DNA of 64,000 bases, from contig NZ_LMPF01000004.1 in assembly GCF_001424345.1 (NCBI RefSeq), positions 226,803 to 290,802 on the forward strand. The letters are read 5' to 3'. Position numbers and translations under genes: made by a program. The DNA comes from Burkholderia sp. Leaf177 (GTDB lineage Bacteria > Pseudomonadota > Gammaproteobacteria > Burkholderiales > Burkholderiaceae). The notes beneath the pieces were generated by a model. It saw only the letters and a list, made by a program, of their open reading frames with translations. It had not been told where the DNA came from and did not search any database. Shown piece after piece: positions 1 to 64,000 of this stretch; the first letter of the stretch is position 1, and each line of letters opens with the position of its first letter.

Positions 1-153
1 GATTTAATATTGGGATACCAGACTATTTTGGTGGATCGCGCGTGGCCGAACTGGAACCTGGTTTGGCCGGTGCTTATTCTGGGCCTGCTGCTGTGCATGT
101 TGGCGCTGCATTTATTCCGGCATCACGCGGCAGAAATGGTCGATGAACTGTAG
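1..153 (+). CDS. wzm: C-terminal end of an ABC-2 type polysaccharide export permease (Wzm-like), cut by the window start
   Basis: An open frame runs from the first base to a TAG at 151-153 and gives 50 residues. The tail has a Trp/Pro-rich loop, one hydrophobic segment (VLILGLLLCMLAL) and a short charged cytoplasmic end. This is how the last membrane helix of Wzm/KpsM/TagG-type permeases usually looks. Such permeases pair with a Wzt ATPase to export a finished lipid-linked O-polysaccharide across the inner membrane. A Wzt-like ATPase and a WbdD-like terminator exist further along the window, which supports the call. The next gene is gmd rather than wzt, which is not the usual wzm-wzt order. 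Only the tail is visible, so another polytopic membrane protein cannot be excluded. Confidence 0.55.
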   Translation, partial: DLILGYQTILVDRAWPNWNLVWPVLILGLLLCMLALHLFRHHAAEMVDEL

Positions 154-288
154 TGCCGCACGGCTGCCATCACGAGCAGCCCTCACTGCCTGCATCTCGC
201 GGTTCGACGTTGGGCCTCGGATATAATTGGCAGTGAATATTCAATTAATCCCCGCTGATTGCAATGCAAATGCGGTGGCAAGTTATCT

Positions 289-295
289 AAAGGAG
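289..295 (+). promoter_or_regulatory. Ribosome binding site that sets a TTG start for gmd
   Basis: AAAGGAG lies six bases before the TTG at 302. Starting there gives the N-terminus [14 protein letters not shown], which matches where GDP-mannose dehydratases normally begin. A TTG at 227 in the same frame would add 25 residues with no family resemblance and has no comparable ribosome binding site. Confidence 0.7.
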
Positions 296-301
296 TTGGA
301 A

Positions 302-1336
302 TTGACGAGCGCAGTGGTAACTGGAGTGACTGGGCAGGACGGAGCATATCTCACACAGCTGCTGCTGGATCGCGGCTACGAGGTGTACGGAACTTACCGG
401 CGCACGAGCTCGGTGAATTTTTGGCGTATGAACGAGCAAGGCGTGCTCGACCATCCGAAACTTCATCTCGTCGAGCATGACCTGACCGACCTCGGCGCGA
501 CCATCCGCTTGCTGGAAAAAGCGAAGCCGCGTGAGGTGTACAACCTTGCCGCGCAAAGCTTCGTGGGCGTTTCCTTCGATCAGCCCGCGACCACTGCCGA
601 GATCACCGGCGTCGGCGCGCTGAACGTCCTGGAAGCCATCCGGATTGTCGACCGCTCGATCCGCTTCTATCAGGCGTCGACGTCCGAGATGTTCGGCAAG
701 GTCCAGGCGATCCCGCAGAAAGAAGACACGCCGTTTTATCCGCGTAGTCCTTACGGTGTTGCCAAGCTTTACGCGCACTGGATTACGATCAACTATCGTG
801 AGTCCTACGATATTTTTGGTTCGAGCGGGATCTTGTTCAATCACGAATCTCCGCTGCGCGGGCGCGAATTTGTAACGCGGAAAATTACGGATTCCGTGGC
901 GAAAATCTCCTTGGGCCAACTCGACACCATCGAGCTGGGCAACCTCGATGCGAAGCGCGACTGGGGTTTTGCCAAGGAATATGTTGAAGGTATGTGGCGA
1001 ATGCTGCAGGCCGATACCCCTGATACCTTCGTGCTCGCGACGAACCGTACCGAAACGGTCCGCGATTTCGTGACAATGGCTTTCAAGGCTATTGGAACGG
1101 ACGTTCAATGGCGCGGCGCAGGCGAGACTGAAGAGGGCGTGGACGCCACCAACGGCAAGACCCTGGTACGGGTCAATCCGAAGTTTCATCGTCCTGCAGA
1201 GGTTGAATTGCTGATCGGCGACCCATCCAAGGCGAAGGAAGTATTGGGCTGGGCGCCCAAGACCACATTGGAAGAATTGTGCAAGATGATGGTCGAAGAA
1301 GATATACGCAGAAACAAGACGGGATTTTCCTTCTAA
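302..1336 (+). CDS. gmd: GDP-mannose 4,6-dehydratase
   Basis: This cytoplasmic short-chain dehydrogenase/reductase converts GDP-D-mannose to GDP-4-keto-6-deoxy-D-mannose, the branch point to GDP-D-rhamnose, GDP-fucose or GDP-perosamine. The NADP-binding signature [11 protein letters not shown] sits at residues 7-17. The active site shows STSEMFG and the YxxxK pair in [12 protein letters not shown] (Tyr151, Lys155). The C-terminal half keeps the family features [21 protein letters not shown] and [23 protein letters not shown]. The TTG start is chosen from the ribosome binding site at 289-295 and yields 344 residues, a normal length. The obvious downstream enzyme in this window is the RMD-like reductase at 55-56 kb, so D-rhamnose is the likeliest product, either for the O-chain or for cepacian (where the equivalent gene is called bceN). 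A terminator-like hairpin follows. Confidence 0.94.
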
Positions 1337-1858
1337 AGCGCCAGACTAAGCTTTTCAAAGCGTCTTCTTGCTGAACCTCGATTCGTCTGCCGGTGCCGAC
1401 GGTCGAGGTTTCTTTGCTTTTTGCGGGTAATTTTCCTGACGGCATTTGTCCGGTAGGGCTTTGTGGCGGTTTAAGGGCGGTGTGGAGTGACAGCCGTTAT
1501 CGCCATTGATGTTCGGTGTGTAGGCGAACTGAAAGATGAGCGGAAAAGCAGAACCCATCTCTGGATGCGTTTAAACGCGCTCTTCAATTAAGCGGGACTG
1601 CTGTCCTGGAGATGACAAAGCGCTTAAACTCTCGGTCACCCGTGCGCGGCGCACTGCTAGTACTTTCGACGGCTACCCCGCCTGTATTGTCGCTGCCCCA
1701 AGAGCTATGCGTCTGACGCAAAGCTTTGTTCGGTCTCAACATACCCGGTTGCGGCACGGCGCTGCAGTAATCACTGCTGTGGAGCAAAAAACAGATAAAT
1801 GACAAGGCTCGTTTTCCGAAGGTCGACTTCAGGAAAAACATTTCTGTTGTGAGCTTGC
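1337..1858. other. Intergenic region between gmd and the FkbM-like gene
   Basis: About 520 bases. Apart from the terminator at its start I see no convincing gene. Short frames on the minus strand have no recognisable protein and no ribosome binding site. A promoter for the 1859-6912 gene pair should lie in the second half, but no clear -35/-10 pair could be assigned. Confidence 0.4.
1374..1424 (+). terminator. Probable intrinsic terminator after gmd
   Basis: AACCTCGA at 1374-1381 pairs exactly with TCGAGGTT at 1403-1410. Inside the loop CGTC (1384-1387) can pair with GACG (1398-1401). A T-rich run, TTTCTTTGCTTTTT, follows directly. The position, 37 bases after the gmd stop, fits the end of the wzm-gmd transcript. 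Confidence 0.6.
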
Positions 1859-3223
1859 ATGCCTTTTGTAGTGGATCCATCCATGGTTTATGAAGCATTA
1901 AAGCTTATTCACAATGGCGCTTTCGTGGCCGTTTATTCCTCGGCAGACCGTCCGCTGCCCGTTACGTCGTGGTTGACCGAACAAGGCTGGCGCGGAGTGA
2001 GCATTGACGCCGCAGCCAGTCCCGCGAAGTCTTCCATCGTCCCGGCCGACGGCGCTGGACCGTCGGGCCGGACGTACAACGTAGTCGGGGATCCGGACGT
2101 GGAAGCGTTTTCGCGCACGCATTCCTTGTCGGCTATTCTTGACACGGCGTTCAAAGGCGACATTCACTTTCTAAGCGTCGATGCCTCCGATCTCGGGCAG
2201 CAAGCACTTGCCGATATCGACCTGTCGGTTCGGCGCCCTTGGATCGTTCTCATTTATCAACCGGACGGGAATGGCAGCATCGAACAAATGGTGGAGTGGA
2301 AGGCGGCAATGAAAAAGTCTGATTACACAACCTTGTTCGAGTCGCCTAGTCATTGTTTGTATGTGGCTGCCGAGCACGCGGAATTCGTATTGCAGGGCAG
2401 ATTTGGTGAGGACTTCGGGCGCGCGAGCCAGGCGTCTGGAGTTGGTGGTCCGTCGACGCATCTTGCAACGGCCGACGGCGCGACGCAGGACTTGAGTAAT
2501 CCGGCACGTAGTGAGGTCTCCAAAGCGATGCAGCATGCTGTCAGGCATGGTGACGAGATCGAAGTCGAGTTGCGACTCGCGAGGATCGAACGCGCCCATT
2601 TGCAAAGCCGTATGGAAACCGCCGAAGCGTGGGCAAGGTCGTCGGCTGAGTGGATCAAAGACGCCGAGACTCGCGCCGAGCGTGCGGAGCGCCGCGCTAA
2701 TTCATCGTCTTCATGGATCAATCGTCTCGAGCTCCGGCTTCGCGGCGTTTCCAGCACACTGGCGCAGACTGAAAGAGAAATTGCGAGCTTACGGGATCGG
2801 CTCGAGCACTCGGATCTTGACCGGGCTTCGCAAGCCAGCACCATCACCGCGCTGGAAGGTAGCCTTGAGGCTTCTGAACGTGCGCGCAATGAGCTTGAGC
2901 AGCGTATGTCGGCCATTCTCAGTAGCACGTCGTGGCGGCTTGCGGCTCCGTTGCGGTACATCCTCGGACCGTTTGGCCTGCGGATTCGCCGCTGGGTACC
3001 AAGCGCTTTCCGTCGTCGGCCCGATCCGGACACTCAGCCAGTTCCCGAATTCCCCGAAGCCCGCGCCAGTGCGGCAGATCCTGTGCAGCCATCTCCGGGC
3101 CATGAGTCGGTAGCCCCTGCGCCTTCATCGACAACCGTTCCCGTGTTGCAGCCGCAGCGCGTCCGCATGTACGCGGACATGTTAAAAAATGGACGTGAAC
3201 CGACTACTTCGGAGCAAGCTTGA
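1859..3223 (+). CDS. Degenerate FkbM-type methyltransferase fused to a coiled coil with a SWRL..PLR tail
   Basis: Residues about 10-175 follow the FkbM methyltransferase plan: a first strand, then GWRG, then a strand reading IHFLSVD, then RRPWIVLIYQ, then a C-terminal LYVAAEH. At the first strand, where family members have the SAM-binding DVGA, this protein reads AVYSSAD. The following acidic GWRGINVEP is GWRGVSIDA. It may therefore bind no cofactor. Residues about 225-360 are rich in heptad-like charged and hydrophobic residues (coiled coil). They are followed by SSTSWRLAAPLRYILG, a motif often found behind coiled coils in O-antigen enzymes. The end is Pro-rich. The stop overlaps the start region of the next glycosyltransferase, so the two are probably co-translated. 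I infer a scaffold or length-control role beside the glycosyltransferase. The start is uncertain; ATG 1882 is an alternative. Confidence 0.6.
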   Translation: MPFVVDPSMVYEALKLIHNGAFVAVYSSADRPLPVTSWLTEQGWRGVSIDAAASPAKSSIVPADGAGPSGRTYNVVGDPDVEAFSRTHSLSAILDTAFKGDIHFLSVDASDLGQQALADIDLSVRRPWIVLIYQPDGNGSIEQMVEWKAAMKKSDYTTLFESPSHCLYVAAEHAEFVLQGRFGEDFGRASQASGVGGPSTHLATADGATQDLSNPARSEVSKAMQHAVRHGDEIEVELRLARIERAHLQSRMETAEAWARSSAEWIKDAETRAERAERRANSSSSWINRLELRLRGVSSTLAQTEREIASLRDRLEHSDLDRASQASTITALEGSLEASERARNELEQRMSAILSSTSWRLAAPLRYILGPFGLRIRRWVPSAFRRRPDPDTQPVPEFPEARASAADPVQPSPGHESVAPAPSSTTVPVLQPQRVRMYADMLKNGREPTTSEQA

Positions 3224-3225
3224 CG

Positions 3226-6200
3226 ATGCGCGTTGTCATAGATTTGCAGAGTGCCCAGGGAGCGAACCGTCTGGAGGCCACCGGCCAAAACGCCCTTGCA
3301 TTTACACAGGCGTTCGCCAAGCTTGCGGGCGCTCGTGAAGTTCTGGTGGTATTGAGCGACGGCATCTACGAAACAGTTGAACCGATACGCATGGCGCTGG
3401 CGGACAGCGTACCTCACGATCGAATCATAGTATTCCCTGTTCCCGCCGCACACAGCCAGTCTGGCCGCGCAGTTGCTTCCGAATGGACTTTGCGGGCGGC
3501 TGAAAAAATACGTGAAGCGTTCATTGCGGATTTGCGGCCGGACGTTGTGTTGATATTGGGCCTGTTCGAAGGCCTGACAGATGACTTGTCGGTCAGCATC
3601 GGCAGCTTCGAGCGCTCGGCGCCGACTGCGGTCTTGCTCCATGAGCTTTTGTCGGCAGACGAAGCAAGCACCGTTTTGCTGGATGACGCGACTCGCAAGT
3701 GGTACCGCCGGCACATCATGTTCGCACGTGTCGCGGACCGGATCATGACCGTCTCATCGTCGATGCGAACAGAAGCCATCGAGCGGCTGCAGCTGGATCC
3801 GCAAAAGGTGATCGCGTTGTCGCATTGTCCGGTCGCCTATCCCGGGTCCGATTGCGGCGCTGAGGATCGCGACTCGTTGTTGGCGCGGCTTGGATTGTCC
3901 TCGCGCTTTGTCCTCGTCGACGCGGTGCACGCCGACGCCGCCACGCTGCGCGGCGTGCGAAAGCGGTTCGCCGCGTTACCTCCTGCGTTGCGCGAGGGAC
4001 TGACGATTGCGATCGCCGGGGATACAACGGAAGTGATGGGCGAGCATGTTGTTTATCTGCCTGGCTTGTCCAATGGCGAGCGCCAGATCCTTTCGGGGTG
4101 GGCGGCAGCCTGCGTGTTCAAGCACGGTTCGGAATTGTCGCGAGATGCGAACTTCATGGCCACGCTGAAAGCCGGTGCGCCTGTGGTTCTCATTTCTGAA
4201 ACGGGCGCGGCTGTGTCTGGCAAGTCTGTTGCTGAGCCCATGTGTACGGACATGGCAGGATTTTCCAGCGCGCTGGAATCCTTGCTGGCCGATGGGGCTG
4301 AACGGGCCACGTTGAGCATGCTTGCTCTACGCCGCGCGCAATCGCTGATGTGGACCGATGCCGCGGAACGAGCGTGGGCAGTTTGCAGCGAATTGCATGA
4401 AGCGCACGACGCTGAACGTGTTGCGCCTGCTCACGCGCCCGTCAGACGGCCGAGGATGGCATATTTCAGCCCGTTGCCGCCGGCTCAGTCCGGCATTGCC
4501 GACTACAGCGCGGTGCTGTTGCCTGAACTCGCGTTTTACTACGAAATCGACGTGATTGTCGATACGCTCGAGTGTTCCGCCGACGCGGTGAGCACGTGCT
4601 TTGCCATTCGTGACCTTGAATGGTTCGAAGCGCATGCCGGCGAGTACGATCGGGTGATCTATCACATCGGCAACTCGCCTTTTCACCACTACATGCTTTC
4701 GGCATTCGACCGGTATCCGGGAACTGTCGTGTTGCACGACTTTTATCTGGGACATCTGCGGATGCATCCAGCCGGCGCCGATCCCGCATACATGCGGGCA
4801 TTGTACGAATCGCACGGTTTCGGTGCGGCCGCTGACGCATTGCGCAACCCGGACGCCTTCTGGCTTTATCCCACCAATCTGCCGTTGCTCACGCGGGCTC
4901 ACGGCGTGCTTGTCCACTCCGAACATGCGATCGATCAGGCGCGGATGTGGTACGGCGATCACATTAGCAAGTACATCCGTCGCGTACGTTTTCTCCGGGC
5001 CGGCGTAAGACCAGACCGCGTTTCGGCCCGGGCGCGCCTGGGTATTTCCGAGAATGACTTCGTTGTTTGTTCGTTTGGGCAAGTCGGCCCGACCAAGCTC
5101 AGTCATGTGTTGCTGTCCGCATGGGCACAGTCCCGCCTGACGAGTGGTCAACACTGCAAGCTCGTGTTTGTCGGCGGCAGCGCCGGCTTGTATCGCGACA
5201 CGATGATTCGCGGTATCGAACGCTGCGGTTCTACTTACGACGTCATGATGACAGGGTTCGCGCCGGCTGAACTCTATAGGGACTATCTCGACGCTGCTGA
5301 TCTCGCGGTGCAGCTGCGCACGGACTCGCGCGGGGAAACATCGGCGGCGGCGTTTGACTGTCTTGCTCACGAAGTGCCACTTATTGTGAACGCGCACGGA
5401 AGTATGAGCGAATTGCCGGACGACACCGTGCTGCGCCTGGTGGACAATTTCGATGAAGCCGAACTGACCGCCGCGCTCGAGCAACTTTGGGGCGACCGTT
5501 CGCTGTGTCAGCAACTGACTCGGTCGGGGTCCGCTTACCTTGCGTTGAACCACGCGCCTCATGCTGCAGCCGCCGATTTCGCTCGTGCGATCGAATTTTT
5601 CGAGGAGGAAAGCGGGTCGGCGCGGCGCGCGCGTCTTATCGATTCGATCACGAAGATCCGGGTCGAAACGGCAGTTGAGGATTCCGACGCTTTGTCTGTC
5701 GCTCGCGCGCTGGACGAAGCCCTTCCCGACATCACGGTGCGCACGTTGTTCGTGGATGTATCGGCGGTTGCGCGGGTTGATTTGAGAACTGGCGTGGAAC
5801 GGGTCACTCGCGGAATCTTGCTTGAACTGCTGAAGAGTCCGCCGGCTGGCTGGAGAGTCGAACCGGTTTATTTAAGCGACGGCGCTGACAAAGGCTTCCA
5901 CTACGCGCGACGATACGTGCAGCGACTGCTGGGCCTGGAAGTGCTCGAACTCGAGGACGAACCTGTCAGGCCGCTGCCAGGCGACATCCTCTTTGGCCTT
6001 GATCTTTATTGGCCGGCTTATATGGCCGAAGAGGCATATCAACAATGGCGCGCGCTGGGTGTCTCCATCCAGTTTGTCGTGTATGACATCCTGCCTGTCC
6101 TTCAGCCGCATCATTTCCCCGATGGATTTTCGGAGAACTTCGAGAAATGGCTGCGTCTGATTACCAGCGTGTCGGACGGCCTGCTATGTATTTCGCAGGC

Positions 6201-6912
6201 GGTCGCAAATGAGGTCGCCGCATGGGTGAACGGACATCCGGCGCCGCGAGCGTTGCCGCTGCAGATCAAGGCATTTCCGCTCGGTGCCGACTTGCAGACG
6301 AGCGCGCCCACCAGAGGCGTGCCCGACGATGCTGCGCAACTCCTGCAAACTATCGCCTCGCGGCCTTCGGTGCTGATGGTCGGTACGGTCGAACCGCGTA
6401 AGAAACATCTTGACGCGTTGGCTGCAATGGACCGTCTCTGGTCCCGCGGGACCGACGTAAATCTTGTAATTGTCGGGAAGCAAGGCTGGTTGACGACGGA
6501 CGACGCGGCACGGCTTGCCGATCACCCCGAACGGGACAAGCGGTTTTTCTGGCTCTCCGGTGTATCAGATGAATTTCTCGATGCCATTTATAAAGCGTCG
6601 ACTGTTCTGCTCGCGGCATCAAGCGGCGAGGGATTCGGCCTGCCGCTGATCGAAGCCGCGGTTCACGGCGTTCCGGTCATCGCACGCGATCTGCCGGTGT
6701 TCAGGGAAGTGGCGGGTGACAGCGCGACTTATTTCGCCGGGGACGACTCAGCGCTTGCCGATGCACTCGGAAAATGGCTTTTCGATACAAATAATGGAAA
6801 TCGGGCGCGACTATCGCGAGATATAAAATTGGTTACCTGGGAACAAAGTGCAACTGCACTGAAGCGTTTCATGTTTGAGATACGTTCGCGAAATGGCGAC
6901 GTAACGCGCTAA
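3226..6912 (+). CDS. Large three-domain GT4-type glycosyltransferase, likely the O-chain polymerising enzyme
   Basis: This protein of about 1228 residues contains three GT-B modules. Module 1 (about 1-400) has the Rossmann-like outline but lacks the E-x7-E motif, so it looks degenerate. Module 2 (about 410-815) opens with PRMAYFSPLPPAQSGIADYS and carries RGETSAAAFDCLAHEVP. Module 3 (about 835-1228) opens with TLFVDVSAVARVDLRTGVER, has VGTVEPRKKH and the full EGFGLPLIEAAVHGVPVIA motif. Two-module enzymes of this kind (E. coli WbdA) polymerise mannan O-chains with two linkages from GDP-mannose. Here I infer that modules 2 and 3 build a mannan or rhamnan. No membrane helix is visible, so it should act on the cytoplasmic face. 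ATG 3226 is chosen, with GGAG at 3211-3214. TTG 3220 is closer to that site and could also serve. Confidence 0.8.
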   Translation: MRVVIDLQSAQGANRLEATGQNALAFTQAFAKLAGAREVLVVLSDGIYETVEPIRMALADSVPHDRIIVFPVPAAHSQSGRAVASEWTLRAAEKIREAFIADLRPDVVLILGLFEGLTDDLSVSIGSFERSAPTAVLLHELLSADEASTVLLDDATRKWYRRHIMFARVADRIMTVSSSMRTEAIERLQLDPQKVIALSHCPVAYPGSDCGAEDRDSLLARLGLSSRFVLVDAVHADAATLRGVRKRFAALPPALREGLTIAIAGDTTEVMGEHVVYLPGLSNGERQILSGWAAACVFKHGSELSRDANFMATLKAGAPVVLISETGAAVSGKSVAEPMCTDMAGFSSALESLLADGAERATLSMLALRRAQSLMWTDAAERAWAVCSELHEAHDAERVAPAHAPVRRPRMAYFSPLPPAQSGIADYSAVLLPELAFYYEIDVIVDTLECSADAVSTCFAIRDLEWFEAHAGEYDRVIYHIGNSPFHHYMLSAFDRYPGTVVLHDFYLGHLRMHPAGADPAYMRALYESHGFGAAADALRNPDAFWLYPTNLPLLTRAHGVLVHSEHAIDQARMWYGDHISKYIRRVRFLRAGVRPDRVSARARLGISENDFVVCSFGQVGPTKLSHVLLSAWAQSRLTSGQHCKLVFVGGSAGLYRDTMIRGIERCGSTYDVMMTGFAPAELYRDYLDAADLAVQLRTDSRGETSAAAFDCLAHEVPLIVNAHGSMSELPDDTVLRLVDNFDEAELTAALEQLWGDRSLCQQLTRSGSAYLALNHAPHAAAADFARAIEFFEEESGSARRARLIDSITKIRVETAVEDSDALSVARALDEALPDITVRTLFVDVSAVARVDLRTGVERVTRGILLELLKSPPAGWRVEPVYLSDGADKGFHYARRYVQRLLGLEVLELEDEPVRPLPGDILFGLDLYWPAYMAEEAYQQWRALGVSIQFVVYDILPVLQPHHFPDGFSENFEKWLRLITSVSDGLLCISQAVANEVAAWVNGHPAPRALPLQIKAFPLGADLQTSAPTRGVPDDAAQLLQTIASRPSVLMVGTVEPRKKHLDALAAMDRLWSRGTDVNLVIVGKQGWLTTDDAARLADHPERDKRFFWLSGVSDEFLDAIYKASTVLLAASSGEGFGLPLIEAAVHGVPVIARDLPVFREVAGDSATYFAGDDSALADALGKWLFDTNNGNRARLSRDIKLVTWEQSATALKRFMFEIRSRNGDVTR

Positions 6913-7040
6913 GCGAATCCCGGCTTCGATATGACATCTCGGCCTGCGGGTGACGACCGGTAGCCTAAAGGCTAAAATAACAAGATTGCATTCTGTTGAT
7001 TTTCGTTGGTAATTGTGACAGTTTTTGGTGAGGCGTATGA

Positions 7041-8138
7041 ATGCTACAACTTAATGATCTCTCGGCCCGGATTGCCCGGCATCAGGTTGGTCTGAAGGCG
7101 GCTGTGGATCGTGTCATTTCCAGCGGATGGCTGGTAATGGGTCCAGAGGTCAAACGGTTCGAGCAGGCGTTTGCCGGGTATCTCGGCGCGAGCCATTGCC
7201 TCGGTGTAGCAAACGGAACCGAAGCCATTGAACTGGCCCTTCGCGCCATCGGCGTAAAGGCTCGAGATCGCGTCGCGACGGTCGCGAACGCAGGCGCCTA
7301 TACCACAACCGCTTTGCTCGCGAACGGTTCGGTGCCGCTTTTCATCGACGTAGATCTGGAGACTCAGGTCGCAACGCTGGACCAGGTGCGTCGCGCCATG
7401 GATCAGGGCGTGAGCGCGGTTGTCGTCACGCATTTGTATGGGCGGGCCGTGCCGGAGATTATGGAGATCGCGCGGCTTTGCGCGGAACGCGGCGTACCGC
7501 TTCTCGAAGATTGCGCACAAGCGCACGGAGCGCGTATTGCCGGACGTCAGGTCGGCACCTTTGGAACAGTCGCAAGTTTCAGCTTCTATCCAACGAAAAA
7601 TCTCGGCGCCTTGGGTGACGGCGGTGCCGTCGTGACAAACGATCCGGTTGTTGCCGAGAAGGTCGCGAAATTGCGGCAGTACGGCTGGTCAAGCAAATAT
7701 TGCATCGACACCGCGGGTGGCAAGAACAGCCGGCTCGACGAAATGCAGGCTGCGATCTTGTCCGAGTTTCTCCCTGCGCTCGACGAGACCAACGGTCTTC
7801 GGCGTTCTATCGCAGCGCGATACAGCAAGGAAATCAACGTGGATAACCTCGTGGTGCCGCCAGTCGGGGGCGCAGAATACGTCGCCCATTTGTACGTTGT
7901 GCGAACTCCGAATCGCGATTCATTACGCGAGCATTTGCGTCAGCAGGGTGTTGCGTCAGATATTCACTATCCAATTCCGGACTATCGCCAGCCCATGTTT
8001 GGCCAGCAGTTCGCGGATCTCAGCCTGACCAGCACGGACCGCCTGGCAAGCGAGATTTTGACCTTGCCGCTGTATCCGGAAATGAGCGCCGAGTCGGTCG
8101 ACAAGGTTGTGTCGGCGGTGAACGGTTGGGCTCCATGA
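7041..8138 (+). CDS. fdtB: PLP-dependent sugar aminotransferase, DegT/DnrJ/EryC1/StrS family (FdtB/QdtB-like)
   Basis: The enzyme should transfer an amino group from glutamate to C3 of a dTDP-3-keto-6-deoxyhexose. It has 365 residues, the usual length. The PLP lysine is Lys186 in FYPTKNLGALGDGG. LLEDCAQAHGA supplies the aspartate that contacts the pyridine nitrogen. The N-terminal VISSGWLVMGPEVKRFE and the C-terminal SDIHYPIP are typical of the 3-amino sugar branch. It overlaps the next gene by four bases (ATGA). The same operon contains rfbA, rfbB and a ketoisomerase/acetyltransferase fusion, which fixes the pathway. Sequence reading alone cannot tell Fuc3N from Qui3N. GGTGAGG before ATG 7041 is a good ribosome binding site. 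Confidence 0.88.
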   Translation: MLQLNDLSARIARHQVGLKAAVDRVISSGWLVMGPEVKRFEQAFAGYLGASHCLGVANGTEAIELALRAIGVKARDRVATVANAGAYTTTALLANGSVPLFIDVDLETQVATLDQVRRAMDQGVSAVVVTHLYGRAVPEIMEIARLCAERGVPLLEDCAQAHGARIAGRQVGTFGTVASFSFYPTKNLGALGDGGAVVTNDPVVAEKVAKLRQYGWSSKYCIDTAGGKNSRLDEMQAAILSEFLPALDETNGLRRSIAARYSKEINVDNLVVPPVGGAEYVAHLYVVRTPNRDSLREHLRQQGVASDIHYPIPDYRQPMFGQQFADLSLTSTDRLASEILTLPLYPEMSAESVDKVVSAVNGWAP

Positions 8139-9079
8139 AGTATTCGGTTGTCGTCCCGGTTTATAAGAACGAAGCGTCCATCGGCCGGCTCGTCGAGGCG
8201 ATCAGCAACATGAATCGCGAGCTCAACGGCGAAATGGAAGCAGTTTTTGTCGTCGATGGAAGCCCTGACCGGTCTTTCGAATACCTGCGTAACGCAATTG
8301 ACTCCGTTGATTTCCCGGTCCAGCTGATCGCACATTCGCGAAACTTCGGGTCGTTTCCGGCTATCCGAACGGGACTTGCTGCCGCCCGCGGCCAATACTT
8401 TGGTGTGATGGCCGCCGATCTTCAAGAGCCTCCCGAGCTACTCGTCGCGTTTTTCACCGCTTTGTCCGCCGATGAGTGCGACGTCGTGATCGGTACCCGG
8501 GTAGCACGGGACGATCCGTTCATGTCCAGACTTGCGTCGGGAATTTTCTGGGGTTTGTATCGCCGTCTGGTTGTACGCGACATGCCTGAAGGCGGCGTGG
8601 ACGTGTTTGGTTGCAATCGCGCTTTTCGCGATCAGCTCCTGATGCTGGAGGAATCGCGTTCGTCGCTTATCGCCCTCATTTTCTGGCTCGGATTCCGCCG
8701 AAAGCTCTGCGGGTACGAGCGGCAGGTGCGCCAGGAGGGCAAGTCGGCGTGGACGCTGCGCAAGAAGATCGACTACATGATGGACAGCATCTTCGCGTTT
8801 ACCGACTATCCCATTCGCATGCTCATCAGGCTTGGGGCCATAGGCTCTTTTGTATCGATACTGCTGGGCATTGTCGTTCTGGTCGCGCGTCTGTCCGGCG
8901 CCATTACCGTACCTGGATATGCCGCGACGGTCTTGGTGGTCCTGGTCCTGGGCGGGCTCAATCTGCTAGGGATCGGACTTGTCGGCACGTATGCATGGCG
9001 CGCGTACGAAAACAGCAAGCAGCGGCCTCTTGCCGTAGTTTCAATGAAGGTCGAGAACAAGGTGGGAATGCATGTCTAA
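8135..9079 (+). CDS. GT2 polyprenyl-phosphate sugar transferase (GtrB/DPM1-like)
   Basis: The N-terminal GT-A domain starts [14 protein letters not shown] and has VVDGSPDRS and the catalytic-type motif [12 protein letters not shown]. These are hallmarks of enzymes that move a sugar from a nucleotide to undecaprenyl phosphate. Residues about 230-300 form two membrane helices, as in GtrB. ATG 8135 overlaps the aminotransferase stop; a TTG at 8126 is less likely. The position inside a dTDP-3-amino sugar operon and just before a GtrA gene suggests it makes Und-P-linked Fuc3NAc or Qui3NAc for transfer on the periplasmic side. The substrate is inferred from neighbours only. Confidence 0.82.
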
Positions 9080-10007
9080 TCCGGCTTTCATCCACGAATC
9101 CGCCGACGTCCAGTCTTCCAGCATCGGCGAGGGAACGCGCGTGTGGCAATACGTTGTCGTTTTGCCGAAGGCGAAGATTGGGCGGGACGTCAATTTATGC
9201 TCGCATTGTCTCGTTGAGAATGACGTGGTGATCGGCGATCGCGTCACGGTCAAGTCGGGCGTTTATCTCTGGGACGGAATCCACATTGAGGATGACGCGT
9301 TTATCGGCCCGAACGTCACGTTCACCAACGATAAATTTCCCCGATCCAAAGCTTATCCCGAGGCCTTTCCGCAGACCAGGATTGAAAAAGGCGCATCGAT
9401 TGGCGGTGGGGCAGTGTTGTTGCCTGGCATCACGATTGGCGCGGGCGCCATGGTCGGCGCAGGCGCTGTAGTGACAAAATCGGTACCGCCTTTTGCAATC
9501 GTCGTTGGCTCGCCAGCCCGGGTAACGGGATATGTGGAGGGCGCAGCAGGTGCGGAATGCCCGGCAGAAACGGCAACCGAATCTCCTGTTCCAGTTGGCG
9601 TGGGCGGCGTGTGCTTGTACCGGTTGAAACGGTTCGGCGATTCGCGTGGCGCGCTCACGGTCGGTGAGTTCAATCGCGATATCCCGTTCGAAGTGAAGCG
9701 TTACTTCGCCATCTTCGACGTACCGGCAGAAAAAGTCCGGGGCGAGCACGCCCACCGCGCTTGTCATCAGTTTCTGGTGTGTATCAAGGGCTGCTGTGCC
9801 GTTGTTGTGGACGACGGCAAATCACGCCGCGAAATACTGCTCGATGCACCGGAAAAAGGCCTTCACTTGCCGCCGCTGACGTGGGGCACGCAATACAAGT
9901 ATTCTCCCGATGCCGTTTTGCTGGTGTTCACGTCCGATTATTACGACAAGGACGACTACATAACTGACTACGCCACATTCCTGGGAATGACGGCCACGGT
10001 CTCGTGA
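9072..10007 (+). CDS. fdtD: Fused sugar N-acetyltransferase and dTDP-4-keto-6-deoxyglucose 3,4-ketoisomerase (FdtD/WxcM-like)
   Basis: Residues 1-157 form a left-handed beta-helix acyltransferase with many hexapeptide repeats (for example [34 protein letters not shown]), ending [13 protein letters not shown]. Residues about 180-311 form a cupin of the FdtA/QdtA type with the paired histidines [15 protein letters not shown] and the ending [14 protein letters not shown]. Bifunctional proteins with this order are known (Shewanella FdtD, Xanthomonas WxcM). Together with rfbA, rfbB and the aminotransferase this completes the route to dTDP-3-acetamido-3,6-dideoxy-hexose. It overlaps the preceding GT2 gene by eight bases and the following gtrA-like gene by four. 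Galacto versus gluco product is undecided. Confidence 0.88.
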
Positions 10008-10435
10008 AGCAAAACGTGTTTCCGTTGAGCATCGTCGCTCAGAGACGGTTGCGCTTCCTGGTTGGAGGCGCGACCAATACGGCGTTCACCTACGGCATGT
10101 ATCTGCTGCTGAAGCTTGTACTGCAGTATCAGATTGCCTATCTGATTGCCTATTGCTGCGGTGTCATATTCGCTTACTGGTTCAACGCCGTTTACGTATT
10201 CAAAGTTCCACTCTCATGGAAAGGGGCGTTGTCTTATCCGGTCGTCTACGTTGTTCAATATGGCGCTTCGGCCGTTTTGCTTGAACTGCTTGTAAAGCTC
10301 GCGAAGATCAACAGCACGTTCGCGCCGCTTATTGTCACGGTGTGCATGGTGCCGCTCACTTATGTATTGAGCAAAGTCTTGCTCGAGTGGAGTGGCCGCC
10401 ACAAGACCGAAAAACCATTCAATGCAGACAAGTAG
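10004..10435 (+). CDS. GtrA-family membrane protein, putative Und-P-sugar flippase
   Basis: This protein of 143 residues has four hydrophobic segments and the GtrA family opening [21 protein letters not shown], followed by [11 protein letters not shown]. GtrA proteins are thought to turn undecaprenyl-phosphate-linked sugars to the periplasmic face. The start is a GTG whose last base pairs overlap the previous stop (GTGA). The downstream membrane gene begins inside its 3' end. Its place between a GtrB-like and a GtrC-like gene completes a three-component glycosylation set. Confidence 0.85.
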
Positions 10436-12719
10436 GGACTCTCGCCTGGACGTGGCTCCGCTGAGGTTTAATTCAACCTTTGCGCGAGTAATTCGCCATG
10501 AATGGAAAGTATGGCTACCGCTTGCCATATTAAGTTTCTTTCTGGCGAGCGTTCTCATGTCAGGTTGGCCTGCCGGACTTCTGCCGCAGTTGCAGTTTCC
10601 CTATGTTTACCAGCACGATGGTCTGAGCCATTCGTGGCTTATTGAGCGTGTCATAGAAGGCTGGATCTTTGACAACGACCGAAGTGGATTCCCTTTCGGC
10701 TCCAGTTTCCTGGACTATCCAGGTTCTGATAGTGGAAGCGATGTTGTCCTCAAGATTTTAGGCAGCCTGACAGGCCACTATTACAGCGCGCTGAATCTGT
10801 ATTTCCTGTTTGGTTTTCCGCTCACGTTTTTTTGTGCGTACTTTGCGTTGCGTGCTTTTGGCTTGACCGCGGGGCCGGCAGCGTCCGCCGCTTTACTGTT
10901 TGATTTCTTGCCATTCCATTTCCTAAGAATCGAGCATCTGTATTACACCTGGTACTTCGTCGTTCCCTTATATTTTTATATCGCTCTTCGGATATTCAAC
11001 GTGCGACGGGTAGCCAGACTCGGCAGACAAACAGCAGGGCGATTGTTCCTAGCGTTTGTTGCCATGATGGCAATAGGTTCGTTTGGCATCTACTACGCGG
11101 CATTCGGTATCTTGTTGATCGCTGTTTCGGCGCTTGCTGCAACGTTGAAGACGAACCGGTTCTCCCATTGGTGGGCAAGCACGTTTGTGATCGCCGGCGT
11201 GGTGTTCGGCGTTCTGCTGAACGTGTTGCCGAACGTGGCCTATACAAAGGCGAATGGCATAAATGAGGAAGTCGCGATTCGCAACTCCGGCGATTCGGAA
11301 CTGTATGGGCTCAAACTCATGCAACTGATCTTGCCGCGGCAAGACCATAGAATTCCGCAATTCGCTAAGATCAGAGATCGTTACGATCAATCAAGCCCGC
11401 TCACCAATGAAAATTCCTGGGCGACGCTGGGCGTCGTGGGGTCCATCGGCCTCGTTATCTCGGCCGTCGCATTGCTTGCAAGCTTGTCTGGGCGCAGAGT
11501 CAATCGGCATCTTGCGCTTCTCACTGTATTTATCAGCATCCTGTTTCTTCTTGGAACAATCGGCGGGTTGGGAGCCTTGTTCTCATTTGTGGTTTCATCG
11601 TCAATACGAGCCTGGAACCGGATCAGCGTTTTTATTGGTTTCGCCGCGCTGGCAGTTTTTTTTCTGTCAATCCAACTGGGATTTTCCAGGGCGCGTCCAG
11701 CACTGCAGAGACCCGCTCCCAAGAATGCGGTGTTGACGATCCTCGTCCTGGCCGGGCTGTTCGATCAAACGATTGCCCCTGCCCGCGAGGCGATCGAGCG
11801 GACACAAAACGCGTTCAATATGGACCGCGACTTTGTCCAGCGCATGGAGGCAATGCTGCCGCCCCGCAGTGCGATCTATCAGTTGCCGTACATGCCTTTT
11901 CCGGAGTCGCCAACGCTCGTTCGGCTGGAAAGCTACGACCTGACGACGGGTTTTCTCCAGTCGCGCGCGTTGCGGTGGAGTTATGGCGGCATGCGAGGGC
12001 GGCCGGGCGATTTGTTCTACCGGGCGTTATCGAAGGAATCGCTCAAGACGCAAATCAATGTGGCGCGGCGCCTTGGATTCGCGGGCGTCACCGTGGATCG
12101 GCGCGGTTTTGCTGATAATGGCATTGAGGCGATCGAGGGGCTTACGGCGCTGTGCGGGGCGCCGGCGATCACGCGTGCAGACGGCGAGATCGTGTTTTTT
12201 GCCATCAGGAATCCCCAAGTTGTCGATTTCCACGGGGCGAATGCCTATGAAATCATGCGGCGAGCAGGCTATATCGCCGACGACCTGGGACCGAGATATC
12301 CGGCCACCCTTTCCGAGGGAATCGACTTTGCCCGCAATGGCTGGCCAGCTTTCCTTCGAGACGAGTCTGGCCTGGCATTTCGCGAGCCGTGGGGCCGATG
12401 GTCGGATGCCAATGTTGATTCCAGTGTCAAACTTGGTTTTTTTGAGGATTTGCCTCAAAGGTTTACGCTCGCCCTGACGATCGTTCCTTTTGGCCCGAAC
12501 GCGGGGAAGGACCTTGCCGTTTCCATCGGCGAAGAACGCTATTACCTGAAGATGACTCCGGCCGCTTCCGAGGTGAAAATCGCGGTAGATTTAAAGGGAC
12601 GCAGGGCCGATTCGATAGAACTCAGCCCGCCTTTGCCAACATCGCCGAGGGAACTCGGTCTCAGCAGCGATTTGCGCAAGCTCGGGGTGGGCTTGATTCG
12701 TTTGAGAATAGAGGAGTAG
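10422..12719 (+). CDS. Polytopic GT-C-like membrane glycosyltransferase with a C-terminal periplasmic beta domain (GtrC-type role)
   Basis: About 765 residues. A first helix (about 25-45) is followed by an extracytoplasmic loop with YQHDGLSHSW and FPFGSSFLDYPG, then about ten helices to residue 450. The soluble end (about 455-765) includes a final module with FREPWGRWSDA and PLPTSPRELGLSSD. The same signature occurs in the protein at 27983-30082. An acidic first periplasmic loop is typical of GT-C enzymes that use polyprenyl-phosphate sugars. Serotype-specific GtrC enzymes are unrelated in sequence to one another but share this layout. ATG 10422 overlaps the gtrA-like gene; a GTG at 10392 would add ten residues. 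rfbB follows after three bases. I infer that it attaches the acetamido sugar to the O-chain. Confidence 0.65.
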   Translation: MQTSRDSRLDVAPLRFNSTFARVIRHEWKVWLPLAILSFFLASVLMSGWPAGLLPQLQFPYVYQHDGLSHSWLIERVIEGWIFDNDRSGFPFGSSFLDYPGSDSGSDVVLKILGSLTGHYYSALNLYFLFGFPLTFFCAYFALRAFGLTAGPAASAALLFDFLPFHFLRIEHLYYTWYFVVPLYFYIALRIFNVRRVARLGRQTAGRLFLAFVAMMAIGSFGIYYAAFGILLIAVSALAATLKTNRFSHWWASTFVIAGVVFGVLLNVLPNVAYTKANGINEEVAIRNSGDSELYGLKLMQLILPRQDHRIPQFAKIRDRYDQSSPLTNENSWATLGVVGSIGLVISAVALLASLSGRRVNRHLALLTVFISILFLLGTIGGLGALFSFVVSSSIRAWNRISVFIGFAALAVFFLSIQLGFSRARPALQRPAPKNAVLTILVLAGLFDQTIAPAREAIERTQNAFNMDRDFVQRMEAMLPPRSAIYQLPYMPFPESPTLVRLESYDLTTGFLQSRALRWSYGGMRGRPGDLFYRALSKESLKTQINVARRLGFAGVTVDRRGFADNGIEAIEGLTALCGAPAITRADGEIVFFAIRNPQVVDFHGANAYEIMRRAGYIADDLGPRYPATLSEGIDFARNGWPAFLRDESGLAFREPWGRWSDANVDSSVKLGFFEDLPQRFTLALTIVPFGPNAGKDLAVSIGEERYYLKMTPAASEVKIAVDLKGRRADSIELSPPLPTSPRELGLSSDLRKLGVGLIRLRIEE

Positions 12720-12722
12720 AAA

Positions 12723-13784
12723 ATGCTTTTAGTAACCGGTGGTGCAGGGTTTATCGGTGCGAACTTTGTGCTTGACTGGCTCGCGGCCAACGACGAACCC
12801 GTGGTCACGCTCGATGCACTGACGTACGCCGGCAACCTTGAAAGCCTGGCTTCGCTGCAAGGTGACCCGAGGCATATCTTTGCGCACGGAGATATCACGG
12901 ACCGGACGCTGGTTGACAGCCTGTTACGGCAATATCGTCCGCGGGCAGTCATTCATTTTGCTGCCGAAAGCCATGTTGACCGTTCAATCCTCGGTCCGGC
13001 GGCTTTTATAAAGACGAACGTAGAAGGGACGTTCAATCTGCTCGATGCCACCCGCGCGTATTGGGATGCGCTTGCTGGTGACGAGAAAGCGGCATTCAGG
13101 TTTCTGCACGTATCGACAGACGAAGTTTATGGCTCGCTTGGACCTGACGACGCGCCATTCACCGAACGCAACGCGTTTGAACCGAACAGCCCCTATTCTG
13201 CGAGCAAGGCGTCGAGCGACCATCTGGTTCGCGCCTGGCACCACACGTACGGGTTGCCCGTTCTGACGACCAATTGCTCGAATAACTACGGCCCTTTGCA
13301 GTTCCCCGAGAAGCTTATTCCGTTGATGATCGTGAGCGCGCTGGCAGGTAATCCGTTACCCGTATACGGGGATGGCCGTAACGTCCGTGACTGGCTGCAC
13401 GTTGGCGACCATTGCTGCGCTATCCGCACTGTCCTGGCCGGAGGACGCGTAGGCGAGACGTACAACGTGGGCGGATGGAACGAGATGGCAAATGTCGACG
13501 TCGTCAAAACCGTTTGCAGTCTGCTCGATGAACTAAGGCCGGACGCGGCGGGCAGCTACGAGCGTTTGATCACCTACGTCAAAGACCGGCCGGGCCACGA
13601 CCGGCGATACGCCGTCGATGCGCGCAAAATTGAGTCCGAACTCGGCTGGCGACCAGCGGAAACATTCGCAACGGGCATCCGCAAGACGATCATGTGGTAT
13701 CTCAATAACGAGGCGTGGGTGTCCAACGTGCAGAGCGGTGCTTATCGCGACTGGATCAACAAGAACTACAGGGGAAAAGAATGA
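12723..13784 (+). CDS. rfbB: dTDP-glucose 4,6-dehydratase
   Basis: Forms dTDP-4-keto-6-deoxy-D-glucose from dTDP-glucose. The NAD-binding motif TGGAGFIG is at residues 5-12. The catalytic Thr132-Asp133-Glu134 sits in STDEVYGSL, and Tyr158/Lys162 in [31 protein letters not shown] and the 353-residue length are standard for RmlB. GGAG lies just before the start, and the gene begins three bases after the previous stop. It overlaps rfbA by four bases. With no rfbC or rfbD in the window, its product most likely feeds the ketoisomerase at 9.6-10.0 kb rather than L-rhamnose synthesis. Confidence 0.96.
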
Positions 13785-14671
13785 ACCGGAAAGGAATCAT
13801 CCTGGCGGGTGGCTCCGGCACGCGTTTGCATCCGGCAACGCTGGCGGTGTCGAAGCAGCTCTTGCCGATCTACGACAAGCCGATGATTTACTATCCGCTC
13901 GCCACGCTCATGCTTGCCGGGATTCGGGAGGTGTTGATCATTTCCACGCCGCAGGACACCCCTCGCTTCCAGCAATTGCTTGGAGATGGCAGCCAGTGGG
14001 GCATGTCGCTGCACTATGCGGTCCAGCCGTCTCCGGACGGGCTGGCGCAGGCTTTTGTCATCGGCGAATCGTTTCTTGCAGGGGCGCCGAGCGCGCTCGT
14101 GCTGGGAGACAATATTTTCTTTGGGCACAACCTCAAGGAAATTCTGCTCGACGCCGACCGGCGCGACGCGGGCGCAAGCGTTTTCGCTTATCCGGTGAAA
14201 GATCCTGAGCGGTACGGCGTGGTGCAGTTCAAGGACGGCAAGGCGGTGAGCATTGAAGAAAAGCCGGGCAGGCCGAAGTCGCGGTATGCCGTGACGGGCA
14301 TGTATTTCTACGATGCGGATGTCGTCGAGATTGCGAAGGCAGTCGAGCGTTCGCCGCGCGGTGAATATGAGATTACCGACATCAATCTGCGATATCTTGA
14401 AAAGGACCTGCTTTCGGTGCAAACACTCGGCCGCGGTTTTGCCTGGCTCGACACGGGAACTCACGACTCGATGCTCGAAGCGTCGCATTTTATTTCGACT
14501 ATCGAGCACCGTCAGGGCTTCAAGATTTCCTGCCCGGAAGAGATTGCATGGCGCCAGCGCTGGATTTCGGACGCGCAGCTTGAAGAGCTGGCCAAACCTC
14601 TCGCCAAGTCTGGATATGGAAAGTACTTGTCAAGCCTGCTAGCCGACGGCGGCATTAGTTCCGGGTGGTGA
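13781..14671 (+). CDS. rfbA: Glucose-1-phosphate thymidylyltransferase
   Basis: Couples dTTP and glucose-1-phosphate to dTDP-glucose, the entry to the dTDP-sugar pathway. The nucleotide-binding motif [16 protein letters not shown] is at residues 5-20. [44 protein letters not shown] and [14 protein letters not shown] are diagnostic for RmlA. The protein has 296 residues. ATG 13781 has AGGGGAAAAG before it and overlaps the rfbB stop. An in-frame upstream extension to 13715 lies inside rfbB and is not credible. It is the last gene of the 7.0-14.7 kb operon and converges on the minus-strand gtrA-like gene 37 bases later. Confidence 0.96.
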
Positions 14672-14708
14672 CGCGAGATTCTGAAGCAGCAGGCCGGCAG
14701 CGGCACAG

Positions 14709-15134
14709 TTATTTGAGCGAGTCTTTGCGCGGCGTTTTAAACACCCAGAAATGGGCGCCAGCGTAATTGAAAAACATGCCGACAATGGATCCCGCTGCAA
14801 GCGGGATGATTGGGTATGCCTTGAGCGCAGGCAGACTTGCAATGAGCGCTGCAAAAACGCCGAGATTGATCAGGGCGCCGATCGTCTGAATGGTGAAATA
14901 GGATGCGTACTCGCGTCGTTTGTCGCGCGGTACGTCTGCCGCCTGCTTAAAGACCAGCGTCCGGTTGAGAAGCCACGTCACGAATACGGCAACCACGAAC
15001 GAAACGACTCGAGCGGCATAGACATTGACGCCGAATCCCTTGTTCAAAGCGGAAAGCACGCCCGCGTCCACGGCAAAACCCACAGCGCCCACGCAGCCGA
15101 AAGAAAAGAGCTTTCTGATCAGATTGCGATTCAT
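14709..15134 (-). CDS. Second GtrA-family membrane protein
   Basis: This protein of 141 residues has four hydrophobic stretches and the GtrA features FSFGCVGAVGFAVDAGVLSAL and TWLLNRTLVFK, ending GMFFNYAGAHFWVFK. It is a putative Und-P-sugar flippase distinct from the copy at 10.0 kb. The start overlaps the stop of the GT2 gene upstream (ATGA), so the two form a gtrB-gtrA-like pair at the end of the manC operon on the minus strand. Confidence 0.83.
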   Translation of the reverse strand: MNRNLIRKLFSFGCVGAVGFAVDAGVLSALNKGFGVNVYAARVVSFVVAVFVTWLLNRTLVFKQAADVPRDKRREYASYFTIQTIGALINLGVFAALIASLPALKAYPIIPLAAGSIVGMFFNYAGAHFWVFKTPRKDSLK

Positions 15135-16171
15135 TGGCGTGAACGGAGCTGATCGAGTTCGCTTTGCCTCAGCAGATAACGCTCTGCCTCCATGCGCTGC
15201 TGATGCACCACAGTATCGAGAATCAGGCCAACCCCGAAGATCATCATGGCAGCCACGCCGGTCGCTGAAGAGAGAATGGCGAGCGGTACATGGAAGATGT
15301 ATCGGTATTTAAACCAGTCATCAAGAACGGGAACGGCAAAGAGGATGCTGGCGATTGCAAAAAGAAGCCCAAGCACGCCGAAGAACAGGAGCGGGCGGTA
15401 ATAACGCAGGATTTGAGCGATGGTGAAAATCACGCGCGCGCCATCGGGCACGGTCTGCAACTTGGATACGCTTCCGGCGGGCCGGTCCTTGTACTCGATC
15501 GGGATCTCGACAATTCGCGCACGCTGGTGCAGGGCATGCAAGGTCATATCGGTTTCAATCTGGAAGCCCTCGACCAGAATGGGATAGGACTTGACGAACG
15601 CACGATTGAATACCCGATACCCGCTCATGATGTCGGTCAGCTTTGCACCGAAGAAACGATTGACCATGCACTGGACCAGCGTATTGCCAAATCCGTGCAG
15701 GGGACGATCATTCTCTTTTGCGTAGTGGCCACCTGAATGTCGGTCGCCGACTACCATGTCAGCAACGCCGTTGGTAATGGGCGTAATCAGGTCGTGAATT
15801 CGTTCGGCAGGATATGTCAGGTCCGCATCCGCCAAAACATAAATGTCCGCATCGATTTCAATGAACGCGCGGCGAAGCGCGTTGCCCTTGCCTTGCCGCC
15901 GTTCAAAGATGACCGAGCCTTTGCATCCCAGCGTTTTGAGCGTTTCTTCCGCAAGCGCCTGGGTGTTGTCTTTTGAGTTGTTGTTCACAACATAAAGCGC
16001 GGCGTCCGGCAGTTCGCGATGGAACGCCTTCATGGTCTCGACAATAGTCGCGGCTTCGTTATAAGCGGGCAGTATGATCGCGGTTTTGATAATGTTTTCT
16101 CGGAGAAACAATGATGTCATCTTTCTAAACGATTCATGTCGGAGACCGACGCTCTCGCCAAAATTTGGCAT
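15131..16171 (-). CDS. GT2 polyprenyl-phosphate glycosyltransferase, DPM1/GtrB-like
   Basis: The GT-A core has TAIILPAYNEAATIVETM, VVNNNSKDNT and the acidic motif VLADADLTYPAERI. It then has DIMSGYRVFNRAFVKSYPIL, which is strong for the DPM1 group. Two or three membrane helices lie in the last 110 residues. The likely product is an undecaprenyl-phosphate sugar, handed to the adjoining GtrA-like flippase. It follows a WbdC-like gene by 17 bases. Neither ATG 16171 nor ATG 16120 (residue 18) has a clear ribosome binding site; the shorter form gives a more typical N-terminus. Which of the membrane transferases in this window uses its product is unknown. Confidence 0.78.
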   Translation of the reverse strand: MPNFGESVGLRHESFRKMTSLFLRENIIKTAIILPAYNEAATIVETMKAFHRELPDAALYVVNNNSKDNTQALAEETLKTLGCKGSVIFERRQGKGNALRRAFIEIDADIYVLADADLTYPAERIHDLITPITNGVADMVVGDRHSGGHYAKENDRPLHGFGNTLVQCMVNRFFGAKLTDIMSGYRVFNRAFVKSYPILVEGFQIETDMTLHALHQRARIVEIPIEYKDRPAGSVSKLQTVPDGARVIFTIAQILRYYRPLLFFGVLGLLFAIASILFAVPVLDDWFKYRYIFHVPLAILSSATGVAAMMIFGVGLILDTVVHQQRMEAERYLLRQSELDQLRSRQ

Positions 16172-16188
16172 ATCGCATTATAAATCGA

Positions 16189-17319
16189 CTAAAAGCCCGG
16201 TTCGGCAGTACCTGGTTTTTTCGCCAGCCGCTTGTATAAATCCACGTAGCTGTCGACCATTCTCCGGGCCGTGAACAGCGTCTCGAAGCGCTTGCGTGCG
16301 TTGACGCCCAACCGCGCCGTCAGAGCGTCGTCAGTCCAAAGGGTTTGCATGGCCTCGCGCAATGCGGCAGCGTCGCTGTGACGGACGATTAGCCCCGTTT
16401 CCCCATGAACATTGACATAGGATGTTCCTGTCCCGATCTCGGTTGAGATCATGGGCTTGCCGAACATTGCGCCTTCCAGCAAGGAAATCCCGAAAGCCTC
16501 GGAACGCAGATGAGAAGGAAACGTCAACGCGCGGCAGAGCGTTAGGAGAGCCACTTTATCATCGTCCGCCGCAGCCCCTACGAAGTGCACGTTCGAGAGC
16601 TGAAGACGCTCCGCCTGGGCTTTTAGATCACGCTCCACCGGTCCGGCGCCAACGATCACCGCCTGAAAATTCGTCCCCTGCATTGCATCGAGAAGAATGT
16701 GAAGGCCTTTGTAGTATCGAAGGTTGCCGACGAACAAAAAGAACTTCGGCCCGATCCGTTCACTCCAGTACTTCAGCTTTTCCTGTGTGGGCGCCGCGTA
16801 GGTGGTTTCATCGAGTCCGATGGGAATGACCTCGACTTTATTGCGAAAGCGCTGAAGCACGTCGCTGGTTTCTAGGTAATTGGGCGATGTCGCCACGATC
16901 GTGCTGACATTGGCTAGAAAGCGGTTGCGCAACGGTTTATAGAACTGCAACAGCGTTTTTTGACGCACGATATCGGAGTGATAAGTCACGACCGAAGGCT
17001 TGTTCATGCGACTCGCAAAATGCACGATGTCAGCAAACGGCCAGGGAAAATGGTAATGGATCAAGTCGGCATGACGGGCGAGCTGCTTGAATTCGCCGAA
17101 AGCGGAAAGAGAAAACGCGGACGAGGCGATCTCAATATCAAGCTTCGCACGATGATGCAAGTGGTCGCCAAGGTCCACGGTTCCGGTACTACGGCTCACC
17201 GTGAGGACGTCGCTTGCAATGCCGCGCTTTGCTGCCCCGGAGCAGATCTGATTGATCAGCTCCTCAACACCGCCCATGGAGTCGGGTTTATAGGTCTTAT
17301 AAAAATGGAGTACGCGCAT
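16189..17319 (-). CDS. GT4 mannosyltransferase, WbdC/WbaZ-like O-chain adaptor enzyme
   Basis: 376 residues of GT-B fold with no membrane helix. It opens VLHFYKTYKPDSMGGVEELI, with HYHFPWPFAD, VTYHSDIVRQK, FVGNLRYYKGLHIL and SHLRSEAFGISLLEGAMFGK, then STEIGTGTSYVN. This set closely resembles E. coli O9a WbdC, which adds the first mannose residues of the adaptor between the primer sugar and the repeat domain, and also P. aeruginosa WbpZ. It lies directly downstream of manC, its probable GDP-mannose supplier. Use of GDP-D-rhamnose instead cannot be excluded. Confidence 0.82.
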   Translation of the reverse strand: MRVLHFYKTYKPDSMGGVEELINQICSGAAKRGIASDVLTVSRSTGTVDLGDHLHHRAKLDIEIASSAFSLSAFGEFKQLARHADLIHYHFPWPFADIVHFASRMNKPSVVTYHSDIVRQKTLLQFYKPLRNRFLANVSTIVATSPNYLETSDVLQRFRNKVEVIPIGLDETTYAAPTQEKLKYWSERIGPKFFLFVGNLRYYKGLHILLDAMQGTNFQAVIVGAGPVERDLKAQAERLQLSNVHFVGAAADDDKVALLTLCRALTFPSHLRSEAFGISLLEGAMFGKPMISTEIGTGTSYVNVHGETGLIVRHSDAAALREAMQTLWTDDALTARLGVNARKRFETLFTARRMVDSYVDLYKRLAKKPGTAEPGF

Positions 17320-17383
17320 AAATTCCGTTGCGGCAGAGGCAAACGGGCGAAGCCCGTTTGCGTGGACTGCCTGGCTTCAATTG

Positions 17384-18835
17384 TTAGCCGGGCGCTCGGC
17401 CGTAAACATCTTCAAAGCGGACGATATCGTCCTCGCCCAGATACTCGCCGCATTGGACCTCGATGAGAACGAGATCCATGACGCCGGGATTAATCAGCCG
17501 ATGCTTGTGTCCGGCCGGAATATAGGTGGATTCGTTCGGCTGTAACGAGATGATCTGGTCACCATTGACAATTTCAGCGCAGCCGCTGACCACAATCCAG
17601 TGTTCGCTTCGGTGATGGTGCATTTGCAACGAAAGCTGTGCAGCGGGCTTTACTACGATTCGCTTCATCTTGAAGCGGTCGCCTTCTTCAAGCACCGTGT
17701 AAGTGCCCCACGGACGATGAACCGTCCGGTGAAGCCTGAAGGCTTCGTGGTTGAGTTTCTTGAGCTTTGCCACGATCTGCTTCACGTCCTGTGCCCGGTC
17801 ACGGGAGGCGATCAGCAGGGCGTCGGCGGTATCGACCACGATCAGATCGTGCACGCCAACCGCGCCAATCAGCCGTCCGTCTTCGCTGCGCACGAAGCAA
17901 TTGTCCACATCGTGAAGCATTGCTTCGCCGTGAATGCGGTTGCCGCGTTCGTCCGGGGCCGTCAGCTCGCTGATAGAAAGCCACGAACCTATGTCGCTCC
18001 AGCCCATTTCGCAAGGCACAACGTTGACATTGTCCGAACGTTCCATGACGGCATAGTCGATCGAAATGTCTTCAGCACGTGAGAACTGCGCGGCATTTAG
18101 TTCGATGCTGTAACCGTCGCTCGACTCGCTGCGCTTGGCTTCGGCGACGGCCGCCAGCGCCGGATCCAAGACGGTTGGAGAATATTGTTCAAGTTCTTTC
18201 AACATGGTTTCTGCGGTGAAGCAGAAAATGCCGGCATTCCAGAGGTGCCGGCCGCCCGCCACCAGTTCTTGCGCGACGTTGAGATTCGGCTTTTCGACGA
18301 ACCGTACGACCTTATGGACCTCGTCAGCGCCGGGCAACGGCGCACTCTCATATTCGATATAACCGTAACCCGTTTCCGGCGCCGTGGGACGGATGCCGAA
18401 CGTAACGATCCGGCCTTCCTGGGCCGCTTTGGCAGCATGGACGATCGCCTCGCCAAACGCCTTCTCATCTTCGATTAGTTGATCTGCCGGCATGACGAGC
18501 ATGATGGCGTCGTCGCCGTGTTCCTGACGGACGACTGCCGCCGCAACGCCAATCGCTGCCGCCGTGTTGCGTGCCGACGGCTCCAGGATGAAGCCGAGCT
18601 TCGAAATGTCGGCGTCTGCGTCGACACATTCGTCTTTGGTCAGGAAGTATGTGTCACGGTTGGTAACTATGACCACTTCCGTAGCATTAGCCACTTTTGC
18701 CGCGCGCAAAAACGTTTTCTGCAACAGACTTTGGCCGTCGGCCAGCTTGAGCAGAGGCTTGGGAAAGGCTTCGCGGGACACTGGCCACAGGCGTGTGCCC
18801 GCTCCGCCACATATGATGACTGGAATGATATTCAT
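17384..18835 (-). CDS. manC: Bifunctional mannose-1-phosphate guanylyltransferase / mannose-6-phosphate isomerase (first copy)
   Basis: Makes GDP-mannose. The N-terminal nucleotidyltransferase shows VIICGGAGTRLWPVSREAFPK, FILEPSARNTAAAIGVAA and VMPADQLIED. The C-terminal cupin of the type II isomerase shows QMHHHRSEHWIVVSG and ends VQCGEYLGEDDIVRFEDVYGR. Length is about 483 residues. ATG 18835 is preferred because MNIIPVIICGG is the normal N-terminus; ATG 18862 is possible. It heads a minus-strand operon with a WbdC-like mannosyltransferase and a gtr pair. A second copy (bceA) lies at 37.7-39.2 kb; the two clearly differ in sequence and are paralogs rather than a recent duplication. Confidence 0.95.
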   Translation of the reverse strand: MNIIPVIICGGAGTRLWPVSREAFPKPLLKLADGQSLLQKTFLRAAKVANATEVVIVTNRDTYFLTKDECVDADADISKLGFILEPSARNTAAAIGVAAAVVRQEHGDDAIMLVMPADQLIEDEKAFGEAIVHAAKAAQEGRIVTFGIRPTAPETGYGYIEYESAPLPGADEVHKVVRFVEKPNLNVAQELVAGGRHLWNAGIFCFTAETMLKELEQYSPTVLDPALAAVAEAKRSESSDGYSIELNAAQFSRAEDISIDYAVMERSDNVNVVPCEMGWSDIGSWLSISELTAPDERGNRIHGEAMLHDVDNCFVRSEDGRLIGAVGVHDLIVVDTADALLIASRDRAQDVKQIVAKLKKLNHEAFRLHRTVHRPWGTYTVLEEGDRFKMKRIVVKPAAQLSLQMHHHRSEHWIVVSGCAEIVNGDQIISLQPNESTYIPAGHKHRLINPGVMDLVLIEVQCGEYLGEDDIVRFEDVYGRAPG

Positions 18836-19113
18836 AGAACGGCTCGGGATTGACGGGGTCATAGCGTAGAGGCACCGATTCTAGCGGACTTCGTCTTTTG
18901 ATCCTATTTCCGGCTGGTCGCCTCTCGGAAGTATTGACTAATCGCCAGTGCCATACGCTAGATGCCTCCGTCCGGTTGCGCTGCTAGAATGCCGTCGATC
19001 AAAATGAGTCCACGGCACACCGCAATGCTTTTTGCCATTCTGTCCGCTCGACGGGATAACTACGCGGCTTTGCCACTACAGCAGCGCCTCAGATTAGAAG
19101 GGTTTGGATACAC

Positions 19114-21624
19114 ATGCCGAAGAAGCAGAACGCGTGGCGGCCGGGGAATTCGGTCTGGATATGGGGAGTGCTTCCGGCCGTGTTTGCCATTGCCATATTG
19201 TGGTATCCATTCGGATTATCGCTAGGCGGGATGCTTGAGGAATATGACATTCTCGGGCTTATCAATCTCAATCCCGGATTCTGGAATTCGTTTCCCGGGC
19301 ACCTCCTTTCGCAATTGTTTGCTGCGCGGCCATTGCAGGTTTTGCCGCACGCCATTGCGTATCAATTGAGCCCGCATTCATTTACCGGCTTTCATGTTTT
19401 GTTGATGGTCGCCTGTTTTTTGCGCGTTGTGGGCGGTGCATCAATTGGATATTTCCTCTTTCGCAACAGGCTGTTCGCTGCTGCAATGGGGCTGCTGTTT
19501 TTGGTGTTCCCCGGGGATACCCAGCAGTTTCACTTCAGGACGATGCATATCTGTCTCGCAGTTGGGCTGGCCATATTCGGAGCGGCTTGTTCCCTGCGTG
19601 CCTTGCTGGATCAACATCCCGCCCGGCGATGGGCGCTCGCGGCGACGGGAGCAGTGCTTTCATGCGTTGGCGTACTGATTTATGAGCCTGTATTTACGCT
19701 CTATGCATTGATGCCGGTTGTGCTGGCTGCCCGCTATGGTGTTCCGCGCGCTGTTCGTGTGCTTTGGAGAAAGCGTGGCATCGCCGCAATATGGGCGCTC
19801 GGGCTCATTGCCAATATTACCTACCTGTTCTACGCAATCGTTATTTTCAAAAGCAGTTATCAGGTCAATGCATCGCAGGGAAGCATGTCGAAGTCGATCG
19901 TGCATAACCTGCATTACCTTCTTGATTCGGCGGCTTATCGCGTTTTCTTCGATGCCTGGATTTCGGCTTTCCATATCCTGACGCAACGTACCGTCCATTT
20001 TGGTTATCTGGCCGCGGTGTTCGTCGTTTTCTTGCTCATGTTTGTGTATTTTGCGGGTGGCCGCCATTCGACCATCCGATGTAGCCAATTTCTACGCTAT
20101 GTGCTGGCTGGCTTGCTGTTGTCGATTGCGGGTTACCTGCCGTTCATGGTCGCCGAAACGCATATGGTGATCACACAGCGCACCTTTATTGCCGTGGCTC
20201 CTGGCGCAAGTCTTATCGTCGTGGCGTTGATTCAGGCGCTTTCCCGCCGGGCGAACGTGGTAGCTGCCGTGCTGGCCGCCTGCGTGGTGACGCTTGGAAC
20301 CGTGGCTCAGCTATATCAGTTCGATCTGTACACGCGTGCCTACACAAGCGTCGTACGTCCCTATCTGTCGCAAGTCGCCGATAAATCCGATCCGTCCAGG
20401 CACGTGCATCTCGTGCAGGATTCGTCAGGATTTGCCGGATACTTGAATGGCATCTATTTTTCGAAGATTGTGTACGGTCCGGGCGTGCGGCGAGGGGTGA
20501 GTACGGACACCTACATTCTTTGCGAAGACAGCGCTCAAACGTCGATGACAAGTTTCTCGCAATGCTTGCTTTCCAATGGGACGTGGCGCGTGAGCGACGG
20601 CAAAGGCGGCGAACGCAGCTTTCCAGCCAATCAGGTTGACGTTATCGAAATGGGCAAGCATTTCGATGCTTCGTACCGTTCTTCCCGCCGCAATTGGCAT
20701 GATCCGGGGAACTACGATGCATCTCAATCCATGTTCACAAGCGAGCCGGGTGCGTCTCGGGACGCTTACGCGTGTGTAGCAGATTCTGCCTGGGGGTATT
20801 CGGACTATTGCCGCGGCATGGGCTGGTCGGACGGCATCTTCAGCCATGCTACGTTTATCCATAAAACATTCTTTGCTGCGACGGCTACGCGCGCTTCTCT
20901 GATATTCAACCTTGAACCCGCCCGGGCGCCGTATCAGTTGCTCATCGACATGTTCAGCGATAACGGAAGTTCACCCGCCGATCTGACGCTCCAGCTCAAC
21001 GGGTCGCCGCTCGATTTCAAGGCCTTCCAGGGGCGTTTTCTCGTCGCGGCAGTTTCTCCCGCGTTATTAAAGGTTGGCCAGAACGAACTGGTCTTCAACG
21101 GTGCGCTCGCGCCGGGACGTGTACTTGGATTGTCGGTTTCGAGCGTTGCGCTCGCACCTTCCGGCAGCAAGTTGCTAAGTGCATATGGCGTCGATTTGTC
21201 TCCGGCGAAGATCACCGCGAACCAGTGGATTGGTGCGGGCAGCACGGAGGCAGTCAAGATGCTGGCAAGCGGTTTCTCGGGCGCCGAGCCGGAGGGCCGC
21301 TGGACTGCCGGGAAAAAAGCGGTGATCGAATTCGCTTTACCGTCAGGCACAAATGCCCGGACTTTTGTTGCTGAAGTCATGCCGTTCCTCGATGACCGGC
21401 ATACCCATGTAGATGTCGATGTGACTGTCAACGGTGCGCCCGCGCTGCACAAAAGCTTCGCCTCGCCGGCACGGCATGAGGTTATGGAGATCCCGCTTGG
21501 TTCTGCTGGCTATAACAACGGTGGCCTGGTCCATATGACCATTTCGATCAAGGACCCGGCGAAACCGCAATCCGCCGATACTCGCGATCTTGGAGTTTTC
21601 TTGTATCGGTTCAAGGTTCAGTAA
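19114..21624 (+). CDS. Large polytopic membrane protein with two C-terminal beta-sandwich-like domains, probable GT-C enzyme
   Basis: 836 residues. About ten to twelve hydrophobic helices occupy residues 15-425, with an acidic first loop (GGMLEEYDILGLINL). The remaining 400 residues are soluble. They include two modules of alternating strands with the phrases LTLQLNGSPLDFKAF and VDVDVTVNGAPALHKSF, which read as carbohydrate-binding-like sandwiches. The last ends DTRDLGVFLYRFKV. No signature of Wzx or Wzy is seen. The layout parallels the proteins at 10.4 and 28.0 kb, so a periplasmic sugar transferase is inferred. It stands alone on the plus strand between two minus-strand blocks and converges on the acyltransferase. 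Confidence 0.55.
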   Translation: MPKKQNAWRPGNSVWIWGVLPAVFAIAILWYPFGLSLGGMLEEYDILGLINLNPGFWNSFPGHLLSQLFAARPLQVLPHAIAYQLSPHSFTGFHVLLMVACFLRVVGGASIGYFLFRNRLFAAAMGLLFLVFPGDTQQFHFRTMHICLAVGLAIFGAACSLRALLDQHPARRWALAATGAVLSCVGVLIYEPVFTLYALMPVVLAARYGVPRAVRVLWRKRGIAAIWALGLIANITYLFYAIVIFKSSYQVNASQGSMSKSIVHNLHYLLDSAAYRVFFDAWISAFHILTQRTVHFGYLAAVFVVFLLMFVYFAGGRHSTIRCSQFLRYVLAGLLLSIAGYLPFMVAETHMVITQRTFIAVAPGASLIVVALIQALSRRANVVAAVLAACVVTLGTVAQLYQFDLYTRAYTSVVRPYLSQVADKSDPSRHVHLVQDSSGFAGYLNGIYFSKIVYGPGVRRGVSTDTYILCEDSAQTSMTSFSQCLLSNGTWRVSDGKGGERSFPANQVDVIEMGKHFDASYRSSRRNWHDPGNYDASQSMFTSEPGASRDAYACVADSAWGYSDYCRGMGWSDGIFSHATFIHKTFFAATATRASLIFNLEPARAPYQLLIDMFSDNGSSPADLTLQLNGSPLDFKAFQGRFLVAAVSPALLKVGQNELVFNGALAPGRVLGLSVSSVALAPSGSKLLSAYGVDLSPAKITANQWIGAGSTEAVKMLASGFSGAEPEGRWTAGKKAVIEFALPSGTNARTFVAEVMPFLDDRHTHVDVDVTVNGAPALHKSFASPARHEVMEIPLGSAGYNNGGLVHMTISIKDPAKPQSADTRDLGVFLYRFKVQ

Positions 21625-21663
21625 GGCACGTAGTTCCCGGAAGCGGGGAGCCGCTGCCCGTGT

Positions 21664-22893
21664 TCAGCCGCGATTCTCGTCGCGCTCGGTGTCTTCGACT
21701 GAAAGGCTACGCCTGACGGTGAAGAGCCGCTTGATCGCTCGCTGAGCCGGTCTTTCGAGCGAATAGTGAAGCCCAACGGCCAGCAACGCTATGAAAACAA
21801 ACTGCGCCAGGTAGCCGATGACACCTGGCGGAGGGCTCATGGCTCTCCACATTTCCGATGCGGGAAGATGGATCAGGTAAAACGCGTAGGACGTCTCGCC
21901 GGCAACGACCATGCCTCGTGACGAGAAAAACCGCGCGAACCGGGAGCGTTCGTCGGCGGCAGTCGCCACGACGAGCACAGCGAACGGAATGGCATAAGCA
22001 ACGTCCCATGCGAACGTACCGGGCGCAAGAAAGGTCATGAGTGTCGCTACCAGGGCGCAGCAGCTTAGCCGGATGGCGGCCCACGGGATTGGCAACGCTT
22101 TCAGCGTTTCAACGTGCCGCAGGATGACAAGTCCGCCGATCATGCCCAGGATGAAGTCGCCGAGTCGAGCGACTGGCATCCGGTAAATCCACCGATGCGA
22201 CGAGTTTGGATCTGTGGAGGGCACGTCACCCAGAAAATGCGCGAACACCGCGGTCCCGGCCAGCATGACCGCGCTGATCGCGAAAGCGAGCGTCAGCAGG
22301 CGTGAGAGCGAGCGGTCGACCGGGCTCATATGCATGAGCTTCGCGAGCAGCGGGAATGCCGCATACAAGAACAACTCGACCCCAATGCTCCAGGCCGCAC
22401 CGTTGATGCCGAAGGCTACGTGCACGTCCGGGCTCCACGCCTGGAGTGCAAGAAGGTACAGCAGCAACGGCAGCGTAAATTCCTGATGCCACCACCAGGC
22501 AACGATGATCGCGAATAAATAAAGCGGGTAGATTCGGGCCAGGCGGTTGATTAAATAGTCACGTGTGTTTCTCAGCGTGATGGTGTAAAACAAATCACGA
22601 TAGTTATACGCAATAACAAACCCTGAAAGCACGAAAAAGAACGTGACGCCACAAAATCCGGAGCGTTCGAAGTCGAGAAATTTTCCGCTTAACCCGGGAA
22701 ACCTCAAGTGTGAAAGCGCCACCAGAAAACACGCGATCACCCGGAGTCCGGTCAGCGACGGAATTGGACGACGATGCGACCTGCTTAGCACAATACCCGC
22801 TTGCGTTTCCAGGCAGGCATTGGTTTGGTTCCGTTGAAGCACGTCCACTCGATTAATGATCCTGAGTAAAATATATCTTAGGCACGGAGGCAC
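21664..22893 (-). CDS. Acyltransferase family 3 membrane protein (OafA-like), probable O-antigen O-acylase
   Basis: About 409 residues with ten or more helices. The family opening IPSLTGLRVIACFLVALSHL contains the conserved early His, followed by FCGVTFFFVLSGFVIAY. Near the end comes GETSYAFYLIHLPASEMW. Enzymes of this family move acetyl or other acyl groups onto extracytoplasmic sugars. The GTG start at 22893 lies four bases after the stop of the membrane gene upstream, so both share an operon. The first about 35 residues are not typical, and a GTG at residue 35 (just before SRSHRRPIPSL) could be the true start. Confidence 0.8.
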   Translation of the reverse strand: MPPCLRYILLRIINRVDVLQRNQTNACLETQAGIVLSRSHRRPIPSLTGLRVIACFLVALSHLRFPGLSGKFLDFERSGFCGVTFFFVLSGFVIAYNYRDLFYTITLRNTRDYLINRLARIYPLYLFAIIVAWWWHQEFTLPLLLYLLALQAWSPDVHVAFGINGAAWSIGVELFLYAAFPLLAKLMHMSPVDRSLSRLLTLAFAISAVMLAGTAVFAHFLGDVPSTDPNSSHRWIYRMPVARLGDFILGMIGGLVILRHVETLKALPIPWAAIRLSCCALVATLMTFLAPGTFAWDVAYAIPFAVLVVATAADERSRFARFFSSRGMVVAGETSYAFYLIHLPASEMWRAMSPPPGVIGYLAQFVFIALLAVGLHYSLERPAQRAIKRLFTVRRSLSVEDTERDENRG

Positions 22894-22897
22894 AACT

Positions 22898-24268
22898 CTA
22901 GGTCATGCGAACGAGCGAAAGCCGATAAGACAAGTATCCAGCACTGAATAGATAAACAGCAAATAAGGCCAAGCCCAGCGCTTTGTTGTGCTTCTCAAAT
23001 TCATGCGTGAGCGCAAAAAGGGCTAATGGTACGAGTATAGTAATAACTGGAATGGCAAAACGATTTTCAACGGCGGTGAGCGCATACACCGCACACCAAC
23101 TCCCGGCATAAACGGTTATCAACGTAGCCGCAATTGTCTCATGTGATTGAAAGCCTTTTGAACAGGCTCTTCGAGCAATTAAAACATATCCAATTACTCC
23201 CCAGTAGATCACGGTATGGCTATAAATAAACAGTAAGGGCCGATACCACGGATTCAGATTATATACATACGGAAATAACTGATCGAAATCTAATGCACCG
23301 AAAAAATGAAAAAATATCGTCTTGACGCCGTTTAGCGGATGCTGGAAATACCATCGGAGCGTCGCCGAGCCTGTCCCCGTGTACCAAGGGTTGAGGTACG
23401 GCATGTCGGGATGCGTTCCGGTCAGATAGGACGTGTATTTCAAATAGCGGACACCCGCATCAAATTGTAGAGCGCTCAGATCGTATATGGGCAAGAACGT
23501 GTATCGATGAAAATGAATTGCGTTCAATATGAACTGAGGCGTGATGGCCAAAATAAAACCAGCCAGTACAGGCAGGAACAACGCTGATGACTTCTGCCTG
23601 CTTCTGACAATAATGAAAATTAGGACCGCCAATAGTGCGGGTATCCAATGTATATTTCCCGGCCGGACCATGATCCCAAACCCAATGAGAAATCCTAATC
23701 CCGCAGACATTGACGCGCACCGCACCGGCGTATCCTTTTCGCTTTCGCTTAAAAGAACAAGCATTGCGGATAGCGCCAACAGCGCGATGGTAAGGGATGG
23801 TGCATCTGTCAGCGATAAACCCAAATACGGGAAAGCCAGATAATTACATAGCAATCCTGTCAAGATGAGTCGTCCAGCGTGGATTGAATAGCGGTGGCAC
23901 ACAACCCTGTAAAGTATCCAGGCGGATAGCAGATAGGTCCCGAGTTGCGCCGCCGCGATCAGCACAGCTGTGAGTAGCGAGTTCGAATGCCCCAAAAAAA
24001 TAAAGGGCGTGAGCAACACAGGATATCCATATGTTCTGATGCTGAGCATGCGTTCCGATATGGCACCGCCGTCAACCAGACGCTGGGCGAAGATCCTATA
24101 GTTCTCGTCATCGCACAAATGACACGACGGGTGCGCCAGTTCGTAGATAAAGCAGACGCTTGTCAGCACTACCGCAATGGCGGCCAATAAAATGAAAAGG
24201 CGCGAGGTTCGACCCGTATTGTCGGCCGGTAGATCGGAAACGCCAGATAAGCCATTAAAGCCGCTCAC
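22898..24268 (-). CDS. Polytopic membrane protein of the ArnT/PMT GT-C type
   Basis: 456 residues with about eleven hydrophobic segments. After the first helix the periplasmic loop contains CHLCDDENYRIFAQRL; the DDExY pattern matches the metal-binding acidic motif of PMT/ArnT enzymes that use polyprenyl-phosphate sugars. Later loops have GLSLTDAPSL and MVRPGNIHWIPAL. It has no C-terminal soluble domain, unlike the other three large membrane proteins here. The codon third positions look poorer in GC than those of its neighbours, which hints at transfer. It starts with GTG and is followed four bases later by the acyltransferase. A partner for the GtrB/GtrA pair at 14.7-16.2 kb is possible. Confidence 0.6.
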   Translation of the reverse strand: MSGFNGLSGVSDLPADNTGRTSRLFILLAAIAVVLTSVCFIYELAHPSCHLCDDENYRIFAQRLVDGGAISERMLSIRTYGYPVLLTPFIFLGHSNSLLTAVLIAAAQLGTYLLSAWILYRVVCHRYSIHAGRLILTGLLCNYLAFPYLGLSLTDAPSLTIALLALSAMLVLLSESEKDTPVRCASMSAGLGFLIGFGIMVRPGNIHWIPALLAVLIFIIVRSRQKSSALFLPVLAGFILAITPQFILNAIHFHRYTFLPIYDLSALQFDAGVRYLKYTSYLTGTHPDMPYLNPWYTGTGSATLRWYFQHPLNGVKTIFFHFFGALDFDQLFPYVYNLNPWYRPLLFIYSHTVIYWGVIGYVLIARRACSKGFQSHETIAATLITVYAGSWCAVYALTAVENRFAIPVITILVPLALFALTHEFEKHNKALGLALFAVYLFSAGYLSYRLSLVRMT

Positions 24269-24538
24269 AATCGCCCCATATGTTTAATTGGCCGTAATCT
24301 AGCGGCAAAATCCCAGTTGAACAACTGGTTTATGGTCTGTGGCCGGGGTGTCGGAGGGGTTTGCCAGCAGCAGGAAAAGGGCGGGAAACATTTAAGCACG
24401 ATCGTCGGCGGCCCGTACCGTAACGGCAAACTGCGGAACCCAAATAATGAGCTAGCTCATTCATGAGGAAGCACAGACTTTTCGGGCTGCCCGACGAACA
24501 ACGGTAAAATGCTCCCCCAAGCTTAAAAGAATCGTCAT

Positions 24539-25903
24539 ATGGATCGGATCATTGTAGAAGGGCTGGGGAAAGCTTATAAGCGGTACACGTCGAGATTCGG
24601 TCGTCTTCGCGAGTGGGCCATACCGCGTTCCACGCCACGCCACTCGCTTACGTGGGTTCTGAAAAGCATTTCGTTTCGCGTCGCCGACGGTGAATCGGTA
24701 GGCATCCTGGGAGTGAACGGTGCTGGCAAAAGCACGCTCCTCAAGCTGATCACCGGTACTACTCAGCCCAGCACTGGCAGCGTGGCAATCCATGGCCAGG
24801 TTGCGGCGTTGCTGGAACTTGGTATGGGATTCCATCCCGATTTCACGGGACGCCAGAATGTTTTCATGGCTGCGCAGCTACAGGGGCTGACCACCGCGCA
24901 GATAGAAGAACACTTGGCCGAAATCCAGGATTTCGCCGACATTGGCGACTATTTTGAAATGCCGGTTCGCGTCTATTCCTCTGGCATGCAAGTGCGCCTC
25001 GCCTTCGCAGTCGCCACAGCCATTCGTCCCGACGTGCTTATTGTCGACGAAGCACTGTCCGTCGGCGACGTTGCGTTTCAGGCGAAATGCTTTCGCCGGA
25101 TCCGGGAATACAAAGAGCAGGGCACGACGTTGTTGCTGGTGACCCACTCGCTCGATGACGTCATTAAACATTGCCAAAAGGCAATCGTGCTCGATGGCGG
25201 CTTCATCGTCGATGAAGGGGAACCTCGCGAAGTCGTCAACAGGTTCCGCGACCGCCTGTTCGGACGAAGCCGCAAGATGTTGGGTGGCGAAGACTCCGGT
25301 GCTGTTGATGCCCAAACGGAAGAACCGGAGCAAGAAGAGGACAATTTGTCTGCATCTGGTGCCGCTCTTGTTGTGTCACGCGTGTCGAACGTGCTACCGC
25401 ACGGTGTGACGCTATCTGACGAAGATGTGTTCGCCTCGCGCCCGCTTTATCAGAACATCGAGCATCGGTGGGGCGGTGGTGGCGCGCGGATTACCGACTA
25501 CGCGATTGTCACCCCCGACAAGGCCTATCCGACGGTTGTCGAGGTCGGCGAGAAACTGACGGTTGCGTTCAAGGTTGTGTTCGACCGGGCGTACTTTGCG
25601 CCGGTGTTCGGGCTGATGATCAAGACGCTGGAGGGGCTGGTAGTTTATGGCACGAACTCCCATTTGCGCGGCGAGCAGATCGATGAAATCCTTATTGGCG
25701 ATGCAGTCACCTGCCAGTTCACGTTTCCGGTCAAGCTCAATGCGGGACACTATCTGATTTCAATAGGTGTGAGCGAATCAGCGCTCCCCGGGACGGACAT
25801 TCCGCTCGATCGCCGCTACGACGCGATCCTGCTGAACGTGACATCGTCCGAATCGTTCCTTGGTTTGTTCGACTTTGGCGCCCGTTGCTCACTGGAAAAA
25901 TGA
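24539..25903 (+). CDS. wzt: ABC transporter ATPase for O-antigen export with C-terminal polysaccharide-binding domain
   Basis: Residues 1-245 form the nucleotide-binding domain. Walker A GVNGAGKS is at 58-65, the signature YSSGMQVRLAF starts at 146, and Walker B VLIVDEALS is at 166-174. After an acidic linker (about 255-285), residues about 290-454 form an immunoglobulin-like domain with VEVGEKLTVAFKVVF, VYGTNSHL and AGHYLISIGVSE. This is the Wzt-C domain, which in E. coli O9a recognises the terminated non-reducing end of the chain. A domain of this kind predicts that export depends on a chain cap. The overlapping next gene encodes that cap-forming enzyme. The permease partner is probably the Wzm-like protein truncated at the window start. 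Confidence 0.93.
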   Translation: MDRIIVEGLGKAYKRYTSRFGRLREWAIPRSTPRHSLTWVLKSISFRVADGESVGILGVNGAGKSTLLKLITGTTQPSTGSVAIHGQVAALLELGMGFHPDFTGRQNVFMAAQLQGLTTAQIEEHLAEIQDFADIGDYFEMPVRVYSSGMQVRLAFAVATAIRPDVLIVDEALSVGDVAFQAKCFRRIREYKEQGTTLLLVTHSLDDVIKHCQKAIVLDGGFIVDEGEPREVVNRFRDRLFGRSRKMLGGEDSGAVDAQTEEPEQEEDNLSASGAALVVSRVSNVLPHGVTLSDEDVFASRPLYQNIEHRWGGGGARITDYAIVTPDKAYPTVVEVGEKLTVAFKVVFDRAYFAPVFGLMIKTLEGLVVYGTNSHLRGEQIDEILIGDAVTCQFTFPVKLNAGHYLISIGVSESALPGTDIPLDRRYDAILLNVTSSESFLGLFDFGARCSLEK

Positions 25904-27759
25904 CTACTCTACATATCACCGAAGCTGAGATTCAGCGACTCGTCGAAAAACTGCCGGAGTGCTATCAGCCAATTTTCGGTTTCCCGCAACTGGACGTTGG
26001 CGTATCAAGAAAATGCGAGGACCGGCTGACGGTCATCCGCGATTCGCTCGAGCGTCTGCGGACGCTTTACGCAAGGCCTTTGCGAGTCCTCGATCTCGGA
26101 TGCGCACAGGGCTTCTTTTCGATGAGCGTCGCGGACCTTTGCGATTCGGTCCTTGGCATCGATTACCTGCCGGCCAACATCGACGTATGCAACGCCGCAC
26201 GCGACGCCGCCGGATTGAGCCAGGTGCAGTTTCAGGTTGGTGATATCTCGGAAGTCATCAAAACGCTGGAAGCCGGGCGTTTCGACGTGGTGTTTGGCTT
26301 GAGCGTCTTCCACCACCTTTGTCATGCTCAGGGCTGGGAAGTGATCGCCGAACAGTTGAAGGCGCTCGCGGCGAAAGTCGATGTACTCATCCTTGAACTC
26401 GCCGACGCCCGTGAACCGCTTTACTGGGCTCCCTCACTTCCCGCGGACGCAGCCGCACTCGTTGAAAAAATCGGTTTCATCTATCCGCTGGAGGCGTTCC
26501 CGACCCACCTGGGAGACGTCGAGCGCGTGCTGTATTTTTGCAGCGACCGGATCTGGCAATGTGGCTTGAACGTGGCGAAGTTTGCGAAATGGACCGAAAA
26601 GTCGCACGAGTTCGCAGGTATGGTTCATCAGGGCACGCGGCGCTATTTCTTTAGCGATGACGCGATTACCAAGACATTCCGTTTTATCGGGCAAGTCGAA
26701 GACCATAACCGGCGAGAGTTCGAGCACGAGCTCAATTTCTACAACGTATTGGCACCGGTTCTCGGATCTTTGCTCGAATCGCCGCGCTTGCTGTCTGCTG
26801 GTTCTGGCCACGGTTTTGCGCATATCATCGCAAGCCGTATCCCGGGTCGGCCGCTCAGCGAACTCATGACGCGGGGCGAGGCATACGACGCGGGAAAGGT
26901 CATTCGCTGCGTACTCGATCAGCTCGTACAGCTGGAAGCTCAATCGCTTTATCACCGGGACGTGCGTGCGTGGAATGTGCTTATCGATGATTTTGGCAAC
27001 GCTCGCCTGATCGATTTTGCAGCGATCGGACAGGAACCCGGTGACGATGTCTGGCCATTTAACGGATTCCTCAGCTTTCTGATCTTCGTGAACGAGATTG
27101 CGATGAAAACGGTTCCGCGGGTGCATCTGTTCCGCAGGCCTATGTTTTCGTCCGCTTGGGTGCAGGAGCCGTTCAGAAGCTGGCTGAACTCGATATGGGC
27201 GGAGCCTCACGCAAACTGGTCGTTTGCGCGGTTCTGGGACTTGCTTGGCGCCAGTGCGTCCGGCCGGCCAACCAACATCAGCGGCATGCATCCAACCAAC
27301 TGGTGGCTGTGGAGCGGAGCGCTCGAACGTCTGGCGAGTGATGCTTCCGACGCATTTCGCCTGCAGATCGAGGCCATCGACGCAAGGGCCTCGCGAGAGG
27401 ACATCTGGAACATGGAGCGGCAACTGAATGATGTCCGGGTCAATGCGGACACACGCATCAACGAGTTGCTTACAAAGATATCCCGCGACGATGCCGCTCA
27501 TTCAATCGCACTCGAAGAACTGCACCAGCAGGTGATCAAGCTCGGCCAGGTCGTGGCTGATAAACATGGCGAGAACATAAAGCTTGTGGAAATGCTCAAT
27601 ACTAAAGAACACGAGCACGCGGAACTGCAGTCCACGAACTCCGATCTGCAAGCAGCCGTAACTGATGCCCGTAACACGCTGAACGTGCTTCAAAACAGCC
27701 TGACATGGCGGCTCGGACGGCCATTGCGAATGTTCTCCGCGCGCCTGCGATCAAAATAA
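25900..27759 (+). CDS. wbdD: WbdD-like chain terminator: methyltransferase, kinase and coiled coil
   Basis: 619 residues. Residues about 40-210 form a SAM methyltransferase with VLDLGCAQGFFS at 63-74 and GLSVFHHLC. Residues about 240-460 form a kinase with HRDVRAWNVLI (His352, Asp354, Asn359) and LIDFAA (Asp372). Residues about 495-603 are a long coiled coil. S600-L-T-W-R-L-G-R-P-L-R follows near the end. E. coli O9a WbdD has the same order. It phosphorylates and methylates the chain end, and its coiled coil acts as a ruler for chain length. ATG 25900 overlaps the wzt stop. The tail after the coiled coil is much shorter than in O9a (about 20 residues against about 100). Contact with the polymerase may therefore differ, perhaps supplied by the FkbM-like protein at 1.9 kb. 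Confidence 0.88.
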   Translation: MTTLHITEAEIQRLVEKLPECYQPIFGFPQLDVGVSRKCEDRLTVIRDSLERLRTLYARPLRVLDLGCAQGFFSMSVADLCDSVLGIDYLPANIDVCNAARDAAGLSQVQFQVGDISEVIKTLEAGRFDVVFGLSVFHHLCHAQGWEVIAEQLKALAAKVDVLILELADAREPLYWAPSLPADAAALVEKIGFIYPLEAFPTHLGDVERVLYFCSDRIWQCGLNVAKFAKWTEKSHEFAGMVHQGTRRYFFSDDAITKTFRFIGQVEDHNRREFEHELNFYNVLAPVLGSLLESPRLLSAGSGHGFAHIIASRIPGRPLSELMTRGEAYDAGKVIRCVLDQLVQLEAQSLYHRDVRAWNVLIDDFGNARLIDFAAIGQEPGDDVWPFNGFLSFLIFVNEIAMKTVPRVHLFRRPMFSSAWVQEPFRSWLNSIWAEPHANWSFARFWDLLGASASGRPTNISGMHPTNWWLWSGALERLASDASDAFRLQIEAIDARASREDIWNMERQLNDVRVNADTRINELLTKISRDDAAHSIALEELHQQVIKLGQVVADKHGENIKLVEMLNTKEHEHAELQSTNSDLQAAVTDARNTLNVLQNSLTWRLGRPLRMFSARLRSK

Positions 27760-27982
27760 GACGTTCGGCCGACCGGCTGCGATTCTTGATCAGAACCAGG
27801 AAATGGGAAGAAGCGCCCGCCGGTTATGGTACGTAGCGAATCCGCAACCGCGACGCAGGCAACCGAATACCGGCAACACGCGTCACGGTTTTTCTGATTT
27901 TTGCGCGGTATGACGTACCATACGCGCCGTAATGCGCGCCGGCACGTAGCGATCCGGGCAGAGCAAATAACTATTCGATACC

Positions 27983-30082
27983 GTGAGCGAGATGAAAAGC
28001 TTCAGGCAGATCCCGTATTATTTTTTGTTGACACTGGCGTGCGGTGTATCGGTGTATTTCTTCTTCCAAGGACAATTCAATAGTCACTTTGCATTCCTGT
28101 ATGGCGACGAATTCGACGGGCTGATCGAAACTTTTCTGGTGTCTCACTGGTTCGATGCTTTCAAGTTGCGGCAAAGCTGGACACAACCCATTTATTTTTT
28201 TCCGCATGCCGGCGTTCTTGGCTATAACGATAGCTATTTTCTCTATGGCGTAGTTGCATCGCTGTTCCGGTTAGTCGGCTTCAATATGTTCGTTAGCCAA
28301 GAACTCTGCCATGCGGCAATCAAAGCCATCGGATTCTTCTCGATGGCCGCCTTGCTGAATGCGCTCGTAAGCCGAAAATTATTCAGCATCCTTGGCGCTG
28401 TTCTGTTCACGTTGGCGCTCAATTCTTCAGTGCAGGCTGGTCATGGCCAACTGTTGTCGGTAGCGCTTTCGCCGCTTCTGAGTTTTTTGCTTGTAAAAGG
28501 CGCGGAAGCATTCAGAATCCAGCGAATTGAGCGTGCATTCGCCTACGCTTGCGGTTTTATTATCCTGTTCAATGCACTGTTGTTGACCAGCTTTTACATG
28601 GCATGGTTTTATGGCCTGTTTTGCTTGTTGTACATATTCAGTTTTGTACTTGTGGACCGCAAAGCAAGCAAACTGATCGTTTGCGATCTATGGGTCCACA
28701 AAAAACGGATCTTGCTACTGGCAATCGTGTTTATTGTTACGGTTGCTCCATTTCTGTACGTCTATTTGCCCAAGCTCAAGCAAACTGGTGGGCAAGGGTA
28801 TCGCTCGCAATTGATATTCAGTCTGCGCTTCGCGGATCTGGTCAATTTTGGAGACACGAGTGCCATATGGGGCTGGCTGTCAACGTTATTGTCCAAAAGC
28901 AATCCAGCCGCATGGCGCATGGGCGAATTCCAGATGGGCTTCACGCCGGACATCCTTGTCCTCTTTCTCGCTGCGATTGCTGCTGCGTGGATTGCAAAAC
29001 GAAGATCATATATAACCGCCCATCGCGCATTGATTGTTGCGACAGTGATCGGATTATTGTTGCCCATTTCGGTCAATGGACACTCGCTGTGGTTTTTCGT
29101 TCGTTTGATTCCAGGTGCGAGCGGGATGCGCGTTATTTCACGCTTCTACATCTTTCTCGCATTTCCGCTGGCATTGTTGATTTCTCTTTTCCTAAGCCGT
29201 CTGTCCGAGCGTTCCCGTGTAATTGGCGCAGTGACGACAGTAGTTTTCGTTTTTGTTTGTGCCGGCCAAATCAATCAGCATCCGGCTTTGTTTCTTGACG
29301 CTAACAAGCATGCCGCATTGATCGATAATGCAAACGCACCGCCAGCGGAGTGCCAGTCGTTTTTCGCAGTAAATCCGACTCCTCGGTCGACATCCATGGT
29401 CGATTTTCTGTATCGACAAAACGTTCAGGCTATGTTGATCGCGGCGCACTTCAATCTGCCGACATTGAATGGCTTCGCGTCGTTTAATCCGCCCGACTGG
29501 ATTTTTGAGCAAAATCCTGAGTATATGGTCAATGTGCTGACTTACATCCGCAAGCACGATCTGAAAAATGTCTGTTCCTACGATATCTCAGCAAACTCGT
29601 GGAGTCGGGATGGAAATATTGATTTTGCGAAAGGACTTCCTGTACTTCCGCTCGGCAGTACGTTTAATTTTTCAACAGACCGAACGATCCAGTTTTACTC
29701 GTCCGGCTGGTCTGCAACTGAACCCTGGGGGGTGTGGTCGAACGCAAAAGTGGCAACGCTGGGTGCCCACCTTGCCGTATCGCCCATAAACGGGCTGATC
29801 TTGCGGTTCGGATCAAAAGCGTTTCTTGTTCCCGCGCATCCGGAGCTGACGGTCACGGTGCGGGTGAACGGCACGCCATTGGCCACGTATGAATATCGTT
29901 ACCCTGACGACGGTCAGGAGCACATGCGCACACTCAAGGTACCCGCAGACATTGCCGCGCGCAATGGAACGCTTCTGCAAATACAGTTCGATGTCGCCAA
30001 CCCAACGTCTCCAGAAGCGCTTCAAATCAACGGCGATGATCGTCTGCTCGGAATCGGTCTTACTTCGCTCCAGGTGAACTGA
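27983..30082 (+). CDS. Large polytopic membrane protein with C-terminal beta domain, GT-C-like
   Basis: About 699 residues. Around ten to eleven helices lie between residues 10 and 440. The first periplasmic loop contains FLYGDEFDGLIETFLVSHW and FFPHAGVLGYNDSYFLYG. The final 130 residues carry TEPWGVWSNAKVATLG, VRVNGTPLATYEYRY and NPTSPEALQINGDDRLLGIG. The same EPWGxWS...TSP...LG pattern ends the protein at 10.4-12.7 kb, so the two share a domain. It is visibly less GC-rich than its neighbours. GTG 27983 and ATG 27992 are both possible starts. It is inferred to be a periplasmic glycosyltransferase that decorates the O-chain, with no direct evidence of substrate. Confidence 0.6.
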   Translation: MSEMKSFRQIPYYFLLTLACGVSVYFFFQGQFNSHFAFLYGDEFDGLIETFLVSHWFDAFKLRQSWTQPIYFFPHAGVLGYNDSYFLYGVVASLFRLVGFNMFVSQELCHAAIKAIGFFSMAALLNALVSRKLFSILGAVLFTLALNSSVQAGHGQLLSVALSPLLSFLLVKGAEAFRIQRIERAFAYACGFIILFNALLLTSFYMAWFYGLFCLLYIFSFVLVDRKASKLIVCDLWVHKKRILLLAIVFIVTVAPFLYVYLPKLKQTGGQGYRSQLIFSLRFADLVNFGDTSAIWGWLSTLLSKSNPAAWRMGEFQMGFTPDILVLFLAAIAAAWIAKRRSYITAHRALIVATVIGLLLPISVNGHSLWFFVRLIPGASGMRVISRFYIFLAFPLALLISLFLSRLSERSRVIGAVTTVVFVFVCAGQINQHPALFLDANKHAALIDNANAPPAECQSFFAVNPTPRSTSMVDFLYRQNVQAMLIAAHFNLPTLNGFASFNPPDWIFEQNPEYMVNVLTYIRKHDLKNVCSYDISANSWSRDGNIDFAKGLPVLPLGSTFNFSTDRTIQFYSSGWSATEPWGVWSNAKVATLGAHLAVSPINGLILRFGSKAFLVPAHPELTVTVRVNGTPLATYEYRYPDDGQEHMRTLKVPADIAARNGTLLQIQFDVANPTSPEALQINGDDRLLGIGLTSLQVN

Positions 30083-30221
30083 CGAATGTTGCCATTGGCT
30101 TTTAGCGCTAAGGCCGTTACTTGCTTTTCGTAGGCACTGTACAACTGCAAAGCGACGGGATGGCTCAGCTTTTAACGTACGATGTTGACCTTTCGCCGCT
30201 TCCGGCAGGTATTTATTGCGC

Positions 30222-31406
30222 ATGAAACTGCTCTTCGATCTCAACTCACTGCGTCCCCCGCGGAGCGGCGTCGGGTACTACACACAGCATTTGCTGGAAG
30301 GACTGACCGTCGAGTCCGACGTGCAAGGGCTGGCGGGTTGGGTGGGCACCCAGCTTTTCGAAGGCGACCGTCTGCAGGAACTGATCAACCAGCGTGTCCC
30401 GCTAAGCAAGGGCGTGCAGTTCAGCGAGGGGATCAAGGCAAAGATGATGCAAAAGGCGCGCAGTCTGCCCGGCTTGTATCGCAGCCGGACCATCGTGCGC
30501 GCCATCATGTCGCGGGAATTGCGCGACGACTTCGCGCGGCGCGGCTACATCTATCACGAGACGAATTTCGTCGCGTCGCGCTATAAAGGGCCAACGGTGC
30601 TGACCATTCACGACCTTTCGCATCGGCGGCATCCGGAGTTTCATCCGCGAGTGGCGGTGGAATATCTGGACCGCGAGATCCCGAAATCGTTGCGGCAGGC
30701 GCAGGTTGTGATCGCGGACAGTCATTACACGAAGAAGGATATCGTCGAGATTTATGGCGTTCCCGAATCGAAAGTGGTCACTATCCATCTGGGCGTGGAA
30801 CCGGCTTTCCAGCCCTATCCGGAAGAATCGTGTGCCGATGCGCTCGCGGAACTCGGTCTTAAACATCGTGGCTTCGTGCTGTCGGTATGCACATTGCAGC
30901 CGCGCAAGAATCTCCTGAGGCTCGTCGAAGCGTTCGCGCGTTTGCCGGCCGAAATGCGCAGCGCATTTCCGCTCGTGTTGATCGGCGCCGATGGCTGGCA
31001 TAACGCAGCGCTGATGCGCGTGATCGAACCGCTCGCACGCGACAACCAGGTCGTGATGCCGGGCTATGTGCCGCGCGAAAACCTGCTGAAGCTGTTTGCA
31101 TCGGCGGCCTTGTTCGCCTATCCGTCGTTGTTCGAGGGATTCGGTTTGCCGGTGGCCGAAGCCATGGCGAGCGGCGTGGCGGTGCTGACATCGAACAACA
31201 CGTCGTTGCCGGAAGTGTCTGCGGGCGCGGCATGGGAAGTGGACCCGTATTCTATCGATGACATCGCCGCCGGCATGGAGCGCCTGCTCGACGATCCGGC
31301 GCTGCGCGACGAGCTCGTCGCCAAGGGTTTGCGCCGCGCAGCCGAGCTGACGTGGGACGCGACTGTCGCGCAGACTTGCGCGGTGTATCGCGGATTGTCG
31401 GCATGA
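30222..31406 (+). CDS. GT4 glycosyltransferase
   Basis: 394 residues of GT-B fold beginning MKLLFDLNSLRPPRSGVGYY, with TIHDLSHRRHPEFHP, SVCTLQPRKNLLRLVEAF and the acceptor/donor motif PSLFEGFGLPVAEAMASGV. The two glutamates of E-x7-E are present. It is likely an early GDP-mannose or GDP-rhamnose transferase acting after the primer sugar, as the next genes encode the primer pathway. The ATG at 30222 has GGCAGG upstream; a TTG at 30216 in frame adds two residues. Its stop overlaps the start of the next gene (ATGA). Confidence 0.85.
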   Translation: MKLLFDLNSLRPPRSGVGYYTQHLLEGLTVESDVQGLAGWVGTQLFEGDRLQELINQRVPLSKGVQFSEGIKAKMMQKARSLPGLYRSRTIVRAIMSRELRDDFARRGYIYHETNFVASRYKGPTVLTIHDLSHRRHPEFHPRVAVEYLDREIPKSLRQAQVVIADSHYTKKDIVEIYGVPESKVVTIHLGVEPAFQPYPEESCADALAELGLKHRGFVLSVCTLQPRKNLLRLVEAFARLPAEMRSAFPLVLIGADGWHNAALMRVIEPLARDNQVVMPGYVPRENLLKLFASAALFAYPSLFEGFGLPVAEAMASGVAVLTSNNTSLPEVSAGAAWEVDPYSIDDIAAGMERLLDDPALRDELVAKGLRRAAELTWDATVAQTCAVYRGLSA

Positions 31407-32347
31407 GAATCATCGTGAGCGGCGCGAATGGCTTCGTGGGGCGTGCCACATGCGCCGCGCTCTGCGATGCCGGCCACGACGTGACCGCGCTCGTGCGCCG
31501 TCCGGGCGGTTGCGATCCGCGCGTCACCGAACGCTTGATAGCCAACGATAACTTCGCAAGCCTCGCGCCGCTGCCCGCCGCCGATGCCTTCGTCCACCTC
31601 GCGGCACGCGTTCACGTGATGAACGACAGCGCCGGCGATCCGATGAAGGAATATCGCGCGGTCAACGTGGATGGCTCGATAAACGCAGCGCGCGCGGCGC
31701 GGGACGCGGGCGTGAAGCGATTTGTCTTCGTCAGCAGCATCAAGGCGCTGGGCGAGGGCGAACTTGGCCGGCCGTGGCGCGAGGACGATGCACCAGCGCC
31801 CGTCGATCCATACGGCATCACGAAGTTGGCGGCCGAACGTGCTCTCTTGGGTTTCGGCCGCGAACATGACATGGAGGTGGTTACGCTGCGTCCACCGCTG
31901 GTCTACGGCCCGGGAGTCCGGGCTAACTTCGAACAATTGATGAAGGCCGTCGAGCGCGGTATTCCGTTGCCGCTGGGCGCGGTCCACGCGCATCGAAGCA
32001 TGATTTATGTAGGTAATTTCGCCGATGCCATTCGCTTTGTCGCAACGCGTTCCGAGCCTACGGAAGGCGTATATCACGTCACGGACGGCGAAGATTTGAC
32101 GGTTCCGGACATGATCCGGGCTCTTGCTCGCGCTTTCGGGAAACCGGCGCGTTTGCTGCCCGTACCGCCCACATGGCTTCATGCGCTCGGAAAGCTCTCC
32201 GGCCGCTCGGCGCAGGTTGATCGGCTGACGAGCCCGCTGCGCATGGACAGCACGCGGCTTCGAGCTCGCCTCGGCTGGACGCCGCCGGTTTCAGTAGTTG
32301 ATGGCATCGAAAGAACTGTGCGCGCTTATCTGGAGGTGCAACGATGA
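31403..32347 (+). CDS. NAD(P)-dependent UDP-4-keto sugar reductase/epimerase (WbpV-like)
   Basis: 314 residues of extended short-chain dehydrogenase fold. It has the cofactor motif VSGANGFVGRATCAAL, then VHLAARVHVMND, FVFVSSIKALGEG and the YxxxK pair in DPYGITKLAAERAL. VTLRPPLVYGPGVRANF and HRSMIYVGNFADAI are typical of the group that includes P. aeruginosa WbpV, which reduces UDP-4-keto-6-deoxy-GlcNAc to UDP-QuiNAc. The order reductase, GlcNAc-type phosphotransferase, 4,6-dehydratase (wbpV-wbpL-wbpM) is the classic primer cassette, and overlaps at both ends confirm co-translation. A UDP-glucose 4-epimerase role is the alternative. Confidence 0.8.
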   Translation: MRIIVSGANGFVGRATCAALCDAGHDVTALVRRPGGCDPRVTERLIANDNFASLAPLPAADAFVHLAARVHVMNDSAGDPMKEYRAVNVDGSINAARAARDAGVKRFVFVSSIKALGEGELGRPWREDDAPAPVDPYGITKLAAERALLGFGREHDMEVVTLRPPLVYGPGVRANFEQLMKAVERGIPLPLGAVHAHRSMIYVGNFADAIRFVATRSEPTEGVYHVTDGEDLTVPDMIRALARAFGKPARLLPVPPTWLHALGKLSGRSAQVDRLTSPLRMDSTRLRARLGWTPPVSVVDGIERTVRAYLEVQR

Positions 32348-33348
32348 GCGCGCCTTTGCTTTTGTGCATTGCAGCAGCGATCGCGTGCGTGGTGAGCGCC
32401 GGCGTCTTGCTGTTGTTATTGCGCACAGGCTGGGCTTGGGATATTGCTGTCGATATCCCGAATCATCGCTCGTTACATGTGCGGCCCGTGCCGCGTGTAG
32501 GCGGATGGGGCGTTGTATCGGCCTCGATCCTCGCCATAGCTCTTTTTGCGCCGTCGTTTGGCTGGATTGCACTAGGCGCGATGGTGCTGGCGGTTGTGTC
32601 GCAGATCGATGACCGGCGTGGCTTGCCGGCCCGCATCCGCTTCGCCGCGCACTTGCTGGTGGTCGCGGCGGCGGTCGCCTGGAGCGCCGTCGATATCGCC
32701 TGGTGGCTCGCGCTGCTCGCCGTCATTGCGCTGGTCTGGGTGGTGAACCTCTACAATTTTATGGATGGTTCCGACGGGCTTGCGGGCGGCATGGCGGTAT
32801 CAGGTTTCGGTTTTTACGCCGTTGCGGCACTCGCGGTGCAACCATCGCTCGCGATCGCCGCTGCGGCAATTGCCGGGTCGGGAATTGGATTCTTGATTTT
32901 TAATCATCACCCAGCGAAGATATTTCTTGGCGATGCCGGTTCCATACCCCTGGGTTTCCTGGCCGGCGCGCTGGGTTTCTGGGGCTGGCAACACGGTGTG
33001 TGGCCAATCTGGTTTCCGGCTTTGGCGTTCGCGCCCTTCGTCGCCGATGCCACCGTGACGCTCTGCCGCCGTCTAGGCCGGGGCGAAAAAGTATGGCTTG
33101 CGCATCGTGAGCATTACTATCAGCGGCTCGTGCAGATGACCGGAAGCCATGTCAAGGTCGCCTTGGCTTATTACTTGCTCATGGTGGGTAGCGGAGTGGC
33201 GGCACTCGTAGCACTTCACGTGCCGCCTGCAGTGCAATGGGTGCTGTTCGGTGCCTGGTACGTAGTCCTGGCGCTGGTTGGCTGGCAGATCGACCGCCAA
33301 TGGCGGCAATTCACCCTCACTCAAGATAATCATAACGATGCGAATTAA
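32344..33348 (+). CDS. wbpL: Polyprenyl-phosphate sugar-1-phosphate transferase, WecA/WbpL type
   Basis: About 334 residues with ten or eleven membrane helices. The family aspartates are in SQIDDRRGLPARIR and NLYNFMDGSDG (135-145). GDAGSIPLGFL starts at 196, and the cytoplasmic HREHYYQRLVQ loop binds the nucleotide sugar. It starts O-chain synthesis by moving a HexNAc-1-phosphate, here probably QuiNAc, to undecaprenyl phosphate in the inner membrane. GGAGG precedes ATG 32344, which overlaps the previous stop. The next gene starts inside its last ten bases. Confidence 0.92.
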   Translation: MSAPLLLCIAAAIACVVSAGVLLLLLRTGWAWDIAVDIPNHRSLHVRPVPRVGGWGVVSASILAIALFAPSFGWIALGAMVLAVVSQIDDRRGLPARIRFAAHLLVVAAAVAWSAVDIAWWLALLAVIALVWVVNLYNFMDGSDGLAGGMAVSGFGFYAVAALAVQPSLAIAAAAIAGSGIGFLIFNHHPAKIFLGDAGSIPLGFLAGALGFWGWQHGVWPIWFPALAFAPFVADATVTLCRRLGRGEKVWLAHREHYYQRLVQMTGSHVKVALAYYLLMVGSGVAALVALHVPPAVQWVLFGAWYVVLALVGWQIDRQWRQFTLTQDNHNDAN

Positions 33349-35215
33349 GCCTTCATGGCTCTCGATGGCAGCATTTGGATTCGACGTCGTCGCGGTAGTC
33401 GTCGCGTGGCTGGCCGCGTACGCGCTGCGTTTCAACGGCTCGGTTCCCGACGATTTCTGGCATGGCGGCATCAACGCGCTGGTGTGGGTCGTCGTGATCT
33501 ACGCCGTGATGTTCCGCATCTTCGGGTTGTATCGCGGCATGTGGGTGTTCGCCAGTCTGCCCGACCTCATGCGAATCTCGAAGGCTGTTGCAAGCGGCGC
33601 GCTGATCGTCATGATCGGTGCAGCCATGTTGCAGCCGTTGCCTATCATTCCACGTTCGGTTCTCATCGTTTCGCCGTTGCTGTTGTTCATGGCGACGGGC
33701 GGCTCGCGCGCGTTGTACCGGGCGGTGAAGGAGTTTTATTTGTATGGCGGGCTGATCGGCAAGGGCAAGCCCGTGATCGTGCTCGGCGCCGGTACCGCCG
33801 GCGCGAACCTCGTGCGCGAACTCGCGCGTTCCAGCGAATGGCGTCTGGTCGGTCTTCTCGACGATGACCCCACCAAGCGCGGCCGCGAAATCCTCGGTCA
33901 CAAGGTTCTGGGATCCATCAGCGAACTGCCGCTCTGGGCCGAACAGCTCAAAGCCGATACCGCGATCATCGCGATTCCTTCGGCATCGGTCGATGCACAA
34001 CGGCGCGTCGCGACCATGTGCGTGCGCGCGGGCGTCAAGGCGATGGTCCTGCCCGCGCTCACCGTGCTCACGCAAGGCCAGGCGTTCCTCTCGCGCGTTC
34101 GACAGATCGACCTCGAAGACTTACTTGGCCGCGAGCCCGTGAAGATCGACATGCCGCACGTCGAAGCGCTGCTTCACGGACGTGTGGTGATGGTGACGGG
34201 GGCGGGCGGTTCTATCGGTTCGGAATTGTGCAGGCAGATCCTGCGCTTTTCGCCGGCGCAACTCGTGGCCTATGACTTGAGCGAATACGCAATGTATCTG
34301 CTCATCGAAGAATTGCATGAGCGGTTTCCGGATTTATCGGTGATCCCGGTGATTGGCGATGCCAAAGATTCCTTGTTGCTCGACCAGACCATGTCGCGGT
34401 TTGCGCCGCATATCGTTTTTCACGCAGCGGCGTACAAGCACGTGCCGTTGATGGAAGAGCAGAACGCGTGGGCAGCGGTTCGCAATAACGTACTCGGGAC
34501 GTTGCGCGTGGCGCGGGCGGCGATTCGCCATCAGGTCAGCCATTTCGTATTGATCTCCACCGATAAAGCCGTCAACCCGACTAACGTCATGGGCGCGAGC
34601 AAGCGGCTCGCGGAAATGGCGTGTCAGGCGCTGCAGCAAACGGCACCGCGTACGCAGTTCGAAACCGTGCGATTCGGCAACGTGCTGGGCAGCGCGGGCA
34701 GCGTGATTCCGAAGTTCCAGCAGCAGATTGCGAAGGGCGGTCCGGTGACGGTGACGCATCCGGAAATCACACGCTTTTTCATGACGATTCCTGAGGCTGC
34801 GCAGTTGGTGTTGCAGGCGTCGAGCATGGGACGCGGCGGCGAGATTTTTATCCTCGATATGGGTGAGCCGGTGCGTATCGTGGATCTTGCGCGCGATTTG
34901 ATTCGCTTGTACGGGTTCACGGAAGAGCAGATCCGGATTGTGTTTACGGGATTGCGTCCGGGTGAAAAGCTATACGAAGAACTGCTCGCCGACGATGAAA
35001 CCACGACCCGCACGCCGCATCCGAAATTGCGTATTGCGCAGGCGCGCGGCGTGCCGAATCATTTCCTCGATGAACTTCTGCCGTGGCTGATGCAGCATCG
35101 CGTACTGGCCGACGAAGAAGTCAGGCGGGATCTGCGCCGGTGGGTGCCGGAGTATCAGACGACGATGCCGGCGGTTCTTCAAAGCGTTCAGAAAACGGGA
35201 CGCGCTTTACAGTAG
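33338..35215 (+). CDS. wbpM: UDP-GlcNAc 4,6-dehydratase, membrane-anchored WbpM type
   Basis: About 625 residues. Four hydrophobic helices occupy residues 10-125. A first Rossmann fold (about 140-270) contains VIVLGAGTAGANLVREL. The catalytic SDR domain starts TGAGGSIGSELCRQI at 287. The active site shows ISTDKAVNPTNVMGASKRL, in which Met replaces the usual Tyr, as in WbpM and FlaA1. GLRPGEKLYEELL is near the end. It makes UDP-2-acetamido-4-keto-6-deoxyglucose, which the WbpV-like enzyme would reduce to UDP-QuiNAc. The ATG at 33338 overlaps the wbpL stop region; a longer frame from 33278 lies inside wbpL. Confidence 0.95.
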   Translation: MRIKPSWLSMAAFGFDVVAVVVAWLAAYALRFNGSVPDDFWHGGINALVWVVVIYAVMFRIFGLYRGMWVFASLPDLMRISKAVASGALIVMIGAAMLQPLPIIPRSVLIVSPLLLFMATGGSRALYRAVKEFYLYGGLIGKGKPVIVLGAGTAGANLVRELARSSEWRLVGLLDDDPTKRGREILGHKVLGSISELPLWAEQLKADTAIIAIPSASVDAQRRVATMCVRAGVKAMVLPALTVLTQGQAFLSRVRQIDLEDLLGREPVKIDMPHVEALLHGRVVMVTGAGGSIGSELCRQILRFSPAQLVAYDLSEYAMYLLIEELHERFPDLSVIPVIGDAKDSLLLDQTMSRFAPHIVFHAAAYKHVPLMEEQNAWAAVRNNVLGTLRVARAAIRHQVSHFVLISTDKAVNPTNVMGASKRLAEMACQALQQTAPRTQFETVRFGNVLGSAGSVIPKFQQQIAKGGPVTVTHPEITRFFMTIPEAAQLVLQASSMGRGGEIFILDMGEPVRIVDLARDLIRLYGFTEEQIRIVFTGLRPGEKLYEELLADDETTTRTPHPKLRIAQARGVPNHFLDELLPWLMQHRVLADEEVRRDLRRWVPEYQTTMPAVLQSVQKTGRALQ

Positions 35216-35283
35216 TTTCCATTGTGCGGGCGGGTCACTCGACTCGCCCCGGTCCGCCTGCATTCGCAAATCGGGATCACCAC

Positions 35284-36315
35284 ATGCTGCTCGACGATGT
35301 CTCCGCGTTGACCAACGCGGGATCTTTGCTATCTGCCGACGGCGAGATCGTTGCGCCTTACGACCTCGAGGTAACGGACAGTCCGGCTACGGGTTATCGC
35401 GCACTCGGTCTTTCGCATGGCGTATGCAATGCCGCATTGGCGCCATTTACCGCCGATTACTCCAAGCTATCCCGCGTACACGTGATCAACGGCATGGGTG
35501 TGACGCTTGGCGATTCCATCATCGGCATCACTGCGCTACTCGCTATCAAGGCGAATTTCCCACACATTAGTTTCACGATTTATCGGCCACGGCACACACC
35601 CGCGTACGTAAAGCAGCTGTATGAACTAGCCGCTCCGCTATTAGGTACGATCGTCGATCTGCCCGTTAAGCCAGGCGCGTTGGCGCCGCACGAGTTACGC
35701 ATCGATATCGGCAATCATCTGTTCTGGCCGAAATTCGCCGAATTGCCGATGATCGATTTTTTTATCGATGCAATGGGATTGGCGCCTCAAACAATTCCAT
35801 CCGGGCGCAAGCGCAACCATTGGCTGAAAGGCCTGGACTTGCCGCGCTCGCATGCAACGAGCGGCGATTACGTGCTGTTGTGTTCAACGGCCAGCACACC
35901 GGTGCGCAGCATTCCAGTATCCCAACGTGCGCGTTTGGCCGAAGCAATGTGGCAGCGCTTTCACCTGCCTGTGACGGGCTTCGGCGCGATCGACCACGCT
36001 CATTACACCGATCTCATGCCACTCGCTCCGAGCACGGCGGATTTCATCGCGTGGATAAAGAGCGCGCGTTACCTGTTCACGCCCGATACAGCCGCGCTTC
36101 ACATCGCCGCCGGATTCGATATTCCCACCACGGCGTTCTTCACCACGATCGCACCGGACTTGCGTGTGCGCGACTACCCGAATTGTCATTCGGTGGACCT
36201 CCACCTTCCGCAATTAAAGGGTATCCACGCAAGCAATCAGACCAGCGATATAGAACTGATCGAGCGTGCGTACACCGCGATAAACGCCGTGCAATTATTT
36301 TCAGAGACTACTTAA
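35284..36315 (+). CDS. GT9-like (heptosyltransferase-family) glycosyltransferase
   Basis: 343 residues. VINGMGVTLGDSIIGITALLAI and FPHISFTIYRPRHTP follow the N-terminal pattern of ADP-heptose transferases. Near the C-terminus ARYLFTPDTAALHIAAGFDIPTTAFF matches the donor-binding stretch that usually reads D-x-xxxHxAAALGxPxxALFG. The substrate is unknown; GT9 enzymes also act on non-heptose sugars in O-antigen and glycan pathways. The start at ATG 35284 is the first in-frame ATG after wbpM; the ribosome binding site is weak. It ends the LPS-type block. Confidence 0.68.
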   Translation: MLLDDVSALTNAGSLLSADGEIVAPYDLEVTDSPATGYRALGLSHGVCNAALAPFTADYSKLSRVHVINGMGVTLGDSIIGITALLAIKANFPHISFTIYRPRHTPAYVKQLYELAAPLLGTIVDLPVKPGALAPHELRIDIGNHLFWPKFAELPMIDFFIDAMGLAPQTIPSGRKRNHWLKGLDLPRSHATSGDYVLLCSTASTPVRSIPVSQRARLAEAMWQRFHLPVTGFGAIDHAHYTDLMPLAPSTADFIAWIKSARYLFTPDTAALHIAAGFDIPTTAFFTTIAPDLRVRDYPNCHSVDLHLPQLKGIHASNQTSDIELIERAYTAINAVQLFSETT

Positions 36316-36694
36316 CATTCAATAAACCAATGACAACAAGCCTTTGGAATGTAGTCGGAATTAATTACCTGAAATTGTAAGAATAAAATATGATATGAAC
36401 CGCTGAAATTCTACTGTTTTGTCATATTCGGGCAAACCATTAGGATGGTATGCTTCCTGCACGCATTCTTCATATCCTATGACGTAGGACGAAATGTGCG
36501 CCGAATTGGATACTGTTGTGCACCACGGCGCGGATTAGATGCATTTGGAATGCACCAACTTGTTGTTTTTGGCAAACGTTTGCGAATACTTCGAGTTTCT
36601 TGATTCAGCGTCTGGCGGGTGGATCCCACCTCAACGCATGTTCAACGCCTGGTTCAACTTTTCGCAGAGCGGTCCGACTGCATGGAGCAACCCA
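36316..36694. other. AT-rich spacer between the O-antigen block and the bce block
   Basis: About 380 bases, much poorer in GC than the surroundings. No gene is credible here. An open extension of the next frame back to 36539 has no ribosome binding site and no family resemblance. The stretch should carry the promoter of the transposase-derived gene and contains a perfect palindrome at 36572-36583. Confidence 0.5.
36572..36583. promoter_or_regulatory. Perfect 12-base palindrome, candidate operator
   Basis: GCAAACGTTTGC equals its own reverse complement and lies 112 bases before the ATG of the transposase-derived gene in an AT-rich stretch. LacI-type regulators bind palindromes of this style, but a single site gives weak support. 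Confidence 0.3.
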
Positions 36695-37645
36695 ATGTTT
36701 TTCGACGAACTCAGCAATGAAGAGTGGGCGCTGATCGCCCCGCTTGTGGCCGAAGGCGAAGTCCGTGAACATCGTCGGGGACGGCCACGCGCGCATCCGC
36801 GCACTATCGTGAACGCGGTGTTGTGGATTCTTACGACCGGCGACACGTGGTCGAAGCTTCCCAGCCACTATCCGACTGTGCCGACCTGCCGCCGCCGTTT
36901 CAACGACTGGCAAATGGACGGCACATTGATAGAAATGGTCACGCGGCTCGCCACGCGCGGCCGGTCGTTCGCCATTGTTCCGTCGCCACCCGTCGAGGCG
37001 CCGCAGCGTCAGGCGCAAAACGCGTACGAATGCGACCGCTTGCGTGGCGTGTTCTGGCAGAACCCGGAATCGTGGGGCGCGGGGGACGGGCGCGGTGCGA
37101 ATGCCGTCGATGCGCTGTTCGCCAGCGTGCCACGCCGTTTGCCGGACGCGCACGATGTCGCACGCGCGAATGCGTCCACGGCGTTGTCCGCGCGCCGCGC
37201 CGCAATGCTCATGAATGTGCCGCGCGCCATGTATCACGATGCGTCGCGTATGGCGGGGCGTCCGCTCGATCCCGTGCCCATGGCCTTCGAGCCCGACTGC
37301 ACGCCGGTGCATGACGGTCACGGCTATACCATCTACGCCATTGCCCGTCCGGTTGCAGGCAGTATGTTTCGCGGCTGGGCCGAGATCGTGAAAGACGGGC
37401 GTCGCGTCGAGCGTTCGGGCCTGATCGGTCCGCGATACGGCAACGCGGAGGAAGCGGCTTCGTATGCGCTGGAATGGTCGCGCAGATGGATCGCGTCGCA
37501 GTCCACGCGCGTCACGCATCCGGGGCAGGAGGTGTCGGCCAAAGTGGAAGTGCCGGCGGAAGCGGCAGCGGCTGAAGCCGGTCACGCACAAATGGAGCGC
37601 GCGGCGCCGGTTGAAGCACGCCGCTTTGCGGACGTGCAGGGATAA
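36695..37645 (+). CDS. IS5-type transposase N-terminal domain fused to an unrelated C-terminal region; probable domesticated protein
   Basis: 316 residues. Residues 1-85 match the DUF4096 helix-turn-helix region of IS4/IS5 transposases: FFDELSNEEWALIAPL, RRGRPRAHPRTIVNAVLWIL, GDTWSKLPSHYP, CRRRFNDWQMDGTL. The expected DDE catalytic region is absent. Instead there is a region with no known family (about 90-270, including VPRAMYHDASRMAGRPLDP and GHGYTIYAIARPVAGSMFRGWAEIV), then an Ala/Glu-rich tail. The start at 36695 has GGAG seven bases before it. No terminal inverted repeats are seen around it, and a strong terminator closes it. It sits at the border of the bce cluster next to an AT-rich promoter zone, so a DNA-binding regulator is my inference. 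Confidence 0.65.
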   Translation: MFFDELSNEEWALIAPLVAEGEVREHRRGRPRAHPRTIVNAVLWILTTGDTWSKLPSHYPTVPTCRRRFNDWQMDGTLIEMVTRLATRGRSFAIVPSPPVEAPQRQAQNAYECDRLRGVFWQNPESWGAGDGRGANAVDALFASVPRRLPDAHDVARANASTALSARRAAMLMNVPRAMYHDASRMAGRPLDPVPMAFEPDCTPVHDGHGYTIYAIARPVAGSMFRGWAEIVKDGRRVERSGLIGPRYGNAEEAASYALEWSRRWIASQSTRVTHPGQEVSAKVEVPAEAAAAEAGHAQMERAAPVEARRFADVQG

Positions 37646-37671
37646 AGGAAGGCTGCAAATCGCAAGACCGC

Positions 37672-37715
37672 ACGCCATGCGGCGCGTTTGATTCGCGCGC
37701 CGCATGGCGTTTTTC
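37672..37715 (+). terminator. Strong intrinsic terminator between the transposase-derived gene and bceA
   Basis: ACGCCATGCGGCGCG (37672-37686) pairs perfectly over 15 bases with 37696-37710. The loop is nine bases and is followed by TTTTT. The bceA stop codon on the minus strand (37714-37716) touches the T run. On the plus strand this is a textbook terminator. On the minus strand the hairpin also follows the bceA stop directly, but without a U run. Confidence 0.88.
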
Positions 37716-39219
37716 ATTGCCGGCCGTATTTATCGTCGAAACGGACAATGTCGTCTTCGCCCAGATATGTGCCGGATTGCACTTCTATTATTTCAAGCGG
37801 CATCTTTCCTGGATTCTCAAGCCGATGCTGCACGCCAATCGGAATGTAGATCGACTCGTTTTCGGAGAGGATGAGCTCCTCCTTGCCACGCGTCACCAGC
37901 GCCGTGCCACGAACAACGACCCAATGTTCCGCGCGATGATGATGCATCTGCAATGACAGCCTCGCGCCTGGCTTCACCACGATGCGCTTGACCTGGAACC
38001 GGTCGCCGTTATCGACGGAATCGTAATGGCCCCACGGCCTGTGCACCTTGCGATGATCCGCCGCCTCCTTGCCTTGCTCGGCCTTGATGCGACCGACGAT
38101 CGCCTTCACGTCCTGCACGCAGGATTTATCGGCGACAAGAATGGCATCGGCCGTTTCCACGATCACGAGGTTATGCGTTCCCACGCACGCGATCAGGCGG
38201 CCTTCGGAATGCGCGTACGTCGATGTCGATCCCTGGAACATCACGCGTCCGCGCGCGACGTTTTCTTCTGCGTCTTTCGGCAGGATCTTCCAGATGGCAT
38301 CCCACGATCCGACGTCGGACCAGCCTGCGTTGAGCGGCACGACGGCGCCCGCGCAGATGCTTTGATCGGCGGCGAGTTGCTCCATGACCGCGTAGTCGAT
38401 GGAGTCGGAAGGCGATGCCGCGAACGCCTGTTTGTCTAGGCGGAAGAATTCGCCATCGCGCGTGCCGGCGTCGCACGCCGCGCGGCACGCGGCATGGATG
38501 GCAGGCTGAAAATGTTGAATGGCTTTCAACCACACCGACGCACGCACGATAAAAATCCCCGCGTTCCACCAGTATTCGCCGGAACTCACGTACTGGCGCG
38601 CGAGTTCGAGATGCGGTTTCTCCACGAATTTTTCGAGCGGCCACGCGCCCGAACTGAGCATTTGCTGGCCGACCTTGATATATCCATAACCCGTTTCCGC
38701 GTGTGTCGGCACGATGCACATCGTGACGATGGCGCCGTCTTCCGCGCATTTCGCGCCTGCGCCAATCGCTTTGTGAAATGCTTCGGTATCCGTAACAACA
38801 TGATCTGCGGGCATGACGACGAGTATGGCGTCGTCGCCGGAAGAGAGTGCGTGCATGGCGGCGACGGTCAGCGCGGGAGCCGTATTGCGTGCTACCGGTT
38901 CGAGCAGAAGGTCGGCCTTGCGGCCAGAGGAACGCAATTGGTCCGCGGTTGTGAACCGATGATCTTCGCCGCACACGATGATTGCATCGTCGACACGCGC
39001 TGTGCCGTATGTCAGGCCATCGAGCCTTTGGGCGGTGGACTGCAACAGCGACTGATCGCCGATCAGGCCGATCAACTGCTTCGGAAAATGCTCGCGCGAC
39101 ATGGGCCAGAGACGCGTTCCCGCACCGCCGGCAAGGATGACGGGCTGGATTCTCAGCCGGGTGTCCGATGCAGAAGGCGCGTGTGGATGGCTGACAGCGG
39201 TTGTATCGATGGCGGTCAT
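37714..39219 (-). CDS. bceA: Bifunctional mannose-1-phosphate guanylyltransferase / mannose-6-phosphate isomerase (second copy)
   Basis: 501 residues. The N-terminal domain has PVILAGGAGTRLWPMSREHFPKQ, LLEPVARNTAPALTVAAMHA and VVMPADHVVTD. The C-terminal cupin has QMHHHRAEHWVVVRG and ends VQSGTYLGEDDIVRFDDKYGR. GGAG lies eight bases before ATG 39219; an upstream ATG at 39264 is less likely. It is divergent from bceB, exactly as bceA is in the cepacian cluster of the Burkholderia cepacia complex, and should supply GDP-mannose, and through gmd/rmd GDP-D-rhamnose, for the exopolysaccharide. It is only moderately similar to manC at 17.4 kb. Confidence 0.95.
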   Translation of the reverse strand: MTAIDTTAVSHPHAPSASDTRLRIQPVILAGGAGTRLWPMSREHFPKQLIGLIGDQSLLQSTAQRLDGLTYGTARVDDAIIVCGEDHRFTTADQLRSSGRKADLLLEPVARNTAPALTVAAMHALSSGDDAILVVMPADHVVTDTEAFHKAIGAGAKCAEDGAIVTMCIVPTHAETGYGYIKVGQQMLSSGAWPLEKFVEKPHLELARQYVSSGEYWWNAGIFIVRASVWLKAIQHFQPAIHAACRAACDAGTRDGEFFRLDKQAFAASPSDSIDYAVMEQLAADQSICAGAVVPLNAGWSDVGSWDAIWKILPKDAEENVARGRVMFQGSTSTYAHSEGRLIACVGTHNLVIVETADAILVADKSCVQDVKAIVGRIKAEQGKEAADHRKVHRPWGHYDSVDNGDRFQVKRIVVKPGARLSLQMHHHRAEHWVVVRGTALVTRGKEELILSENESIYIPIGVQHRLENPGKMPLEIIEVQSGTYLGEDDIVRFDDKYGRQ

Positions 39220-39705
39220 GACGAAGAACTCCTGAGCGTGAACGGGTAATGCAATTTTGAGCAAGTAGTAAATAGCCGATAAATCAAAAAACCAGAAAAT
39301 AATCGATGAACATATGCGAGCTGATAACTCGGCTATTAAAGGTAACCAAGGTTCGACATTGAATTTTTTTCTTACGTTCGGCGAATTTTTTTATTCGAAA
39401 ATAATTGCCTTGCGATCTGTCTAACGGCTTATCCGGCAAGCCTATGCGGGAACTAAGGCCGTAGAAAAAAATTCGTTCCAAGGCACTTCACAAGCCGCCC
39501 TTAGCGCTATCCATTTCTTCTCGTGACAAAAATAAATCGGTTCAAAACGACAATTTAAATCGCGCATTATTTTGCGGTTGCAGCACGAATTTAATTCCAG
39601 CCTTATACGGGTATGTACCAAGGCAATCGGCGCTCATGTTTTGAAAAGACGTTCCGGCTGAAACGAGTCCGCCGCGCCCTGTGATTCCCACCCGAGGTGT
39701 CTTAA
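39220..39705. promoter_or_regulatory. AT-rich divergent promoter region of the bce cluster
   Basis: 486 bases between the divergent bceA and bceB starts. It contains several A/T runs of seven or more (around 39363-39395 and 39465) and no credible gene. It must drive both bceA and the long bceB-K operon. GAGGTG at 39694-39699 is the bceB ribosome binding site. I could not assign exact -35/-10 boxes, and I saw no JUMPStart/ops element. Confidence 0.6.
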
Positions 39706-41076
39706 ATGTTGAGCGTGCTCTCGAGAATGATCGACATAGCGATGGTCGCGCTGGGCGCGTTGCTCGCCGCGTCGCTGCACGCGGGAAATGCGGTATGGCT
39801 CGACGATATGCAAAGCACGCTGCTCGCGTTCAATTGCGTGCTGGTGATCATGACGTTCCCGTCGTTCGGGGTGTACAAGTCGTGGCGTGGCAAGCCCGTC
39901 TACGACCTGTTGCTGCGCGTGACGGTCGCCTGGCTGTTGGTGGAAGGCGCCGGCGTGTTGCTGACGTTCAGCGTGCATCGCGCGGACCTGTTGTCGCGTC
40001 TATGGTTGCTCTACTGGGGCGTGGCCGCCGCCGCGCTGCTAATGATCTCGAAGGCGAGCGTACACGCGGCGTTGAAGTCGCTGCGGCGCGAGGGTTTCAA
40101 TCAGAAGGCGGTGGCGATTGTCGGCGCGGCGCCTTACGGCCAGTTCCTGATCGATCAAATGCGCAGTCGTCCGGAAGCGGGTTTTCGCCCCGTATATGTA
40201 TTCGATGAAACCTTCGCCGATGAAACGCTCGCAGGCATACCGGTAAGCCGTGATCTGGCCGACCTGACGGAACTGGTTCGGCGCCGCGCGATTCGCGAGT
40301 TGTGGCTTGCGTTGCCGATTTCGCAGGAACGCACCATCCATAAGCTCGTCACCGAGTTCCGCGACGACTTCGTGAACATCCGCTTCATCCCCGATGTACG
40401 CAGTCTTTCGTTCTTCAATCACGCGGTGGTCGACCTGCTCGGCGTGCCGGCGATCAACCTGGCGGCGTCGCCGATCACGGATTTGAAGGTGTTGCCCAAG
40501 CGCGTCTTCGATCGCATGTTCGCCGCCGTCGTGTTGCTGAGTCTCGCGCCGTTGTTGATCGTGCTCGGCGTGGCAGTGAAGCTGTCCTCGCCCGGACCGG
40601 TTTTCTTCAAGCAGAAGCGCAAGGGTATCGATGGAAACGAGTTCGAGATCTTCAAGTTTCGCTCCATGCGCGTGCATAAGGAAACTGCGGGACACGTCAC
40701 GCAAGCGAAGAAGGGCGACAAGCGCGTAACGCGTGTTGGCGCATTCCTTCGACGCACGAGCCTCGACGAACTGCCGCAGTTCATCAACGTGCTTCGCGGC
40801 GAGATGTCCGTTGTAGGTCCGCGTCCCCATGCACTCGAACATGACGACATCTACAAGGATCTCGTGAAGGGCTACATGTACCGGTATCGGATCAAACCCG
40901 GCATTACCGGCTGGGCGCAAGTGAATGGCTTTCGCGGTGAAACGGATCGCATCGAAAAGATGATGGGGCGCGTAAAGCTCGACCTGTACTACATGCAGCA
41001 CTGGACTTTCGGACTCGACATGAAGATTGTCGCGATGACTTTATGGAAGGGTTTTGCCGGTGCAAACGCGTACTAA
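39706..41076 (+). CDS. bceB: Undecaprenyl-phosphate glucose phosphotransferase (WcaJ type)
   Basis: 456 residues. About four helices lie in the first 120 residues, then a Rossmann-like cytoplasmic domain with VAIVGAAPYGQFLIDQM. A fifth hydrophobic segment (about 270-290) precedes the catalytic domain with FFKQKRKGIDGNEFEIFKFR, RRTSLDELPQFINVLRGEMS, VGPRPHALEHDD and ITGWAQVNGFRGETD. This is the polyisoprenyl-phosphate hexose-1-phosphate transferase family, which starts repeat-unit synthesis at the inner membrane. First gene of the plus-strand operon. Confidence 0.94.
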   Translation: MLSVLSRMIDIAMVALGALLAASLHAGNAVWLDDMQSTLLAFNCVLVIMTFPSFGVYKSWRGKPVYDLLLRVTVAWLLVEGAGVLLTFSVHRADLLSRLWLLYWGVAAAALLMISKASVHAALKSLRREGFNQKAVAIVGAAPYGQFLIDQMRSRPEAGFRPVYVFDETFADETLAGIPVSRDLADLTELVRRRAIRELWLALPISQERTIHKLVTEFRDDFVNIRFIPDVRSLSFFNHAVVDLLGVPAINLAASPITDLKVLPKRVFDRMFAAVVLLSLAPLLIVLGVAVKLSSPGPVFFKQKRKGIDGNEFEIFKFRSMRVHKETAGHVTQAKKGDKRVTRVGAFLRRTSLDELPQFINVLRGEMSVVGPRPHALEHDDIYKDLVKGYMYRYRIKPGITGWAQVNGFRGETDRIEKMMGRVKLDLYYMQHWTFGLDMKIVAMTLWKGFAGANAY

Positions 41077-41126
41077 AAACTCAACCGAATACGCTTGAAT
41101 AATTTGCCAACCCTGGAGCGCGTGTT

Positions 41127-42518
<1,392 letters not shown>

Positions 42519-42537
42519 ATCATAAAAATTCTTGCGT

Positions 42538-42568
42538 GCGATGACCGGTTCAAGGACCCGGTCATCGC
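42538..42568 (+). promoter_or_regulatory. Perfect hairpin in the bceC-bceD gap, possible attenuator or partial terminator
   Basis: GCGATGACCGG (42538-42548) pairs over all 11 bases with CCGGTCATCGC (42558-42568) across a nine-base loop. No U run follows, so full termination is doubtful. It lies 20 bases after the bceC stop and could lower expression of the export genes or protect the bceC mRNA end. Confidence 0.5.
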
Positions 42569-42610
42569 GCTGTGCTTAGTCGATAAAAAACATTCACGGA
42601 CACCGCCCAC

Positions 42611-43066
42611 ATGTTTCAAAGCGTCTTGATCGTCTGCCATGCAAATGTCTGCCGGAGTCCTGTTGCCGAGATGCTGTTTCGCGCGCATTCGGCACGGATG
42701 ACGACCACGCATGCAAGACGCGGGATCGAATTCGGCTCCGCGGGGCTTTTTGCGCAAGAGGGACGCGCTATCGATTCAACCATGTCGCGTCTCTTGACGG
42801 AACGCGACGTGGATTCGTCGGGACACGCCGCACGCCAGCTCGATCGCGCGATGGCCCGTGCAGTCGATCTGATTCTGGTGCCCGAGCGCAGGCACATCAC
42901 CGCGATCGAGGAGATGGAACCGGTCACGCGCGGCAAGGTGCACTTGCTTGGCAAGTGGGAAGACTCCGAAGTAGTCGATCCATATGGCCGCCACGAAACC
43001 GCCTATCGCGAGAGCTTCGGGCTTATTGAACGTCTGGTCCAGGGATGGCTGAATAAAATATGGTGA
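42611..43066 (+). CDS. bceD: Low-molecular-weight protein tyrosine phosphatase (Wzb family)
   Basis: 151 residues. The P-loop C-x5-R-S is VCHANVCRSP with Cys9 and Arg15. The general-acid loop is DPYGRHETAYRESF near the C-terminus. It should dephosphorylate the BY-kinase encoded by bceF and so set polymer length and export. The phosphatase/Wza/kinase order is the standard exopolysaccharide control block. The stop overlaps the wza-like start by seven bases. Confidence 0.95.
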   Translation: MFQSVLIVCHANVCRSPVAEMLFRAHSARMTTTHARRGIEFGSAGLFAQEGRAIDSTMSRLLTERDVDSSGHAARQLDRAMARAVDLILVPERRHITAIEEMEPVTRGKVHLLGKWEDSEVVDPYGRHETAYRESFGLIERLVQGWLNKIW

Positions 43067-44235
43067 ACCGGTCTCTAGCTTTTTCTGTTTCCGCGATCTT
43101 TTCGCTGACGACTTTTTTGTCGGCTTGCGGCACGTTGCCGGGTTACAGCCTGAACACATCGCGACTTCAGGACAACGACCCCACGCCGACCGCAACTTAT
43201 CCGGTCCGCCTGATTTCGGCCGATGTCATCCTGCAGCAAAATCGCCCGGCTACGGCAGCGCCGTTGCCACCTGCGCGTTTTGCCGATCCGGCGCAATACG
43301 TGTATCGCGTGGCGCCGCAGGACATTATCGGCATCACGGTCTGGGATCATCCTGAGCTGACCACGCAGCAAGGCCAGACCTTGTCAGCGGGTGGCAACAC
43401 CACGCAAACGGTGGCTGGCGCGCTCGCGCAGCCGTACACCACGGCGTTACCGGGTCAGGCCGATCCGTTCGGGCAAACCGTCGCGCCCGACGGCACGATC
43501 TTCTTTCCGTTCCTCAACAAGGTTCCCGTCGCCGGCAAGACCGCCGGCGAGATTCGCGATCAGCTCGCCGCAGCTTTGTCGCCGTATTTGAAGAAACCTC
43601 AGGTCGATGTGCGCGTGCTCGCGTACAGAAGCCAGAAGGTCTCGGTGACGGGCGAAGTCAAGACGCCCGGGCCGCTTGCAATGAGCGACGTGCCGTTGAC
43701 GCTGGTCGACGCCATCACGCGTTCCGGTGGCACCACAGCCGATGCCGACTTGCAGCGCGTGCGCCTGACGCGTAACGGCAAGCTGTATCAACTCGATGCC
43801 GACGGCGTGCTCGACCGTGGCGAAATAGATCAGAACGTGATGCTTCAGGCGGGCGACATTGTCAACGTCCCGGATCGCACCGACAGCCGTGTATTCGTGA
43901 TGGGTGAAGTCAAGACACCACTGCCTGTATCGATGATGAAAGGCCGCCTCACGATCGCCGATGCCTTGACGCAAGCCGGCGGCATTCTCGATACGGATGC
44001 AAACGCGCGGCAGATCTACGTGGTGCGCGGCGCACGGGAAAAGCCCGCATCGCCCGACATCTACCGGCTCGATCTGACGCAACCGGATTCGCTGCTCTTG
44101 TCCACGCAATTCCGTTTGCAACCGCTCGACGTGGTGTACGTGGGCACGGCCGGCTCGGTGCAATTCAACCGTCTGGTGAACCAGGTCCTGCCGACGCTGC
44201 AGACCATCTTCTACCTGAAGCAACTGACGCGCTGA
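43060..44235 (+). CDS. bceE: Outer membrane polysaccharide export lipoprotein (Wza family)
   Basis: 391 residues. The signal peptide ends in the lipobox LSAC with Cys23, so the mature protein is lipid-anchored. The polysaccharide export domain starts at about residue 85 (YRVAPQDIIGITVWDHPELT). SLBB beta-grasp modules follow, with VSVTGEVKTPGPLAMSDVP and VFVMGEVKTPLPVSMMKGR. The octameric channel would carry the polymer across the outer membrane in concert with bceF. ATG 43060 overlaps bceD. Confidence 0.95.
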   Translation: MVNRSLAFSVSAIFSLTTFLSACGTLPGYSLNTSRLQDNDPTPTATYPVRLISADVILQQNRPATAAPLPPARFADPAQYVYRVAPQDIIGITVWDHPELTTQQGQTLSAGGNTTQTVAGALAQPYTTALPGQADPFGQTVAPDGTIFFPFLNKVPVAGKTAGEIRDQLAAALSPYLKKPQVDVRVLAYRSQKVSVTGEVKTPGPLAMSDVPLTLVDAITRSGGTTADADLQRVRLTRNGKLYQLDADGVLDRGEIDQNVMLQAGDIVNVPDRTDSRVFVMGEVKTPLPVSMMKGRLTIADALTQAGGILDTDANARQIYVVRGAREKPASPDIYRLDLTQPDSLLLSTQFRLQPLDVVYVGTAGSVQFNRLVNQVLPTLQTIFYLKQLTR

Positions 44236-44270
44236 ACGTCAATGCGCGTCAAAACAACCGGAATCGAATC

Positions 44271-46493
44271 GTGAGCACGCCAGCACATTCCTATCAGGGC
44301 AAGACAGAAGAAGAGGACGTCGTTCTCGGGCAGTTGCTGCAGGTGATCATCGACGACATCTGGTGGCTGATCGGGATCGCGGCGTTCATCGTGATCGCGG
44401 CGAGCGCGTATTGCTACGTCGCGAAACCCGTGTATTCCGCCGATGCCCACGTGCGTGTCGAGCAATCCGACAACACGTCGCAAGCGCTCACGCAAACGCA
44501 GACGGGTGCGGCTATCGGCAATTCGTCCGGCGCGTTGCCGACGGATGCGGAAATCGAAATCGTCAAGAGCCGTGGCGTGGTCGCGCCGGTCGTGGCGCAA
44601 TGCAAGCTCAACTTCTCCGTCACGCCGATGACCGTGCCGCTGCTCGGCAGTCTTGCAGGACGTCTTGCAACGCCGGGAAAACCGTCGAAGCCCTGGCTCG
44701 GCATGACGTCGTACGCGTGGGGCGGCGAGCAGGCGGCGATCGATTCCATTGAAGTCGTGCAGCCGCTGGAAGGGCAGAAGCTCACGCTGACCGCGCTAGC
44801 CAGCAACCGTTATTCGCTTGCAACGCCCGATGGCCGGCAGCTGCTCGAAGGCACTGTTGGCACGATGGAAAGTGGCAACGGAGTGAACATCAACGTATCG
44901 AAACTGGTCGCCCGTCCGGGCACGCGTTTCACCGTGATCCGCGCGAATGATCTCGATGCAATCGCTTCATTCCAGTCGGGCATCACGGTCGCGGAACAAG
45001 GCAAGGCAACCGGCGTGATCCAGATTTCGCTGGAGAACGGCGACCCGGCGCGCGCTGCGGAAATTGCGAATGCATTGGCCGATTCCTATCTGCATCAGCA
45101 CATAGAAAGCAAGCAAGCCGATGCCGAGAAAATGCTCGCGTTCCTGAAGAGCGAGCAGCCGCGTCTGAAGGGCGATCTGGAACACGCCGAGGCTGCGCTG
45201 ACCGAGTACCAAAGCAAGTCCGGCTCGATCAACGCCAGCGATGAAGCCAAGGTCTACCTCGAAGGCAGCATTAGCTACGAAGCACAAATCTCCGGTCTGA
45301 AGCTGCAGATCGCGACGCTGAACCAGCGCTACAACAGCGCCCATCCTGCGTTGATCGTCGCGCAGCAGCAGTTGAGCCAGCTCGAAGCGGAACGTGCGCG
45401 TTTTGGTGAGCGTTTCCGCAACCTGCCGGCGTCGGAAGTGAAAGCGGTATCGCTGCAACGCGATGCGAAAGTTGCCGAAGACATCTACGTGCTGCTGCTC
45501 AACCGCGTGCAGGAATTGTCCGTGCAGAAAGCGGGCACGGGCGGCAACGTGCATATAGTCGATGCCGCGCTGCGCCCCGGCGCGCCGATCAAGCCGAAGA
45601 AAGTGCTGATCATGTCGGCTGCGGTGATTCTTGGATTGATCCTCGGCACGGGGTTCGTGTTCCTGCGTCGCGCAATGTTCAAGGGCATTGTGGATCCGGA
45701 CAAGGTCGAGCGCCTGGCTGGCTTGCCGCTGATCGGACTCGTGCCGCTGAGCGGAGAGCAAGTGAAGCTCGATGCCGAAGCCAAGCGCACCGAGCGCGAT
45801 CGGGATCGCGTCCTGCCAATCCTCGCGACCATGCGCCCAAACGATGTCTGCGTGGAAATCATGCGCAGCCTGCGTACGTCGCTGCAATTCACGCTGATGG
45901 AAGCGCGCAACCATACAGTGATGCTGACGGGACCGGCGTCGGGTGTCGGCAAAAGTTTTCTGGCGGTGAATCTGGCGGTGTTGCTGGCGGCATCGGGCAA
46001 GAAAGTGTTGCTGATCGATGCCGACATGCGGCGCGGCAAGCTCGAGCGATCGTTCGGTCTCGAACGTGCGAACGGACTTGCCGAATTGCTCGCCGGCACG
46101 ATCGGGCTGGAACAGGCGATTCGCTCCACGCGCACGCCTTTGCTGAGTTTCATGCCTGCAGGCAAGCGTCCGGAGAATCCTTCGGAGCTTTTGATGTCGC
46201 CGCGGCTGCAGCAATATCTCGATGGCCTGGGTCGCGTCTATGACGTGGTTTTCATCGATACCCCGCCCATCCTCGCGGTCACGGATGCATCGATCATCGG
46301 CAAGTTGTCAGGTACGAACTTCCTCGTGATGCGCTCGGGCGCGCACAACGAAATGGAAATCTCCGATGCCATCCGGCGTCTGCGCACGGCGGGCATTCCG
46401 CTTGCCGGCGCGATCATGAACGGCATGGCGCAGCGCTCGCGCGGCTATAACCGCGGGCATTATTCGGCGGTTGAAGACTACCTGAACGTTTGA
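44271..46493 (+). CDS. bceF: Polysaccharide co-polymerase and bacterial tyrosine autokinase (Wzc family)
   Basis: 740 residues. The N-terminal Wzz-like domain lies between helices at about 35-55 and 445-465, with a periplasmic coiled-coil stretch at about 280-400. The cytoplasmic kinase has Walker A GPASGVGKS at 554-562, the second Walker motif LLIDADMRRGK (Asp583, Asp585) and VVFIDTPP (Asp663). The last 17 residues hold a cluster of three tyrosines (RGYNRGHYSAVEDYLNV) for autophosphorylation. It is paired with the phosphatase bceD. The start is GTG. Confidence 0.96.
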   Translation: MSTPAHSYQGKTEEEDVVLGQLLQVIIDDIWWLIGIAAFIVIAASAYCYVAKPVYSADAHVRVEQSDNTSQALTQTQTGAAIGNSSGALPTDAEIEIVKSRGVVAPVVAQCKLNFSVTPMTVPLLGSLAGRLATPGKPSKPWLGMTSYAWGGEQAAIDSIEVVQPLEGQKLTLTALASNRYSLATPDGRQLLEGTVGTMESGNGVNINVSKLVARPGTRFTVIRANDLDAIASFQSGITVAEQGKATGVIQISLENGDPARAAEIANALADSYLHQHIESKQADAEKMLAFLKSEQPRLKGDLEHAEAALTEYQSKSGSINASDEAKVYLEGSISYEAQISGLKLQIATLNQRYNSAHPALIVAQQQLSQLEAERARFGERFRNLPASEVKAVSLQRDAKVAEDIYVLLLNRVQELSVQKAGTGGNVHIVDAALRPGAPIKPKKVLIMSAAVILGLILGTGFVFLRRAMFKGIVDPDKVERLAGLPLIGLVPLSGEQVKLDAEAKRTERDRDRVLPILATMRPNDVCVEIMRSLRTSLQFTLMEARNHTVMLTGPASGVGKSFLAVNLAVLLAASGKKVLLIDADMRRGKLERSFGLERANGLAELLAGTIGLEQAIRSTRTPLLSFMPAGKRPENPSELLMSPRLQQYLDGLGRVYDVVFIDTPPILAVTDASIIGKLSGTNFLVMRSGAHNEMEISDAIRRLRTAGIPLAGAIMNGMAQRSRGYNRGHYSAVEDYLNV

Positions 46494-46509
46494 AGCGAGC
46501 GGAGCGCGC

Positions 46510-47514
46510 ATGACATCGACATCGACCTTGACTATTTCCGTGCTGGTTCCGACCTATCGTCGTCCCGCCGATTTGAAGCGATGCCTCGCCGCGTTGCGCG
46601 CGCAAACGCGTCCCGCGGATGAAGTGTTGATCGTCGCGCGGCCGGAGGATGACGCCACGCATCGCGCGATCGAACATGAAATGGCCGAGTCGAATCCGTT
46701 CGAGTTGCGCGTGATCGAGACGGGATTGGGCGGTCAGGTTGCCGCGTTGAACCGCGGACTCGATTCCGCGCGCGGCGACATTGTCGCGATCACCGATGAC
46801 GACGCCGCGCCGCGTATCGACTGGCTTGCTCGCATAGACGAAACCTTTGCAAGCGATGCGTCGCTCGGTGCGCTAGGCGGCCGCGACTGGGTCTTCGAAC
46901 GCGGCGCGTTGCTCGATGGCGAGCGCGTTGAAGTTGGCCGGATCCGATGGTCGGGGAAGATTATCGGCAACCATCATCTGGGCGTCGGTGCGCCGCGCGA
47001 TGTCTGGTTGCTCAAGGGCGCGAACATGATTTATCGGCGGGCGGCCGTTGGCCAGTTGCGCTTCGATACGCGCTTGCGAGGCAAGGGCGCGCAGCCGTGC
47101 AACGACTTGTCGTTCAGCTTGAGCGTGAAGCGCACCGGCTGGAAGATGGTCTACGATCCGCGCGTCGCGGTCGATCATTTTCCAGCTGAACGTTTCGATG
47201 ACAACGGTCGCGACGCGCAAACGCTCGGCGCGCTTGCCGACACCGCATACAACGTGCATCTCGTGTTGCGGGAACATCTTGGTCCCGTTGCGCGGCATGT
47301 TGCGTGGTATTGGTACGCGGCCATCGGCACCCGCGCGATGCCGGGATTTGCGCACACATTGCTCGCGCTCGCACGCACTCGCAATACCGCTTGCTGGACG
47401 CGTTATCGCGCGATGCGGCGAGGCGCGCACGACGCCCGTCGCGACGCGCAACATGAACCCGCAGCCTACGCGCTTGCCATGCGCAGCCATTCCGACGGAG
47501 CAAAAGCCGCATGA
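46510..47514 (+). CDS. bceG: GT2 glycosyltransferase
   Basis: 334 residues. The GT-A core is ISVLVPTYRRPADLKRCL, VAALNRGLDSARGDIVAITDDDAAP (metal-binding acidic cluster), GRDWVFERG and LLKGANMIYRRAAV. A single hydrophobic segment may lie near residue 260. One of the enzymes that extend the cepacian repeat unit; which sugar it adds cannot be read from sequence. It overlaps bceH by four bases. Confidence 0.88.
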   Translation: MTSTSTLTISVLVPTYRRPADLKRCLAALRAQTRPADEVLIVARPEDDATHRAIEHEMAESNPFELRVIETGLGGQVAALNRGLDSARGDIVAITDDDAAPRIDWLARIDETFASDASLGALGGRDWVFERGALLDGERVEVGRIRWSGKIIGNHHLGVGAPRDVWLLKGANMIYRRAAVGQLRFDTRLRGKGAQPCNDLSFSLSVKRTGWKMVYDPRVAVDHFPAERFDDNGRDAQTLGALADTAYNVHLVLREHLGPVARHVAWYWYAAIGTRAMPGFAHTLLALARTRNTACWTRYRAMRRGAHDARRDAQHEPAAYALAMRSHSDGAKAA

Positions 47515-48713
47515 GCCGCGTATCGAGGGTCCGCAATTCGCAGCGACAACACAGCGGCGTCGAGTCTTCGGGCGTCGAGCCGACCAAAGTTCACGTGCAT
47601 CTTTTTTATGGCGCTGATCCGCGGTTTTATCGGAAGGGCGAGAACATTGGTTGCCTTTACGGCTATCACCACGCCGAGTCGCCAGAGACCAAACTCACGT
47701 ATTCCCGCGATGAACCCGAGAACAAGATCGTGCGTCTCGCGCGTCGCGCATTGAAGACCGTGCTCGGCTTCGACTTCATTCACACGTGGCGTAATCGTGA
47801 AGAGATCCTGAAATCCGATGTGGTGTGGACGCATACGGAACACGAGCATTTGTCGGCGGCGCTATTGCTTCTGATGGAGGGACGTTCGCGCGGCAATCCG
47901 GTGTTGCTTGCGCAAAGCATCTGGCTTTTCGATAAGTGGGCGAGCTATGGCGCGCTCAGGAAGTTCTTCTACAAGAAGTTGCTCGCGCGCGCCGATATAT
48001 TGACCACGCACGCAACCGAGAACGCGCAGATGGCACGCGACTATTTGAAGCGCGACGTGCAGCAAGTTTTCTACGGCATCAATCCGCGAGATTTTCCATT
48101 GCAGGAACCGGCCGCGTGGAAGCCGAACGCGCCCGTGCGAATCGGCGCGATTGGCAACGATCGTGATCGCGACTGGGAATCGCTCGTGAAAGCGTTTCGC
48201 CAGGACCCGGCATGCGAAGTGCGGATCGCGACGCGTCGTCGGGTATCGAAGGAACTGCATGCCGGCAACGTGAAAATCGCGCCGGCCATTGGTCTCAAGG
48301 CGGCGCGCGAACTCTACGATTGGGCCGATGTGATCGTCGTGCCCTTGCGCCATAACACGCATGTTTCGGGCATTACCGTCGTGCTCGAAGCGGTTGCGCT
48401 CGGCAAGCCCGTGATCCTTACCGATGTTGGATCGTTGCGCGATTACTTCGGTCCCGAATACGTGTTTTATGTTCCGCCGCATGACGTGGAAGCGTTGCAA
48501 CGCACGCTTCGAACCATCGTCGCCGATCCCGAACTTGCGCTACAACGCGCGCAAGCCGCAAGCCGTCATTTCGCGGCGCGCGATTTCACCACGCGCCAGT
48601 TCGCGATGCAGCATGTGCGCCTCACGCAGGATTTCATGCGCAACGCGCGTCCCGCTGAAACGCCGGTGCATGCCGATCTTCACGGCGTTGCTTCATCGAG
48701 CAGGGCGCACTGA
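47511..48713 (+). CDS. bceH: GT4-like glycosyltransferase
   Basis: 400 residues of GT-B fold. VHVHLFYGADPRFYRKGENI opens the acceptor domain. The donor domain has RIGAIGNDRDRDWESLVKAF and VVPLRHNTHVSGITVVLEAVALGKPVILTDVGSLRDYFG, a GT4 variant in which the first glutamate of E-x7-E is replaced (HVSGITVVLEA). The order and overlap with bceG match bce-I. The substrate is unknown. Confidence 0.85.
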   Translation: MSRVSRVRNSQRQHSGVESSGVEPTKVHVHLFYGADPRFYRKGENIGCLYGYHHAESPETKLTYSRDEPENKIVRLARRALKTVLGFDFIHTWRNREEILKSDVVWTHTEHEHLSAALLLLMEGRSRGNPVLLAQSIWLFDKWASYGALRKFFYKKLLARADILTTHATENAQMARDYLKRDVQQVFYGINPRDFPLQEPAAWKPNAPVRIGAIGNDRDRDWESLVKAFRQDPACEVRIATRRRVSKELHAGNVKIAPAIGLKAARELYDWADVIVVPLRHNTHVSGITVVLEAVALGKPVILTDVGSLRDYFGPEYVFYVPPHDVEALQRTLRTIVADPELALQRAQAASRHFAARDFTTRQFAMQHVRLTQDFMRNARPAETPVHADLHGVASSSRAH

Positions 48714-48716
48714 ACG

Positions 48717-50246
48717 ATGAGCACGCCGGCCGCTCCGCGCACGCCGAAGTTCATCGCCGATCTGATCGAGAACGGCGGCAAACCTGCGCGCGCCGGATTC
48801 CTCGGACTTTTCCGCGATGAACCCAGGCACTGGGTTCCGCAAACGGGCTTCTGGGCGTTCACGCTGCTGCTCATCTTGGCGCATCAGGGCACGGTCCTGA
48901 CGCTTGCGTTTCCGTTTTTATCGACGGCGGTCGGCTTGTGGCTCTATTTCAAGAGCCCGGCGCGGTACATAGGTTTTGTGTGGTGGCAATGGTTCCTGAG
49001 CCCGGAAGTGCGGCGCCTTGCGGATTATGCAAAGGGCGGTTTTACGCCGACCAGTCTGATCCAGATTGCGCCGGTTATCGTCACCATGATCTGCGCGCTG
49101 ACGGTCGTGCGACATTACCGCGTGCTCGCCGAGCGGCGCGGCCTGCCGGTCCTCCTGATCTTCCTGGGGCTTGCGTACGCATACTTGATCGGCGTGATGT
49201 CCAACGGTCCGATGGCCGCAACGTACGATCTCGCCGCGTGGCTTTATCCGGTGCTGATCGGCTTTCACATCATGGTCCATGCACGCGAATATCCGAAGTA
49301 CCGGCAGGCGATTCTCGATACGTTCATCTGGGGCATGCTTTTCATGGGCGGCTACGGACTCATCCAGTTTTTCGTGATGCCCGCCTGGGACGCCATGTGG
49401 ATGATCGGCTCGCAGATGGCGTCGCAAGGCGACCCCGTTCGCCTTGGCGTGCGCGTCTTCAGCACGATGAATTCATCCGGTCCGTTCGCGCTCGCCATGA
49501 TGGCCGCGCTCACCTTCACCATGGCCGGAACGCAAAGCGTGCGGTGGCTTGCGGGCGGCCTCGGCTTCATCTCGTTCGGCCTTTGCATGGTGCGCTCGAC
49601 ATGGGGCGGCTGGGTCATCGCGATGGTCCTGCAACTGATCAAAGCGAGCAACAAGGTGCGCGTGCGGATCCTGATTGGCGGCGTGGTGCTGGTCGCGCTC
49701 TCGGTGCCGTTGCTCACGTTCGGTCCTATTGCCGACAAGATGGCGACGCGCCTGCAATCCATCACCAATCTCAGCGACGACAACAGCTACGCCGCGCGCA
49801 ACGAGTTTTACGCATCGTTCGCCAAAACCGCTTTCACCGATGTCTCCGGTGAAGGATTCGGCGCAACGGGATCGTCGACGAAATTGTCGTCGTCGAATGG
49901 CGACCTCGGCAAATACGGCAGCTTCGACAGCGGCGTGATGAACGTGCCGTTCGTGCTCGGCTGGCCCGGTTCGCTGATGTATCTCGCCGGACTCGGCCTG
50001 CTTCTGATGCGCGCATTCCGCGCGTCGTTTTCCCTGCGCGACGACAAGTACGCACAAGCCTCGTTGAGCGTGGCGTTTGCGATCGTCGGCATGCTGGTCT
50101 TCACCAACACGTTTACGTCGATTGGCGGAATGATCCTTTATATGGGCCTGTGCTCGGTCCTCGCCGCACGCCATCACATGCGGCTCGAAAAGAAGCGGGC
50201 ACGCGCGGTGTTCGAACAATCCATTCCTCAAAAGGCAATCCGATGA
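48717..50246 (+). CDS. bceI: Repeat-unit polymerase (Wzy-like), polytopic membrane protein
   Basis: 509 residues with about ten to twelve hydrophobic helices and a larger periplasmic loop around residues 345-415 (TRLQSITNLSDDNSYAARNE, GEGFGATGSSTKLSSSNGDL). Wzy enzymes join flipped repeat units at the periplasmic face. They are poorly conserved, and the call rests on topology, the O-antigen-ligase-like loop and the exact position in the bce-I order. It starts three bases after bceH and overlaps bceJ. Confidence 0.85.
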   Translation: MSTPAAPRTPKFIADLIENGGKPARAGFLGLFRDEPRHWVPQTGFWAFTLLLILAHQGTVLTLAFPFLSTAVGLWLYFKSPARYIGFVWWQWFLSPEVRRLADYAKGGFTPTSLIQIAPVIVTMICALTVVRHYRVLAERRGLPVLLIFLGLAYAYLIGVMSNGPMAATYDLAAWLYPVLIGFHIMVHAREYPKYRQAILDTFIWGMLFMGGYGLIQFFVMPAWDAMWMIGSQMASQGDPVRLGVRVFSTMNSSGPFALAMMAALTFTMAGTQSVRWLAGGLGFISFGLCMVRSTWGGWVIAMVLQLIKASNKVRVRILIGGVVLVALSVPLLTFGPIADKMATRLQSITNLSDDNSYAARNEFYASFAKTAFTDVSGEGFGATGSSTKLSSSNGDLGKYGSFDSGVMNVPFVLGWPGSLMYLAGLGLLLMRAFRASFSLRDDKYAQASLSVAFAIVGMLVFTNTFTSIGGMILYMGLCSVLAARHHMRLEKKRARAVFEQSIPQKAIR

Positions 50247-51448
50247 AAATCGCCATCGTCACCCATGTGGTGCGTCATAACGACGGACAAGGCCGCGTGA
50301 ACTACGAGATTGCGCGCGCCGCGCTGGCGGAAGGCCATCAGGTTACGTTACTCGCTTCACATGTTGCGCCGGAGCTGGCATCGGAAACGCGTTTGCGATG
50401 GATCGCGATCAAGGTCGGGCGCTTCTGGCCGACCAAACTTTTCAAGCAGCAGGTCTTCGCGCTGAAGACCGCGATGTGGCTAAAGAAAAATAAAAAAGAA
50501 TATGACGTATTGCACGTGAACGGTTTTATATCGTGGGCCAAAGCCGATGTGAACACCGCTCATTTCGTGCATGGCGGCTGGCTCCGTAGTCCTTACTATC
50601 CGTTCAAGCTGACCGGTGGCTTGTGGTCCGCGTATCAAGTTATCTATAGCCGCATCAATGCGAAGCTCGAACACTGGGCGTATCAGCGCTCGAAGATCAT
50701 CGCGGCCGTGTCCGAGAAAGTCGCCATCGAAATTCGCGCGAACGGTACGGAGAGCGAGCGCATCGAGGTCGTTTATAACGGCGTGGATACCAGCGCGTTC
50801 ACGGCGGCGCGGCAAACGGGCAGCGACAGGTCGTCGTTCGGACTTCCCGGCGATGCTTGCCTGTTGCTTTTTGTCGGCGACTTGCGCACGCCGCGCAAGA
50901 ACCTCGACACAGTGTTGAAAGCACTGCTGCAACTTCCGTCGCACGTTCATCTTGCTGTCGCGGGCTACCTTCCGGGAAGTCCTTATCCGGACGAAGCGAA
51001 GGCGCTCGGTATCGGCGATCGTGTGCATTTTCTCGGCCTCGTGAAGAACATGCCGACGCTCATGCATTCCGTGGATGTCTTCGTGTTTCCCTCGCGATAC
51101 GAAGCCATGAGTTTGTCTTTGCTCGAAGCGCTCGCGGCCGGCTTGCCGGTCATCACGGCAAAAACGGCGGGCGGGGCGGAGATCATCAGTACGGATTGCG
51201 GCATCGTGCTCGATGATCCCGACGATGCCGCCGCGCTCGCTGGCGCTGTCGCCAAGCTCGCCGATGCACCCGAATTGCGCCGCGAGATGGGCGCTGCTGC
51301 GCGCCTGCTTGCCGATCAGTTTGGCTGGGCGCGGATGGCTCGGCGCTATCTGGATTTGTATCGTGGTTTTGCGAATCAGAAGGGCGCGACGGTTTTATCG
51401 AACGATCCAAGCGATGCGCAAAAGGCCGAAAGCGTGGCCACCGTATAA
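50243..51448 (+). CDS. bceJ: GT4 glycosyltransferase
   Basis: 401 residues. KIAIVTHVVRHNDGQGRVNYEIARAAL opens the GT-B fold (residues 2 onward). Further on are VEVVYNGVDTSAF-type EVVYNGVDTSAFTAAR, LLLFVGDLRTPRKNLDTVL and VFPSRYEAMSLSLLEALAAG with both catalytic glutamates. ATG 50243 overlaps the bceI stop; the long upstream frame from 50150 is inside bceI. A cytoplasmic repeat-unit transferase. Confidence 0.9.
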   Translation: MKIAIVTHVVRHNDGQGRVNYEIARAALAEGHQVTLLASHVAPELASETRLRWIAIKVGRFWPTKLFKQQVFALKTAMWLKKNKKEYDVLHVNGFISWAKADVNTAHFVHGGWLRSPYYPFKLTGGLWSAYQVIYSRINAKLEHWAYQRSKIIAAVSEKVAIEIRANGTESERIEVVYNGVDTSAFTAARQTGSDRSSFGLPGDACLLLFVGDLRTPRKNLDTVLKALLQLPSHVHLAVAGYLPGSPYPDEAKALGIGDRVHFLGLVKNMPTLMHSVDVFVFPSRYEAMSLSLLEALAAGLPVITAKTAGGAEIISTDCGIVLDDPDDAAALAGAVAKLADAPELRREMGAAARLLADQFGWARMARRYLDLYRGFANQKGATVLSNDPSDAQKAESVATV

Positions 51449-51490
51449 GCGCGATTTACCTATCAACAAATATCAGGCGGGGTCACGGAT

Positions 51491-52657
51491 ATGAGCACAC
51501 AAGCCATCAAGTCGCTGCAGATCGGGATGCACTGGTTTCCTGAACGCGCGGGCGGTCTGGACCGCATGTATCACACGCTGGTTGGAGCGCTGCCGGGCGC
51601 GGGCGTCACCGTGCGCGGCGTGGTTGCAGGGTCGGCGCGGGTTGCGTCCGATACCGAAGGCGCCATCCACGGTTTCGGTCCGGCAGCGCAATCGTTGCCG
51701 CGCCGCTTGATGGCCGCGCGCCGTGCATTGCGTGCATCGTTGAGCCGTGAAAGGCCGGATGTGGTGTCGTCGCATTTTGCGCTTTATACGTTTCCCGGCC
51801 TCGATGTCACGCGCGGCATTCCACAGGTCTCGCATTTCCAGGGACCTTGGGCCGACGAGAGTCATGTCGAAGGCGCTGATTCCATCGGACAGCGAACTAA
51901 ACGGATGCTGGAGCAACGCGTGTATGCGCGGTCTACGCGGCTGATCGTTTTATCGGAGGCGTTCGGCGAGATTTTGCAATCGCGATATGCCATTCCCGCT
52001 GAGCGGATTCGCGTGGTGCCGGGATGCGTGGATGTCTCGCAGTTCAACGTGCCGCTCAGTCGTGCCGACGCGCGTCGCCGCTTGCAGTTGCCGCAGGATC
52101 GACCGGTGGTGCTTGCCGTGCGGCGGCTTGTGCGGAGAATGGGGCTGGAAGATCTTATCGAAGCGATGAAGCGTGTGAAGGCAAGGCAGCCGGATGTCTT
52201 GTTGCTGATTGCGGGGAAGGGGCGTCTGGCTGAAGAATTGCAGGCGCGTATTTCCGATGCCGGTCTCGACGATAACGTTCGTCTTTTGGGGTTTGTGCCG
52301 GACCGGCATTTGGCGGCGCTTTATCGGGCAGCCGATGTGAGTATTGTGCCGACGGTCGCGCTGGAGGGTTTCGGGTTGATCACGGTGGAGTCGCTTGCTT
52401 CGGGAACGCCGGTGCTGGTCACGCCGGTCGGCGGATTGCCGGAGGCGGTTGCGCCGTTATCGGGGAATCTGGTTCTGCCTTCGACAGGTGTTGATGCTAT
52501 CGCCGAGGGGTTGATTGGAGCGTTGGATGGGTCGCTTGTTTTGCCAAGCGAGCAGGCATGTCGGGCTTATGCCAAGGCGAACTTCGATACGCCGGTGATC
52601 GCTCGGCGAGTGGCTTCGGTTTATAGCGAGGCTATTGAGTTGGGGGTTTTGCATTGA
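51491..52657 (+). CDS. bceK: GT4 glycosyltransferase
   Basis: 388 residues. GMHWFPERAGGLDRMYHTLV forms the acceptor-domain opening. VSHFQGPWADESHVEG, VVPGCVDVSQFNV, VLAVRRLVRRMGLEDLI and VPTVALEGFGLITVESLASG (E-x7-E) place it in GT4. It is the last gene of the bce-I operon. There is no obvious terminator; a repeat field begins about 90 bases after the stop. Confidence 0.9.
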   Translation: MSTQAIKSLQIGMHWFPERAGGLDRMYHTLVGALPGAGVTVRGVVAGSARVASDTEGAIHGFGPAAQSLPRRLMAARRALRASLSRERPDVVSSHFALYTFPGLDVTRGIPQVSHFQGPWADESHVEGADSIGQRTKRMLEQRVYARSTRLIVLSEAFGEILQSRYAIPAERIRVVPGCVDVSQFNVPLSRADARRRLQLPQDRPVVLAVRRLVRRMGLEDLIEAMKRVKARQPDVLLLIAGKGRLAEELQARISDAGLDDNVRLLGFVPDRHLAALYRAADVSIVPTVALEGFGLITVESLASGTPVLVTPVGGLPEAVAPLSGNLVLPSTGVDAIAEGLIGALDGSLVLPSEQACRAYAKANFDTPVIARRVASVYSEAIELGVLH

Positions 52658-52745
52658 ATGGGGATTGGGCGGGGGGTGGGTTGTTGTTCGGATTTTTTTC
52701 GCTGTTGGCCGCTGTGCAGGGTGGTGTTTTTGCGAGGGCTTGATG

Positions 52746-54000
52746 CTGGCGCTCGGGCGGTTGTTTGTAGCGGTCAGGGGTGACGCCGGGTTGTTGCTTT
52801 TTAGGTCCTCGCAAGTTCTGCCTTATCTGACGTCTTTAGCACTGTTAGCCACTGTCCGTGGCGGGACTTCACTGCATGAGGTTTGGCGCTGGCGCTCGGA
52901 TGATTGTCTTGTAGTAGTCGGGGGTGATGCCGGGTTGTTGCTGTTGAAATCTTCGCAAGTTCTGCCTTATCTGACTTCTTTATCACCGTTAGCCACTGTC
53001 CGTGGCGGGACTTCATTTCTTTGTCCAACGGCGACAAAGAAACGAAGCAAAGAAAACGCCTCTCCACCGCTAATTCTTAAGTGTCCACAGCCGTGGCGGG
53101 ACTTCATTTCTTTGTCCAACGGCGACAAAGAAACGAAGCAAAGAAAACGCCTCTCCACCGCTAATTCTTAAGTGTCCACAGCGTGCAAGCACCACTGTTT
53201 GGCACGCAAGAAGCACCCTTAGCGCATAACCTCGTCCTGTTGAAACCCTCCCCCTCCGCTCATGGCAACCCACACGCTTCGCCACCAGTGTGGGAATCCA
53301 CTAACCAGGCCTCCGCGCTACGCGCGCAAGCGCCCAAATGGAACAAGGCGCAGTACTGGCGGCGAAGGTTGCAGTTCAAGATGCTTTGGACTGGTTGTGG
53401 GCTCAACCCGTCGTTATGCGGTAGACGGGTTTCCGTATTAGCGGATTCCGACACTGGTGGCGAAGCGTGTGGGTATGTGTTGACGGAGGGGGAGGGTTTC
53501 AGCGGGACGCAGTTATGCGCTAAGGGTGCTTCTTGCGTGCCATAAAGCTCTCGCTGCACGCTGTGGACACTTAAGAATTAGCGGTGGAGAGGCGTTTTCT
53601 TTGCTTCGTTTCTTTGTCGCCGTTGGACAAAGAAATGAAGTCCCGCCACGGACAGTGGCTAACAGTGATAAAGAAGTCAGCTAAGACAGAACCCGCGAAG
53701 GCTTAAGCAGCAACAACCCGGCATTAACCCCGACCGCTACAAACATCAGCGCCAGCGTCAAACCTTGTGAAATGAAGTCCCGCCACGGACAGTGGCTAAC
53801 AGTGATAAAGAAGTCAGCTAAGACAGAACCCGCGAAGGCTTAAGCAGCAACAACCCGGCATCACCCCCGACTACTACAAACAACCGTCCGAGCGTCAGCG
53901 TCAAACCTTGTGAAATGAAGCCCGCCACGGAAAGTGGCTTATCGTGATAAAAACAGTAGCTAAGACAGAACCCGCGAGGACCTAAAAAACCAGCAACCCC
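52746..54000. repeat. Palindromic repeat element 1 with tandem units on both sides
   Basis: The core (about 53001-53672) is a large imperfect inverted repeat: 53092-53299 reads on the other strand at about 53447-53660, around a unique centre of about 150 bases. Outside the core, units that begin in CTGGCGCTCGG and end in GTGGCGGGACTTCA occur twice on the left (52746-52870, 52889-53011). In reverse they occur about three times on the right (from 53634, 53771 and 53914; spacing 137 and 143). No transposase is present. Confidence 0.85.
53001..53182 (+). repeat. Two tandem 91-base copies
   Basis: 53001-53091 and 53092-53182 are essentially identical. Each contains a 27-base hairpin (53016-53042 and 53107-53133) whose 10-base arms TTTCTTTGTC and GACAAAGAAA flank a seven-base loop. 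Each copy ends TAATTCTTAAGTGTCCACAG. The same hairpin recurs in reverse at 53609-53635 and twice more in element 2. Confidence 0.9.
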
Positions 54001-54116
54001 AACACCTACCCCTTCCCGTCCAACACCCCATTCCAATTTCCATCGTAATATTCACCTTTCAGGGCCCGCGCGCCTAGCGCTTCCCCTGTGTAACCCTCAG
54101 CCTGGAACCCCCGTCC

Positions 54117-55112
54117 ATGGACCGTTTCCTAGCGATGAAAGTCTTCGTGCGAGTCGTCGAGAGCGGCAGCTTCTCCAAGGCCGCCGATGCCTTGCGCCTC
54201 CCCGCCGCCAGCGTCTCGCGCACCGTGCAAGCGCTCGAAGCGCACCTCGGCGCACGCCTCCTCAACCGCACCACGCGCAGCATCAGCATCACCGAAGACG
54301 GCGAAATCTACTACGAGCGCTGCGTGCGCGTCCTCGGCGAAGTCGACGACATGGAGTCCGTGCTCTCGCGCTCGAAACTCAGCCCGAAAGGAACCGTGCG
54401 CGTGAGCCTCCCCGCGCTGATGGCGAAAAGTACGATCGTCGGCGCACTGCCGGAATTTTTCGCGGCGTATCCGGATATCCGCGTGGAAATGAGCCTCACC
54501 GATAAACAAGTCGACATCATCGAGGCCGGCGTCGATTGTGTGATCCGCGTAGGCGCAGTCGGCGATATCGGCTTGGTAGCAAAAACCATCGGACGATATT
54601 CGCAGATCACAGTCGCCGCGCCGTCGTACATCGAAAAATATGGCGAGCCCAAGACGCTCGAGGATCTCGAGAATCATTATTGCGTCGATTATCTGGTGAG
54701 CAAGACTGGACGCGTGAGGCCGTGGGAGTTCGTCGTGAACGGCGAGACGCGCATCGTCCCGCTCAAGGCGATGCTCGCCGTGAACGACGCCGAGTCGTAC
54801 GTGGAATGTGGCCTCAAGGGACTCGGGCTGATCCAGGCATCGGGTTATACCTTGACGTCCTATGTGGAGAGCGGCGAGTTGCGCGAGGTGCTGCAGGCGT
54901 ATCCGTCGTACCCGCGGGTTGTATCGATTCTTTATGCCGCGAACCGGCATCAGCCGCGTCGCGTGAAAGTGTTCATTGAATGGATTGCCGAGATTTATAG
55001 GCGGCAGTCGTCATTGCAAGTGTCCGACGCCGATCCGCTAGCCGGTCAAACGAGACTTGCGGATCACGCGGTTCCGCACGGGCAGGTGCAAAACGGCGCG
55101 GTCACGTCTTGA
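54117..55112 (+). CDS. LysR-family transcriptional regulator
   Basis: 331 residues. The N-terminal winged helix-turn-helix is FVRVVESGSFSKAADALRLP, followed by VSRTVQALEAHLGARLLNRTT (residues about 10-55). The effector-binding domain from residue 90 has GTVRVSLPALMAKSTIVGALPEF, the opening typical of the large CrgA/PtxR-like subgroup. The last 20 residues are extended and have no known role. It is convergent with the rmd-like gene and overlaps its end by 11 bases. Being between two repeat elements inside the exopolysaccharide region, it may control the bce-II genes or may be a passenger; the sequence does not decide. Confidence 0.93.
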   Translation: MDRFLAMKVFVRVVESGSFSKAADALRLPAASVSRTVQALEAHLGARLLNRTTRSISITEDGEIYYERCVRVLGEVDDMESVLSRSKLSPKGTVRVSLPALMAKSTIVGALPEFFAAYPDIRVEMSLTDKQVDIIEAGVDCVIRVGAVGDIGLVAKTIGRYSQITVAAPSYIEKYGEPKTLEDLENHYCVDYLVSKTGRVRPWEFVVNGETRIVPLKAMLAVNDAESYVECGLKGLGLIQASGYTLTSYVESGELREVLQAYPSYPRVVSILYAANRHQPRRVKVFIEWIAEIYRRQSSLQVSDADPLAGQTRLADHAVPHGQVQNGAVTS

Positions 55113-56070
55113 CGGTTTCGATGCTCTCGAATTTTGCGCGCGCGTGCTGATACATCCACTCGAGCGTGTCGTAGATCGGCGTAACGGGCACGCGTCCAAT
55201 TGCGCGACGCAGCTTGACGTTCGAGCCCACGAGCTTCGCAATCTCGTTGCGGCGCATGAAACGTGGATCGACGAAAACTTCGATTTCATACCCGGCGATT
55301 CGACGCATCATGCCGAGAATTTCGCCGAGCGAATGGCCAATACCAGAACACGTATTGAACGCCTGACCCACGGGCGCTTTTTCGATGAGCTGAGTGTAGA
55401 CCTCGACCACGTCGCGGACATCGGAGAAATCGCGGCTCACGGCGAGATTGCCCAGCGACATTTTTTTCTCGTGGCGCGCGTGGTGATTGACGATCTTGGG
55501 CAACAAGAAATCTTCGCCCTGACCGACGCCCGTGTAATTGAACGGCCGCGTGAAAAAAATCGGCAGACGATCGAGCCATAAGCGCGCCATGTTTTCCATG
55601 GCGAGCTTGCTGACCGCGTAGTCGTTGCCAGGATTGAGCGGCACGTTTTCGTCGATGACTTCCACGTTCGCGTTTCCATACACATTCGACGTGCTCGCCA
55701 TCAGCACTGCACGCGGTTTCTTGTCGAGGAGCGCGAGTGCATCGAGCAGATTGCGCGAACCCATGATGTTCACGAGATAACTTTGCGTCGGCGGATTGCC
55801 GGTGACGTGCGCGAGCCCCGCCAGATGCACGACGACATCCGGTTTTGCATCGGCCACGCACGCGCGGACCGCGTCGAGATCGAGCAAGTCCACGGGCACG
55901 CCGGTTGTGCCCGGCACATCGGCTTCCGATGCCGGCGAGGTCGTGCCCCACACGTCGTACCCTTCGTCCAGCAGACGCTCAGCCATATGGCGTCCGGTGA
56001 ATCCCGAGAGACCCGTGATGAGAGCGCGGCGACGCTTCGTGCCGCCATCAGGATGTTTTGTGTCGTTCAT
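55102..56070 (-). CDS. rmd: GDP-6-deoxy-D-mannose reductase (RMD-like)
   Basis: 322 residues of extended short-chain dehydrogenase fold. Features are ALITGLSGFTGRHMAERLL (cofactor, from residue 16), STSNVYGNANVEVIDENVPL, NDYAVSKLAMENMA (Tyr/Lys pair), TRPFNYTGVGQGEDFLLPKI, RDFSDVRDVVEVY and FNTCSGIGHSL. The late stretch EIEVFVDPRFMRRNEIAKLVGS strongly recalls P. aeruginosa Rmd. It would reduce the gmd product to GDP-D-rhamnose, a component of cepacian. In described bce-II clusters the equivalent reductase gene is bceM. The gmd in this window is 54 kb away. Confidence 0.85.
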   Translation of the reverse strand: MNDTKHPDGGTKRRRALITGLSGFTGRHMAERLLDEGYDVWGTTSPASEADVPGTTGVPVDLLDLDAVRACVADAKPDVVVHLAGLAHVTGNPPTQSYLVNIMGSRNLLDALALLDKKPRAVLMASTSNVYGNANVEVIDENVPLNPGNDYAVSKLAMENMARLWLDRLPIFFTRPFNYTGVGQGEDFLLPKIVNHHARHEKKMSLGNLAVSRDFSDVRDVVEVYTQLIEKAPVGQAFNTCSGIGHSLGEILGMMRRIAGYEIEVFVDPRFMRRNEIAKLVGSNVKLRRAIGRVPVTPIYDTLEWMYQHARAKFESIETVKT

Positions 56071-56756
56071 TACGCTTCGTATTTGCGGCGACCGGTGTCG
56101 CGGAGTGAGTGCAGCGACGAGTGCTGGCCGTTGGACAAACCGTTCAGCCGTTTCGATATGGCAACCCCAAGCAAGTTCACTGCCCAGAAGCTTTCGGGCT
56201 GCTTGTGGATGAGGCGCCCGGCCGTTTTCCGCATGATTTAGCGCCGAATTTTAACATGCGGGTATTTTTGCAAGGGGACAGAACAAGCCATCGATTCGTG
56301 TCACCACACGCGGTCGCCAGCTGGTCGGGCGCGGTACCGACTACGAAAAATTCCTTCAATCGAGCGTCGGCCCGGCCGTCAATATTGACTCCGCAAACCC
56401 GATTTCGCACCTTCCGATGCAGGCCGCACAGAGAAATTCATAAAAATCGTGATTAATTCTATGGCGAAACAATTAGGAAAATATTTGGGTCGGGAGGGGC
56501 CGAGCGCCTATTGAAGGCTTTATCGCAAGCCATCCGAACGCCGTCTTGCTATTACTTTTCGAAACAATTTTTTTAACGGAAATAAGTCGGATCGAAAACC
56601 AACGACACGTTTGCCCATTTCGCCGATCCATTTATTTCAGATTTTTTTGCAATATTTGAACGGTAGGCTTCGATTAACCGAGTAACGGCCGTGACGCTTT
56701 TTCTGCTCCATTGGCCGATTGAGCAGAGCCGGCCGCTCTCAGATGGAGAAAACCTC
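56071..56756. promoter_or_regulatory. Divergent intergenic region between rmd and the beta-propeller gene
   Basis: About 690 bases with no credible gene. The part from about 56400 to 56690 is AT-rich with T runs (56571-56577, 56642-56648) and resembles in composition the bceA-bceB promoter region. It probably holds promoters for both flanking genes. No exact boxes could be assigned. GGAG at 56745-56748 is the ribosome binding site of the next gene. Confidence 0.5.
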
Positions 56757-59009
56757 TTGCATCGCACTTTGCATCGTTTTTCGGTTGTGGTTTCGCGGTT
56801 CGTGTTGGTGAGTGCGCTTGGCTTGGCTGCGGCGGCTCCGGCTTTTCCGGCATACGTGGCGCCGCCGGCTGTGCTGCAGGCGCGAACATCCTGGATTGGC
56901 AACACCTTCGGTTTCGGCGATGGCGCGTGGACGCAGATCAACATCACCGCGATCGCCGTGGCGCCGGACGGGCGCGTGTTCACTAACGCGCCTTGGGACG
57001 AGAGCGGCGCTGAAGTCAGCGTCTACAAGAACGGCAAGGTGCTCGGCGTGGCCGGCGGCACGCACGGCTGGGGCAATTACGGCGGCAACGCCATTGCGCT
57101 GAACAAGCGCTATGTGTTTGTCGCGGTGAGTGTGGGCAACGAGCGCGGCGGTTTGTCGAAGCCGGGTGTATGGCCGCCGAAGGGCAAGCAATGGTTTGGC
57201 GTGTCGCGCCGTGACTTGAGCGATATGAAACGGCCCGCCACGTTCCAGGCGAACCTCACCGCCGATAAAGCCGACGGACACACACAACTTGCGGCTGCGT
57301 TCCTGATGGTCAACGAGGCGCCGGACGAAAAGCGCGGCGCGCCGAAGGTCGAATTCAGGCAGGACGTCGGCGGTCTGGCTGCAACCGATGCCTTGTTGTA
57401 CGTCGCGAATACATCGGCGAATCGGATCGAGGTGTACGACGCCGAATCGATGCAGCAAAAGAGCAACTGGAGCGCGCCGCAACCGGGACGCCTCGCGCTC
57501 GCGAACGACGGCACGTTGTGGGCGCTGGTGAACACGCAAGGTGCGAAGGCGCGCCTTGCTCACTACGCGGCGACGGGTGCGGTGATCGACGATGCGCCGG
57601 CATTCGCGGCCGGCACCGACGCGGTGGATATTACCGTCGATGCACAAGGACGTTTGCTCGTTGCCGACAACGGCCCGCGTCAACAGGTGCTGATTTTCAC
57701 GCGTGAGGGCGGCGCGGGAAAGTATCGCGAGGCGAGTGCGTTGGGTGAGCGCGGCGGAATTTTTTCGGGCGTTGCAGGGAAGCCCGGCCCGCAGCGTTTC
57801 AACGGACTGACCGGCGTGGGCGCGGATGCGGCGGGCAACGTTTATGTATCGACGAACGGCATTGGCGTGCGCCAGGGTTCGACGGGCGCAGGTTTGGGCG
57901 CGACGCTCGAAAGCTACGCTGCCGATGGCAAGCAAGTGTGGCAGGTGCAGGGATTGTTGTTTGTGGACGGCGCGTGGATGGACCCGTCGCGGCCGAACAG
58001 CGTGTACACCGGCAACAAGCGCTTCGAGCTGGATTTATCGAAACCGGCGGGGCAGGAATGGACGTACGCGGGTTTCCTTTCGGGGCGTTTCAAGTATCCC
58101 GAAGACCCGAGTTTCAGCGTGGATGACTGGCCGGGCCAGCCGATCGCACGCAAGCTCGCGGGGCGGACGTTTTTGTACCTGACGGACATGTATTCGGATC
58201 ACTTGAAGATCTATCGCTTCGATGCAAAGCGCAACGGTGAACTGGCCATTCCTTCCGGGTATTTCGCGGGGCGTGAGCGCGATGCGGTGAACATTCCGAA
58301 CCGTCCCGCGGGCGGTGACTGGATCTGGCGTGACGACAGCGGCAACGGGCGTTTCGAGCCGAACGAATTCGAGTCGAACAACGGTTTGCTGCCAAATCCG
58401 GGCGGCTGGGGATGGTGGGTCGATACGAAGGGCGACATTTGGCACACGAGTGATTCGCGCGGTATCAATCGCTTCAAGTTCGGTGGCGTGGACAAGGTTG
58501 GCAATCCGCTTTATTCGTACAACGATGCGCAGAACTTTCCCATGCCGGCGCCGTTCAACGTAGTGAAGCGCGCGGTTTATGAAGCCGATACGGACACGAT
58601 GTATCTGACGGGTTATACGGCGGATGAACCGTTTGATCGAGGGTATTGGAAGGAAGTTGGGCGACGGCTGGTGAGGTATGACCGGTGGTCATCGGGCACG
58701 CCGAAGTTGCGTTATTCGATTGCCTTGCCGTGGGATACGAAGAGCAAGCCGCTTGCTACCACGATTGGTTTGACGGTGGAGGGAAAGTATCTCTTTTCGG
58801 TGGAACCGGTCGGGATGGTTCATGTGTATGAGAAGGATACCGGGCGGGAGGTCGGCGTGATCAAGCCTGGGCCGGAGGTGGGGCGCGCGTCAGGGTGGGT
58901 TGATGTCCCGAACGGGATTAGTGCTAGTCGGCAGGCCGATGGAGAGTATTTGATTTTTGTCGAAGAGGATGCGCGGGGGAAGGTGATGATGTACAGGTGG
59001 CGACCGTAA
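56757..59009 (+). CDS. Secreted NHL/SMP-30-like beta-propeller protein of unknown function
   Basis: 750 residues from a TTG start set by GGAG eight bases upstream. A signal peptide is visible (basic HRTLHRF, hydrophobic VLVSALGLAAAAP, cleavage near AFPA), so the protein is periplasmic or secreted. The rest is rich in blade-like repeats such as NITAIAVAPDGRVFTN, DAVDITVDAQGRLLVADNG and GLTGVGADAAGNVYVST. It also contains WIWRDDSGNGRFEPNEFE, a calcium-loop-like acidic stretch. No catalytic motif is recognised. It precedes the flippase gene of the bce-II set but is separated from it by a repeat element. Polymer binding, modification or cleavage are possible roles. Confidence 0.8.
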   Translation: MHRTLHRFSVVVSRFVLVSALGLAAAAPAFPAYVAPPAVLQARTSWIGNTFGFGDGAWTQINITAIAVAPDGRVFTNAPWDESGAEVSVYKNGKVLGVAGGTHGWGNYGGNAIALNKRYVFVAVSVGNERGGLSKPGVWPPKGKQWFGVSRRDLSDMKRPATFQANLTADKADGHTQLAAAFLMVNEAPDEKRGAPKVEFRQDVGGLAATDALLYVANTSANRIEVYDAESMQQKSNWSAPQPGRLALANDGTLWALVNTQGAKARLAHYAATGAVIDDAPAFAAGTDAVDITVDAQGRLLVADNGPRQQVLIFTREGGAGKYREASALGERGGIFSGVAGKPGPQRFNGLTGVGADAAGNVYVSTNGIGVRQGSTGAGLGATLESYAADGKQVWQVQGLLFVDGAWMDPSRPNSVYTGNKRFELDLSKPAGQEWTYAGFLSGRFKYPEDPSFSVDDWPGQPIARKLAGRTFLYLTDMYSDHLKIYRFDAKRNGELAIPSGYFAGRERDAVNIPNRPAGGDWIWRDDSGNGRFEPNEFESNNGLLPNPGGWGWWVDTKGDIWHTSDSRGINRFKFGGVDKVGNPLYSYNDAQNFPMPAPFNVVKRAVYEADTDTMYLTGYTADEPFDRGYWKEVGRRLVRYDRWSSGTPKLRYSIALPWDTKSKPLATTIGLTVEGKYLFSVEPVGMVHVYEKDTGREVGVIKPGPEVGRASGWVDVPNGISASRQADGEYLIFVEEDARGKVMMYRWRP

Positions 59010-59043
59010 GGGGCGCACGGGGTTTTGGGGTCTGTGGGATTTA

Positions 59044-59740
59044 GGTCGGGGTCTGTGCCGAGTTGCCGCTGCTTAAGATAGCGCGCGGTTTATGTTAGTC
59101 GTTCTCTTTATCACTATTAGCCACTGTCCGTGGCGGGACTTCATTTCTTTGTCCAACGGCGACAAAGAAACGAAGCAAAGAAAACGCCTTCCAACCGCTA
59201 TGAAAACTGTGTGGCACGCAAGAAGCACCCTCAGCGAATAACCACGGACAGCTGAAACCCTCCCGCTCCGGCAACGGATACCCACACGCTTCGCCACCAG
59301 CGTCGGAATCCGTTAATACGGAAATCCGTTCCAGACATAACAACGGATTGAGCCCATATAACCGGTCCACCGTATTTTGAACGCAGACTTAACCGCTAGT
59401 GCTGCCGTCTCTTCGTTTGGGCGCTAGCGCGCGCAGCGCGGAGGCTTGATTAGTGGATTCCTACGCTGGTGGCGAAGCGTGTGGGTATCTGTTGCCGGAG
59501 GGGGAGGGTTTCAACTGGTCTGGGTTATGCGCTGAGGGTGCTTCTTGCGTGCCACGCAGTTGTCGCTGCACGCTGTGGACACTTAAGAATTAGCGGTGGA
59601 GAGGCGTTTTCTTTGCTTCGTTTCTTTGTCGCCGTTGGACAAAGAAATGAAGTCCCGCCACGGACAGTGGCTAATAGTGCAAAAGAGAACAGATAACACG
59701 AAACGCGCGAGGACTTAGAAAGCAGCAACCCGGCATTAAC
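59044..59740. repeat. Palindromic repeat element 2, inverted relative to element 1
   Basis: The arms 59111-59310 and 59460-59680 are imperfect inverted repeats, each with the 27-base hairpin (59144-59170, 59621-59647). The unique centre matches that of element 1 only when reversed: 59416-59461 is the reverse complement of 53293-53338 with few changes. The stretch near 59338-59354 reverses 53400-53418. The two elements are therefore diverged copies in opposite orientation about 6 kb apart. Confidence 0.85.
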
Positions 59741-59748
59741 CCAGCACC

Positions 59749-59812
59749 AAACCTTTAATGCCCAACCTTAACGCCCAAATCCTTAACACCCAAACCCTCA
59801 ACGCTTAAACCC
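59749..59812 (+). repeat. Short imperfect tandem tract (about 15-base period)
   Basis: The phrase CCCAA...TTAACG/CTCAACG recurs four times with a period of 13-15 bases, on a C/A-rich strand, directly before the wzx gene. Confidence 0.5.
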
Positions 59813-59844
59813 CCTAAAACCCAAGTACCAACGACCCGCCCCTG

Positions 59845-61338
59845 ATGGAAAAATCGTTAATCAAAAACATGGCGATCAACTTCTCGGGACTGGTGCTGCC
59901 CACCTTCGTCTCCCTGATCACCGTACCCGCCTATATCCACCTCGTAGGCGTCGAACGCTATGGCGTCATCAGCCTCGTCTGGACGCTGATCGGCTACTTC
60001 GGCATTCTCGATCTCGGCATGGGCATGGCCGCGCAGCATCAAATATCGAAAGCGCACGCAGCAAACGACCCCGAAGCGCGATCACGCGTTTTCTGGAGCG
60101 CAATCTGGCTCAACCTGGGCACAGGAATCATCGGCGGAGCACTGATCTACTTCGGCGCGTTCGCCTATACCGCCTACGTCGCACACACGTCCCCCGACAT
60201 GCAGCGCGAGGTCTATCACGCACTTCCATGGCTCGCGCTCGCCATTCCAATCGCAAACGTTTCATGGGTCTGCGCAGGCGCAATCAACGGCGTAGAACGC
60301 TTCGGTATCTACAACACGAACCAGACCATCGGCACGTTCCTCTTTCAATTGCTGCCGCTCGCCGCCGCATGGAAAATCGCGCCGAACCTGCAAACAGTGC
60401 TCGCCGCAGCCGTGGTCGCGCGGGTTATCGCAGTCGTGATGCTTGCGCGCGCAAGCATCAAAGTGCTCGATCTCAAACGCATCGAGTGGCCGCAACTCGG
60501 GGTCGCCAGCGGACTGTTCAAATTCGGCGGATGGATGCTGGTTGCAACCATCTCCAGCATGATCACGGATTCGCTCGATCGCATGCTGCTCGGCGCAAAT
60601 CTCGGCGCGCGTTTCGTCACGTATTACACCGTGCCGCAGAACCTCGTCACGCGTCTCAACATGCTGCCGAACTCCCTTGTACGGACGCTGTTTCCTCGCT
60701 TGTCAGCGATCAAGCGCGATCACGCCGATGCCATGGTCCGGCAGTCGCTCGAATTCCTCAACGGCGTGTTTACGCCCATCGCGCTCTTCGTCATGCTGGT
60801 GCTCGCGCCATTTCTGCACCTCTGGGTCGGGCAGGAAATTGCCATCGCGAGCGCACCCGTTGGACGCATCCTGATCATCGGCGTGTGGCTCGTCGGGCAG
60901 GCAAGCGTCACGCGCATCATGATCCAGTCGCAGATCAATCCGGCTACGGCCGCGCGTATCGGCCTCGTGCAACTGCCGTTCTTCGTGACGGCGCTGTGGT
61001 TCGGCATCGCGCACTTTGGTCCTATTGGCGCCGCGACTGTGGTCGTGCTGCGTTCGCTGGTCGACTACGGCCTTTTGCTCTGGATCTCGCGCGTCAGTGC
61101 CAGGCCAATTGCCGCCGACATGCTCATGCATCTCGCGTTTCTCGTCGCGGGATTAGGCGCCGCTTATCTCATCGATCCAATTGAATATCCATTGCAGTCA
61201 GTCGCCGCCGCGTTTGTCATCGCGGGGCTGAATGCGAGCTGTTCTTTGTTGACGCGGCCCGCGTTGCGCTCCATGGCGCGCGGCTTTGCTCGCGAGTTGA
61301 ATGCGCGTCTGAAACGACGCGCGAAATCCACGGTTTAA
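59845..61338 (+). CDS. bceQ: Wzx-type polysaccharide flippase
   Basis: 497 residues with about twelve to fourteen hydrophobic helices. The opening IKNMAINFSGLVLPTFVSLITVPAYI and DLGMGMAAQHQISKAHA are typical of the MATE/MOP family that flips undecaprenyl-diphosphate repeat units. FGGWMLVATISSMITDSLDR and TYYTVPQNLVTRLNMLP are further family-like stretches. This would be the missing Wzx partner of bceI (Wzy) and bceF (Wzc). It matches bceQ of bce-II, and the next gene matches bceR. The ribosome binding site is weak. Confidence 0.9.
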   Translation: MEKSLIKNMAINFSGLVLPTFVSLITVPAYIHLVGVERYGVISLVWTLIGYFGILDLGMGMAAQHQISKAHAANDPEARSRVFWSAIWLNLGTGIIGGALIYFGAFAYTAYVAHTSPDMQREVYHALPWLALAIPIANVSWVCAGAINGVERFGIYNTNQTIGTFLFQLLPLAAAWKIAPNLQTVLAAAVVARVIAVVMLARASIKVLDLKRIEWPQLGVASGLFKFGGWMLVATISSMITDSLDRMLLGANLGARFVTYYTVPQNLVTRLNMLPNSLVRTLFPRLSAIKRDHADAMVRQSLEFLNGVFTPIALFVMLVLAPFLHLWVGQEIAIASAPVGRILIIGVWLVGQASVTRIMIQSQINPATAARIGLVQLPFFVTALWFGIAHFGPIGAATVVVLRSLVDYGLLLWISRVSARPIAADMLMHLAFLVAGLGAAYLIDPIEYPLQSVAAAFVIAGLNASCSLLTRPALRSMARGFARELNARLKRRAKSTV

Positions 61339-61353
61339 GGTGAGGAGTGGCGC

Positions 61354-63861
61354 ATGAGAGATGACCTCGATGATGTGCTCATCGACCCGGTTCAGGACCG
61401 TGCTGACAGTGTCGATGTGAATCCGCCTTCCGTGATGGACGCGCCGCCGAAGCATCGTGCGCGCGTTGCGAAACGAGTACCGCGAGTGGCGATCGTGCAC
61501 GACTGGCTCGTGGCGTTTGCCGGCGCCGAAAAGGTGCTCGAGCAGATCATCATCTGCTTTCCCGAAGCCGATCTTTTCAGCGTGGTCGACTTCATGGAAG
61601 AGCGCGCGTGGATGCGCGGCAAGACGGTGACCACGTCGTTCATTCAGAAATTGCCGCAAGCGAAGAAGCGATACAGATCGTACTTGCCGTTGATGCCGCT
61701 CGCTATCGAACAACTCGATGTTTCCGGCTACGACCTCGTGATATCGAGCAGTCATGCAGTCGCAAAAGGCATTCTCACAGGTCCCGATCAGGTTCATGTG
61801 AGCTACGTGCATTCCCCTATCCGATACGCGTGGGACCTGCAGCATCAGTACCTGAAGCAATCGAATCTCACCGTTGGCATGAAGTCGATGCTCGCGCGTC
61901 TCGTGCTGCACTACATGCGCAACTGGGACATCCGGACGTCGAACTCGGTGGATCATTTCATCGCGAATTCGGAGTTCATTTCGCGGCGGATCAACAAGGT
62001 TTATCACCGTGATTCGCATGTGATCTTCCCGCCCGTGGACGTGGATGCATTCCAGCTGTGCGAGGTGAAAGAAGACTTTTATCTGACGGCATCGCGCATG
62101 GTGCCGTACAAGAAAATCGACCTGATCGTCGAGGCGTTCGCGAAGATGCCCGAGCGTCGTCTGGTCGTGATCGGCGATGGTCCCGACATGCGCAAGATCT
62201 GCGAGAAGGCGACCGCGAACATCGAGATCATGGGGTATCAGCCGTTCTCGGTCTTGCAGGACAACATGCGTCGCGCGAAGGCGTTCGTGTTCGCGGCCGA
62301 AGAAGACTTCGGCATCTCGGTGGTCGAGGCGCAGGCGTGCGGAACGCCTGTGATCGCATTCGGCAAGGGCGGCGCGCTCGAAACGGTCCTCGACAGTTCG
62401 AACGCATGCCCGACAGGTCTCTTCTTCGAAGAACAAACGACCGAGTCGATCATCGATGCCGTGGAGGGTTTCGAACTCGGCGCGGTGAAGATCGAACCGG
62501 CGGATTGCCGCGCGAATGCCGAGCGTTTTTCGGTGCGGCATTTCCGCGATAACCTGCGCGGCTACGTGCAAAGCGTCGCGCCGCAATTCACGCTGCCGCC
62601 GCCAGCGTTGCCGCCCGTGCCGCTCGTGCGCAAGGCCAGGCCAACCACGCCGGCGCAGGATGAAGACAACGAAGCCGCCGACGGCATGCGTGTACTCGCC
62701 GTCGATCAAAGCGGGGTGCTCGGCGGCGCGGAATTGTCGCTGCTCGAAGTCATGAAGAACATGCGCGGCAATAACGAAACGGTGCTCTTCGACGACGGTC
62801 CGTTTCGCATCGCGCTGGAAGCCGTCGGCATCAAGGTCGACGTGCTCGATGGCGCCGCGCTCGGAACCGTCAGCAAGGACAGCAGCATGAAGCGGCCGGG
62901 CGCCGGCGTGATCGGCGGCGTCATGGGGCTCGTGCGCGGCACGCTGGAGAAATCGCGCAACTCGGATGTGATCTACGTGAACACGCAACGCGCGATGGTC
63001 GTCGGTGCAATTGCAGGCCTGATTTCACGACGCCCGGTCGTGTGGCATCTGCGCGATATCGTCAGTCCCGAGCATTTCGGCAAGACGCAGCTCACCATCA
63101 TCAAGTGGTGCACGAAGCTGATGCTGGAGCGCGTGATCGCAAATTCGACTGCGTCAGCCGTTGCGCTTACCGCATTGACGCGGATGAAGGAAGAGCGTCT
63201 GGACGTGGTCTTCAACGGCATTTCGGCCGAGCCGTTCACGGAGCTCGAAGCGGTCGCGCAGCACGAACTGCGTGCGCGGTTCGGCTTGCCGCTCGACGCG
63301 TTTCTGGTTGGATCGTTCAGCCGGCTCGCGCGCTGGAAAGGGCAACACGTGTTGCTCGAAGCGCTGCTCGATGCACCCGACATGCACGCTGTTCTGGTTG
63401 GCGCGGCGCTTTTTGGCGAGGACGCTTACGAGGCCGAGTTGAGGGCTTACGTGCTCGAGCACGGGCTCGGGGATCGCGTGCATTTTCTTGGGTTCCAGCA
63501 TGACATTGCAGCTTGCATGAAAGCCGTCGATGTCATCGCGCACACGTCCATTAGCCCGGAGCCGTTCGGCCGCGTGATAATCGAAGGGATGCTGGCGAAG
63601 CGGCCGGTCGTCGCGGCGCGTGCGGGCGGCGTGGTGGATATCGTGACGAACCGCGAGAACGGCATTCTCTGCACGCCGGGCGACGTGGCTGAGCTGGCTG
63701 GCGTGCTCGGCGAACTTTCCGCCGATGCAGACCTGCGCGAGCGTCTGGTCGAGCAGGGTTATGCAAACGCAATCAACCGCTTCGGCACGGAACGGTACGT
63801 GGAAAGCGTGCAGAAGATCCTGTCGGATGTCGCGGGGAAAGGGAGATCGAAGCGGGCGTGA
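61354..63861 (+). CDS. bceR: Two-domain GT4 glycosyltransferase
   Basis: 835 residues with two GT-B modules. Module 1 (about 45-415) starts VAIVHDWLVAFAGAEKVLEQII and has SYVHSPIRYAWDLQHQYL and AAEEDFGISVVEAQACGTP. Module 2 (about 445-830) starts MRVLAVDQSGVLGGAELSLLEV and has VWHLRDIVSPEHFGKTQL, GSFSRLARWKGQHVLLEAL and SISPEPFGRVIIEGMLAKR. Both have acidic E-x7-E type donor sites. It probably adds two sugars of the repeat unit. GGAG lies before ATG 61354, and the gene follows bceQ by 15 bases. The expected bceS-U genes do not follow; an IS end does. Confidence 0.9.
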   Translation: MRDDLDDVLIDPVQDRADSVDVNPPSVMDAPPKHRARVAKRVPRVAIVHDWLVAFAGAEKVLEQIIICFPEADLFSVVDFMEERAWMRGKTVTTSFIQKLPQAKKRYRSYLPLMPLAIEQLDVSGYDLVISSSHAVAKGILTGPDQVHVSYVHSPIRYAWDLQHQYLKQSNLTVGMKSMLARLVLHYMRNWDIRTSNSVDHFIANSEFISRRINKVYHRDSHVIFPPVDVDAFQLCEVKEDFYLTASRMVPYKKIDLIVEAFAKMPERRLVVIGDGPDMRKICEKATANIEIMGYQPFSVLQDNMRRAKAFVFAAEEDFGISVVEAQACGTPVIAFGKGGALETVLDSSNACPTGLFFEEQTTESIIDAVEGFELGAVKIEPADCRANAERFSVRHFRDNLRGYVQSVAPQFTLPPPALPPVPLVRKARPTTPAQDEDNEAADGMRVLAVDQSGVLGGAELSLLEVMKNMRGNNETVLFDDGPFRIALEAVGIKVDVLDGAALGTVSKDSSMKRPGAGVIGGVMGLVRGTLEKSRNSDVIYVNTQRAMVVGAIAGLISRRPVVWHLRDIVSPEHFGKTQLTIIKWCTKLMLERVIANSTASAVALTALTRMKEERLDVVFNGISAEPFTELEAVAQHELRARFGLPLDAFLVGSFSRLARWKGQHVLLEALLDAPDMHAVLVGAALFGEDAYEAELRAYVLEHGLGDRVHFLGFQHDIAACMKAVDVIAHTSISPEPFGRVIIEGMLAKRPVVAARAGGVVDIVTNRENGILCTPGDVAELAGVLGELSADADLRERLVEQGYANAINRFGTERYVESVQKILSDVAGKGRSKRA

Positions 63862-63899
63862 ATCTACAAAACCTGCGCACTAAGAAAGAAAAGCCCCGA

Positions 63900-64000
63900 T
63901 GTGAACTGACCCCGCGAAGTTGGACAGTTTTCGGCTAGGGCCGAGTGGGCTGAGTTCTGTACATCACAGGACTCAGCCCGTTTAGTTTGAGCTTGATGCG
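63900..64000. mobile_element. Terminus of an IS3-family (IS150-group-like) insertion sequence, cut by the window end
   Basis: Starting TG at 63900, TGTGAACTGACCCCGCGAAG and the following TTGGACAG match the usual end of IS150-group elements. GGGCTGAGT pairs with ACTCAGCCC around 63948-63981 as a hairpin. No open frame is seen in the last 100 bases, so the transposase should lie beyond the window. The element begins 38 bases after the bceR stop. Confidence 0.7.

What the first reader, a model, noticed from the sequence alone, without database searches (positions are those of the whole stretch)
7041..14671. Gtr-type periplasmic glycosylation system embedded in a complete dTDP-3-acetamido-3,6-dideoxyhexose pathway
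Seven overlapping or nearly overlapping genes contain everything to make dTDP-Fuc3NAc or dTDP-Qui3NAc (rfbA, rfbB, ketoisomerase/acetyltransferase fusion, aminotransferase). They also contain a GtrB-like Und-P transferase, a GtrA-like flippase and a large GT-C-like membrane enzyme. No rfbC or rfbD is present, so L-rhamnose is not the aim. The simplest reading is a dedicated module that decorates the exported O-chain outside the cytoplasm with an unusual amino sugar. I know of classic Gtr systems for glucose, but not of one described with this sugar in this group.
Basis: partly seen in the sequence, partly recalled or inferred. Interest (0 to 1): 0.8.

Follow-up and report, generated by a model that had tools for sequence, protein, structure and literature searches.

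The report
Amino-sugar branch-adding system, Xanthomonas type
Seven adjacent genes of a Caballeronia-like bacterium match the gene set by which Xanthomonas is thought to make the rare amino sugar Fuc3NAc and branch its surface O-chain with it, and here too they likely attach that sugar to the exported chain outside the inner membrane; the system is of a known kind, but relatives of its final enzyme sit beside other sugar pathways in other bacteria, so it may be a plug-in decorating tool.

Summary
In detail: window 7041-14671 encodes DegT aminotransferase, GtrB-like GT2, acetyltransferase/3,4-ketoisomerase fusion, GtrA, GT-C, RmlB, RmlA. It is not new in kind. The first five genes have the order and domains of Xanthomonas wxcK-L-M-N-O (36-57% identity), whose wxcK and wxcN mutants lack FucNAc branches on their rhamnan O-antigen. 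Wzm, Wzt, Gmd, an Rmd-like and a WbdD-like protein point to an ABC-exported, rhamnose-containing chain as acceptor. The ketoisomerase resembles FdtA more than QdtA, favouring Fuc3NAc. The large enzyme, called 'sugar translocase' in Xanthomonas, models as a GT-C transferase with a C-terminal CBM29-like domain. New here: across 62 loci this GT-C family neighbours FdtA-type genes (11), CDP-3,6-dideoxyhexose genes (29), another dTDP pathway (11) or none seen (11). For the first two kinds the GT2 tree splits cleanly by sugar; the GT-C tree does not, although its formal rejection rests on one distant locus. New member of a known kind, moderate interest.

The parts
7041..8138 (+). wxcK/fdtB-like sugar 3-aminotransferase (DegT family)
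   Evidence: PF01041 322 bits; best solved relative 7b0d 276 bits, QdtB 3frk 248 bits; 48-64% identical to the same gene in 9 of 11 FdtA-type loci, 40% in L022 and L037
8126..9079 (+). wxcL, GtrB/ArnC-like GT2, predicted Und-P-Fuc3NAc synthase (ATG start at 8135 more likely than TTG 8126)
   Evidence: match to solved GtrB sll0501 and ArnC over residues 4-306; 52-75% identical in 10 of 11 FdtA-type loci, 36% in L037; GT2 tree
9072..10007 (+). wxcM/fdtD: N-acetyltransferase (hexapeptide) fused to dTDP-6-deoxy-3,4-ketohexulose isomerase (FdtA)
   Evidence: PF00132 + PF05523; 4mzu 417 bits, 2pa7 119 bits, QdtA entries 80-87 bits; residues compared
10004..10435 (+). wxcN, GtrA family, predicted flippase of the Und-P-linked sugar
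   Evidence: PF04138 71 bits; 36-58% identical in 11 of 11 FdtA-type loci
10422..12719 (+). wxcO-like GT-C transferase; membrane part residues about 21-598 (window about 10482-12215)
12279..12716 (+). C-terminal CBM29-like beta-sandwich (Pfam DUF7024) of the GT-C, predicted to bind the acceptor chain
12723..13784 (+). rmlB, dTDP-glucose 4,6-dehydratase, only copy in the genome
   Evidence: TIGR01181 484 bits over cut-off; next best genome match 64 bits
13781..14671 (+). rmlA, glucose-1-phosphate thymidylyltransferase, only copy in the genome
   Evidence: TIGR01207 495 bits over cut-off; next best genome match 30.5 bits
1..153 (+). 3' end of wzm (ABC-2 O-chain exporter permease); the gene begins 741 bases left of window position 1
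   Evidence: PF01061 83 bits; L085:3563-4456
227..1336 (+). gmd, GDP-mannose 4,6-dehydratase (backbone precursor)
   Evidence: PF16363 457 bits; 75-78% identical in the 6 Xanthomonas loci
3220..6912 (+). multidomain GT4 glycosyltransferase, predicted backbone synthase
   Evidence: PF00534, two stretches; relatives in neighbouring loci
24539..25903 (+). wzt, ABC exporter ATPase with Wzt_C
   Evidence: PF00005 + PF14524; 46-50% identical in the 6 Xanthomonas loci
25885..27759 (+). WbdD-like methyltransferase/kinase, predicted chain terminator
   Evidence: methyltransferase families; APH 23.0 bits, just under its cut-off of 23.2; 33-46% identical in the 6 Xanthomonas loci, over 31-98% of the query
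55102..56070 (-). rmd-like reductase, predicted GDP-D-rhamnose synthesis
   Evidence: 45-50% identical to 4 of 4 reductases found beside gmd in other loci; no curated family over its cut-off

Best explanation
The seven genes match the Xanthomonas wxcK-L-M-N-O module plus rmlB and rmlA, and they are predicted to make dTDP-Fuc3NAc, load it onto undecaprenyl phosphate, flip it across the inner membrane and likely transfer it as side branches onto an already exported, probably rhamnose-containing O-chain. Steps. RmlA and RmlB make dTDP-4-keto-6-deoxyglucose (family assignment shown; activity inferred; they presumably also feed L-rhamnose with the distant RmlC/RmlD). The FdtA half of WxcM isomerises it, WxcK aminates C3 and the other half of WxcM acetylates (inferred from families). 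WxcL forms Und-P-Fuc3NAc (inferred). WxcN (GtrA) flips it (inferred; flippase activity of such proteins has not been shown directly, PMC11127046). WxcO, a modelled GT-C enzyme, transfers the sugar in the periplasm; its C-terminal CBM29-like domain would hold the polymer (fold from a model, binding inferred). The polymer would be made in the cytoplasm from GDP-D-rhamnose (Gmd, Rmd-like) and exported by Wzm/Wzt.
For: Family and solved-structure matches for the genes. Same five genes in the same order in 9 of 11 FdtA-type loci, 6 of these Xanthomonas. Published: in Xcc B100 wxcK::Tn5 and wxcN::Tn5 no FucNAc was detected in LPS and rhamnose rose, and the authors conclude that the rhamnan is made independently of the branches (PMC4878081, abstract and passages); X. 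hortorum wxcK and wxcO mutants resist a phage thought to bind the Fuc3NAc branch (PMC12573098, passages). GT-C fold plus CBM29-like domain. The GT-C + CBM architecture is also that of ORF12 (GT136), a shown O-chain decorator whose CBM binds the unmodified backbone, although it was dispensable for catalysis there (PMC11127046, passages and one section). Wzm, Wzt, Gmd, Rmd-like, WbdD-like in the locus.
Against: No sugar analysis of this organism is in my results. The acceptor is inferred: other chains (exopolysaccharide export genes at 43060-46493) could receive the sugar, and in one X. citri strain Fuc3NAc was reported in the core oligosaccharide while the O-antigen was a plain rhamnose polymer (PMC8042644, passage). 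[quoted passage not shown] The CBM match is at about 10% identity, and a jelly roll alone does not prove sugar binding. The GT-C shares only 38-40% with Xanthomonas WxcO, and the two Xanthomonas WxcO scanned miss the Pfam DUF7024 model, though a profile comparison finds the domain in one of them. In Xanthomonas WxcO is annotated as a sugar translocase.
Confidence: 0.8

Rival explanations
1. Same donor machinery, different acceptor: the Und-P-sugar is used on the exopolysaccharide encoded further right in the window, on LPS core or on a protein, not on the O-chain.
For: Exopolysaccharide export genes (Poly_export and Wzc-like) at 43060-46493; DUF7024 resembles the end of OpgB, which modifies periplasmic glucans (OpgB's role recalled); in one X. 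[quoted passage not shown] the window holds further membrane proteins with DUF7024-like ends, so several acceptors are possible.
Against: In the 6 Xanthomonas loci the same genes sit near Gmd, Wzt and a WbdD-like gene, as here, and in Xcc B100 the sugar is reported on the O-chain. Among FdtA-type loci 9 of 11 have a Wzt relative (over 140 bits) and 8 of 11 a Gmd relative (over 350 bits) in the fetched stretch.
Confidence: 0.13
2. The sugar is Qui3NAc or another N-acyl variant rather than Fuc3NAc.
For: Relatives of the aminotransferase and acetyltransferase serve both sugars (QdtB and QdtC are among the matches). At the WG position the window differs from A. thermoaerophilus FdtA, which has WH. 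The FdtA-type loci of Massilia and Pseudoduganella carry a different acetyltransferase half (59 and 51 bits, against 212-256 in the other full fusions).
Against: Ketoisomerase half: 184 bits to 4zu4, 119 to A. thermoaerophilus FdtA (2pa7), 80-87 to the QdtA entries. At two positions that I recall as stereochemistry-setting it has the same R and G as 4zu4 and the four Xanthomonas WxcM aligned; FucNAc was measured in Xcc B100. The QdtA sequence itself was not displayed by any search.
Confidence: 0.12
3. The large protein is a translocase, as annotated in Xanthomonas, and a cytoplasmic enzyme attaches the sugar before export.
For: The published annotation of WxcO is 'sugar translocase', 'putative carbohydrate translocase' or 'putative integral membrane protein'.
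Against: The model matches lipid-sugar-dependent transferases over 366-488 residues; a GtrA protein already fills the flippase role; in the wxcK and wxcN mutants long rhamnan is still made.
Confidence: 0.05

Closest known systems
Xanthomonas wxcK-L-M-N-O (region 3 of the wxc LPS cluster)
   Same: Same five genes, order and domain fusion; rmlAB, gmd and a wzt/WbdD-like pair in the same locus
   Different: 38-40% identity at the GT-C; rmlB/rmlA here directly follow the GT-C on the same strand, whereas in the 6 Xanthomonas loci they lie on the other side of wxcK and on the opposite strand; rmlC/rmlD here are 12-13 kb away; host is Caballeronia-like
Gtr three-component systems of Shigella/Salmonella (GtrA-GtrB-Gtr type)
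   Same: GT2 of the GtrB family, GtrA flippase candidate, GT-C transferase
   Different: Donor pathway for an amino sugar is built in; the chain is ABC-exported; the GT-C has a CBM-like tail
C. youngae O1 three-component ribofuranose system (GT136, PMC11127046, passages and one section seen)
   Same: GT-C with C-terminal CBM decorating an O-chain from an Und-P sugar
   Different: There a prenyl-phosphate phosphoribosyl synthase and a MATE flippase; here GT2 with a predicted dTDP-sugar and GtrA
ArnC/ArnT (L-Ara4N on lipid A)
   Different: Acceptor is lipid A; nucleotide is UDP (recalled); no FdtA branch

Membership tests
Xanthomonas wxcK-O Fuc3NAc branch module | Five genes K-L-M-N-O in one run, M being an acetyltransferase/ketoisomerase fusion | tested here: met
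   Order and domains in the window and in 6 of 6 Xanthomonas loci
Xanthomonas wxcK-O Fuc3NAc branch module | Rhamnan precursor genes (gmd, rmd) and Wzm/Wzt exporter in the locus | tested here: met
   Gmd; Rmd-like (40 kb to the right of rmlA); Wzm; Wzt. That the backbone is D-rhamnan is inferred
Xanthomonas wxcK-O Fuc3NAc branch module | FucNAc side branches in the O-antigen, lost in module mutants | not testable with these tools
   Reported for Xcc B100
Gtr three-component system | GtrA family protein | tested here: met
   PF04138 71 bits, cut-off 26.1
Gtr three-component system | GtrB-type membrane GT2 | tested here: met
   Residues 4-306 of 317 align with GtrB sll0501
Gtr three-component system | GT-C transferase encoded alongside | tested here: met
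   Model and fold comparison; activity not testable
Gtr three-component system | Donor is Und-P-glucose made from UDP-glucose (classical systems) | tested here: inconclusive
   Gene neighbourhood points to dTDP-Fuc3NAc instead; no assay
dTDP-Fuc3NAc pathway | RmlA, RmlB, 3,4-ketoisomerase, 3-aminotransferase, N-acetyltransferase | tested here: met
   Family level only
dTDP-Fuc3NAc pathway | FdtA (galacto) rather than QdtA (gluco) ketoisomerase | tested here: inconclusive
   Scores and aligned residues favour FdtA; the decisive residues are recalled from the literature and QdtA was not aligned residue by residue
GT136 | Donor made by a prenyl-phosphate phosphoribosyl synthase and flipped by a MATE protein | tested here: not met
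   The module's donor enzyme is a GT2 and its flippase candidate is GtrA
GT136 | Sequence similarity of the GT-C to ORF12 | not tested
   ORF12 sequence not at hand

The most novel reading that the evidence does not exclude
The WxcO/DUF7024 enzymes form one family of periplasmic GT-C transferases that read the acceptor chain through a CBM tail and accept different deoxysugars from undecaprenyl phosphate. Which sugar is attached is set by the swappable upstream cassette (nucleotide-sugar genes plus cognate GT2 and GtrA): dTDP-Fuc3NAc here, CDP-3,6-dideoxyhexoses including yersiniose-like branched ones in Pseudomonas, Yersinia and Comamonas, dTDP-4-amino-4,6-dideoxy sugars in Herbiconiux. This would move many 3,6-dideoxyhexose branches from the cytoplasm to the periplasm and make O-chain decoration modular.
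Probability: 0.5. Interest if true: 0.65.

Novelty: new member of a known kind. Interest (0 to 1): 0.42.

Why it matters
It brings the Xanthomonas Fuc3NAc branch module into Caballeronia, where it is rare (a match spanning both halves of WxcM in 1 of 58 genus genomes, its own), and replaces the label 'sugar translocase' for WxcO by a testable one: a GT-C transferase with a sugar-binding tail. In Xanthomonas the branch is thought to be a phage receptor and to influence chain length, so knowing which enzyme attaches it matters. The wider pattern (one GT-C family, several deoxysugar pathways) would make it directly testable whether 3,6-dideoxyhexose branches are added after export.

Tried and rejected
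L-rhamnose-only reading of RmlA/RmlB: rejected, because ketoisomerase, aminotransferase and acetyltransferase are encoded in the same run of genes; but the reverse claim, that L-rhamnose is not made, does not follow either.

Multiple donor switches in the GT-C tree: weaker than it first looked. The quick tree of 65 rows needs 6 changes for the FdtA label, 4 of them forced by starred branches, but warns of long branches that meet. With 30 of 65 rows kept (35 dropped: long branches, unknown donor, near-duplicates) the careful tree needs 5 changes between FdtA-type and CDP-type, starred branches force 2, and 0% of 200 bootstrap trees have 1. Holding the nine FdtA-type rows together is rejected at p 0.001, but this rests on L037 alone: p 0.29 without L037, 0.0004 without L022, 0.38 without both. 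So at least one switch is supported, not five.

GT2 tree: 39 rows; rows with unknown donor, without a GT2 hit or with a GT2 score under 100 bits, among them all Herbiconiux and kin, were left out before the count. This tree too carries long-branch warnings.

Donor labels come from best phmmer hits to the window's genes and to L010's genes; a locus counts as CDP-type if it has any one of three genes, and four of the 29 lack an RfbH relative over 200 bits. Several loci are short contigs, so 'none seen' may mean cut off.

Organism: my first 16S query used 1500 bases of flank by mistake; repeated on the gene itself: 99.3% to Caballeronia sp. SBC2.

Literature: no paper in the held library contains DUF7024. 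Listings 13, 17, 32, 54, 55, 59, 60, 82 and 97 were seen, not read through. Passages were seen of PMC12573098, PMC4878081, PMC8042644, PMC11127046 (and one section), PMC3071791, PMC2238763, PMC9834719, PMC4153317 and PMC8533242; none of these passages gives WxcO a transferase role or describes a Fuc3NAc Gtr system. Most subscription papers are not held. Vorholter 2001 and Molinaro's structures were seen only as cited there; the FdtA/QdtA residue work and the FdtD paper are recalled.

Foldseek also ranks receptor-binding domains of bacterial toxins near the CBM-like domain; this reflects a common jelly roll and I draw nothing from it.


Full report
What is there. The window lies at C4:226803-290802 of a 6.8 Mb genome whose 16S rRNA gene is 99.3% identical to that of Caballeronia sp. 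SBC2, the best match among plasmid records. Seven + strand genes at 7041-14671 overlap by 4-14 bases or, once, are 3 bases apart. Family scans and solved relatives give: DegT aminotransferase; membrane GT2 of the GtrB/ArnC type; a fusion of a hexapeptide acetyltransferase with an FdtA ketoisomerase; GtrA; a 765-residue membrane protein ending in DUF7024; RmlB; RmlA.

rmlC and rmlD lie at C4:220346-220855 and C4:220833-221804, 12-13 kb upstream of the module and outside the window. The module's RmlB and RmlA are the only copies in the genome; the next best matches score 64 and 30.5 bits against 824 and 669. So the absence of rfbC/rfbD from the window says nothing about L-rhamnose: the module must share its first two enzymes with that pathway if L-rhamnose is made at all. 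wzm straddles the left end of the window.

What it matches. Six Xanthomonas loci fetched here (L027-L030, L033, L034) carry the same genes in the same order as wxcK-L-M-N-O; identities to the window are 48-49% (K), 52-53% (L), 55-57% (M), 36-40% (N), 38-40% (O). In Xcc B100, Tn5 insertions in wxcK or wxcN remove detectable FucNAc from LPS and raise rhamnose three- to fivefold; the authors caution about polar effects (PMC4878081, abstract and passages). In X. hortorum wxcK and wxcO mutants resist a phage (PMC12573098, passages). The passages seen call WxcO a sugar translocase, a putative carbohydrate translocase or a putative integral membrane protein. PMC2238763 (passages) notes that in two other Xcc strains a different open reading frame stands in the place of wxcO, and already names a 36% identical relative in Yersinia bercovieri; the swap recalls the serotype-specific gtr genes of Shigella (recalled).

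Which sugar. The ketoisomerase half scores 184 bits against 4zu4 (WxcM-like; recalled as FdtD of Shewanella denitrificans), 119 against FdtA 2pa7 and 80-87 against the QdtA entries. Around two positions that I recall as setting stereochemistry, the window reads DSRG and LTWG; the four Xanthomonas WxcM rows read DMRG and MIWG, 4zu4 reads DLRG and MTWG, and 2pa7 reads DSRG but AVWH. QdtA itself was not displayed. I take Fuc3NAc as likely.

The acceptor. Gmd, an Rmd-like protein at 55102-56070 (45-50% to four reductases that sit beside gmd elsewhere), Wzm/Wzt, large GT4 proteins and a WbdD-like protein suggest a rhamnose-containing chain exported by an ABC transporter. This is inference; no LPS structure of this strain is in my results. 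Against it: in one X. citri strain Fuc3NAc was reported in the core, with a plain rhamnose O-antigen (PMC8042644, passage).

Distribution. Of 150 genomes drawn from the family, 10 including the own match the GT-C at E <= 0.001, 5 of them with E below 1e-100; the 14 other same-genus genomes listed have none. A match spanning both halves of WxcM occurs in 1 of 58 genus genomes, the own; the best other match, in G188, covers residues 180-308 only. The module is thus rare in its genus, which fits acquisition by transfer.

Neighbourhood pattern. A scan of one genome per species returned 62 loci with a GT-C relative; its patterns were built from sequences 44-51% identical to the window protein, so the sample leans towards close kin. 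By relatives found within the fetched stretches (up to 10 kb each side, less at contig ends): 11 have FdtA-type genes, 29 have genes of the CDP-3,6-dideoxyhexose route (RfbH over 200 bits in 25, a YerE-like carboligase over 400 bits in 15), 11 (Herbiconiux and kin) have RmlA and/or RmlB relatives without FdtA, 11 have none; 0 of 62 have both FdtA and RfbH. A GT2 relative is present in 11, 27, 10 and 5, a GtrA relative in 11, 24, 1 and 6 of these groups. For L010 (Yersinia artesiana) NCBIfam names glucose-1-phosphate cytidylyltransferase, CDP-glucose 4,6-dehydratase and RfbH over their cut-offs; the aminotransferase of L051 is named dTDP-4-amino-4,6-dideoxygalactose transaminase, 476 bits, cut-off 375. 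GT2 proteins of the FdtA and CDP types split with one change and full support (39 rows). GT-C proteins do not (30 rows, 5 changes), but the formal rejection of one FdtA clade depends on L037. The window's GT-C is 49% identical to that of L006 but only 38-40% to Xanthomonas WxcO, and its nearest row in the tree is L003, a CDP-type locus.

Verdict. A real, complete and well-assigned module; a new member of the Xanthomonas wxcK-O kind, predicted to work like a Gtr system with an amino-sugar donor. Shown: genes, families, synteny, folds by model. Inferred: every enzymatic step, the sugar's stereochemistry, the acceptor and the role of the C-terminal domain.

Noticed in passing
14709-16171 (-): A second GtrA (PF04138) and GT2 (AglJ-like, below that model's cut-off) pair lies tail to tail with the module, so the locus may load a second lipid-linked sugar.
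   Followed up: partly
19114-21624 (+) and 27983-30082 (+): Two more large membrane proteins end in DUF7024-like stretches (hhalign probability 43% and 97%; Pfam 27.9 bits, over the cut-off, for the second only), so up to three CBM-tailed enzymes may act on one chain.
   Followed up: partly
21664-24268 (-): An Acyl_transf_3 (OafA-type) protein next to a 455-residue membrane protein with a sub-threshold PMT_2 match: further candidate decoration enzymes.
   Followed up: no
25885-27759 (+): WbdD-like protein right after wzt, with methyltransferase families and a kinase-like stretch just under its cut-off: a likely terminator of an ABC-exported chain.
   Followed up: no
36539-37645 (+): Reading frame with the DUF4096 part of an IS4/5 transposase between the O-antigen and exopolysaccharide genes.
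   Followed up: no
L010, L012, L025 (Yersinia), L004, L005, L008, L011, L013, L016 (Pseudomonas), L014, L048 (Comamonas): CDP-3,6-dideoxyhexose genes with a YerE-like carboligase near GtrA, GT2 and the DUF7024 GT-C relative, suggesting periplasmic addition of yersiniose-like sugars (L010 checked by families; the others by phmmer).
   Followed up: partly
L050-L058, L062, L063 (Herbiconiux and kin): A shorter GT-C relative (no DUF7024 in L051, the only one scanned) beside RmlA and/or RmlB and, in L051, a WecE-type aminotransferase, in Gram-positive Actinomycetota.
   Followed up: partly
L018, L019: In Massilia and Pseudoduganella the acetyltransferase half of WxcM is of another kind, hinting at a different N-acyl group or a replaced domain.
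   Followed up: partly
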